From: Prevotella sp.
Lineage (GTDB): Bacteria > Bacteroidota > Bacteroidia > Bacteroidales > Bacteroidaceae
Reading direction: 5' to 3'
Assembly: GCA_022771625.1 (NCBI GenBank)
Contig: JALFCW010000084.1
Coordinates: 1 to 37,105, forward strand
DNA: 37,105 bases
The notes under the pieces were generated by a model that saw only the letters and a program-made list of their open reading frames with translations, did not search any database and had not been told where the DNA came from. Shown in pieces: positions 1-37,105 of this stretch. Numbering within the stretch: position 1 is the stretch's first letter; each line of letters starts with the position of its first letter. Made by a program: the position numbers and the translations under genes.

Positions 1-273
1 AATGAATACGTCATCCACCGCGAGTATGCCACCGGCAAGGGATATGCCGACCTTGTGATGATTCCGCGTCGCAACGTCAGCAAGCCCGCCCTCGTCATCG
101 AACTCAAATTCAACAACACGGCCGACACTGCCATCGACCAGATAAAGCGCAAGCAATATCCCGCAAAGATTGCCGAATACACCGGCGACATCCTCCTCGT
201 GGGCATCAACTACGACCGGGATTCCAAGCAGCACACTTGCAGGATTGAGAGATATTGTAAAAACGACAATTAA
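1..273 (+). CDS. AAA-ATPase/PD-(D/E)XK nuclease-like protein, C-terminal fragment (cut by window edge)
   Basis: The frame is open from the first base (N-E-Y-V-I-H-R-E-Y...) to a TAA at 271-273, so this is the 3' end of a gene that begins outside the window. It carries the PD-(D/E)XK nuclease core that ends this ATPase family: Y-A-D-L-V, then I-E-L-K-F, then the region around K-Q-Y-P-A-K-I-A-E-Y. Bases 1-256 match bases 4385-4640 of the complete gene downstream with a single difference (G121 against T4505), then the two copies diverge in the last codons. Only 14 bp separate it from the GH2 gene. The internal ATG at 58 is not a believable start because the homologous frame continues upstream. 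Family membership is secure through the downstream copy; the cellular role is unknown. Confidence 0.85.
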   Translation, partial: NEYVIHREYATGKGYADLVMIPRRNVSKPALVIELKFNNTADTAIDQIKRKQYPAKIAEYTGDILLVGINYDRDSKQHTCRIERYCKNDN

Positions 274-287
274 TATTATGCCCACCA

Positions 288-2846
288 ATGACAAGAAAAA
301 CCTATATTACATTTGCGTTGGCTCTGTTTGCCTTCATTAATGCTTTTGCACAAAAGAATGAGAAGACTATCAATGCAGGATGGATGTTCAAACTTGATGC
401 CGAAAAAACTTTCGCTTGGGTCAACATCCCACACACCTATAACCTGGAGGCATACAATGTGCGCAACTATTATCGCGGTAAGGCTGAATACAGAAAGACT
501 TTGTTAATACCTGACTATGACGCCGACAAGTGTTATTACCTGCGATTCGACGCAGTGAACAAGTATGCAGAGGTCGTGGTAAACGGCACTCTGGTGGCAA
601 AGCACTCTGGTGGCTACTCCTCTTTTGTGGCTGACATTACAAAGGTTGCGAGAGAGAAAAACGAGATGATTGTGAGAGTAGATAACTCTAATCAGGACAT
701 CACACCGCTATGGGCAGACTTCACCTTCTGGGGAGGTATATATCGTGACGTATGGCTCATATCCACTCCCAAACAACACATTGCACTCAATAACTATGGA
801 TCGAAAGGCATATTTGTTTCAACGCCCAATGTTAACGAAAAGGACGCATCGATTGAGGTGAAGGTGGAAATAAGCAACGATGCCGACAAGGAGTCAAAAC
901 TGATTGTGCGCAATGACATTTTTTCCCCCGAGGGAAAACTCCTGCAAAGCAACGACCAAAAGATAAAACTGAAAGCAAGGCAGACCCTTTCCACCATATA
1001 TAAACCGCGCAAGATAGCAAATCCGCAACTTTGGTCGCCAGAGTCACCCTGTCTTTACAAGATTTCCACTACCATCATTGACGACAAGACAGGCAATGTG
1101 CTTGACTCACAGACAACCACAACCGGTTTGCGCTTCTTCGCATTTGATGCACAGAAAGGATTCATGCTCAACGGCAAACCATATAAACTCCGCGGAACCA
1201 ACCGCCATCAAGACCAATGGCCAGTGGGAGTGGCCCTCGATGACGATGCTCACCGACGCGACATTCAACTGATGAAAGACTTCGGATGCAACTTCATTCG
1301 CATAGCACATTACCCACAGGACGATGCCCTACTGGATGCCTGCGACGAGCTGGGACTGTTGGCATGGGAAGAAATACCCGTAATTGACATGGTGCCCGAC
1401 AACCCGCAATATGACAACAACTGCGAGGAGAACCTCGTGGAGATGATTCGTCAGCACTACAACCATACATCTGTTATTGCGTGGGGATATATGAATGAGA
1501 TACTTCTAACAGCTCCACGACCAGGAACCCCCGAATGGCCATCGTGCAAGGAACGCACCGTAAGACTTGCCCAAAGACTGGAAAAGAGACTTAAGGAGGA
1601 AGATCCTTATAGGGTTAGTGTCATGGCATACAACATGACAAATACCTACAATGAGATTGGTCTCAACCTCATCGATGTCACCGGATGGAATCTCTATCAA
1701 GGCTGGTATGTGGACAAGTTAGAGGACTTCGACAAATGGTGCATTGACCAGCACCAACGCTATCCTTCGAGACCTATGATCATAAGCGAATGGGGAGCAG
1801 GAAGCGACCGCCGCTTACACTCTGATGCACCAAAGGCCTTCGACTTCAGTATTGAGTATCAGCAAAGTTATATTGAACACTACCTGCCATTTATCGAAGA
1901 GAAGGAATGGATTAGCGGCTGTTCATACTGGAACTTTATCGACTTCAATGTGGCTGAGCGGCAGGAGTCGATGCCAAGGGTCAACAACAAGGGTCTGTTC
2001 TACAACGACCGTTCGCCTAAGGATGTGGCATACTATTTCAAGGCAATGTGGAGAAAAGACATACCCGTGGTTCACATAGCCACGAGAGACTGGGCGCAAC
2101 GCCAAGGAGAAAAAGACAAGCCACATAACATAAAGGTGTATTCAAACTGCGATGAGGTGGAATTGTTTGTCAATGGTCGCTCATGCGGGAAAAAGAATGT
2201 TGAGAACTGTTTTGCCACATTCTCCATACCTTTGGATGAAGGCCGTTCCACACTGACAGCTACGGGACATGGACATAATGGCGAAACCACTAATGTCACG
2301 ACCATAGACAACCGGTATATTCCCAAAACCTACAATAGCGGTGAATTGGCAATAAACGTGGGCAGCAACTGCTATTTCACTTCCTCGGTGAGTAACTTGA
2401 CTTGGCTTCCCGACCAACAATACGAAGCTGGGAAATGGGGATGTATTGACGGCAAACAGCGTTCGACAACCTCGGAGGTGTTCAATACTGTTGACGGTCC
2501 AATATACCAGACATGGCTTGAAGATTTGACAGAATATCGCATTGACGCCCCTGCTGGCACATACGAAGTGGAACTTCTGACAACCGACTTTAGCGGCAAG
2601 GCTCAACAGATGGCCAACCTGCTTGAACGAGCAGACGGAATGACGCAAGAACAAGGCAACACCTTTGCCGTCACTATTTGTGGTAATACTGTAGAGTCGT
2701 CATTCTCTCCTGCATCCGAGGGGCGAAACATGCAAGCCAACAAGGTTCGCTATATCGTAGAGAATCACAGCAACTGCATAGACATCAAACTGCTGCCAAA
2801 AACAGGCAAAACCTTCCTGTCGGGCATTAAGGTCAGGAAACTATAG
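288..2846 (+). CDS. secreted GH2 family glycoside hydrolase (beta-galactosidase-like) with C-terminal malectin-like domain
   Basis: The 852-residue protein starts with a signal peptide (hydrophobic stretch ALALFAFINAFAQ, cleavage near residue 21), so it acts in the periplasm or at the cell surface. Domain order as read: GH2 sugar-binding jelly roll (about 25-175), Ig-like domain (about 180-285), TIM barrel (about 290-600), a further Ig-like domain (about 610-680), and a malectin-like carbohydrate-binding domain (about 700-850). The GH2 catalytic pair is visible: acid/base E404 in W-G-Y-M-N-E and nucleophile E501 in I-S-E-W-G. The GH2 family includes beta-galactosidase, beta-glucuronidase and beta-mannosidase; the exact sugar cannot be read. 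It sits between two near-identical AAA-ATPase/nuclease gene ends, not in a polysaccharide-utilization locus with susCD. No promoter is evident in the 14-bp gap ahead of it. Confidence 0.9.
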   Translation: MTRKTYITFALALFAFINAFAQKNEKTINAGWMFKLDAEKTFAWVNIPHTYNLEAYNVRNYYRGKAEYRKTLLIPDYDADKCYYLRFDAVNKYAEVVVNGTLVAKHSGGYSSFVADITKVAREKNEMIVRVDNSNQDITPLWADFTFWGGIYRDVWLISTPKQHIALNNYGSKGIFVSTPNVNEKDASIEVKVEISNDADKESKLIVRNDIFSPEGKLLQSNDQKIKLKARQTLSTIYKPRKIANPQLWSPESPCLYKISTTIIDDKTGNVLDSQTTTTGLRFFAFDAQKGFMLNGKPYKLRGTNRHQDQWPVGVALDDDAHRRDIQLMKDFGCNFIRIAHYPQDDALLDACDELGLLAWEEIPVIDMVPDNPQYDNNCEENLVEMIRQHYNHTSVIAWGYMNEILLTAPRPGTPEWPSCKERTVRLAQRLEKRLKEEDPYRVSVMAYNMTNTYNEIGLNLIDVTGWNLYQGWYVDKLEDFDKWCIDQHQRYPSRPMIISEWGAGSDRRLHSDAPKAFDFSIEYQQSYIEHYLPFIEEKEWISGCSYWNFIDFNVAERQESMPRVNNKGLFYNDRSPKDVAYYFKAMWRKDIPVVHIATRDWAQRQGEKDKPHNIKVYSNCDEVELFVNGRSCGKKNVENCFATFSIPLDEGRSTLTATGHGHNGETTNVTTIDNRYIPKTYNSGELAINVGSNCYFTSSVSNLTWLPDQQYEAGKWGCIDGKQRSTTSEVFNTVDGPIYQTWLEDLTEYRIDAPAGTYEVELLTTDFSGKAQQMANLLERADGMTQEQGNTFAVTICGNTVESSFSPASEGRNMQANKVRYIVENHSNCIDIKLLPKTGKTFLSGIKVRKL

Positions 2847-2871
2847 AATCATGAACCTACTTATTATTATT

Positions 2872-2897
2872 CTCTGTGCATCTGTGTCTCTGTGTTC
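2872..2897 (+). repeat. dispersed CTCTGTG-rich intergenic repeat
   Basis: This stretch between the GH2 gene and the next promoter has a CTCTGTG-(C/A)TC-(C/T)GTGTCTCTGTGTTC pattern. It is nearly the same as 29407-29432 downstream of the trp operon, where an inverted partner is also present. It is non-coding here, although a spurious open frame (from 2876) crosses it. Confidence 0.7.
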
Positions 2898-2961
2898 CAA
2901 TAAAACAACAGGAGAGAAATGTTTATCTTACGCTAAGAAAAGATAATTTATTCTCTTTTCC

Positions 2962-2992
2962 TTTGCCAAACCGATTTTTTGTATTATCTTTG
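2962..2992 (+). promoter_or_regulatory. Bacteroidetes-type promoter of the AAA-ATPase/nuclease gene
   Basis: A TTTG at 2962-2965 is followed after 19 bp by TATCTTTG at 2985-2992, matching the -33/-7 consensus of the Bacteroidetes primary sigma factor. Transcription should begin near 2999, which rules out the in-frame ATG at 2876 as the translation start. Confidence 0.7.
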
Positions 2993-3037
2993 CCCCCGAA
3001 TTGTGGGCATATCACTCCTGCAACAGTCAAACAAGCC

Positions 3038-4648
3038 ATGGGTACATATATTAATAGAGGTAATATTGAGTTCAGAGACATCGTGTCTCACGAATATGTT
3101 GACAAGACATCGCTGATACCGCTGATTAACGCGAGACTCAATTCCGAGAGCCGTTACAGTTGCGTCACCCGCTGCCGCCGATTTGGCAAGTCGATGGCGG
3201 CAAAGATGCTGTGTGCCTATTATGACAAGTCGTGCGACTCGCGCGAACTGTTTCGCGGATTAAAGGCCGAGCAGGACAAGACATTCGAGACATATCTCAA
3301 CAAATACAACGTGCTCTATCTCGACGTGACATCATTCACCGCACGGCCGGAAGTCAGGAAAAACATCGTGAGAGTTATTCAGGAGAAATTAATTTCGGAT
3401 TTGAAAAAGGCATTTCCCGATGTGACGTATGATGACAACTCCGACCTTATGGATGTTCTTTCCTCAATCACCCAATCCACAGGAGAAAAATTCTTCTTTA
3501 TCATCGATGAGTGGGACGCCATATGCCGCGAGTTCCCCGAGCGACAGAAGATGAAGGGATACCCTGATACTGTCACACCCACCATACTTGATGAATATGA
3601 CATGCTGCTCCGCCGTCTGTTTAAGACCCAGGATTCCGACAGAGTATTCGCCGGGGCATATCTCACTGGCATCCTGCCCATAAAGAAATACAACACCGAG
3701 TCGGCGCTGAACAATTTCTGCGAATATTCCATGATCGACCCAGCTTTCCTTGCCGCTTGCTATGGATTTACTGAAGACGAGGTGAAGATGCTGGCAGAGA
3801 GATACAACGCATCTATGGACAACCTTAAGATGTGGTACGACGGATATAACATCGGCAGGGAGAAATCCATCTACAACCCTTATTCTGTGATGAAAGCCCT
3901 ACAACGCGGCTCATGCCGAAGCTACTGGACTACAACGGGAGCCTACGACTCGGTCATCACATATATACAGATGAACTTCGACGGGCTGAAGGATGACATC
4001 ATCCGCATGCTGGCGGGAGAACGCGTGTATGTCAACACCTCAAAATTTCAGAACGACATGAACATTGTCAGGAGTAAGAACGATGTTCTCACAGTGCTCA
4101 TACACCTTGGTTACTTGGCATACGACGATGAAAAACAGCAGTGCTACGTGCCCAACAAGGAGGTAACCGACGAGCTCTTGAATGCAGTGGAAGACACCTC
4201 CTGGAAAAGACTTGCAGATGCAATAACCGCTTCGCGCAACCTTCTCGACGCCACCATCGCGGGCAATGAGAACGCAGTGGCTCAAGCCATCGACCTGGCC
4301 CACGACGAAAACACAAGCATCCTCGCCTACAACGACGAGAACTCCTTGGCATGTGTGCTCACCGTGGCATATATATGGGCAAGGAATGAATACGTCATCC
4401 ACCGCGAGTATGCCACCGGCAAGGGATATGCCGACCTTGTGATGATTCCGCGTCGCAACGTCAGCAAGCCCGCCCTCGTCATCGAACTCAAATTCAACAA
4501 CACGTCCGACACTGCCATCGACCAGATAAAGCGCAAGCAATATCCCGCAAAGATTGCCGAATACACCGGCGACATCCTCCTCGTGGGCATCAACTACGAC
4601 CGGGATTCCAAGCAGCACACTTGCAGGATTGAGAGATATTCAATATAG
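3038..4648 (+). CDS. AAA-ATPase with C-terminal PD-(D/E)XK nuclease domain (AAA-ATPase-like / DUF1703 type)
   Basis: This is a 536-residue protein when started at ATG 3038 (M-G-T-Y-I-N-R-G). That start follows a good promoter at 2962-2992 and matches the usual N-terminus of the family; the frame is open back to 2876, but the extra 54 codons lie over the promoter. The N-terminal P-loop is of the R-R-F-G-K-S type (around residue 50), and a Walker-B-like F-F-F-I-I-D-E-W-D lies near residue 155. The last 100 residues carry a nuclease core, Y-A-D-L-V ... I-E-L-K (around residues 465-485). Such genes occur in many copies per genome in Prevotella and Bacteroides. Their function is not established; they resemble mobile or selfish genes. 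The 3' 256 bp repeat the window's first 256 bp with one difference. Confidence 0.88.
   Translation: MGTYINRGNIEFRDIVSHEYVDKTSLIPLINARLNSESRYSCVTRCRRFGKSMAAKMLCAYYDKSCDSRELFRGLKAEQDKTFETYLNKYNVLYLDVTSFTARPEVRKNIVRVIQEKLISDLKKAFPDVTYDDNSDLMDVLSSITQSTGEKFFFIIDEWDAICREFPERQKMKGYPDTVTPTILDEYDMLLRRLFKTQDSDRVFAGAYLTGILPIKKYNTESALNNFCEYSMIDPAFLAACYGFTEDEVKMLAERYNASMDNLKMWYDGYNIGREKSIYNPYSVMKALQRGSCRSYWTTTGAYDSVITYIQMNFDGLKDDIIRMLAGERVYVNTSKFQNDMNIVRSKNDVLTVLIHLGYLAYDDEKQQCYVPNKEVTDELLNAVEDTSWKRLADAITASRNLLDATIAGNENAVAQAIDLAHDENTSILAYNDENSLACVLTVAYIWARNEYVIHREYATGKGYADLVMIPRRNVSKPALVIELKFNNTSDTAIDQIKRKQYPAKIAEYTGDILLVGINYDRDSKQHTCRIERYSI
4385..4640 (+). repeat. 256-bp direct repeat, partner of 1-256
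   Basis: This segment agrees with window positions 1-256 at 255 of 256 bases (the exception is T4505 against G121). It lies within the nuclease domain of the complete gene. The upstream extent of the repeat cannot be seen because the first copy is cut by the window edge. The two copies flank the GH2 gene in direct orientation. Confidence 0.95.
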
Positions 4649-4704
4649 GGGCCAAAGCCACTCTAATGCTAATCCACTGTGAGCCCAATCATTGTATAAT
4701 AATT

Positions 4705-4748
4705 CACTGGACTTACACTGGAGGAACACTGGACTTACACTGGAGGAA
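4705..4748 (+). repeat. two exact tandem copies of a 22-bp unit
   Basis: The unit starting CACTGGACTTACACTGG occurs at 4705-4726 and again at 4727-4748 without a spacer. It is non-coding and follows the AAA-ATPase/nuclease gene. No function is recognised. Confidence 0.85.
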
Positions 4749-4800
4749 CACAGTGGCTTCACTTTAACAAAAAAACACCATTTTGTCAAAAAACCTTCAT

Positions 4801-5032
4801 CCTTCACCTTTAAGGGCAAAAGCCCTTTGTTTATCGGGGTTTCAGAGGGTGAAGGTTGTTGAAAATACCTTCACCTAACCTTCACCATTGATTCCACTTA
4901 TCTTCCTATTGTCTTAACAATATTGTCTCGGATAAAAAGAGATGGAGGTGAAGGTTGGGTGAAGGTTTCGCGAGCAACCTTCACCTTGCGAAACCCTTAT
5001 AAACACTGGGAATTCAAGGCGATTGGTGAAGG
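4801..5032. repeat. array of eight CCTTCACC / GGTGAAGG octamers in both orientations
   Basis: Octamers lie at 4801, 4848, 4868, 4879, 4947, 4958, 4978 and 5025 (start positions), alternating between strands. GGTGAAGGTT at 4958-4967 pairs perfectly with AACCTTCACC at 4976-4985. GGTTTCGC at 4964-4971 can pair instead with GCGAAACC at 4988-4995, so two hairpins compete. A small AAGGGC-AAAA-GCCCTT hairpin lies at 4812-4827 and could help end the upstream transcript. No coding frame was found across 4650-5270. Confidence 0.8.
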
Positions 5033-5273
5033 TTGAAGAATAATTCACAAATCTGTCATCATTCAGCATACAGAATGTTCTATTTTTCCCATTTGTGAAT
5101 AATGAGCAGGCAAGAAGTGACTCCGATCTTCCTTCGCTATAACTTTGCTGTAACTCCGCTTTTTTATTATTGAATTAGCATTGTTCGAATATTCCTACAA
5201 TGGAAATAAATGCTATTGAATCATAGCGACATTGAATCATAGGGATAGGTACTGAAGTGAACCTGCAAATCAA

Positions 5274-5492
5274 TTACAATTCCTGTTTCAATTCTTCATA
5301 CAAATCTACCGGGCCTAAATGCCAGTATTTAGTACTCTCTGAAGATAGTTTCTTGTATAATTTTGAATGATATATACGGTTAATGGCTTCAGTGATACTG
5401 ATGCCTTTATCTTCAACCACCCATTTTGCAAGCCACCCAATCTTGACGGGAAGCAATAAATACAAGTTGTCTTGTGTTATTGTTGCACTCAT
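5274..5492 (-). CDS. small hypothetical protein (72 aa) of a DUF3791/DUF3990-type cassette
   Basis: This 72-residue protein starts M-S-A-T-I-T-Q-D-N and is acidic near its end, with no membrane segment. Its ATG overlaps the TGA of a DUF3990-like remnant as ATGA, a translationally coupled junction, so it was once (or still is) the last gene of a three-gene set read leftwards: DUF3791, DUF3990, this gene. I think it belongs to the short helical proteins that accompany DUF3990 genes, but I cannot name its family with confidence. If DUF3990 is an ADP-ribosyltransferase-type effector, as its neighbourhoods suggest, this could be a partner or antitoxin now without its target. Confidence 0.6.
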   Translation of the reverse strand: MSATITQDNLYLLLPVKIGWLAKWVVEDKGISITEAINRIYHSKLYKKLSSESTKYWHLGPVDLYEELKQEL

Positions 5493-5593
5493 AATTTTAC
5501 TTCTATTGATTCAATATATTTAATGGCATTCAAAGCCCTCTCTGTGTGAAAAAGATATATCCTTCGCTCCGCTAGTTTCTTTGCCTGTGCTTT
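5489..5593 (-). pseudogene. C-terminal remnant of a DUF3990-type gene
   Basis: The minus strand between the two small genes has an open frame of 34 codons and a stop with no start codon. It ends L-F-H-T-E-R-A-L-N-A-I-K-Y-I-E-S and then I-E-V-K-L. This H-T-E-R-A-L-x-x-(I/L)-x-(Y/F)-(I/V) ending is what I recall at the C-terminus of DUF3990 proteins. Its TGA overlaps the ATG of the 72-aa gene. Its 5' end runs into the last codons of the DUF3791-like gene, in another frame. The simplest reading is an internal deletion that removed about 100 or more codons of a toxin-like gene and left both small partners. Confidence 0.55.
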
Positions 5594-5850
5594 CTATTGT
5601 TAATCATTTCGTCTATTTCCTCTATCAACCAATTATGTCCGTAAGTATGGAGCACTTCGAAAAACTCACAGAAGTGTTCCGTAATGCCATATTTCTCAAA
5701 TAGACTCACCACATCTTCTGTTGACATATTCTTAGCTCTGGCATATTGCTCAATGCAGAACGACACGAAACGCGCTCTTTCTTCAACTATGCCCATCTGG
5801 CACTGTTTGAACTCTTTTTCCAATTGATTAAGTTCTTTTTCCATAATCAT
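5572..5850 (-). CDS. DUF3791 domain-containing small protein
   Basis: The 92-residue protein (90 if the second ATG at 5844 is used) has an amphipathic lead-in followed by F-V-S-F-C-I-E-Q-Y-A-R-A-K-N-M-S, then V-S-L-F-E-K-Y-G-I, and an end around E-V-L-H-T-Y-G-H-N-W-L-I-E-E-I-D. This is the pattern of DUF3791, a short helical family usually encoded directly upstream of DUF3990. The function is not established; the arrangement suggests a toxin-antitoxin-like cassette. A promoter lies upstream at 5912-5943. Its own 3' end overlaps the DUF3990 remnant. Confidence 0.7.
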   Translation of the reverse strand: MIMEKELNQLEKEFKQCQMGIVEERARFVSFCIEQYARAKNMSTEDVVSLFEKYGITEHFCEFFEVLHTYGHNWLIEEIDEMINNRKHRQRN

Positions 5851-5911
5851 AAATATATGTTTTCAATAATCAATGTCGTATTCATACATTTATATTTATT
5901 ATTTCGGAGGC

Positions 5912-5943
5912 AAAATTACATATTTTATCTCAAACCACCAAAC
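5912..5943 (-). promoter_or_regulatory. promoter of the DUF3791-like gene
   Basis: On the minus strand, TTTG (5943-5940) is followed after 20 bp by TAATTTTG (5919-5912), a good match to the Bacteroidetes -33/-7 consensus. This would give a 5' leader of about 55 nt. Confidence 0.6.
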
Positions 5944-6007
5944 TATTTAAGGTTTTTCTTGTTTTTATTATTGGTGTATGGGAAAAGGCCGGTGTCAAAG
6001 GTGTCAG

Positions 6008-6044
6008 TGATTCTTCCCAATGTCGTGTCGCAATATGTATTGAA
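6008..6044 (+). repeat. 37-bp direct repeat flanking the Rpn-like gene, left copy
   Basis: The sequence beginning TGATTCTTCCCAATGTCG is repeated at 7091-7127 with one difference (A/G near the end). Two GGTGTCA motifs precede it (5991 and 6000). The pair brackets the Rpn-like nuclease gene. Confidence 0.9.
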
Positions 6045-6136
6045 TGAAGTTTATCGCTCCCGTATGCAAAAAAGTATATTATAATGTAATAGGTATCGAA
6101 TAAATAGGCATTATTATCAAAAAAAAAGAGAAAAAG

Positions 6137-6167
6137 TTTGCAATATGGATTTTTTTATCTATCTTTG
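6137..6167 (+). promoter_or_regulatory. promoter of the Rpn-like nuclease gene
   Basis: TTTG at 6137-6140, a 19-bp spacer, then TATCTTTG at 6160-6167. The expected transcript start lies about 10 nt before the ATG at 6185, giving a very short leader. Confidence 0.7.
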
Positions 6168-6184
6168 CAGAAAAATATTGTGAT

Positions 6185-7009
6185 ATGGCAAAATACATTA
6201 ATCCTTTCACCGATGTCGGTTTCAAGAGAATCTTCGGACAAGAGCTGTCGAAACCGCTGCTGCTCGACTTCCTCAATAGCCTTTTTGAGGGGGAGAAGCA
6301 CATCGTCAACCTTACATTCCTCGACAAGGAACAACCTGCCTTGTTTGAAGAAGACAGGTCGCTGATATACGACATTTATTGCGAGACCGACGAGGGCGAG
6401 AAGATAATAGTAGAGATGCAAAACAAATCACAGCCATTCTTCAAGAACAGGAGCATATATTATGTCTCGGAGTCGATAGCCCGCCAGGGCGAGCGAGGGT
6501 CGGCATGGAACTATGCAATAGACTCGGTCTATCTTGTGGCATTCCTCAATTTCAGCCCTATAGACTTCAAGAAGCAGTTCCGCACGGATGTCGTTCTGGC
6601 AGAAAAAGGCACCAAGGAGCAGTTCTCCGACAAGTTGCGGATGATATTCCTACAGCTCCCGTTGTTCACGAAGGAGGCCAATGAATGTGAGAATCAAGTA
6701 GAACGTTGGATTTATTTATTGAAGAATATGGAAACACTTAACAGATTACCCTGGGCGGCTCAGAGTGCCGTCTTCCAGAAGCTCGAGAGCATAGCCGATG
6801 TTGGCGGAATGACCCGTGCCGAGCGCCTGCAATACGACGAAGCTCTCAAGAAATACCGCGACACCATCAGTGTGTTTGAAGGCGTGCGCATGGAAGGACG
6901 AAAGGAAGGTATCGTAGCAAATGCCCGTAAGATGAAATCATACGGTTTCACATTGGAAATGATATCTGATATCACAGGATTGACAATGGAAGAAGTGAGA
7001 GATTTATAG
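6185..7009 (+). CDS. Rpn family recombination-promoting nuclease / PD-(D/E)XK transposase-like protein
   Basis: This 274-residue protein begins M-A-K-Y-I-N-P-F-T-D-V-G-F-K-R-I-F-G, the hallmark start of the Rpn/PDDEXK_2 family (TIGR01784 type). The nuclease core is visible as Y-D63-I-Y-C-E-T and E77-M-Q79, where Q replaces the usual K as is common in this family. The C-terminal end (about 225-274) is charged and helical, with a G-R-K-E-G-I motif and a helix-turn-helix-like segment, also typical. Known Rpn proteins of E. coli promote RecA-independent recombination and have been linked to defence; here the role is inferred only. The gene has its own promoter and lies between 37-bp direct repeats 6008-6044 and 7091-7127, suggesting it arrived as a unit. 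Confidence 0.88.
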   Translation: MAKYINPFTDVGFKRIFGQELSKPLLLDFLNSLFEGEKHIVNLTFLDKEQPALFEEDRSLIYDIYCETDEGEKIIVEMQNKSQPFFKNRSIYYVSESIARQGERGSAWNYAIDSVYLVAFLNFSPIDFKKQFRTDVVLAEKGTKEQFSDKLRMIFLQLPLFTKEANECENQVERWIYLLKNMETLNRLPWAAQSAVFQKLESIADVGGMTRAERLQYDEALKKYRDTISVFEGVRMEGRKEGIVANARKMKSYGFTLEMISDITGLTMEEVRDL

Positions 7010-7048
7010 TCTCCCCACTTTGGGGTGTCAATGGTGTCAGTGTCAAAG

Positions 7049-7073
7049 GTGTCAAACAAAAATGTATGACACC
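7049..7073. repeat. GGTGTCA/TGACACC inverted repeat after the Rpn-like gene
   Basis: GGTGTCA at 7049-7055 pairs with TGACACC at 7067-7073 over an 11-nt loop. Two more GGTGTCA copies lie at 7024 and 7033, and two at 5991 and 6000 upstream of the gene. The hairpin may end the Rpn transcript, but no T-run follows it directly. Confidence 0.5.
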
Positions 7074-7253
7074 TTATTTAATGTTATCAATGATTCTTCC
7101 CAATGTCGTGTCGCAATATGTGTTGAACATATTAAGCCTGACTGGCACATATTCAGGCAAACTCTGAAGGAACTCCAAGTCAAAGACCAAGCGAGGGTCT
7201 TTGTCATCACAATCCTTATGCACCTCTGCCTTCGAACCTATGCGGGCAACGCA
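7074..7253 (-). pseudogene. possible gene remnant, 59 codons, family not recognised
   Basis: The minus-strand frame ending at TAA 7076-7074 reads like protein: V-F-D-L-E-F-L-Q-S-L-P-E-Y-V-P-V and then R-L-N-M-F-N-T-Y-C-D-T-T-L-G-R-I. It has no convincing start and a stop just upstream. The 37-bp repeat lies inside it, and the left copy (6008-6044) encodes the same F-N-T-Y-C-D-T-T-L-G-R-I in the same frame before diverging. Both look like tails of one unrecognised gene. Low confidence. Confidence 0.3.
7091..7127 (+). repeat. 37-bp direct repeat flanking the Rpn-like gene, right copy
   Basis: Partner of 6008-6044, identical at 36 of 37 positions. Beyond it the sequence differs completely from the left flank. 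The segment between the copies (about 1.05 kb) holds only the Rpn-like gene, its promoter and short repeats. Confidence 0.9.
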
Positions 7254-7387
7254 TTACCAAGGAAGCTAAGTTTCAGTGTAAAAATGTCAAACAATAGAAT
7301 AAACGTATTCTTTTTTACCCTCTGAATTAAAAACAAGGCATATTTATGAAATAATTGAGGTGCGATAATGAAAAAATATCTTAATAG

Positions 7388-7419
7388 TTTGGTTTTTACA
7401 ATAATTCTTCGTACTTTTG
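7388..7419 (+). promoter_or_regulatory. promoter of the helicase/AIPR operon
   Basis: TTTG at 7388-7391, a 20-bp spacer and TACTTTTG at 7412-7419 fit the Bacteroidetes consensus. The first gene of the operon starts at 7444. No comparable promoter was seen between the four genes, whose gaps are 19 bp, -4 bp and 7 bp. Confidence 0.7.
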
Positions 7420-7443
7420 CCAACAATTATAACATAAAGGCCT

Positions 7444-9630
7444 ATGCTCGATAAAAATGACATACTAGGAAATTTGAATGATAGGCAGTCTGAAGCTGTC
7501 GAAACAACAGAAGGTCACGTTCGTGTTGTGGCAGGTGCAGGTTCTGGTAAAACGAGAGTCCTGGCACATCGATATGCTTTTTTGGTTAATGAGTTGGGTA
7601 TTGACCCAGGAAATATTCTGTGTATGACATTTACCAATAAGGCTGCTCAGGAAATGAAACGACGTATTTCCAAGCTTGTTCATCGGGGAAATGTTAATGA
7701 CTTTGTCTGCACAATTCACGGATTCTGTGTCAAGTTTCTCAGAGAAGAAATATTTCGCATAGGATATCCAAAAAATTTCATAATATCAGATGAGGAAGAT
7801 TCAAAAATGCTTGCCAAGCAAGTCATGGAAGAATTCAATATTGGAATAGATAAAACAAATGTGAAAAAATTCCTCGATAGCATTCGGGATTTTAAGAGTT
7901 TTGATACAGACTATTATATTGACAATATTATATTGCCAAATTCAGATATATCAACCAGTAAAGAAGATATAAGGATAAGATATATCCAACTTCAGCAAAA
8001 GAACTACATGTTGGATTTTAACGATATCATTTACTTCACTATCTACATAATGAGCCATAATGAAGATGCACTTTCTTCATGGCAGCAGAAGATGAACTAT
8101 ATCATGGTTGATGAGGTGCAGGATTGTAGCACTAGTGATTGGAAAATCATAAATTATCTTGAAGGTTATTATGGCAATCTGTTTATTGTTGGTGATCCCG
8201 ACCAATGTATATATGAATGGAGGGGTGCAATACCTGATTCCTTTATACGTTTCAAAACAGATGGTGATATTATCCTAAATCAAAATTATCGTTCCACTCC
8301 GAATATCCTTGATGTAGCAAATTCAATAATTGAACATAATCAGAATCGAATACCAAAAGATTTATTCACCAAATCACCAAAAGAAAAAATTGTATTACAT
8401 TACCATGGCAAGTCTGAAATTGAAGAAGCAGAATGGGTAGCAAAACAAATAGAAATTATTGCCAAGAATGGTTTTGATTATAACAGTTTTGCTATTCTAT
8501 ATCGTGCCTCTTATATTTCCAGAAATATTGAGCAGGCCTTGATGCATAAGCAGATCAAGTATGTTATTTGGGGAGGCATTCGCTTTTTTGAGCGCAGGGA
8601 AATAAAAGATATTCTTGCGTATTTCAGACTTATAGCAAATAAAAGAGACGACATTGCCTTTCAGAGAATTATTAATACTCCTTCAAGAAAATTTGGAAAA
8701 GTTTCTCTGGCCAAACTACAGGAAATGGCCGAAGCTGAGAATGCTACTCTTTACGATACCTTATGTAAATACAAGAGTTTTTTCGACAAACCATCCATTA
8801 TCAATTTTATTCGTATTATTGATGGATTTACAGAGAAAAGCAAGTTCACTCGGGTATCAGATTTATTCGACCAAGTCTTTAAAGAAACAGGGCTGGAAGA
8901 GATGTATCGCACAGAAGGTGATGATGAAAGACTTGAGAATATTTCCGAATTAAAACATTCAATCATTGAATATGAACGAATGAATGCAGAAGAAGAGGAT
9001 ATTAATCTTAACACATATCTTCAAGACATTGCCTTATATACTAATGCCGACTACAAAAACGACGGCGATACTGTTAAGTTAATGACTATACATCAGTCAA
9101 AAGGTTTGGAATTTCCATTCGTGTTTGTTTGCGGTTTAAGTGAAGGCATTTTCCCAAGCCATCGCACAATCCGTGAAAGAAGGAAACGTGGAGAAGAGGA
9201 AGAACGACGTTTAATGTATGTAGCGGTAACAAGGGCTGAAAAGGGACTTTTCCTAACAGAATCTGAGGGATATAATTTTGCAACACGTTCAGATAAGTAT
9301 CCTTCGCGTTTCCTGCGTGAAATCAAAGATGGCCTTGTCGAAATAGAAGGTGACCTTACGAAGAGGCAATTAAGCAAATTGTATATTGGTACTCAGGAGT
9401 TAATTGATGAATTAGAAATCGAGATTAACCAACCCTCATACCAAATTGGTGACAAGGTGGCTCATAAATACTTTGGAATTGGAGAGATAATAGAAATCGT
9501 TTCCGATACAAGTATAAGAGTTAGATTTGATAAAGGAGAACGTAGTATCCAACCCAATTACTTAAAGTTTTGGGATGGAACAAAAACAATAGAAGAATTG
9601 TTTGAAAGCAAGAAAACAAATAAAGAATAA
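7444..9630 (+). CDS. UvrD/PcrA-like superfamily 1 helicase, first gene of a putative defence operon
   Basis: This 728-residue protein has the full SF1A motif set: Q-motif L-N-D-R-Q-S-E-A-V, motif I A-G-A-G-S-G-K-T (about 30-37), Ia F-T-N-K-A-A-Q-E-M, II V-D-E-V-Q-D (about 222), III V-G-D-P-D-Q-C-I-Y-E-W-R-G, IV L-N-Q-N-Y-R-S-T, V T-I-H-Q-S-K-G-L-E-F and VI V-A-V-T-R-A-E-K-G (about 593). A PcrA-like C-terminal tail follows (G-D-K-V-A-H-K-Y-F-G-I-G, about 660-705). It is expected to translocate 3'-5' on single-stranded DNA using ATP. It is AT-rich and sits with AIPR and a second helicase, so it is more likely an accessory copy than the housekeeping UvrD/PcrA. It is close enough to normal UvrD/PcrA that a repair role cannot be excluded. 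Confidence 0.9.
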   Translation: MLDKNDILGNLNDRQSEAVETTEGHVRVVAGAGSGKTRVLAHRYAFLVNELGIDPGNILCMTFTNKAAQEMKRRISKLVHRGNVNDFVCTIHGFCVKFLREEIFRIGYPKNFIISDEEDSKMLAKQVMEEFNIGIDKTNVKKFLDSIRDFKSFDTDYYIDNIILPNSDISTSKEDIRIRYIQLQQKNYMLDFNDIIYFTIYIMSHNEDALSSWQQKMNYIMVDEVQDCSTSDWKIINYLEGYYGNLFIVGDPDQCIYEWRGAIPDSFIRFKTDGDIILNQNYRSTPNILDVANSIIEHNQNRIPKDLFTKSPKEKIVLHYHGKSEIEEAEWVAKQIEIIAKNGFDYNSFAILYRASYISRNIEQALMHKQIKYVIWGGIRFFERREIKDILAYFRLIANKRDDIAFQRIINTPSRKFGKVSLAKLQEMAEAENATLYDTLCKYKSFFDKPSIINFIRIIDGFTEKSKFTRVSDLFDQVFKETGLEEMYRTEGDDERLENISELKHSIIEYERMNAEEEDINLNTYLQDIALYTNADYKNDGDTVKLMTIHQSKGLEFPFVFVCGLSEGIFPSHRTIRERRKRGEEEERRLMYVAVTRAEKGLFLTESEGYNFATRSDKYPSRFLREIKDGLVEIEGDLTKRQLSKLYIGTQELIDELEIEINQPSYQIGDKVAHKYFGIGEIIEIVSDTSIRVRFDKGERSIQPNYLKFWDGTKTIEELFESKKTNKE

Positions 9631-9649
9631 ATAAATATACATATACATT

Positions 9650-11500
9650 ATGAATGAACAATTAAATAGTTACGTCGGTACTCTTATAGAGGATACTATG
9701 ATGGTGATGGATGAATACCAAACACCAGTAATGGCTTTTACAGCAACTGTGCTTGATAAAATCGAGGATTTACTTGATTGTAAAGAGATCGTCAAGGAAC
9801 ATTGCATAGTAACAAAGAAAAATGGCGATATAATTGGGGAAATTCATGCGTATTCAGAAAGTACAAATGGAGAAGTTTTATATCTCTTTTATACAGATTT
9901 CCATTCTGGCAGTGACATTTTGGTTAAAAATAATACAGAGTTGCAAAAATCATTAAATCGTCTTCAAGGATTCTATGATAAAGCTATTCATGGTATTCAT
10001 CATGATGTCGATTCTTCATCTGCGGAATATAGAGCGGGGAAGTTTATTAGTGATAACATTAATAATTATACGTCTGTAAATTTAGTCGTTCTATCAAACT
10101 ATATAATCAATAACCCGGAAATTAAAAAGTTGAGAATCGCATCAAAACCTGTTTTCTGTGATATATGGGATTTAAAAAAAATATATGGCAACACTCATTC
10201 TATGAGTGACCATGTAGCTATTGATATTGATTTCGAAGCAGAAGAATATAAACGATATAAAATTCCATTTATCCAGATGGAATCCTCTCTTTATGGATAT
10301 AAGTGTATTCAGGCTATGTTTCCTGCAAAACTTTTGTATCAACTCTATGAACGTTATAATACAAAACTTTTATATAATAATGTAAGATACTTTCTCGGAT
10401 TAAAAGGCGCAAAAGAGAAACAGCCAAATGTTGCTATGCTCAATACTCTTCGTAAAGAGAATGAAATGTTTCTTGCATATAATAATGGCATCACAGCTTT
10501 AGCAACAGGTATCGATTCAAATTTTATAACAGATAAGACTGATATAACAGATCCTGAAAGTCCAAACTCATCACAATACATTTCAATGGGTATTCTGAAA
10601 AAGATATCAGACTTTCGTATCATCAATGGAGGACAAACAACCGCTGTATTATACAACGCAAAAAATCTGAGTAAAGGAACAAATGAGACGGATAAAAAAG
10701 TTAGCTTATTGGGAGTTTTCGTACAGGTCAAACTTATTATAAGTGAAGAAATAGAGAAAATATCAGGAAACATAGCCCTTTCTTCCAATTTTCAAAATAG
10801 AGTAAAGTATTCTGATTTCTCGGTGGGTAATGAATTTAACACTAAAATGGAGATATTATCCAGAAATATTATTGCTCCTAATCCTAATAAGGATCTTATT
10901 TATTGGTTTTATGAAAGACTCCGTGGACAATATGACGAGCAGAAAAAACATCTTATTATAAAAGCGGATAAAGATTATTTTAATTCTAGATTTCCTAAAA
11001 ACAAAAAATTCTCAAAAGAAGATGTAGCCAAAATATGGTCAAATTGGGACCAAAGACCTTTTGATGCGGTAAAAGGAGCGAGTACTACCTATGGTGCATT
11101 CATGAAGGGTATTATAGAAAGGAGTGTCGTTCCTGACGAGAATTATTACAAGCAAACTGTGGCTCTTCTTATCATATATAAATTCTTAATGTCACGACCT
11201 GAGAATAAAAATTACGCAAATGGAAAAGCCACTATTATTGCTTATGCTATGGCAATGTTAGAATACCAAACAATGAACAAATTTGACTTGTTAAAGGTTT
11301 GGGAGAATCAGAGTATATCTGATCACACAAAGATTTATTTGAATAAACTTTGTGATAAATTATATGAGCTTTTAGATGAACAGGCAAGAACATTGAGTAC
11401 TTCTGTCCTTTCTTATGGAAAGACATCAAAGGCTTATGAATTTATAAAATCACAATCACTTGACATCGATATACATTTACTTGACAACGATTTATTATGA
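9650..11500 (+). CDS. AIPR family protein (abortive infection phage resistance)
   Basis: In this 616-residue protein the AIPR signature is clear in the middle: F-L-G-L-K-G-A, then Y-N-N-G-I-T-A-L-A-T (about residue 280), then F-R-I-I-N-G-G-Q-T-T-A-V-L-Y (about 325), followed by V-Q-V-K-L-I-I-S. The family (PF10592) was named from a lactococcal abortive infection protein and recurs beside restriction and helicase genes; its molecular activity is not settled. It starts 19 bp after the UvrD-like gene, and its TGA overlaps the ATG of the next gene by 4 bp (ATGA), so translation of the two is probably coupled. The N-terminal 200 residues have no recognised domain. No membrane segment or signal peptide. 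Confidence 0.88.
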   Translation: MNEQLNSYVGTLIEDTMMVMDEYQTPVMAFTATVLDKIEDLLDCKEIVKEHCIVTKKNGDIIGEIHAYSESTNGEVLYLFYTDFHSGSDILVKNNTELQKSLNRLQGFYDKAIHGIHHDVDSSSAEYRAGKFISDNINNYTSVNLVVLSNYIINNPEIKKLRIASKPVFCDIWDLKKIYGNTHSMSDHVAIDIDFEAEEYKRYKIPFIQMESSLYGYKCIQAMFPAKLLYQLYERYNTKLLYNNVRYFLGLKGAKEKQPNVAMLNTLRKENEMFLAYNNGITALATGIDSNFITDKTDITDPESPNSSQYISMGILKKISDFRIINGGQTTAVLYNAKNLSKGTNETDKKVSLLGVFVQVKLIISEEIEKISGNIALSSNFQNRVKYSDFSVGNEFNTKMEILSRNIIAPNPNKDLIYWFYERLRGQYDEQKKHLIIKADKDYFNSRFPKNKKFSKEDVAKIWSNWDQRPFDAVKGASTTYGAFMKGIIERSVVPDENYYKQTVALLIIYKFLMSRPENKNYANGKATIIAYAMAMLEYQTMNKFDLLKVWENQSISDHTKIYLNKLCDKLYELLDEQARTLSTSVLSYGKTSKAYEFIKSQSLDIDIHLLDNDLL

Positions 11501-14500
11501 CATCATTATTTATCAAACAGATTATTGAGGACTCGTGCCAAGACTATGATATAATTGTCTTAAAAGGTTTCTCTCCCAAACTTATCACTGAGTTGGGAGA
11601 ACATCTTTTATTGTTGGATAATTACATATTTGAGAATGGAGAAATTGTATTAGACAGAATAAATGCGAACAGTCTTATGCTATCAATTCTCAATTGTAAT
11701 AGCCATCAAAAGGCTATTTGCACGTGCGAGTCACTAATAATGATGTGCACTCAAATAGCCAACCTAAATATTTTAAACAAAAGAATATGCGTCATAGATA
11801 ATAACTTTTTTGAACTCTATCCTAATCCAACAACCTCAGATATCCCGGATTTTGATAGTGAAGCTTTTATGGACACAGAAGGCGATAATGCTTTGTATAG
11901 CGCATTTTACTCTTATTGCATTAGTGAAAATGGCATGCAACGAATACAGTATATTGACAATTATTCAATGAATAATACTTGTCTCACTGTCAAGAACTTA
12001 GCAGAGCCTCAACCTTTATGTGTACAGGAAATAACACAAGATGCAAGTAATATAAGAATTTTATCCACAAAAGATAATTCTTTGAATGCGATATTTGAGG
12101 ACTTGTATGAGAATATGTCCATAAGTGAAAATGTATTTGCTGTTGAAACAGAAGAAGTCAATGAAGAAAGAATTCTTGCGTTCGCTCAAGCATGTAAGAT
12201 GTTCGGATGTCCAGTCAAACTTTATATGATTTCACGGGATCTAAATGTTTCACCTAGGCAAGAACTATATGAATTACTTTATAAGACATGGGGATACAAT
12301 TCATTTCGTGATCTAAAAATCTATAAAGATCTAAATGTTAACCATGATGTCAGTACCATTTCACAAGGTACAATTATCGAAACTGTTATTCAACAAGCAG
12401 AACACGCATACAACGGCGAAATTGATAAAGTAAACAATATACTTCTAACATCTCCGACTGGAGCTGGAAAATCTTTATTGTTTCAACTATCTGCCATATA
12501 TCTTGCAGAACAATTTGGTTTGCTAACAATCGTCGTTTCACCACTTGTTGCCCTCATGAATGACCAAGTGGACGGATTAAATTACAATGGTGTTGCAACT
12601 CTAAACAGTAATAAGACTGCTGCAGATAAAGATTCCATATTAAGAGGAGTACGTGACAAAACTATCAATCTTCTTTACCTATCTCCGGAACTATTGTTAT
12701 CTTATTCTATAACGACATTTATTGGAGACAGAAAACTTGGCTTGTTAGTTGTAGATGAAGCACATACCGTAACGACATGGGGACGTGATTTCCGAGTTGA
12801 TTATTGGTTCTTGGGTGATTATTTACGCAAAGCAAGGCGTATATTGAAATACCCATTCCCAATTTTTGCATTAACAGCTACAGCTGTTTGGGACCCAACA
12901 GGAAAAAACGATATGGTTTTTGATACTATCCGCTCCCTTAATATGGATCCATGCATAAAGTATATTGGCGTAGTACGAAGAGATAACATCTCATTTGCAA
13001 TCAATATGTCTAATATATCCAACAATTACGAAGAAAAGAGACGTGCACTTACAATACAAAGAATTCGAGAAGCCTTGATGGATAATCTGAAGACAATTGT
13101 ATATTTCCCTTTTAAGAGAACAGTTGACTCTATTGTATTAGGTGACGAAGTAAAAGACATTTCTTCGAAGATAGCTCGTTATCATGCTGAGTTATTCCCA
13201 GAAGAAAAGATAATTAATGCTGTTGCCTTTCGTAATGGAACAAAACCTATAATGTGCGCAACTAAAGCTTTTGGAATGGGTATTGACGTATCAGATATAC
13301 GTGAAGTATATCATCATGCACCTACAGGATGCTTATCTGATTATGTGCAAGAAATAGGACGTTTAGCAAGAGATCCGCAAATAAAAGGTATTGCAAAAAT
13401 TGATTTTTCAACAAAAGACTTTAGGTATATTAGAAAGTTACATGGTTTATCTGCCATTAAACCCTATCAGTTAATGCAAGTATTAAAGAAATTAATGGCT
13501 ATCTATAGGATTAATGGAGAGAAAAGAAATATGCTCATTTCATCATCAGACTTTAATTACATATTTCCCCTTTCAACCCCTGAAAATGTTGACCAAAACT
13601 TAAAGAGTTGCCTATTACTTATTAGCAATGACTTATTGAACAAACTGCGTTTCCATGCACTAATCGTGCGCCCAAAAAGTTTATTTAGCAAATGCTATGT
13701 AGAAGTGCCGTTAAGTGAATCGAAAAGTTTCTATCGACATAACAAGAATTATTTAAGACACATTACGGATACTATCTTTATTCTTGATGCAGACAAAATA
13801 TGGAATGAAAAATATACAAAATATAGTTTTCCCAAGTTCAAGTTTAAACTTGCAGAAGGTCAAATATTTCAAGGATATCATGTCCAGCTCAGAAACAAAG
13901 TCACATTGTGCCTACATGATGATGTAGTTAAAGTAAAGAACTCAATAATTGAATTCTTCCATTATGCTCATCATTTTCTAAACGAAATGAGTAGCCAACA
14001 TCATCGTATAGATTTCAATACAATAAAGTCTTCGTTACCTCAGAGCTATGACAGTCTCAAAAGAGAACAATTCTTAGAAACATTTCGCATGCTCTATACC
14101 ACACCTAATGCGCTTGGCGGAGACGTCGCAGCTTATTGTAGTATCTTTATTTCAAGAGAGGGACAACAAACACCCCGTGAATCTTTTCAGTTGATGCAAA
14201 GTGGATATGAGAATGTTGCCAACTTATATTTGACAGCATACGATGCTATAATAAATAGTACTGAAATATGTTGTTATTGTGACACTAATGACAATATTGT
14301 CAAGCTAAGCGAGTTTCTAAATAGTTTAGGAGTTGCTGATTACCAACGCCAAGGAGGTGACCAACCTGCAATCTTTGTTCGTATCAATAATCCATACTAC
14401 CTTAATATGCTTATCCGTAATAGGAGTTATGAAAATGATATTTTAAATAGCATATATGAGAAATATCGTTACTCTGAAAGAATATTTACTTATTTCTTCA

Positions 14501-14589
14501 CAACACCAATGACAGATGAGCAGCGATGGGATTTTATAGAAGAGTATTTTCTCGGAGCAAGCGAAGAACGTCTTTTGAATTATATTTAG
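11497..14589 (+). CDS. large RecQ-like superfamily 2 DNA helicase with unrecognised N- and C-terminal regions
   Basis: In this 1030-residue protein, residues about 315-670 form an SF2 helicase of RecQ type: motif I S-P-T-G-A-G-K-S (about 318), Ia V-V-S-P-L-V-A-L-M-N-D-Q-V, II V-V-D-E-A-H (about 418), III A-L-T-A-T-A, IV I-V-Y-F-P-F, V A-F-G-M-G-I-D-V and VI Q-E-I-G-R-L-A-R-D (about 617). It has only a partial RecQ zinc region and no HRDC domain that I can see. The first 300 residues, with two acidic stretches, match no family I know; nor does the C-terminal 350. The ATG overlaps the AIPR stop by 4 bp. ATP-driven DNA unwinding is a safe inference; the target is unknown. Length and flanking domains set it apart from housekeeping RecQ (about 600-730 residues). 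Confidence 0.85.
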   Translation: MTSLFIKQIIEDSCQDYDIIVLKGFSPKLITELGEHLLLLDNYIFENGEIVLDRINANSLMLSILNCNSHQKAICTCESLIMMCTQIANLNILNKRICVIDNNFFELYPNPTTSDIPDFDSEAFMDTEGDNALYSAFYSYCISENGMQRIQYIDNYSMNNTCLTVKNLAEPQPLCVQEITQDASNIRILSTKDNSLNAIFEDLYENMSISENVFAVETEEVNEERILAFAQACKMFGCPVKLYMISRDLNVSPRQELYELLYKTWGYNSFRDLKIYKDLNVNHDVSTISQGTIIETVIQQAEHAYNGEIDKVNNILLTSPTGAGKSLLFQLSAIYLAEQFGLLTIVVSPLVALMNDQVDGLNYNGVATLNSNKTAADKDSILRGVRDKTINLLYLSPELLLSYSITTFIGDRKLGLLVVDEAHTVTTWGRDFRVDYWFLGDYLRKARRILKYPFPIFALTATAVWDPTGKNDMVFDTIRSLNMDPCIKYIGVVRRDNISFAINMSNISNNYEEKRRALTIQRIREALMDNLKTIVYFPFKRTVDSIVLGDEVKDISSKIARYHAELFPEEKIINAVAFRNGTKPIMCATKAFGMGIDVSDIREVYHHAPTGCLSDYVQEIGRLARDPQIKGIAKIDFSTKDFRYIRKLHGLSAIKPYQLMQVLKKLMAIYRINGEKRNMLISSSDFNYIFPLSTPENVDQNLKSCLLLISNDLLNKLRFHALIVRPKSLFSKCYVEVPLSESKSFYRHNKNYLRHITDTIFILDADKIWNEKYTKYSFPKFKFKLAEGQIFQGYHVQLRNKVTLCLHDDVVKVKNSIIEFFHYAHHFLNEMSSQHHRIDFNTIKSSLPQSYDSLKREQFLETFRMLYTTPNALGGDVAAYCSIFISREGQQTPRESFQLMQSGYENVANLYLTAYDAIINSTEICCYCDTNDNIVKLSEFLNSLGVADYQRQGGDQPAIFVRINNPYYLNMLIRNRSYENDILNSIYEKYRYSERIFTYFFTTPMTDEQRWDFIEEYFLGASEERLLNYI

Positions 14590-14596
14590 CCATATT

Positions 14597-15244
14597 ATGC
14601 ATATATATTTTGTAAATCAGTATTCAAAAATTGTTGGTCCTTTTGACATAACGGATTCCAATCACCAAAAAAATATTCGTAATGGCGATGTGATTATTCG
14701 AGATACCAGTGACGGATTATGTTTCTTGATTGTCACTTCATCAATAAACAAATGGAATAGATGCAAATGTATTGATACAGTCCAAGACCATCTAAAGAGA
14801 GAGGGAAACTTCCTTCTTTTTTCCTTTGATGGTATTAGTAAAAGATTTGGTGACATACAAGCTTTAACAGAACTCTGTCAACTATTTCAAAATCCACCAT
14901 GTCATGACTTCTTTGAAAACGCTCTTTCAATTTTGACTTATAAATGCGATTTATGGGATATTAGTATCTTCAAAGATATACATTCCTTAACTCCATTTGA
15001 AATATATAATGATAATGCTGATAAGTCTATAGTAATAGATAAAAAACCATACTCCCAATATTTATTTGAAGATTATTTTGATACTAACATGCACTCTACG
15101 TTTCTCAAACTTGTTGGACAGAATACACCATTGAGAGATGTATATAATAAGATTAGAAGACAATATCCCAAAGAATTTAGGTCTGCATTGATGTCGTTTA
15201 TTCGTGATCATCCTAATTCAACTATATATGATAAAATAAAATAA
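14597..15244 (+). CDS. hypothetical protein, fourth gene of the helicase/AIPR operon
   Basis: This 215-residue protein begins 7 bp after the helicase stop, so it belongs to the same operon. The first 55 residues read as beta strands: I-Y-F-V-N-Q, I-V-G-P-F-D-I-T, N-G-D-V-I-I-R-D. This weakly recalls the GYF_2-type fold (G-P-F followed by a G-x-(I/V) turn), but I would not assign it. The rest is mixed and charged, with a helical C-terminus (R-D-V-Y-N-K-I-R-R-Q-Y-P). There is no signal peptide, membrane helix or catalytic motif. It may be a small partner or sensor of the helicase. Function unknown. Confidence 0.75.
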   Translation: MHIYFVNQYSKIVGPFDITDSNHQKNIRNGDVIIRDTSDGLCFLIVTSSINKWNRCKCIDTVQDHLKREGNFLLFSFDGISKRFGDIQALTELCQLFQNPPCHDFFENALSILTYKCDLWDISIFKDIHSLTPFEIYNDNADKSIVIDKKPYSQYLFEDYFDTNMHSTFLKLVGQNTPLRDVYNKIRRQYPKEFRSALMSFIRDHPNSTIYDKIK

Positions 15245-15264
15245 ACAAAAAAATCACGAAACAT

Positions 15265-15295
15265 TTTGCTATGTCGAAATATATTTATACCTTTG
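15265..15295 (+). promoter_or_regulatory. promoter of the DpnI-like gene
   Basis: TTTG at 15265-15268, a 19-bp spacer, TACCTTTG at 15288-15295, and an ATG at 15319. This gives the endonuclease gene its own promoter, separate from the four-gene operon that ends at 15244. No GATC lies in this promoter. Confidence 0.7.
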
Positions 15296-15318
15296 CAGTA
15301 TTATAAACAATAATTGAT

Positions 15319-16083
15319 ATGCAGCTGAATTTGGATTATAGCTTATGCGAGGGCTACAAGAGTAATACGCAAAAGATGAGAGTGGTCACAGAAAAGTGGG
15401 TAGAACAGAATATGTTCTGCCCCATCTGCGGACGCCCACATCTACATCACTATACGGCCAACAAACCGGTGGCTGACTTTTGTTGTGAGGATTGCCATAA
15501 CGATTTTGAACTGAAAAGCAAGAATCAGGTGGCTCTTGGTAAAGTGATTAATGATGGGGCATACAACACTATGATGGAGAGACTCAACGACTTGCATAAT
15601 CCAAACTTCCTATTCATGACTCACACGGACGAATATGTGAGAAACTTCATACTTATCCCAAACCATTTTTTCACTCCCGAGATTATCATTAAGCGCAAAC
15701 CATTAGCAGATGATGCGCGCAGAGCAGGATGGGTGGGATGCAATATCAATATTGCCGACATTCCACAAAGCGGAAAGATATATATTGTAAAAGACGGGGT
15801 GGAAATAGACCGTAACAAGGTGATTGACGACTATGCTAGAATAAGGTCGCTGGCAACGAACAGCCTTACTTCAAGAGGTTGGATGCTGGATGTGCTGTCG
15901 TGCGTGGAAAGAGTGAAAGATGACGTGTTCACACTTAAGGAGATGTATGATTTCTGCGACGAACTTCAGGAAAAGCATCGTGACAATGCTCACGTTAAAG
16001 ACAAGATAAGGCAACAGTTGCAATTTCTGAGAGACAAGGGTCTTGTGGAATTTTTAGGAAGAGGTAACTATAGGCGCTTGTAA
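15319..16083 (+). CDS. DpnI-family methyl-directed restriction endonuclease
   Basis: This 254-residue protein is the same length as DpnI and, as I recall that sequence, similar along its whole length. The N-terminal nuclease domain has a zinc site (C34-P-I-C37 and C56-x-x-C59) and a PD-(D/E)XK centre D53 ... E64-L-K66. Then come K-P-L-A-x-x-A-R-R-A-G-W-x-G-C-N-I, S-S/T-R-G-W and a winged-helix C-terminus ending K-I-R-Q-Q-L-Q-F-L-R-D-K-G and then R-G-N-Y-R-R-L. Known DpnI cuts GATC when the adenine is methylated, and both of its domains read the methylated site. The expected role is restriction of Dam-methylated incoming DNA. The next gene is a DpnA-like adenine methyltransferase, which is paradoxical if both act on GATC. 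The coding sequence contains no GATC. Confidence 0.92.
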   Translation: MQLNLDYSLCEGYKSNTQKMRVVTEKWVEQNMFCPICGRPHLHHYTANKPVADFCCEDCHNDFELKSKNQVALGKVINDGAYNTMMERLNDLHNPNFLFMTHTDEYVRNFILIPNHFFTPEIIIKRKPLADDARRAGWVGCNINIADIPQSGKIYIVKDGVEIDRNKVIDDYARIRSLATNSLTSRGWMLDVLSCVERVKDDVFTLKEMYDFCDELQEKHRDNAHVKDKIRQQLQFLRDKGLVEFLGRGNYRRL

Positions 16084-16097
16084 TTCATTGATTGTTA

Positions 16098-16226
16098 TTT
16101 TGTGATCAATAATTAACAATGCAGGTATTGCATATTTGTCTTATATTGACAATAAAGTTATTGATAATCAACTAATTATCTAATTGATCTTTTTTGATCA
16201 CAAAAGTCAAACTATGATCTTTTGTG
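16098..16226 (+). promoter_or_regulatory. GATC-rich control region ahead of the DpnA-like methyltransferase gene
   Basis: Four GATC sites lie at 16104, 16186, 16196 and 16216, within 116 bp, while the flanking coding sequences have none. TTTTGTGATCA (16098-16108) recurs inverted as TGATCACAAAA (16195-16205). CACAAAAG (16199-16206) also pairs with CTTTTGTG (16219-16226) as an 8-bp inverted repeat. The last GATC overlaps the only nearby -33-like TTTG (16221-16224). This looks like an operator set read by a GATC-binding protein (the methyltransferase, or the winged helix of the DpnI-like protein), which is inference. Confidence 0.6.
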
Positions 16227-16247
16227 TATTTTTTCAAGATATTCCAC

Positions 16248-16255
16248 TACCTTTG
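16248..16255 (+). promoter_or_regulatory. -7 element of the methyltransferase gene (near-leaderless transcript)
   Basis: TACCTTTG fits the -7 consensus. With the usual 5-9 nt to the transcript start, the RNA would begin within a few bases of the ATG at 16264, so the mRNA should be leaderless or nearly so. The closest TTTG upstream (16221-16224) is 23 bp away, longer than the usual 19-21, which may indicate a weak or activated promoter. Confidence 0.55.
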
Positions 16256-16263
16256 CAGCCGCA

Positions 16264-17169
16264 ATGGAATATCAGTTGGACATACACAAGGATAAGGCAT
16301 TTTATGTGTCACAGAGAAAGGATTTCACCCTCATCAAGGGTGACTCGTTCTCTGTTATGCCCGACTTTGATTTTAAGTTCGACATGATATTTGCCGACCC
16401 TCCTTATTTCCTTTCCAACGGCGGAATATCCTTGCAGAGCGGAAAGGTGGTGTGCGTGGATAAGGGAGAATGGGACAAGGGAAAGACTCCCGAGGAAATG
16501 AGAGAGTGGAATATGCAGTGGCTCGGGATGTGCAGGGATAAGCTGAAGGAGAACGGCTCGATATGGATTTCAGGCACATATCATAATATCTTCTCAGTGG
16601 CCGACTGCCTGACGCAACTCGGCTACAGGATTCTTAATGTCATCACTTGGCAAAAGACCAATCCGCCTGTGAACATCTCGTGCCGGTTCTTCACCTATTC
16701 AACGGAGTTTGTGATATGGGCGAGGAAATCAAAGAAGGTGGCGCATAAGTTTAACTACGACGTGATGAAACGGCTGAACGACGGGAAGCAGATGACCGAC
16801 GTGTGGCGACTGCCTGCCATCGGCAGATGGGAGAAGTCGTGCGGCAAGCATCCAACGCAGAAGCCGCTCGCCTTGCTGACGCGTATCATACTGGCATGTA
16901 CTGACGAGGGCGACTGGGTGATGGACCCCTTCTCGGGCAGCGGAACGACGGGTATTGCCGCCAATCTGTGCGGACGACGATTCTGCGGCATCGAGCGCGA
17001 GGAGGAGTTCTGCCGTATGGCGAGGGCAAGGCGCGAGGAGATAGAGAACCTGAGGATTAAAGCCGACCTGAGAAATCACATCGCCGACCTGCGCACACTC
17101 GGCTCAGAGCCTATGCAGGACATATTTGCATGCGAGGCCGTGGCTGGGGGAAGACTACCATTCGATTAA
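16264..17169 (+). CDS. DpnA-like DNA adenine methyltransferase (beta class, N6_N4_Mtase)
   Basis: This 301-residue protein starts at ATG 16264 (M-E-Y-Q-L-D-I). The frame is open from 16222, but those codons lie over the promoter. Motif IV D45-P-P-Y is followed by F-L-S-N-G-G-I-S; motif I D-P-F-S-G-S-G-T-T is near residue 221; G-K-H-P-T-Q-K-P precedes it. This order marks the beta class. The stretch A-D-P-P-Y-F-L-S-N-G-G-I-S and the later N-D-G-K-Q-M-x-D-V-W closely follow DpnA of the pneumococcal DpnII system, which methylates adenine in GATC including on single-stranded DNA. GATC specificity is inferred from that likeness and from the GATC-laden promoter. A 25-residue C-terminal extension is unremarkable. 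GC-richer than the operon upstream. Confidence 0.88.
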   Translation: MEYQLDIHKDKAFYVSQRKDFTLIKGDSFSVMPDFDFKFDMIFADPPYFLSNGGISLQSGKVVCVDKGEWDKGKTPEEMREWNMQWLGMCRDKLKENGSIWISGTYHNIFSVADCLTQLGYRILNVITWQKTNPPVNISCRFFTYSTEFVIWARKSKKVAHKFNYDVMKRLNDGKQMTDVWRLPAIGRWEKSCGKHPTQKPLALLTRIILACTDEGDWVMDPFSGSGTTGIAANLCGRRFCGIEREEEFCRMARARREEIENLRIKADLRNHIADLRTLGSEPMQDIFACEAVAGGRLPFD

Positions 17170-17184
17170 CGTAGTGTGAGATTA

Positions 17185-17349
17185 TCATTTCGTCTGCCTT
17201 TTAGAACGTTCCATTATTGCAGTAAACATCGACTTTGCAGTTTTTAAATTATAACGGGGAGCATTAGTTTGCTCTGCCTCTATACGCATCTGTTCGAAAC
17301 GCTCTGCCGACTGACCTGTCAATATGGGTATTGGCCTTGGACTATACAT
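17185..17349 (-). CDS. small protein of 54 residues, unknown function
   Basis: This minus-strand frame reads M-Y-S-P-R-P-I-P-I-L-T-G, then a helical, charged middle (S-A-E-R-F-E-Q-M-R-I-E-A-E-Q) and an end T-A-I-M-E-R-S-K-R-Q-T-K. Support for it being real: an own promoter at 17419-17448, plausible amino-acid use, and an S-P-R-P-I-P-x-L-x-G start that I associate with short proteins of Prevotella and Bacteroides. It converges on the methyltransferase gene with 15 bp between the stops. Size and charge would suit an antitoxin or small regulator, but no toxin gene is beside it. No function is assigned. Confidence 0.55.
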   Translation of the reverse strand: MYSPRPIPILTGQSAERFEQMRIEAEQTNAPRYNLKTAKSMFTAIMERSKRQTK

Positions 17350-17418
17350 AATCTTATTATATTTCTAATGAACAATTATCAAATAAAACATTTTGAGGCA
17401 TATATAACACCTTCGCTG

Positions 17419-17448
17419 CAAAGTTACTGCTTTTTCAGGGAAAACAAA
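17419..17448 (-). promoter_or_regulatory. promoter of the 54-residue small gene
   Basis: On the minus strand, TTTG (17448-17445), an 18-bp spacer and TAACTTTG (17426-17419). The leader before ATG 17349 would be about 60 nt. Confidence 0.55.
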
Positions 17449-17561
17449 TGATTTTTTGGGAAATATCGTGTTTTGTTATATATCTTTAACGTATTATCAT
17501 ACTCTCATTATATTTCGTATGCATGAGTAGTTAGTATAGCCTGTTATTGCTCTAATGTTTT

Positions 17562-17643
17562 GGTTCGAAGGCTTCGGATGGAGATACGAAGCTTTCGTAT
17601 CTCCGTTCGAAGCTTTCGGATGGACATACAAAGCTTTGTGTGG
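17562..17643. repeat. two imperfect ~40-bp units with internal palindromes around AAGCTT
   Basis: The units start GTTCGAAG at about 17563 and 17605. The first contains GGAGATACGAA (17580-17590) facing TTCGTATCTCC (17594-17604) over 3 nt. The second contains the 12-bp palindrome ACAAAGCTTTGT (17628-17639). Both can form hairpins. No coding frame is evident from 17450 to 17960. Confidence 0.75.
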
Positions 17644-17723
17644 ATACAATGATAGCCTGTTGAGAACATAACTGAAGTTAAGTTCTGACAGTTTCTCAAC
17701 AGCCGTTCAGTTAGTTACTAAAT

Positions 17724-17840
17724 AGCCTATTCACTCAATGTCACTACAGCCTATTCACTCAATGCCATTACCGTTGTTTTTTCAATGTCACAACACTCTG
17801 TTCATTCAATGTCACTACAGCCTGTTCTTTATGTCAAGAG
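17724..17840. repeat. about five degenerate tandem copies of a 24-bp unit
   Basis: The units begin at 17724, 17748, 17772, 17795 and 17819. The first two differ at 2 of 24 positions; the later ones are more divergent but keep TTCA-x-TCAATGTCAC. The shared core AGCCT(A/G)TT also occurs singly near 17537 and 17653. Spacing is constant with no unique spacers. Confidence 0.8.
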
Positions 17841-17963
17841 ATGAACATACATAATACAAATACTCTTAGTATCTGAAGTTCTAAATCACTTGTCAAAATG
17901 TTAAATATGTTTATATATAGCATATCCGTTACAAAAAGATTCGGTCGTTTGCCACTTTTTCGC

Positions 17964-17971
17964 TACCTTTG
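17964..17971 (+). promoter_or_regulatory. -7 element ahead of the conserved hypothetical gene
   Basis: TACCTTTG, 39 nt before ATG 18011. A TTTG at 17948-17951 is only 12 bp away, so the -33 element is not a clear match. Confidence 0.5.
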
Positions 17972-18010
17972 CAGCGTTGTAAGATAAACGTTCAAAAAGA
18001 GCTACGCATT

Positions 18011-18481
18011 ATGAACAACATCTATTTCCCAGACGAAGAGATAACTTTCAATGATCTCTATTTTGTATGCTATATGATAGAACGCACAGCACGCCATCTT
18101 CATCAGCGTAATAACTATGTTGTAAAGAAGTTAGGTAAGGCGGCTCTAGAGCGTCAGCTATCCATCGCAGGAACATTGCATTGTCTTAACCCAGAGCAGG
18201 TGGTTGCTGACTGGAAGGAAGAGTATGCACTTGAATCAGGAAACTTTGATGTAACATCCATAAATCCCCAATTCACAGACAAGATTCCATCAGAAACCCA
18301 AATGGGAAAAGTATATGCACGACTGGTTTATTCAATTACACCTTCAGGAGGCAACTTTGCTGATTCTATCATCAGCGTCTATGCCTCTCCTATCTGCGAA
18401 ACGATAGACAACTATAATAGCAGTGCCTACTATGAACCAAGTTACGTTCAGACAAAGGCATATTTGAATGGAACTTTTTGA
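18011..18481 (+). CDS. conserved hypothetical protein (156 aa)
   Basis: Starting at ATG 18011 (M-N-N-I-Y-F-P-D-E-E-I-T) gives 156 residues. The in-frame ATG at 17969 lies on the -7 element and is rejected. The protein is soluble, with F-V-C-Y-M-I-E-R-T-A-R-H-L-H-Q-R-N-N-Y near the start and D-N-Y-N-S-S-A-Y-Y-E-P-S-Y near the end, and no known catalytic motif. I recall similar hypothetical proteins in Prevotella and Bacteroides genomes but no characterised member. It converges on guaA and shares the terminator 18490-18520 with it. Confidence 0.75.
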   Translation: MNNIYFPDEEITFNDLYFVCYMIERTARHLHQRNNYVVKKLGKAALERQLSIAGTLHCLNPEQVVADWKEEYALESGNFDVTSINPQFTDKIPSETQMGKVYARLVYSITPSGGNFADSIISVYASPICETIDNYNSSAYYEPSYVQTKAYLNGTF

Positions 18482-18489
18482 TAATAGAA

Positions 18490-18520
18490 CAGCCCGCAGA
18501 ACTTTTATGTCTGCGGGCTG
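18490..18520. terminator. bidirectional hairpin between the hypothetical gene and guaA
   Basis: CAGCCCGCAG (18490-18499) pairs with CTGCGGGCTG (18511-18520) over an 11-nt loop, a perfect 10-bp GC-rich stem. It lies 8 bp after one stop and 9 bp after the other, so it can serve both converging genes. The T-tract on the plus side is broken (CGCTCTTTCTT). Confidence 0.7.
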
Positions 18521-18529
18521 CGCTCTTTC

Positions 18530-20140
18530 TTATTCCCACTCGATTGTGGAAGGTGGTTTTGAGGAGATGTCATAGCATACGCGATTGACTCCCTTAACCT
18601 TGTTGATAATCTCATTCGACACTTTTGCCATAAAGTCGTAGGGCAGATGAGCCCAGTCGGCGGTCATGGCGTCGGTGGAGGTGACGGCACGAAGAGCAAC
18701 TGGATGCTCATAGGTGCGCTCGTCGCCCATAACACCCACACTGCGGACAGTGGACAGAAGCACTGTGCCTGCCTGCCAAACCTGGTCGTAGAGCGATACC
18801 TCTATCTCGCCGTCAGTCATCTCGGCGGGCACTCCCGCTGCTAACACCTTGCGGGCATCTTCGCCAGAGAGGCGCACCTTGTAGTCGCGCAATCCGCGGA
18901 TATAGATGTCGTCGGCATCCTGAAGTATGCGCACCTTCTCGGGAGTGATGTCGCCAAGGATACGTACGGCAAGACCTGGACCGGGGAAGGGATGACGGGT
19001 GATGAGGTGCTCGGGCATACCAAGTTGGCGACCTACACGGCGCACCTCGTCCTTGAACAACCACTTCAGGGGCTCGCACAACTGGAGATGCATCTCCTTG
19101 GGCAGACCGCCTACGTTGTGGTGGCTCTTGATAACCTTTCCGGTGATGTTGAGACTCTCGATACGGTCAGGATAGATAGTGCCCTGGGCAAGCCACTTGG
19201 CACCTACAATCTTCTTTGCCTCGGCATTGAACACCTCAACAAAGTCGCGACCGATAATCTTGCGCTTCTGCTCGGGGTCGGTCACTCCTGCAAGGTCGGA
19301 GAAGAACTTCTCACTGGCATCAACACCAATGACATTAAGTCCGAGGCACTCGTAGTCGTGCATCACATCGCGGAACTCATTCTTGCGCAACATTCCATGG
19401 TCAACAAAGATACAGGTGAGGTTCTTGCCAATGGCACGGTTGAGCAATACGGCACATACCGAAGAATCCACTCCGCCGGAGAGACCGAGGATTACCTTGT
19501 CGTCGCCAAGTTCAGCCTTCAGCTCTGCCACTGTGGTATCGACAAACGAGGCGGCACTCCAACTCTGGGTGGAACCGCAGATATCAACCACGAAGTTCTT
19601 CAGCAACTGTGTGCCCTGAAGAGTGTGGAATACCTCGGGATGGAACTGCACTGCCCATATAGCCTCCGACTTAGATGCATAGGCAGCGAATTTCACATCA
19701 TTGGTTGAAGCGATGCACTCAAAACCCTCGGGGATGGCAGTGATGGTGTCGCCATGACTCATCCACACCTGGGAGTTCTGTTCAAAACCCTTGAACAGGG
19801 GATTTGTGGTATCTACTGTGGAGAGATGGGCACGACCATACTCGCGAGAGTCGGCCTTCTCTACCTTGCCTCCGAGAGTGTGCGAGATGAACTGCGCACC
19901 ATAGCAGATGCCCAATACGGGCAGGCGACCTACAAACTGGCTCAAGTCAACCTTGAAAGCCTCAGGGTCGTGCACCGAATAGGGTGAACCGCTCAGGATG
20001 ACTCCAATCACCGAGGGGTCGTCCTTAGGAAACTTGTTGTAGGGAAGAATCTCGCAGAAGGTGTCGAGCTCTCTGACACGACGGCCGATAAGCTGGGTCG
20101 TCTGTGACCCGAAATCAAGAATAATAATCTTCTGTTCCAT
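18530..20140 (-). CDS. guaA: GMP synthase (glutamine-hydrolysing)
   Basis: This 536-residue protein converts XMP to GMP with ATP and glutamine, in cytosolic purine synthesis. The class I glutamine amidotransferase part (about 1-195) has the nucleophile in L-G-I-C-Y-G-A-Q and the H-P-E of F-H-P-E-V. The ATP-pyrophosphatase P-loop is [11 protein letters not shown] (about 222). The C-terminal dimerisation domain carries [10 protein letters not shown] and ends [10 protein letters not shown], the invariant GuaA terminus. It is the last gene of a three-gene minus-strand run, 20 bp after the nucleotidyltransferase gene. No promoter was seen in that gap. Confidence 0.97.
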
Positions 20141-20160
20141 TGTTCTTTACATTATTATAT

Positions 20161-20883
20161 TTATATATGAATTATTTTTTCAGCCTCACTGAGCGAATCG
20201 AGCTTTCCTACATCGAGCAGACGTAGGTTGGTGTTGAGAATGCCCCGGATGTCAGCCTTTTGGCAAGCATCGAGATAGAAGTCGATGATGCCAAACTTAT
20301 CTGGCCACTCTGCCATCAAGGGGAACAATCGCGGCGAGAATACATGAAGACCTGAGAAAGCCGCCCTCAATCCCTCGGTGGATTGGAAGGACTGCGGTTT
20401 CACCTCCCCAGTCTTAATATTTATCCACGCCCTGAGCCTCATCTCATCATTAAAGATAAGATAGCGCGATGTCTCTCGCTCGCTCACCATCAGTGTGGCA
20501 TCATGTGAGATTGCCGACTCATAGAATGTGGAGAGATCCACATTATGTAATATGTCAACATTATGAATGAGGATGGGCGACGAGGGGTCGAAGAGCGGAG
20601 CAGCCTTGCGTATGCCGCCACCAGTGTCGAGCAGCGCGTCGCTCTCATCGCTTATGCGGATGTCAAGACCGAAGTTGTCGTTGGTCTTGAGATAGTCAAT
20701 TATCTGCTCCGCAAAATGGTGTACATTCACCACAATGCGCTCAAATCCCGCCGACTTGAGATTCATAATAACCCGATGGATAAGAGGTTCTCCCCCTACT
20801 CTCACCAATGCCTTTGGCATCGTGTCGGTCAGTGGACGCAAGCGGGTGCCAAGTCCCGCCGCAAATATCATTGCCTGTTTCAT
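20161..20883 (-). CDS. sugar-1-phosphate nucleotidyltransferase, MurU-like
   Basis: This 240-residue protein opens with A-M-I-F-A-A-G-L-G-T-R-L-R-P-L-T and then M-P-K-A-L, the nucleotidyltransferase signature. D-E-S-D-A-L-L-D-T-G-G-G-I and the metal-binding N-V-D follow. The short length without a left-handed beta-helix fits MurU (UDP-MurNAc synthesis from MurNAc-1-phosphate) or a small mannose-1-phosphate guanylyltransferase. The upstream kinase resembles AmgK, which makes MurNAc-1-phosphate in the Pseudomonas cell-wall recycling route, so MurU is the better guess. The two genes are separated by a 52-bp repeat-filled gap. The substrate is an inference. Confidence 0.85.
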   Translation of the reverse strand: MKQAMIFAAGLGTRLRPLTDTMPKALVRVGGEPLIHRVIMNLKSAGFERIVVNVHHFAEQIIDYLKTNDNFGLDIRISDESDALLDTGGGIRKAAPLFDPSSPILIHNVDILHNVDLSTFYESAISHDATLMVSERETSRYLIFNDEMRLRAWINIKTGEVKPQSFQSTEGLRAAFSGLHVFSPRLFPLMAEWPDKFGIIDFYLDACQKADIRGILNTNLRLLDVGKLDSLSEAEKIIHI

Positions 20884-20948
20884 TTTTCACTCTTCAATCT
20901 TCAATTTTCAATTTTCAATCTTCAATCTTCAACCTTCAACCTTCATTT
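20884..20948. repeat. degenerate tandem TTCAATCTTCAA-type repeat
   Basis: The gap between the kinase and nucleotidyltransferase genes is filled by short units of the TTCAA(T/C)(C/T)TTCAA kind, about five to six. It runs into the last codons of the kinase gene, so its C-terminal residues (…E-G-stop) come from the repeat. Confidence 0.75.
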
Positions 20949-22489
20949 TTCGCCTCAAGCTCAAAATGGATATTCTGTTCGCGATGGATTATCCTCACCT
21001 CCACTCCGAATTTCTCATGGATATGCTCGGCTAGATGCTGTGCGGAATAAACACTGCGATGCTGACCGCCGGTGCAACCGAAGCAGAACATCAACGAAGT
21101 GAATCCTCGCTGGATATAGCGACGCACATGGGCATCGGCCAGTTTATACACAGAGTCGAGGAAAGTGAGTATCTCACCGTCATCCTCAAGGAATCGGATT
21201 ACCGGTTCGTCAAGACCAGTGAGTTTCTTATATGGTTCATATCGTCCGGGGTTGTGCGTGCTTCGGCAGTCGAAGACATATCCGCCGCCATTGCCCGAGG
21301 GATCGTCGGGTATGCCCTTGCGATAGGAGAAGCTATATACGGTGACAACAAGCGGACCCTTGCCATCGTATTTCGAGAAGGTGGCAGGACCATCTTGAGG
21401 ATGGGCGGGATAGATGTTCTTGTCGGTCACCTTGTATCCGTCGGAGCGGTTGGCTGCAGCCTGCTCAATCATTGCAAACTGCGGCAACTGTGTGATTTTC
21501 TCCAGCACCTCCACCATATATGGATATGGAAATTTGTTGTCGTGGAGCAATTCGCGCAGATTCTGTATTGCGGGTGGTATGGAGTCGATAAAATGTTTCT
21601 TATGCTCAAAATATCCGCGGAATCCGTATGCGCCCAACACTTGCAATGTGCGGAAGAGCACGAAGAGACTCAGTCGCTGGGCGAAATGTCGCACAGAGGG
21701 CACCTCGGTGTAGTTCTTCAGTGAATAATAGTATTCATATACGAGTTCGCGGCGCAATTTATGCGAATACTTTGCCGATGCCTGCCACAGGAATGAGGCG
21801 AGGTCGTAGTAATACGGGCCCTTGCGACCTCCCTGGAAATCTATAAACCATGGATTGCCTTTGGCATCGAGCATGATATTGCGGGCTTGGAAGTCGCGAT
21901 AGAGAAAAGACTCCATCTTCTCCTCGGTGAGGTCGTTGGCAAACATGCGGAAATTGGCTTCCAGTTTGAGTTCGTTGAAATCAATGTCGGTGGTCTTCAG
22001 AAAGCAATACTTGAAATAGTTGAGATCGAAGAGCACACTGTCGGTGTTGAATTCGGGCTGGGGATAGCACTGCGTGAAATCCAATCCACGAGCACCGCGA
22101 ATCTGCACGTTGGGCAACTGGCGTATGGTGCGGATGAGCAGTTCTTTCTCCTTCACATTATATCGCCCTCCTGCCTCGCGACCGCCCTTGAGCGCATCGA
22201 AAAGCGACACACTGCCGAGGTCTTGCTGAAGATAGCATAATTCGTCGTCGCTCACCGCAAGCACCTTGGGCACCGGAAGGCGGCGCTGGTCGAAATGATT
22301 ACTCAGATATATGAATGCGTGGTCCTCGTCGCGACTTGTGCCTACTACTCCCACAACGGTAGCTCCGTCCTTGTCGGCAAAGCGGTAGTACTTGCGGTTG
22401 CTGCCCGCCCCCGGGAGTGCTGTCACGCTCACCGGGTCGCTGCCCGCCCATTGCCTATATAACTGCAAAATATTATTTTCAACGTCCAT
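20936..22489 (-). CDS. AmgK-like sugar kinase fused to a RapZ C-terminal domain
   Basis: This is 517 residues from ATG 22489 (M-D-V-E-N-N); the open frame extends to a TTG seven codons upstream, but those codons lie next to the promoter. Residues about 1-335 are an aminoglycoside-phosphotransferase-fold kinase: G-A-G-S-N-R-K-Y-Y-R-F, Y-R-D-F-Q-A-R-N-I-M and F-I-D-F-Q-G-G-R-K-G-P-Y-Y-Y-D-L, close to AmgK (anomeric MurNAc/GlcNAc kinase). After a linker, residues about 385-510 match the RapZ C-terminal domain: Y-S-F-S-Y-R-K-G-I-P, G-G-Y-V-F-D-C-R and F-G-C-T-G-G-Q-H-R-S-V-Y. In E. coli that domain senses glucosamine-6-phosphate. The RapZ N-terminal P-loop NTPase domain is missing. The neighbouring MurU-like gene supports a cell-wall amino-sugar role. 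Confidence 0.88.
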   Translation of the reverse strand: MDVENNILQLYRQWAGSDPVSVTALPGAGSNRKYYRFADKDGATVVGVVGTSRDEDHAFIYLSNHFDQRRLPVPKVLAVSDDELCYLQQDLGSVSLFDALKGGREAGGRYNVKEKELLIRTIRQLPNVQIRGARGLDFTQCYPQPEFNTDSVLFDLNYFKYCFLKTTDIDFNELKLEANFRMFANDLTEEKMESFLYRDFQARNIMLDAKGNPWFIDFQGGRKGPYYYDLASFLWQASAKYSHKLRRELVYEYYYSLKNYTEVPSVRHFAQRLSLFVLFRTLQVLGAYGFRGYFEHKKHFIDSIPPAIQNLRELLHDNKFPYPYMVEVLEKITQLPQFAMIEQAAANRSDGYKVTDKNIYPAHPQDGPATFSKYDGKGPLVVTVYSFSYRKGIPDDPSGNGGGYVFDCRSTHNPGRYEPYKKLTGLDEPVIRFLEDDGEILTFLDSVYKLADAHVRRYIQRGFTSLMFCFGCTGGQHRSVYSAQHLAEHIHEKFGVEVRIIHREQNIHFELEAKNEG

Positions 22490-22507
22490 AACTAATATAA
22501 TAATGTG

Positions 22508-22538
22508 CAAAAGTACTCATAATTTCCGATATAACCAA
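22508..22538 (-). promoter_or_regulatory. promoter of the kinase/nucleotidyltransferase/guaA run
   Basis: On the minus strand, TTGG (22538-22535), a 19-bp spacer, TACTTTTG (22515-22508) and ATG at 22489. The -33 is embedded in a 15-bp string (22543-22529) shared exactly with the GH28-GH105 promoter. Confidence 0.6.
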
Positions 22539-22595
22539 GAAAAAGGCGAAATTTTTATTTTTTTGTTTCAAATCATAAAAAAAAGTGCCAAAAAG

Positions 22596-22626
22596 TTTGC
22601 AGATTAAAAGAAAATGTGTAACTTTG
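22596..22626 (+). promoter_or_regulatory. trp operon promoter
   Basis: TTTG at 22596-22599, a 19-bp spacer and TAACTTTG at 22619-22626. Transcription should start near 22633, leaving about 22 nt before the leader peptide ATG and 200 nt before trpB. It is divergent from the kinase promoter about 80 bp away. Confidence 0.8.
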
Positions 22627-22654
22627 CAGCCGTAAACTTACAAAAAACAGAAAA

Positions 22655-22708
22655 ATGAAGAGAATGAACAACAATACTTGGTGGTGGCGCAACTCGAGAT
22701 TCAAATAA
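22655..22708 (+). CDS. trpL: trp operon leader peptide (17 aa, three consecutive Trp)
   Basis: The frame ATG...TAA encodes MKRMNNNTWWWRNSRFK. It is too short to be found by length but lies between the trp promoter and an intrinsic terminator ahead of trpB. Three adjacent Trp codons (22679-22687) are expected to stall the ribosome when charged tRNA-Trp is scarce. The Trp codons overlap a segment that can pair downstream: GGT (22683-22685) and GCAAC (22689-22693) with GTTGC (22720-22724) and ACC (22728-22730). A stalled ribosome would block that pairing. This is the classical attenuation layout; regulation itself is inferred. Confidence 0.85.
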   Translation: MKRMNNNTWWWRNSRFK

Positions 22709-22712
22709 TCGC

Positions 22713-22784
22713 GGGCTTTGTTGCTATACCCATATTTCAAGATATATGAGAGGCTCATCGCACACGCGGTGAGCTTCTTTTTTT
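22713..22784 (+). terminator. trp attenuator: antiterminator segment and intrinsic terminator
   Basis: The terminator stem is GAGGCTCATCGC (22750-22761) with GCGGTGAGCTTC (22766-22777), a four-base loop, two G-U pairs, and seven T's at 22778-22784. It sits about 50 bp ahead of trpB, so it can only act as a leader terminator. A competing helix is GGGCTTT (22713-22719) with GAGGCTC (22750-22756), which uses three G-U pairs and is stacked outside CATAT/ATATG (22731-22735 with 22744-22748). It would remove the left arm of the terminator. The terminator is clear; the antiterminator is plausible but weaker. Confidence 0.85.
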
Positions 22785-22835
22785 AGGACTGATTATTGAG
22801 AATGACTGAACAAAAAAATATAATATAAAAAAGAT

Positions 22836-24044
22836 ATGAAGAAATCGTTTTTAGTAGATGAGAAAGGCTTTTACGGGGAATTCGGAGGTTCGTATGTTCC
22901 GGAAATCCTGTATGCCACAGTAGAGAAACTGAGGGAGCAGTATCTGCCCATACTCGAATCGAAAGAGTTTCAGGATGAATATATGTCGCTGCTGCGCGAC
23001 TATGTAGGACGTCCGTCACCACTGTATTTCGCACGAAGGATGAGCGAGCGCTATGGATGCCAGCTCTATCTGAAGCGCGAGGACCTCAACCATACGGGTG
23101 CCCACAAGATCAACAACACCATCGGTCAGATTCTGCTGGCCAAGAAGATGGGAAAGAAACGTATCATCGCCGAGACGGGAGCCGGACAACATGGTGTGGC
23201 TACGGCTACGGTATGCGCATTGATGGACATGCCTTGCGTGGTGTATCAGGGTGCTCTCGACGTGGAGCGTCAGCACACCAACGTTGAAAGAATGAAGATG
23301 CTTGGAGCGGAGGTTAGACCGGTGAAGACAGGCAACTGGACGCTCAAGGACGCCACCAACGAGGCAATACGCGACTGGTGCTGCCATCCTTCCGACACAT
23401 TCTATATCATCGGTTCTACTGTAGGTCCTCATCCCTACCCCGACCTTGTGGCTCGACTGCAGAGTATTATCTCAAAGGAAATCAAAGAGCAGTTGCAGGA
23501 GAAAATCGGTCGCGACTATCCCGACTATCTCATGGCTTGCGTGGGCGGAGGTTCGAATGCCGCCGGAACGATTTATCATTATATCGACGACGAGAGGGTG
23601 AAGATTGTTCTTGCCGAGGCTGGCGGACAGGGGGCAGAAACAGGACATACCGCTGCCACCATACATGCTGGACGACTTGGCATACTGCACGGCTCGAGGA
23701 CATTAGTGATGCAGACTCCCGACGGACAGATTATCGAGGCGGAGAGCATATCGGCTGGTCTTGACTACCCCGGCATAGGTCCTATGCATGCCAATCTCGC
23801 ATCACAACATCGTGCCACAGTATATTCCATCAACGACGACGAAGCTGTGAAAGCAGCCTACGAACTCACCCGTACTGAGGGTATCATACCCGCACTCGAG
23901 AGTGCTCATGCCTTGGGAGTGCTGCCCAAGATGAAGTTCAACCCCGAGGATGTGGTTGTGCTCACCGTAAGCGGACGTGGCGACAAGGATGTGGAAACTT
24001 ATTTGTCAAACAAACAAATGGCTGGAGAATATGGAAACTTTTAA
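22836..24044 (+). CDS. trpB: tryptophan synthase beta chain
   Basis: This 402-residue protein joins indole and serine to make tryptophan, using pyridoxal phosphate, in an alpha2-beta2 complex with TrpA. The PLP lysine is K91 in N-H-T-G-A-H-K-I-N-N, and the phosphate-binding loop is G-G-G-S-N-A. The N-terminal F-Y-G-E-F-G-G-S-Y-V-P-E is typical of the TrpB1 type. It is the first gene of the operon, as usual in Bacteroidetes, while trpA is the last. It follows the attenuator, and its end overlaps trpE by 14 bp. Confidence 0.97.
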   Translation: MKKSFLVDEKGFYGEFGGSYVPEILYATVEKLREQYLPILESKEFQDEYMSLLRDYVGRPSPLYFARRMSERYGCQLYLKREDLNHTGAHKINNTIGQILLAKKMGKKRIIAETGAGQHGVATATVCALMDMPCVVYQGALDVERQHTNVERMKMLGAEVRPVKTGNWTLKDATNEAIRDWCCHPSDTFYIIGSTVGPHPYPDLVARLQSIISKEIKEQLQEKIGRDYPDYLMACVGGGSNAAGTIYHYIDDERVKIVLAEAGGQGAETGHTAATIHAGRLGILHGSRTLVMQTPDGQIIEAESISAGLDYPGIGPMHANLASQHRATVYSINDDEAVKAAYELTRTEGIIPALESAHALGVLPKMKFNPEDVVVLTVSGRGDKDVETYLSNKQMAGEYGNF

Positions 24045-25422
24045 CTACAAGACATCGAGCCGAACACTGCTGGCTGACTTATATACCCCGGTGGGCATAT
24101 ACATGAGACTGAGGGATATATATCCGCAGAGCGCACTGATGGAGAGTTCTGATTATCACGACTCCAACAACAGTCACTCCTTCATCGGCATCAACCCTAT
24201 AGCGTCGGTAGCTATCAGTCATGGCGAGGCTATATGCACATTCCCCAACGGCGAGGTGACTCGACATGAGGTTAATCGCGAATATCGTTCGGACAAGGCT
24301 ATCAACTCGTTCATACAGAGATTCAAGGTGGAGGGAGAATATGCCTCCTACTGCGGACTGTATGGATACACGGCTTTCAATGCAGTGAGATATTTCGAGG
24401 ACATTCCTGTTAAGGATTCCACCATGGAGAAGAACGATGCTGCCGACATGATGTACATTCTATATCGTGACCTTATCGTCTTCGACCATTTCAACAACAA
24501 ACTTACTATCATCACTCTCGGTGATGAGAATGCTCTCGACGACATCTTCCGACAGATGAACAAGGCGAATGTGCATGCCTATGACTTCCATCCTGTTGGC
24601 GACACTACATCGCCACTGACCGACGAGGAGCATAAGGCCAACATACGCAAGGGTATCAAGCACTGTCTGAGAGGCGATGTATTCCAGATTGTCATTGCAC
24701 GCAGGTTTATCCAGAAATATGAGGGCGACGACTTCAAACTCTATCGTGCTCTGCGCTCTATCAATCCCTCGCCTTATCTGTTTTATTTCGACTTCGGCGG
24801 ATTCCGTATCTTCGGTTCATCGCCCGAGACGCACTGCCGCATAGAGGGACGCAAGGCGTATATCGACCCCATTGCGGGTACTACTAAGCGCACTGGTGAC
24901 GCAGAGGCCGACCGCAAGGCTGCGGAATATCTGCGCAACGATGCCAAGGAGAATGCAGAACATGTGATGCTCGTGGATTTGGCTCGCAATGACCTCAGCC
25001 GCAACTGTCATGACGTGAAGGTGGACTTCTATAAGGACCTTCAATATTATTCGCACGTGGTGCATCTCGTATCTCGAGTGAGCGGTACGCTCGACGAGGG
25101 AGCCGACCCCATCAAGGCTTTCATCGACACATTCCCTGCAGGCACTCTCTCGGGAGCACCCAAGGTGAGAGCTATGCAACTCATCAGCGAGATTGAACCT
25201 CACAACCGTGGAGCTTATGGCGGTTGCATCGGATTCATCGGTCTCGACGGTTCGCTCAACCAGGCTATCACCATCCGCACCTTCGTGTCGCGCAACGGCG
25301 AACTATGGTTTCAGGCGGGAGGCGGTATCGTGGCAAAGAGCAACGAGGAATACGAACTGCAGGAGGTTAACAACAAACTCGGTGCTTTGCGCCGTGCAAT
25401 ATTAATGGCTGAAGATATGTAG
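24031..25422 (+). CDS. trpE: anthranilate synthase component I
   Basis: This 463-residue protein starts at ATG 24031 (M-E-T-F-N-Y-K), inside the trpB 3' end; the frame is open further upstream only within trpB. With TrpG it converts chorismate and glutamine to anthranilate. The N-terminal M-E-S-S element (L-M-E-S-S-D-Y) matches the tryptophan feedback-binding motif. The catalytic region has I-A-G-T-T-K-R-T-G, H-V-M-L-V-D-L-A-R-N-D and G-A-P-K-V-R-A-M, and Q-A-G-G-G-I-V near the end. The overlap with trpB suggests coupled translation. Confidence 0.95.
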   Translation: METFNYKTSSRTLLADLYTPVGIYMRLRDIYPQSALMESSDYHDSNNSHSFIGINPIASVAISHGEAICTFPNGEVTRHEVNREYRSDKAINSFIQRFKVEGEYASYCGLYGYTAFNAVRYFEDIPVKDSTMEKNDAADMMYILYRDLIVFDHFNNKLTIITLGDENALDDIFRQMNKANVHAYDFHPVGDTTSPLTDEEHKANIRKGIKHCLRGDVFQIVIARRFIQKYEGDDFKLYRALRSINPSPYLFYFDFGGFRIFGSSPETHCRIEGRKAYIDPIAGTTKRTGDAEADRKAAEYLRNDAKENAEHVMLVDLARNDLSRNCHDVKVDFYKDLQYYSHVVHLVSRVSGTLDEGADPIKAFIDTFPAGTLSGAPKVRAMQLISEIEPHNRGAYGGCIGFIGLDGSLNQAITIRTFVSRNGELWFQAGGGIVAKSNEEYELQEVNNKLGALRRAILMAEDM

Positions 25423-25426
25423 AGAT

Positions 25427-25990
25427 ATGAAGATAGTTATCATTGACAATTACGACTCATTTACTTATAATCTGAGTCATCTGATAAAGGAAATCGGCGC
25501 CGAAGTGACGGTAATACGCAACGACCAGTTTACGCTCAACCAACTGGAGCGCTTCGACAAGATTGTGCTTAGTCCTGGACCTGGTATTCCATCTGAAGCA
25601 GGACTATTGCTCGATGTAATTAAGACATACAAGGGTCGCAAATCGATTCTCGGTGTATGCCTCGGTCATCAGGCTATCGGCGAGGTGTTTGGCGGCACTC
25701 TCGAAAATCTATCAGACGTGTTCCATGGTGTGGCTACCGAGGGTACGCAGTTCTCGAATGACTATATCTTCGACTCGCTGCCCAAGCGCATCACTATGGG
25801 AAGATACCACTCATGGGTGGTGAGCCGCGAGAATTTCCCCACATGCCTTGAGGTGACTGCCGTGAGCGACGAGGGACAGATTATGGCCCTGAAGCATAAG
25901 AATTATGACATCCACGGCATACAGTTCCATCCCGAATCCGTACTCACACCCGAGGGCAAGACTATATTAAGAAACTTTATCGAGCGCTAA
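25427..25990 (+). CDS. trpG: anthranilate synthase component II (glutamine amidotransferase)
   Basis: This 187-residue class I amidotransferase supplies ammonia to TrpE. The nucleophile is C78 in G-V-C-L-G-H-Q-A-I-G, and the H and E of F-H-P-E-S-V-L complete the triad. The gene starts 4 bp after trpE. In some bacteria the same subunit also serves PabB (pabA role); its place in the trp operon makes TrpG the primary call. It is a free-standing subunit, not fused to trpD. Confidence 0.94.
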   Translation: MKIVIIDNYDSFTYNLSHLIKEIGAEVTVIRNDQFTLNQLERFDKIVLSPGPGIPSEAGLLLDVIKTYKGRKSILGVCLGHQAIGEVFGGTLENLSDVFHGVATEGTQFSNDYIFDSLPKRITMGRYHSWVVSRENFPTCLEVTAVSDEGQIMALKHKNYDIHGIQFHPESVLTPEGKTILRNFIER

Positions 25991-26042
25991 TAGAGTTAGA
26001 TATTTAAATATTTACATTTTCCAATTTTTCAATATCAAAGAA

Positions 26043-27050
26043 ATGCAAACAATGAAAGATATCCTCAACAGAATGTTAAATCATGAGGAACTGACAAGGG
26101 AAGAGACCAAGAATATTCTTATTGGTATAACAAAAAGTGAATTTCCCAATGAGCAGATCACCGCACTGCTGACTGCCCTGCAGATGAGGGGAATTACGGT
26201 TGACGAATTGCTCGGATTCCGCGATGGTATCCTTGAGACAGGAGTACCTGTGCCTCTCGACTGCGACAGATATATCGACGTGGTGGGCACTGGTGGCGAC
26301 CGCAAGAACACATTCAATATATCCACCACTTCGTGCTTCGTTATTGCGGGTGCCGGATATAAGGTGGCCAAGCATGGCAACTATGCAGCTACAAGTACCA
26401 GCGGAGCATCGAATGTCATCGCCAATCACGGTGTGAAATTTACTGACGACATCGACAAACTCAACCGTTGCATCAACGAATGTGGTATCGTTTATCTGCA
26501 TGCCCAACTCTTTGCAAAGGCAATGAAGTTTGTAGGTCCTATCCGCAAGGCTCTGCAGTTCCCCACTTGCTTCAACCTGCTGGGTCCGATTGTCAATCCG
26601 TCGAAACCGCAATGCCAGTTGCTCGGCGTGGCTAATCTCGACCAGATGAGATTATATAATAATGTATATCAAAAGATTGGTATTGACTACGGTATCGTAA
26701 ACAGTATCGACGGATATGACGAAATCTCGCTTACTGGCGACTTCAAGGTGACAACCAACAACTACGAGCGTATCTTCAAACCATCCGACCTCGGATTCGG
26801 AATCACCAAACCAGAAGAGCTTCGTGCCGGTGCCGACGAAAAGGAGGCTAAGGAGATTTTCGACAATGTGCTTGCCAACACTGCCCTGCCCGCACAGAAG
26901 AACGTGGTGCTCGCCAATGCCGCATTCGGAATCCAGGTGCTCGAAAAGGGAAAGAAGGACATTGAGGAGTGCGTGGAGATTGCTCGCGAGTCAATCGACA
27001 GCGGAAAGGCTCTCGCCACATTCAAGAAATTTATTGAACTCAATTCCTAA
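26043..27050 (+). CDS. trpD: anthranilate phosphoribosyltransferase
   Basis: This 335-residue protein (332 if the second ATG at 26052 is used) transfers phosphoribose from PRPP to anthranilate. The PRPP/magnesium site is D-V-V-G-T-G-G-D-R-K-N-T-F-N-I-S-T near residue 79, followed by K-H-G-N-Y-A-A-T-S-T-S-G-A-S-N-V. The later L-L-G-P-I-V-N-P is also conserved. It follows trpG after a 52-bp AT-rich gap, the largest in the operon, with no promoter that I can see. Confidence 0.96.
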   Translation: MQTMKDILNRMLNHEELTREETKNILIGITKSEFPNEQITALLTALQMRGITVDELLGFRDGILETGVPVPLDCDRYIDVVGTGGDRKNTFNISTTSCFVIAGAGYKVAKHGNYAATSTSGASNVIANHGVKFTDDIDKLNRCINECGIVYLHAQLFAKAMKFVGPIRKALQFPTCFNLLGPIVNPSKPQCQLLGVANLDQMRLYNNVYQKIGIDYGIVNSIDGYDEISLTGDFKVTTNNYERIFKPSDLGFGITKPEELRAGADEKEAKEIFDNVLANTALPAQKNVVLANAAFGIQVLEKGKKDIEECVEIARESIDSGKALATFKKFIELNS

Positions 27051-27067
27051 TTCATAATTAAAGAAGT

Positions 27068-27865
27068 ATGGATATATTAGAAGAAATTGTGGCACACAAG
27101 CGCGCTGAGGTGGAACGCCTTAAGGAGCAACTCTCTGAGCGGGAGATTCACTCACGCGTGGAGGCTCTTATGGCAACTCCCGAAGGCAGCCTTGTTCCGT
27201 CGATGAAAAAGGCTATCAAGGAGTCTTCTACGGGCATCATCTCGGAATTCAAGCGCAAGTCGCCATCCAAGGGTTGGATAAAGGAGGAGGGCAAGGCAGG
27301 AGTCATCCCACTGAGCTATCAGCAGAATGGTGCTTCTGCCATCAGTATCCTCACCGACTATGAATACTTTGGCGGTAAGGATGAGTTTATTGTCGAGGCA
27401 CGAAAATCGGGGGTTACTATCCCAGTGCTCTACAAGAACTTCGTCATCGACGAATACCAACTCTTCCAGGCTCGACTCTGCGGAGCATCGGCTGCACTAC
27501 TCATTGCTGCTGAACTGTCGAAGGGGGAGTGTCGCACACTGTTGCGCACTGCCCACGATTTGCAACTAGAGGTGTTGCTTGAAATGCATAGTGAGGAGGA
27601 ACTGGAATATGCCGATCTCGAACCCGACCTCTGCGGCATCAACAACCGCAATCTCGGCACATTCATCACATCGGTGGATAACTCCTTCCGTCTCGCCTCA
27701 CTTCTGCCCAAAGACGCAGTGAAGGTGAGCGAGAGTGGTATATCAAATCCCGATACCATCCGACAACTGCAGGCTGCTGGATTCAAGGGATTCCTCATCG
27801 GGGAATGTTTTATGAAAGAAGATAATCCAGGTGAGTCGCTGGCTCATTTCATATCGCAAATATGA
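27068..27865 (+). CDS. trpC: indole-3-glycerol phosphate synthase
   Basis: This 265-residue TIM-barrel enzyme closes the indole ring from carboxyphenylaminodeoxyribulose phosphate. S-E-F-K-R-K-S-P-S-K-G-W holds the conserved lysine and the phosphate loop. E-A-R-K-S-G-V-T-I-P-V-L-Y-K-N-F and G-I-N-N-R-N-L-G-T-F follow in family order, and S-E-S-G-I is near the end. It is monofunctional: trpF is a separate gene overlapping it by 4 bp (ATGA). Confidence 0.96.
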   Translation: MDILEEIVAHKRAEVERLKEQLSEREIHSRVEALMATPEGSLVPSMKKAIKESSTGIISEFKRKSPSKGWIKEEGKAGVIPLSYQQNGASAISILTDYEYFGGKDEFIVEARKSGVTIPVLYKNFVIDEYQLFQARLCGASAALLIAAELSKGECRTLLRTAHDLQLEVLLEMHSEEELEYADLEPDLCGINNRNLGTFITSVDNSFRLASLLPKDAVKVSESGISNPDTIRQLQAAGFKGFLIGECFMKEDNPGESLAHFISQI

Positions 27866-28533
27866 TAATAAAAATATGTGGCATGCGCGAGCCCGACAAT
27901 ATCCGCAACGTGGCAAAGACGGGAGTGACATGGATGGGGATGATCTTCTGGCCAAAGTCATCACGCTATGTCTCCGACCTCCAGGCTGCCGACGCCATTC
28001 CCGAGGGTATCACCCGTGTGGGAGTGTTTGTAAATCAGCCTAATGAGGAGATAGTACGCATTGCCAATAGATGCCATCTCAACATCATTCAGCTCCACGG
28101 CAGTGAATCGGTTGCCGACATCATGGCATTGCGCAAGATGCTGTCTGGGGACACTAAGGTGATGAAGGCTATCAGCGTATCTGACGCTAACAACGTGAAG
28201 AAGGCTGACTGTTATGCCGATGTTGTTGACATTCTATTGTTTGACACAAAATGCCAGACAGTAGGAGGCAGTGGCAAGCAATTCGACTGGTCGGTGCTCG
28301 ATGGCTACAACGGCGCTCTTCCCTTCCTCCTCAGTGGAGGCATCGGTCCTGACGACGCTGAGCGACTCGCATCCTTTCATCATCCCAAGATGATAGGCAT
28401 CGACCTCAACTCGCGCTTTGAGACTGCACCCGGCATAAAAGCTGCAGCCCCCCTGGCCTCCTTCATAAAAGAAGTATCCTCTCACCCTACATCACCTACA
28501 CCCACCTACAAAAAAAAAGAAAATTATGAATAA
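27862..28533 (+). CDS. trpF: phosphoribosylanthranilate isomerase
   Basis: This 223-residue TIM-barrel isomerase has the catalytic cysteine in K-I-C-G-M-R-E-P and the aspartate in L-L-F-D-T-K, followed by G-G-S-G-K-Q-F-D-W and the phosphate loop L-S-G-G-I-G. The start overlaps trpC by 4 bp and the end overlaps trpA by 8 bp. The last 15 or so residues (S-H-P-T-S-P-T-P-T-Y-K-K-K) look like low-complexity read-through of an A-rich tract and not conserved protein. Confidence 0.95.
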   Translation: MIIKICGMREPDNIRNVAKTGVTWMGMIFWPKSSRYVSDLQAADAIPEGITRVGVFVNQPNEEIVRIANRCHLNIIQLHGSESVADIMALRKMLSGDTKVMKAISVSDANNVKKADCYADVVDILLFDTKCQTVGGSGKQFDWSVLDGYNGALPFLLSGGIGPDDAERLASFHHPKMIGIDLNSRFETAPGIKAAAPLASFIKEVSSHPTSPTPTYKKKENYE

Positions 28534-29305
28534 AATCAATGAATTATTCGCCAACAAAGGCGACAAAAAATTACTTTCGCTTTACTTCTGTTCGGGTTGC
28601 CCAAAGCTCGACTGCACAGGCGATGTTATCAAGGCAATGGAGCGTCGAGGTATCGACTTCATTGAAGTGGGAATCCCATTCAGCGACCCAATGGCCGACG
28701 GACCTGTTATCCAGGATGCTGCCACCACGGCTCTGCGCAATGGACAGACTCTCAAGAACCTTTTCTCACAACTCACTGCCATCAAGGATGAGGTGAGCAT
28801 TCCGCTGATTCTCATGGGATACCTCAATCCCATCATGAACTACGGATATGACGCCTTTTTCGCTGAGTGTGTGGCATCGGGGGTATCGGGAGTCATCATC
28901 CCCGACCTTCCCTTCAAGGACTATCTCGACGAGATAAAACCAGTGGCTGACAAGTATGACATCCGAGTCATCATGCTCATCACTCCCGAGACGAGCGAGG
29001 AACGCATCCGATTTATCGACGAGCACACCGACGGATTCATCTATATGGTGTCGTCGGCTGCCACCACGGGAGCACAAAAGAGCTTCGACGAGGCAAAGCA
29101 GGAATACTTCCGTCGCATCAATGCCATGAACCTACGCAACCCACGAATGATTGGTTTCGGTATTAGCAACAAGCAAACACTCGAAAGTGCCCAGGCCAAT
29201 GCCGCCGGAGCTATCATCGGCTCTAAGTTTGTCACTCTGCTCAAGGAAGCTGACGGAGATGCTGACAAGGCACTCGACCGCCTCTTCGCAGCACTCGCAG
29301 AATAG
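28526..29305 (+). CDS. trpA: tryptophan synthase alpha chain
   Basis: This 259-residue protein cleaves indole-3-glycerol phosphate and passes indole to TrpB. Catalytic E47 lies in F-I-E-V-G-I-P-F-S-D-P and D58 in A-D-G-P-V-I-Q. The phosphate loop I-G-F-G-I-S-N and G-A-I-I-G-S-K-F-V are conserved. It is the last gene of the trp operon. The A-rich sequence just before its ATG comes from the trpF tail. Confidence 0.96.
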   Translation: MNKINELFANKGDKKLLSLYFCSGCPKLDCTGDVIKAMERRGIDFIEVGIPFSDPMADGPVIQDAATTALRNGQTLKNLFSQLTAIKDEVSIPLILMGYLNPIMNYGYDAFFAECVASGVSGVIIPDLPFKDYLDEIKPVADKYDIRVIMLITPETSEERIRFIDEHTDGFIYMVSSAATTGAQKSFDEAKQEYFRRINAMNLRNPRMIGFGISNKQTLESAQANAAGAIIGSKFVTLLKEADGDADKALDRLFAALAE

Positions 29306-29345
29306 TGATTCTTAATAAACACAGAGTCACGGGGGTATTTGATTA

Positions 29346-29431
29346 AACACAGAGTCACAGAGACACAGAGTTTTTTCTCTGTATCTTCAGAAAACGTATT
29401 ATTTTTCTCTGTGCCTCCGTGTCTCTGTGTT
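29346..29431. repeat. inverted repeat of CACAGAG type after the trp operon, possible terminator
   Basis: A 25-nt arm beginning AACACAGAGTCACAGAG (29346-29370) faces its near-perfect complement (29407-29431) with three mismatches and a 36-nt loop. A CTTTTT run follows at 29432. A partial third copy starts at 29318. The right arm is the repeat seen at 2872-2897. It could end the trp transcript, but the loop is long; it may only be a dispersed repeat. Confidence 0.6.
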
Positions 29432-29458
29432 CTTTTTATGAAAAAAAGCAATCTTTTC

Positions 29459-29489
29459 TTGGTTATATGGAAAAAAAAGCTTATCTTTG
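29459..29489 (+). promoter_or_regulatory. promoter of the pectin-degradation pair
   Basis: TTGG at 29459-29462, a 19-bp spacer and TATCTTTG at 29482-29489. The leader before ATG 29532 would be about 35 nt. The -33 lies in a 15-bp string (29454-29468) shared with the kinase promoter. Confidence 0.65.
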
Positions 29490-29531
29490 TCCCCAAAAAC
29501 TTAAATCTTTAATAAAACAAATTAAAAAAGT

Positions 29532-32090
29532 ATGAAGTACATCAAGTTATTGCTTGCTCTTCTGCTATTACCCGCCGTGGCTCTGGCCGACGGATGGGAC
29601 ACTCAATACAAGCAGATAGAACAGAGCATCCGCCAACCACAGTTTGGCGACAAAGTGTTCAACATCACTAAGTATGGTGCAAGTGTGAAAGCTACTGCTG
29701 CTGCCAACCAAAAGGCTATCAACAAAGCTATCGACGCTTGTTCAAAAGCAGGTGGCGGTCGTGTAGTTGTGCCCGAGGGTACATTCAACACTGGTGCCAT
29801 CACACTCAAGAGTAAGGTAAACCTTCATATTGAGAAGGGCGCCGTACTGCAGTTTGCATTCCAACCCGAACTCTATCCTATCGTCCCTACTCGTTGGGAA
29901 GGTCTTGACTGCTACAACCTGCAGCCTTGTATCTATGCCTACAAGCAGAACGACATTGCCATCACCGGTGAGGGAACTATCGACGGAGGTGGCGAAAACA
30001 GCACCTGGTGGAAATGGTGCGGTAAGGATCATTACGGATGGAAACCTGGTGAAGTGGGACAGAATATGGGCGCGCGTGCACGTCTGCTGAAGTATGCTGA
30101 GGATGGCGTGGATATGAAGGAGCGCCGCTTCACGGCTAAGGACGGACTTCGCCCACAGCTCATCAACACCTATGATTGCGATGGCGTGCTCATCGAGAAT
30201 GTCACATTGCTCCGCTCGCCGTTTTGGGTAATTCATCCACTGCTCTGCAAGAACGTCACTGTGCGTGGGGTGCATATCAACAACGATGGTCCTAACGGAG
30301 ATGGTTGCGACCCCGAATCATGCGACGGCGTGCTCATCGAAAACTGTTTCTTCAACACTGGTGACGACTGTATCGCAGTGAAGAGCGGACGCAACAACGA
30401 CGGACGCCTCTGGAATAAGCCAAGCGAGAATATCATCATCCGCAATTGTGAGATGCAGAACGGACATGGCGGTGTGGTTATCGGTAGTGAAATTACCGGT
30501 GGATGCCGCAATTTATTTGCCGAGAACTGTAAGATGGACAGTCCTGACCTCGATCGTGTTGTGCGTATCAAGACCAACACTTGTCGTGGAGGTATCATCG
30601 AGAATATATATGCCCGCAATATCGAGGTGGGACAATGTGGAGAATCGGTGCTTAAGATCAACCTCGACTACGAACCCAAGGAAATATGCTGCCGTGGATT
30701 CGCTCCTACAGTGCGTAACATCAATATCGAGAACATCACTTGTAACAAGAGTAAGTATGGCGTGCTTATCGTAGCTCTCGACAGTGTGACCAACGTATAT
30801 GACATCAACGTGAAGAACTGCCACTTCAAGGGAGTGGAAAAGGGTAATAAGATTACGGGCAAGACTCGCGACGTGAAATTCGAAAACCTATTCATCAACG
30901 GTTCGCTCAGTTTGCTGAAGAAACCTTATAAGAACTACAGTGAGTGGTTGACTTATTCGGAGATGAAGCGAGTGCCGCAGTCATATATGCTCGACTTCGC
31001 CAAGAGTCCACGATGGAGCTATGTGATGGGTATCGAACTCGAAGCCATGCTCGACACATATCTAAAATATGGTGGCGATGACATACGCAAATACTGCCAG
31101 CTATATACCGACACGATGATCAACGACAAGGGTGAGATTCGTTCGTATAAGTTGGAGGATTATAATCTTGATCAAATTCGTACGGGCCATTTTGTGGCTC
31201 GTATGTATGAGAAATACCCCGAGGCTAAGAATCTCCAGGCCATGCAAACTCTCATGAAGCAGCTCGACAAGCAACCACGCACCAAGGAGGGAGTGTATTG
31301 GCACAAGGCCATCTATGCCTACCAGGTGTGGCTCGACGGAATCTTCATGGGACTTCCCTATCGCTGTCTCACTGCCCGCAATCTGCTGAGCGCAAAGAAG
31401 GCTAAGAAAATCTACGATGATGCCGTTGACCAAATCAGTAAGACTTATGAGCGCACTCTCGACCCAAAGACTGGCCTCAACCGCCATGCTTGGGACGAAA
31501 CCCGAGAGATGTTCTGGGCAGACAAGGAAACGGGACTTTCACAACACTGCTGGGGAAGAGCACAGGGATGGTACACAATGGCTCTCATCGAATTGCTCGA
31601 TGCCATGCCAGAGGACTATGAGCGCCGTGGCGAGGTCATCGAACTCCTCCGCAAGGACCTCGATGCCGTTATCAAGTGGCAGGACAAGAAAACCGGACTT
31701 TGGTATCAGGTTATGGATCAACCAGGACGCAATGGCAACTATCTTGAATCAACTTGCTCATCGATGTTTGCCTACGTGTTAATGAAGGCCACCAACAAAG
31801 GCTATCTCGGCGACAAGTATTTCTTGGCAGGAAAGAAGGCTTATCAGGGAATACTGAAGAACTTTATCCGCGTGAATGCCGACAAGACGATATCGCTCAC
31901 CAATTGCTGTGCAGTGGCTGGCCTCGGACCGGGTATGAGCGAGCATGTTAAGAAGGCAGCACCAAATGTTAAGGAGAACAAGCGCCGCGACGGTTCATAC
32001 GACTACTATCTCAGCGAACCAGTGCGCGACAACGATGCTAAGGGTGTCGGTCCGTTCATCTGGGCTTCGCTCGAATATGAAAAGAAATAA
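29532..32090 (+). CDS. secreted GH28 polygalacturonase - GH105 unsaturated galacturonyl hydrolase fusion
   Basis: This 852-residue protein has a signal peptide (LLLALLLLPAVALA, cut near residue 19). Residues about 38-460 are a GH28 beta-helix: V-F-N-I-T-K-Y-G-A near the start, then N-G-D-G-C-D-P-E, N-T-G-D-D-C-I-A-V-K-S-G, G-H-G-G-V-V-I-G-S-E and V-R-I-K-T-N, which carry the catalytic aspartates, histidine and R-x-K. Residues about 475-850 are a GH105 barrel: S-E-M-K-R-V-P, Q-V-W-L-D-G-I-F-M-G and W-G-R-A-Q-G-W-Y. GH28 cuts galacturonan; GH105 removes the unsaturated end left by lyases such as the PL1 enzyme encoded 11 bp downstream. Joining both in one chain is unusual but I think not unique. 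Confidence 0.9.
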   Translation: MKYIKLLLALLLLPAVALADGWDTQYKQIEQSIRQPQFGDKVFNITKYGASVKATAAANQKAINKAIDACSKAGGGRVVVPEGTFNTGAITLKSKVNLHIEKGAVLQFAFQPELYPIVPTRWEGLDCYNLQPCIYAYKQNDIAITGEGTIDGGGENSTWWKWCGKDHYGWKPGEVGQNMGARARLLKYAEDGVDMKERRFTAKDGLRPQLINTYDCDGVLIENVTLLRSPFWVIHPLLCKNVTVRGVHINNDGPNGDGCDPESCDGVLIENCFFNTGDDCIAVKSGRNNDGRLWNKPSENIIIRNCEMQNGHGGVVIGSEITGGCRNLFAENCKMDSPDLDRVVRIKTNTCRGGIIENIYARNIEVGQCGESVLKINLDYEPKEICCRGFAPTVRNINIENITCNKSKYGVLIVALDSVTNVYDINVKNCHFKGVEKGNKITGKTRDVKFENLFINGSLSLLKKPYKNYSEWLTYSEMKRVPQSYMLDFAKSPRWSYVMGIELEAMLDTYLKYGGDDIRKYCQLYTDTMINDKGEIRSYKLEDYNLDQIRTGHFVARMYEKYPEAKNLQAMQTLMKQLDKQPRTKEGVYWHKAIYAYQVWLDGIFMGLPYRCLTARNLLSAKKAKKIYDDAVDQISKTYERTLDPKTGLNRHAWDETREMFWADKETGLSQHCWGRAQGWYTMALIELLDAMPEDYERRGEVIELLRKDLDAVIKWQDKKTGLWYQVMDQPGRNGNYLESTCSSMFAYVLMKATNKGYLGDKYFLAGKKAYQGILKNFIRVNADKTISLTNCCAVAGLGPGMSEHVKKAAPNVKENKRRDGSYDYYLSEPVRDNDAKGVGPFIWASLEYEKK

Positions 32091-32101
32091 AGGAAAAAAA
32101 T

Positions 32102-33898
32102 ATGGAAATGAAAAACAAACTATTACGCTCATGGGGACTCACAATCCCCATGACTCTCTTTTGGGGTGTATTCAATCTCTCTCCTATTCAGGCACAGGAC
32201 GCTCCGGCTTTCCCCGGTGCTGAAGGTCATGGTCGCTATGTCACGGGAGGACGTGGCGGCAAGGTGATTCATGTTACTAATCTTAACGACAGTGGCACAG
32301 GTTCATTGCGCTGGGCTCTGTCGCAGTCGGGCACTAAGACCATCGTCTTCGACGTTAGTGGTTATATCGACTTGAAGTCGCAGCTTAATGTCAGCTCCAA
32401 CACTACTATTGCCGGACAGACTGCCCCTGGCGATGGTATCACTCTTCGCTACTACACACTCTACTTCGGCAAATGCGATAATGTCATCGTTCGATTCATC
32501 CGTTGCCGACGTTCACAGGTTAAGGATGTCAACGACGGCGCTGATGCCACATGGGGACGCAACCGCAAAAACATCATCCTCGACCACTGCTCATTCTCTT
32601 GGAGTATCGACGAGGTGGCATCATTCTACGACAACCTCAACTTCACTATGCAGTGGTGTAACGTCACCGAGGCTCTCGCAAATCCTGGTCACTCAAAGGG
32701 TGCCCACAGCTATGGAGGTATATGGGGTGGAAAGAATGCTTCATTCCATCACAATTTCCTCGCCCACATGCAAAACCGTGTCCCACGCTTCAATGGTGCA
32801 CGATACAATTGGGGCGGATATGACAAAACACTCTATGAAAACTCTATTCAGGCTGAGCGCGTAGATTTCCGCAACTGTGTGATGTACAACTGGGGTGATG
32901 GCAACGGATGCTACGGTGGTCCTGGAGGTGGATATATCAATATGGTAAACAACTACTACAAGGCTGGTCCTGGAACAAAAAACAAGACTCGAGTCACGCA
33001 GGTATCAGTGTCCGACGCTTCAAATGGCGGCGACAATCCCTTCCCTGGCTATGCCTCACGATACTATATCAACGGTAATTACGTGACAGCAGCTTCTTCT
33101 CCTGAGAACTACGACTGGCAGGGAGTTATTTATGACTCTGGTCTATACACCATTAATGGTGAAAAATACATTGCCGATCCGAATCATTACTACGGAGAAA
33201 ACCAAACATACGAGAAGAACACAAGTAGCGTTGACTGCATCCGCCTTAAGCTCGACGAACCAATTGACGCGGGCGAGGTGACAACCCACAATGCACAGAC
33301 GGCATACGAGAAGGTGCTGAAATACTGCGGTGCCTCTTATGTCCGCGACGCCTGTGACATAAGATATGCCGAGGAGGCAGAAAACGGGACAACCACCTTT
33401 ATGGGAGCCATTGTGAAGCGTGCCGGCATCCTTGATGTTATCAACGACCCAGAGGGCACAGAGGACCCAACAACAGCCTCCTACCCCACTCTGCGCGAGG
33501 AAAAACGTCCAGCCGACTTCGACACTGACGGCGACGGAATACCCGATGAATGGGAAAAAGCCAACGGACTGAATCCATCTGACGATAGCGACGGAAATGC
33601 CTACACCATCGACAGCGAGGGATACTACACCAATCTCGAAGTATATCTCAACAGTATTGTGGAGGATATCATGAAGGGCGGTAATGCCGATGCGGAGAAT
33701 GCCGTTGACGAATATTATCCCAAATACAACTCTGCCAGCGGAATAAAGGGTATCAATAGTAGTGTTGCATTGACCAAGACAACATACACAACATTGTCTG
33801 GTAAGATTATCAGCGAGGCCGATGCCGTGAACGGTGTATTTATCATGGTAGAGCACTTTGCTGACGGCAGTAAGCGCACAAGAAAACTTGTGAGATAA
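32102..33898 (+). CDS. secreted pectate lyase, PL1 family
   Basis: This 598-residue protein has a signal peptide ending near P-I-Q-A-Q; the start could also be ATG 32108. The lyase domain (about 38-370) opens F-P-G-A-E-G-H-G and has G-G-R-G-G-K-V-I-H-V-T-N-L, N-T-T-I-A-G-Q-T-A-P-G, L-D-H-C-S-F-S-W-S-I-D-E and N-R-V-P-R-F-N, where the arginine is the likely catalytic base. D-T-D-G-D-G-I-P-D-E-W-E near residue 480 is a calcium-binding thrombospondin-3-like loop. The C-terminal 50 residues, ending F-A-D-G-S-K-R-T-R-K-L-V-R, resemble a sorting or adhesion tail common in secreted Prevotella proteins. It should eliminate inside homogalacturonan, giving unsaturated ends for the GH105 domain upstream. 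Confidence 0.9.
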   Translation: MEMKNKLLRSWGLTIPMTLFWGVFNLSPIQAQDAPAFPGAEGHGRYVTGGRGGKVIHVTNLNDSGTGSLRWALSQSGTKTIVFDVSGYIDLKSQLNVSSNTTIAGQTAPGDGITLRYYTLYFGKCDNVIVRFIRCRRSQVKDVNDGADATWGRNRKNIILDHCSFSWSIDEVASFYDNLNFTMQWCNVTEALANPGHSKGAHSYGGIWGGKNASFHHNFLAHMQNRVPRFNGARYNWGGYDKTLYENSIQAERVDFRNCVMYNWGDGNGCYGGPGGGYINMVNNYYKAGPGTKNKTRVTQVSVSDASNGGDNPFPGYASRYYINGNYVTAASSPENYDWQGVIYDSGLYTINGEKYIADPNHYYGENQTYEKNTSSVDCIRLKLDEPIDAGEVTTHNAQTAYEKVLKYCGASYVRDACDIRYAEEAENGTTTFMGAIVKRAGILDVINDPEGTEDPTTASYPTLREEKRPADFDTDGDGIPDEWEKANGLNPSDDSDGNAYTIDSEGYYTNLEVYLNSIVEDIMKGGNADAENAVDEYYPKYNSASGIKGINSSVALTKTTYTTLSGKIISEADAVNGVFIMVEHFADGSKRTRKLVR

Positions 33899-33906
33899 CT
33901 AACAAT

Positions 33907-33933
33907 CTTAGAGCGTTTCTTCAACGCTCTAAG
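33907..33933. terminator. perfect 11-bp hairpin after the pectate lyase gene
   Basis: CTTAGAGCGTT (33907-33917) pairs fully with AACGCTCTAAG (33923-33933) over TCTTC. No T-run follows on the plus strand, so it may be an RNA 3'-end stabiliser or the first part of a double hairpin with 33944-33987. Its arm can also pair with CTAAGAGCG in that second hairpin. Confidence 0.65.
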
Positions 33934-33943
33934 AACATAAAGG

Positions 33944-33987
33944 AAACGGTCTAAGAGCGTAATCCAAACACTCTCAGACCGTTTTTC
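33944..33987 (+). terminator. intrinsic terminator of the GH28-GH105/PL1 operon
   Basis: AAACGGTCT (33944-33952) pairs with AGACCGTTT (33976-33984); AGAG/CTCT extends the stem across one A-C mismatch, and TTTTT follows. The converging GH57 gene ends 20 bp further on, so it may serve both sides. Confidence 0.75.
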
Positions 33988-34006
33988 TTATTATTACCTC
34001 AAAGAT

Positions 34007-35422
34007 TTATTCAGCTTTCTTTGCGGCTGGTTTCTTTGCGGCGGGCTTCTTTGCTGCGGCTGGTTTCTTTGCTGCGGCAGGCTTTTTAGCTGCTGGCTTA
34101 TCAGCATTTGCCTTCTGTTCTGCAGCCTCCATCTTCTCGATCTTGGTCTTCAGACGAATGATCTCCTTGTCCTTAACCTCAATTTCCTCACCCTGGTTGC
34201 GGATAGTGGTGAGAAGACTGTTCAACTGGTCGTTGTCGATTTCCTCTGGATAGAGACTGTTTACTCTGTTGATGAAGTCACCAAGGATGTTCATATAGTT
34301 GGTGAACGCATCGAAGGCGCTGGCATAGATACCTCTATCCACTGCCACTCCCGAAGGTTTGGTGGAGATGAAGTAGAAGTTATTGGTAGCCTGCAGATAG
34401 TCCCAGTCCTGGTTGATACGTGGGTCGTTGGCGATGCGCACGCGGTCGGCTACGCTGTAGAGCTTGTTGAAAGCCTCGCGCTGCATGGGGTTACCCAGCC
34501 AGCAAGACACATCGCGCTCCTCGTCCATCCAAGAGAGAGTATCAGGAACATCGAGCTGGCCCACAGACTTCATCTTGGCGCACACCTCTGAAGGAGTGGA
34601 GAAGGTGATGCCCTGTGCCTTGGCGCAGGCGGGCAATGCCTTGAAGAACTCGAGGATGTTGCTCGACAGAGGCTGGGCCACGCCGATGGCAGAGAGGTTC
34701 ATGAAGATGCCATAGAACTGCTCTTCCTCGGGACACTCGGCTATCTTGCGGATATAGTTGTCGGCGAAGAGTGGGTAGCCCTCCCAGTCGCTGTTGTTGA
34801 AACGCAGAGAGATGTCGTCGCTAAGGTTGACGTCGCGCAAGAGCAACTTGAGCTTGGGGTTGAGGGCACAGTGGTAGATGTAGTGGGGAGATTTCCATCC
34901 CAACACATGCTTGGCACCCTCGGTGAGCATGCCCTTGAAGCCCATGTTGGCTGCCTGCATACCGATGTCATCGCTATAGATGAGGCCGGAATTGCGCAGC
35001 ACCTTGGGAGACTGGTTGAAGTACTCCTTGATTTTCTCCACCTGCTTCTTGACATCGGTGATGAAGCTCTCCTCATTGGCCAGTGATGAGAGGCCATGAG
35101 AATAAGGCTCGGCGAGGAACTCCACGCAGCCGGTGTCATTGAGCTCCTGCAGCTTGGCAAGCACCTGGGGCGCGTGCATCTCCAGCTGCTCGATACCTAC
35201 GCCCGAGAGCGAGAAGGCTACCTTGAAGGCCTTGCCATGCTCCTTAATCATTTCGCCAAGGGCATTGAGGGCGGGCATGTAGCTACGCTCGGCGATATCG
35301 GTGATATCGCGCTCGTTCTCGTAGTCATCATAGTAATAATGGTCGGTACCGATATCAAAGAAGCGGTATCTCTTAAGATGCGTAATCTGATGTATTTCGA
35401 AATATAAACAAATTGTCTTCAT
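34007..35422 (-). CDS. GH57 family glycoside hydrolase (alpha-amylase-like) with Lys-Pro-Ala tail
   Basis: In this 471-residue protein the first about 400 residues follow GH57: I-C-L-Y-F-E-I-H-Q at the start, F-L-A-E-P-Y-S-H-G-L, L-R-N-S-G-L-I-Y-S-D-D-I-G and N-S-D-W-E-G-Y-P-L-F. The last part has a coiled coil (about 405-445, E-E-I-E-V-K-D-K-E-I-I-R-L-K-T-K-I-E-K-M-E) and then repeated A-A-K-K-P units to the end, a histone-H1-like basic tail. No signal peptide, so it acts in the cytosol on alpha-glucan. It is the third gene of the glycogen-type operon, 19 bp after the glycosyltransferase gene. The tail is not part of the enzyme fold, and its role is unknown. Confidence 0.88.
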   Translation of the reverse strand: MKTICLYFEIHQITHLKRYRFFDIGTDHYYYDDYENERDITDIAERSYMPALNALGEMIKEHGKAFKVAFSLSGVGIEQLEMHAPQVLAKLQELNDTGCVEFLAEPYSHGLSSLANEESFITDVKKQVEKIKEYFNQSPKVLRNSGLIYSDDIGMQAANMGFKGMLTEGAKHVLGWKSPHYIYHCALNPKLKLLLRDVNLSDDISLRFNNSDWEGYPLFADNYIRKIAECPEEEQFYGIFMNLSAIGVAQPLSSNILEFFKALPACAKAQGITFSTPSEVCAKMKSVGQLDVPDTLSWMDEERDVSCWLGNPMQREAFNKLYSVADRVRIANDPRINQDWDYLQATNNFYFISTKPSGVAVDRGIYASAFDAFTNYMNILGDFINRVNSLYPEEIDNDQLNSLLTTIRNQGEEIEVKDKEIIRLKTKIEKMEAAEQKANADKPAAKKPAAAKKPAAAKKPAAKKPAAKKAE

Positions 35423-35441
35423 AATCGTTGTTTGTTAGTTG

Positions 35442-36713
35442 TTAGTTATTGCCATTGAGCGTGCGCTCATATAGTTCTCGTATCCATGCGCCTACCTTCT
35501 CCCAAGTAATCTGGTCGACCTCGTTCTTGCCTTCGGTCTGCAGATAATGGAAGAGGCTCTCGTTGTGGCAGATGGAGTAGATGGCGTCGGCCATGGCGTG
35601 GATGTCCCAGTAGTCTACCTTGATACAGTTGTTGAGTATCTCGGCACAACCGCTCTGCTTACTGATGATAGAAGGAGTGCCACACTGCATCGCCTCGAGC
35701 GGAGAGATACCGAAAGGCTCGCTCACTGAAGGCATCACGTAGACATCAGAGTCCTTGAGACACTCATAGACCTGCTTGCCGCGCATGAAGCCAGGGAAGT
35801 GGAAACGGTCGGCAATGCCGCGCTCGGCGGCGAGGTAAATCATCTGGTCCATCATATCGCCCGAACCGGCCATGCAGAAACGCACGTTGCGGGTGCGGTG
35901 GAGCACGAGGTTGGCGGCTTCAACAAAATACTCAGGTCCCTTCTGCATGGTGATGCGGCCAAGGAATGTCACTACCTTCTCCTTTCCGGTGTGGTCGGGA
36001 CGAGGAATATCGGCCAGCTCCTGACGCAGGGGATACACAGCGTTGTGCACGGTGAAGCACTTGCGGGGGTCCTGATGATACTGGTTGATGACGGTCTGGC
36101 GGGTAAGCTCAGATACGCACATGATGCAGTCGGCGTTGTCCATACCGTCTTTCTCTATCGAGAAGACTGTAGGGTTGACCTTGCCACGGCTACGGTCGAA
36201 GGCGGTGGCATGGACATGGATGCCCCGGGGCGTGCCCGACACCTTCTTGGCATGGATGCCGGCGGGATAGGTAAGCCAGTCGTGGGCATGGATGATATCG
36301 TAATCGAACGTGCGGGCAACGACTCCGGCGATAATCGAATAGTTATTGATTTCCTGATGGAGATTGGAGGGGTATCCACCGGCAAACTCCATCGCACCGA
36401 GGTCATTGACGTGCATATAATTGAAATCAGAATAGATGTGGTCGCGCAGGCGGAAGTAGAGGTCGGGGTCCATAATGTTACCCACCTTATTCTTCACATA
36501 GTCGTAATCGACATCGCGCCAGGCGATAGGCACACAGTTCATCGCCACGATATTGGCAGCGCTGCGGTCTTCATCGCCCCATGGTTTGGGCAGACAGAGT
36601 ATCGTCTCTATATCACCCTGGGCGTGCAGACCTTGAGATATACCATAGTTGGCGGTAGCCAGTCCACCATATACATGAGGAGGATACTCCCAACCAAACA
36701 TTAAAACTTTCAT
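35442..36713 (-). CDS. GT4-type glycosyltransferase, probable glycogen/alpha-glucan synthase
   Basis: This 423-residue GT-B protein starts M-K-V-L-M-F-G-W-E-Y-P-P-H-V-Y-G-G-L, with the donor-side E-P-F-G-I-S-P-L-E-A-M signature near residue 335 and G-R-I-T-M-Q-K-G-P in the second Rossmann domain. The first residues and the neighbouring debranching and GH57 genes point to glycogen-like alpha-glucan synthesis; GT4 members can also make other glycans. No signal peptide; cytosolic. It starts 14 bp downstream of the debranching enzyme gene. Confidence 0.85.
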   Translation of the reverse strand: MKVLMFGWEYPPHVYGGLATANYGISQGLHAQGDIETILCLPKPWGDEDRSAANIVAMNCVPIAWRDVDYDYVKNKVGNIMDPDLYFRLRDHIYSDFNYMHVNDLGAMEFAGGYPSNLHQEINNYSIIAGVVARTFDYDIIHAHDWLTYPAGIHAKKVSGTPRGIHVHATAFDRSRGKVNPTVFSIEKDGMDNADCIMCVSELTRQTVINQYHQDPRKCFTVHNAVYPLRQELADIPRPDHTGKEKVVTFLGRITMQKGPEYFVEAANLVLHRTRNVRFCMAGSGDMMDQMIYLAAERGIADRFHFPGFMRGKQVYECLKDSDVYVMPSVSEPFGISPLEAMQCGTPSIISKQSGCAEILNNCIKVDYWDIHAMADAIYSICHNESLFHYLQTEGKNEVDQITWEKVGAWIRELYERTLNGNN

Positions 36714-36727
36714 TTGCGGTCCTCCTA

Positions 36728-37105
36728 TTATTTATATGAATACTTTTCCAGCAACTCCATTGCCCTGAGAATCTCTGCCACGTTCATGGCAAACGAGATA
36801 GCGCCTCTGCCCTGGAATGGCGGGTTGCCATCGAAGAGCTCGGGGATAGTTCCGATGCAATGGTTGGACATTTCGTCTTCGTAGCCCACCATCTGGCGCT
36901 CGATGAAGCTCAGACGGGTGCGCCTGTAGAGGCGCAGACAAGCCTCCATATAGAAGCCGCCGAGCCAAGGCCATGCCGTACCCTGGTGGTAAGCATAGTC
37001 GCGCTGTGACTGAGGACCTACATACATGGGGTTGTAGCCACCACTCTTGGGCGAAAGCGTACGCAGACCCTTGGGCGTGAGCAGTTCACGGGTACAGATG
37101 TCAAG
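36728..37105 (-). CDS. glycogen debranching enzyme (amylo-alpha-1,6-glucosidase), C-terminal part, cut by window edge
   Basis: The frame is open from the window end to a stop at 36730-36728, about 125 residues. L-L-T-P-K-G-L-R-T-L-S-P, then Q-R-D-Y-A-Y-H-Q-G-T-A-W-P-W-L and I-P-E-L-F-D-G-N-P-P-F-Q-G-R-G-A are hallmark end sequences of the GH133-type debranching family. The apparent ATG at 37027 is internal. As first gene of the operon seen here, it would remove alpha-1,6 branches; the N-terminal domain lies outside the window. Confidence 0.92.
   Translation of the reverse strand, partial: LDICTRELLTPKGLRTLSPKSGGYNPMYVGPQSQRDYAYHQGTAWPWLGGFYMEACLRLYRRTRLSFIERQMVGYEDEMSNHCIGTIPELFDGNPPFQGRGAISFAMNVAEILRAMELLEKYSYK

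What the first reader, a model, noticed from the sequence alone, without database searches (positions are those of the whole stretch)
7444..15244. Four-gene helicase-AIPR-helicase operon, candidate undescribed defence system
A UvrD-like SF1 helicase, an AIPR protein, a 1030-residue RecQ-like SF2 helicase with large unknown flanks and a 215-residue orphan are packed under one promoter (gaps 19, -4 and 7 bp). The block is AT-rich compared with the housekeeping genes and lies beside a DpnI-type restriction gene, an Rpn nuclease and a DUF3791 cassette. Two different helicases with AIPR do not match DISARM, BREX, Z1/DUF4420-AIPR modules, Zorya or other sets I know.
Basis: partly seen in the sequence, partly recalled or inferred. 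Interest (0 to 1): 0.85.

Follow-up and report, generated by a model that had tools for sequence, protein, structure and literature searches.

The report
AIPR-helicase cassette with sigma-linked partner
A bacterium of the Prevotella group carries side by side genes for an AIPR protein, a RecQ-like helicase and a small partner protein whose relatives are fused to an RNA polymerase sigma factor; together they likely recognise and block invading phage or plasmid DNA, in a predicted manner similar to the MZA defence system that no experiment has tested.

The parts
7388..7419 (+). Bacteroidota-type promoter-like site (TTTG ... TAnnTTTG) before the operon
   Evidence: 8 in the window vs 1.09 expected; no other site of this pattern between here and 15244. 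Consensus recalled, not from a call.
7444..9630 (+). UvrD/PcrA-like SF1 helicase, 728 aa (P0001); motifs intact; probably accessory or a passenger
   Evidence: 36% identical to the genome's other UvrD/PcrA-like copy; relatives occur without AIPR or the RecQ-like helicase
9650..11500 (+). AIPR protein, 616 aa (P0002)
   Evidence: AIPR 3.4e-62, AIPR_N 3.7e-21; NCBIfam MzaE 177 bits vs cut-off 1050
9650..10207 (+). AIPR residues 1-186: restriction-endonuclease-like fold in the model, no (D/E)xK in strand 76-83
10286..10798 (+). AIPR residues 213-383: possible ParB-N/SspE-like region with YNNG and NGxQT motifs (weak match)
11497..14589 (+). RecQ-like SF2 helicase, 1030 aa (P0003), signature gene of the cassette
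   Evidence: motif counts
12433..13380 (+). helicase core, residues 313-628 (Walker A from 318, DEAH 420-423, WGRDFR 428-433, QEIGRLARD from 618)
14597..15244 (+). 215-aa partner (P0004): barrel plus helices (1-130) and C-terminal helices (157-204); standalone form of the N-terminal unit of sigma-factor fusions
15265..15295 (+). promoter-like site before DpnI; likely marks the end of the operon

Best explanation
The AIPR, RecQ-like helicase and 215-aa partner genes lie together and likely work as a compact MZA-like defence, in which the partner is predicted to load the helicase onto invading DNA and AIPR would act as an NTP-controlled DNA-gripping switch, so that the motor would unwind or block the invader. 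Shown here: the gene order and the single promoter-like site; AIPR-helicase adjacency in a second diverged locus; helicase-partner adjacency on DNA in L022 and by shared contig lengths elsewhere; relatives of the partner fused to sigma factors. Predicted by model: an endonuclease-like fold in AIPR, without the usual catalytic motif. Inferred: that the three proteins act together, that the target is phage or plasmid DNA, that the partner is a reader or loader, and that AIPR is a switch and not a nuclease. The UvrD-like gene is read as an accessory that shares the promoter.
For: AIPR and helicase adjacent in the window and in L023 (2-bp gap; 36% and 47% identical). Helicase and partner domain adjacent in the window (7 bp) and L022 (4-bp overlap). 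Exact longest-contig coincidences: 5 helicase/standalone and 6 helicase/fusion pairs among 120 listed helicases, 21 standalone and 50 fused proteins, against means of 0.13 and 0.27 over 2000 offset controls. On the helicase tree the 6 standalone and 7 fused rows are each one side of a branch, support 99, 0 of 500 shuffles as low; 109 rows carry no label (quick method). Helicase and partner distances correlate, r 0.84, 1 of 10000 permutations. Sigma regions 2 and 4 in 48 of 64 family members. Helicase motifs kept: DEAH 120 of 120, Walker A 110 of 120. AIPR fold. Neighbourhood with DpnI, methyltransferase, Rpn.
Confidence: 0.38

Rival explanations
1. One reading: all four genes, including the UvrD-like helicase, are required parts of one undescribed defence system with two motors.
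For: Tight spacing and one promoter-like site for four genes; UvrD has the same low GC as the rest.
Against: L023 has AIPR-helicase with a reverse-strand gene upstream and no UvrD; L109, L110 and L151 carry 49-58% UvrD relatives with no AIPR, helicase or partner near; the quartet was found nowhere else in the loci read.
Confidence: 0.14
2. The cassette is not defence but a maintenance or gene-control module of a mobile element: the sigma-type partners drive the element's own genes, and the helicase and AIPR serve its replication or stability.
For: Sigma region 2 and 4 hallmarks are kept in 45, 36 and 43 of 50 fusions, as in working transcription factors, and general sigma models fit them as well as or better than MzaA in 6 of 7; rare, patchy distribution (1-2 close carriers, the own genome counted, in about 400 genomes in each).
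Against: Only one partial helicase relative (46%, L102) was confirmed among IMG/VR contigs, none for the partner and none for a close AIPR, though these scans need exact peptide patterns; AIPR and a sigma factor recur in MZA; the next genes are restriction-type.
Confidence: 0.27
3. Independent neighbours: AIPR and helicase are pieces of separate systems piled up in a defence island, and the operon has no joint function.
For: Defence islands shuffle; L022 shows the helicase without AIPR; few loci.
Against: Adjacency kept at 36%/47% protein identity; overlapping or near-touching genes; partner type follows the helicase clade.
Confidence: 0.14
4. An alternative Cas3-type effector, as the PADLOC label for C3a193 suggests.
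For: Best PADLOC match of P0003: C3a193, 2.1e-149, residues 211-1021.
Against: No CRISPR-like repeat array in 4500-18600; apart from the C3a labels on the two helicases, no Cas family in the rows shown for 7 window proteins (PADLOC, Pfam, NCBIfam; lists capped at 25 for two of them with PADLOC) or for 10 more scanned with Pfam only.
Confidence: 0.03

Closest known systems
[not shown]
[not shown]
   Same: AIPR
   Different: The rest of the set; seen in L115 and L152 by annotation and by gene order and length in 6 of 8 viral AIPR loci (components judged by eye, not scanned).
RecQ-family helicases / DpdF
   Same: Helicase core 313-628
   Different: Below RecQ (199.9 vs 640.2) and DpdF (104.8 vs 550) NCBIfam cut-offs; extra N-terminal domain of about 250 aa.
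Gabija (GajAB) and DRT-associated helicase
   Same: The UvrD-like gene matches RTasHel (2.7e-112) and GajB (3e-98) models
   Different: No GajA and no reverse transcriptase in the rows shown or by Pfam.
BREX BrxL
   Same: A sigma-like HTH in a defence protein has been described (PMC12839542, passage)
   Different: There a single tri-helical domain on an AAA+ ATPase; here full sigma regions 2 and 4 behind a sensor-like unit.

Membership tests
MZA | MzaE-type AIPR | tested here: not met
   AIPR present, but 177 bits against the NCBIfam MzaE cut-off of 1050; homologous, not the same group
MZA | MzaA sigma factor | tested here: not met
   P0004 matches no family. In relatives the sigma part matches MzaA with 102-164 bits vs cut-off 800, and general sigma models score higher in 6 of 7
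[not shown]
   No such match in the rows shown for 7 window proteins or, by Pfam only, 10 flanking proteins; other PDDEXK proteins (Rpn, PDDEXK_9) do lie nearby
Gabija | GajA next to GajB-type UvrD | tested here: not met
   No GajA in the rows shown for 7 proteins with PADLOC (25 of 49 and 25 of 64 rows shown for two of them); no such Pfam match in 17 proteins
Dpd (7-deazaguanine DNA) system | DpdF equivalog | tested here: not met
   104.8 bits vs cut-off 550
RecQ-like helicase (broad) | RecQ core motifs | tested here: met
   DEAH and WG[RH]DFR in 120 of 120 listed relatives, QEIGR-type motif VI in 115 of 120
RecQ helicase (TIGR01389 equivalog) | score above cut-off | tested here: not met
   199.9 vs 640.2
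PD-(D/E)XK nucleases (AIPR N-terminus) | fold | tested here: inconclusive
   [not shown]
PD-(D/E)XK nucleases (AIPR N-terminus) | catalytic (D/E)xK | tested here: not met
   absent from the strand at residues 76-83 in 10 of 10 AIPRs aligned
PUA-like readers (EVE/YTH/ASCH) | fold of the partner's barrel | tested here: inconclusive
   [not shown]
anti-phage defence system | protection against phage | not testable with these tools
   needs an experiment

The most novel reading that the evidence does not exclude
This is a transcription-coupled immune system. In one large branch of relatives the helicase's partner is a sigma factor with a sensor domain in front, so the motor and AIPR would be delivered by host RNA polymerase to foreign promoters or modified DNA and act there. 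The window's lineage has the sensor without sigma and would load the motor directly.
Probability: 0.15. Interest if true: 0.85.

Novelty: new variant of a known kind. Interest (0 to 1): 0.55.

Why it matters
A sigma factor inside a defence system is an unexplained oddity of MZA. Here a pairing of AIPR-type gene sets with sigma turns up with a different motor and a different sensor. Here too one clade of helicases has the sensor without the sigma part. That natural experiment makes the role of sigma testable by swapping standalone and fused partners. It also gives AIPR, a protein common in restriction-like operons, a predicted architecture (endonuclease-like fold without its motif, perhaps followed by a ParB/SspE-like region) that can be checked.

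Tried and rejected
UvrD as core part: set aside after L023, L109, L110, L111 and L151; the plasmid L113 (42%) has no AIPR in its incomplete gene table either, and L112 was not read. HEPN in AIPR (stated in PMC3506569, passage seen): not what the model suggests, whose N-terminus matches endonuclease folds. Reader fold of P0004: Foldseek gave nothing at E<=0.001 and its first rows are SH2 domains; of the 50 VIA rows six are not PUA-like (three of the MvcA/MavC group, three clostripains), the rest are YTH, EVE, ASCH, RsmE and VcaM4I, all weak (the names EVE for 1zce, 1wmm, 2hd9, 2gbs and RsmE for 1v6z are recalled). An EVE/ASCH profile test was not significant, best probability 2.3%. P0004 against the L152 sigma protein: no match. 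Conserved acids in the helicase N-terminus as a nuclease: E78 is kept in 15 of 15 rows, but positions 41 and 118 vary and 120 is D or E; no nuclease claimed. Structure of the helicase N-terminus: not run (both jobs used on P0004 and AIPR). Viral scans for partner and close AIPR: none; a wider AIPR scan found 8 distant ones. Paper searches that showed no described AIPR-RecQ-sigma set: (CC-licensed PMC only, no preprints); one search was swamped by other meanings of AIPR, 40 of 278 listed. Papers were seen as passages only (PMC3506569, PMC2292703, PMC9122126, PMC12839542, PMC9523054, PMC5379612) or as listings.

Full report
The window carries four same-strand ORFs of 728, 616, 1030 and 215 aa at 7444-9630, 9650-11500, 11497-14589 and 14597-15244, with gaps of 19, -4 and 7 bp. 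Domain searches give UvrD-helicase/UvrD_C, AIPR_N/AIPR, DEAD/Helicase_C of RecQ type, and nothing for the last. GC drops to 0.31-0.36 across the block. A search for the Bacteroidota promoter pattern (recalled consensus) found 8 sites in the window against 1.09 expected, with none of 100 shuffles reaching 8. One ends 24 bp before the UvrD start, one ends 23 bp before DpnI, and none lies between 7444 and 15244. So one transcription unit of four genes is a fair reading, and DpnI is outside it.

Host. The window's genome (3.16 Mb, 150 contigs) is in the same genus as G349. The stretch L103 of G349 is contained letter for letter in L023, whose record is titled uncultured Prevotella sp..

Relatives of the helicase. 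2183 database proteins match P0003 among 7995 scored; the 120 listed are 52-95% identical, all but three covering 98-100% of it, and nearly all from metagenome-type sources. In sequenced species it is rare: the genome-contig scan found 237 relatives, of which the best 80 were kept and two are close, L022 (68%, Lachnospiraceae MAG) and L023 (47%). Whole-genome searches found the own genome, G349 and two 39-40% relatives in 398 genus genomes, own and G349 in 397 relatives, and only L022's genome in 397 of its family. In the 301-genome family draw all 14 other carriers were 37-43% relatives. Among the 96 other loci with a clear relative, many are 802-867-aa proteins, mostly of Bacteroides, with recurring neighbours, which look vertically kept; others are 1055-1330 aa. 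In loci L002-L102 an AIPR relative was found only in L023, and the orphan domain only in L022. In 23 of those 96 loci under 3 kb is held on each side of the helicase.

Gene order in the close loci. In L023, AIPR (626 aa, 36% identical over 627 aligned columns) is followed after 2 bp by the helicase; the gene upstream is on the other strand, there is no UvrD, and the contig ends inside the helicase. In L022 the helicase is followed, with a 4-bp overlap, by a 580-aa protein whose N-terminus matches the orphan. L022 has no AIPR in the 540 bp upstream that are held, and none rang in its genome, a MAG. So AIPR-helicase adjacency is seen in 2 of 3 close loci, helicase-partner adjacency in 2 of 2 with 3' sequence, and UvrD in 1 of 2 AIPR-helicase loci. 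UvrD relatives of 49-58% in L109, L110 and L151 have none of the other genes beside them. UvrD is therefore read as accessory.

The orphan is a sensor-like unit of sigma-factor proteins. The L022 protein carries sigma-70 regions 2 and 4. A search with its first 240 residues found 50 proteins of 359-981 aa, L022's own among them, while P0004 itself has 21 relatives near its own size. The alignment covers the whole of P0004: in 10 of 13 fusions aligned the same ~215 residues run to the TIYDK-like end before the sigma part starts, and three (L022, P0168, P0193) lack the second half. Of 64 members kept, 48 match sigma regions 2 and 4, which is the number of fusions kept, and the precomputed domains show both regions in each of these. 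Hallmark motifs are kept in 45 (region 2.2 type), 36 (YA-WWI) and 43 (TRER-RQI) of 50, so many should be working sigma factors; that is inference. C-terminal parts vary: P0184 carries HTH_40, and P0148 is listed with PF26340 (not found again), which from memory is a sulfur-binding domain of McrA type.

Link between helicase and partner beyond two loci. The database gives the longest contig length for each protein. Exact equality occurs for 5 helicase/standalone and 6 helicase/fusion pairs, against means of 0.13 and 0.27 (maximum 3 each) over 2000 offset controls. The standalone pairs belong to helicases 76-78% identical to the window's, the fused ones to 68-69%. On a 122-row tree (quick method, 109 rows unlabelled) each label needs one change, support 99. 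Pairwise distances of helicase and partner correlate (r 0.84; 1 of 10000), mostly through the split between types: within types r is 0.56 (282 of 5000) and 0.17 (1773 of 5000). Which type is older is not settled.

Verdict. A real arrangement that the PADLOC and NCBIfam protein models and the paper searches named above do not describe, but rare, thinly sampled as DNA, and close in concept to MZA. New variant of a known kind; interest 0.55.

Noticed in passing
5997-6044 and 7080-7127: A 48-nt direct repeat (90%) flanks the Rpn nuclease gene 6185-7009, as if the Rpn cassette had inserted or moved as a unit.
   Followed up: no
16222-17169: The promoter-like site 16221-16255 overlaps the TTG start of the N6 methyltransferase ORF, so its true start is probably the in-frame ATG at 16264.
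   Followed up: partly
15319-17169: DpnI-type (methyl-directed) restriction gene directly beside a CcrM-like N6 methyltransferase; the two would conflict unless their sites differ.
   Followed up: no
P0002 residues 1-186 (window 9650-10207): AIPR N-terminus models as a restriction-endonuclease-like fold without (D/E)xK, unlike the published HEPN assignment.
   Followed up: partly
L124 6149-9572, L125 7863-11846: Two viral contigs hold AIPR beside a related 561/621-aa protein (shared IGTVVGNT start), possibly another AIPR-ATPase pairing.
   Followed up: no
L057, L063, L093, L102: Related SF2 helicases (558-1242 aa) have a type I HsdR-like gene family nearby in four loci.
   Followed up: no
P0149, P0160, P0175, P0193 C-termini: Sigma fusions share a long C-terminal domain (YKYFW...ISL...AWP) with no Pfam match here.
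   Followed up: no
2876-4648: AAA-ATPase_like plus PDDEXK_9 gene at normal GC upstream of the island.
   Followed up: no
17727-17827: Four 30-nt imperfect copies spaced 23-24 bp, downstream of the methyltransferase.
   Followed up: no
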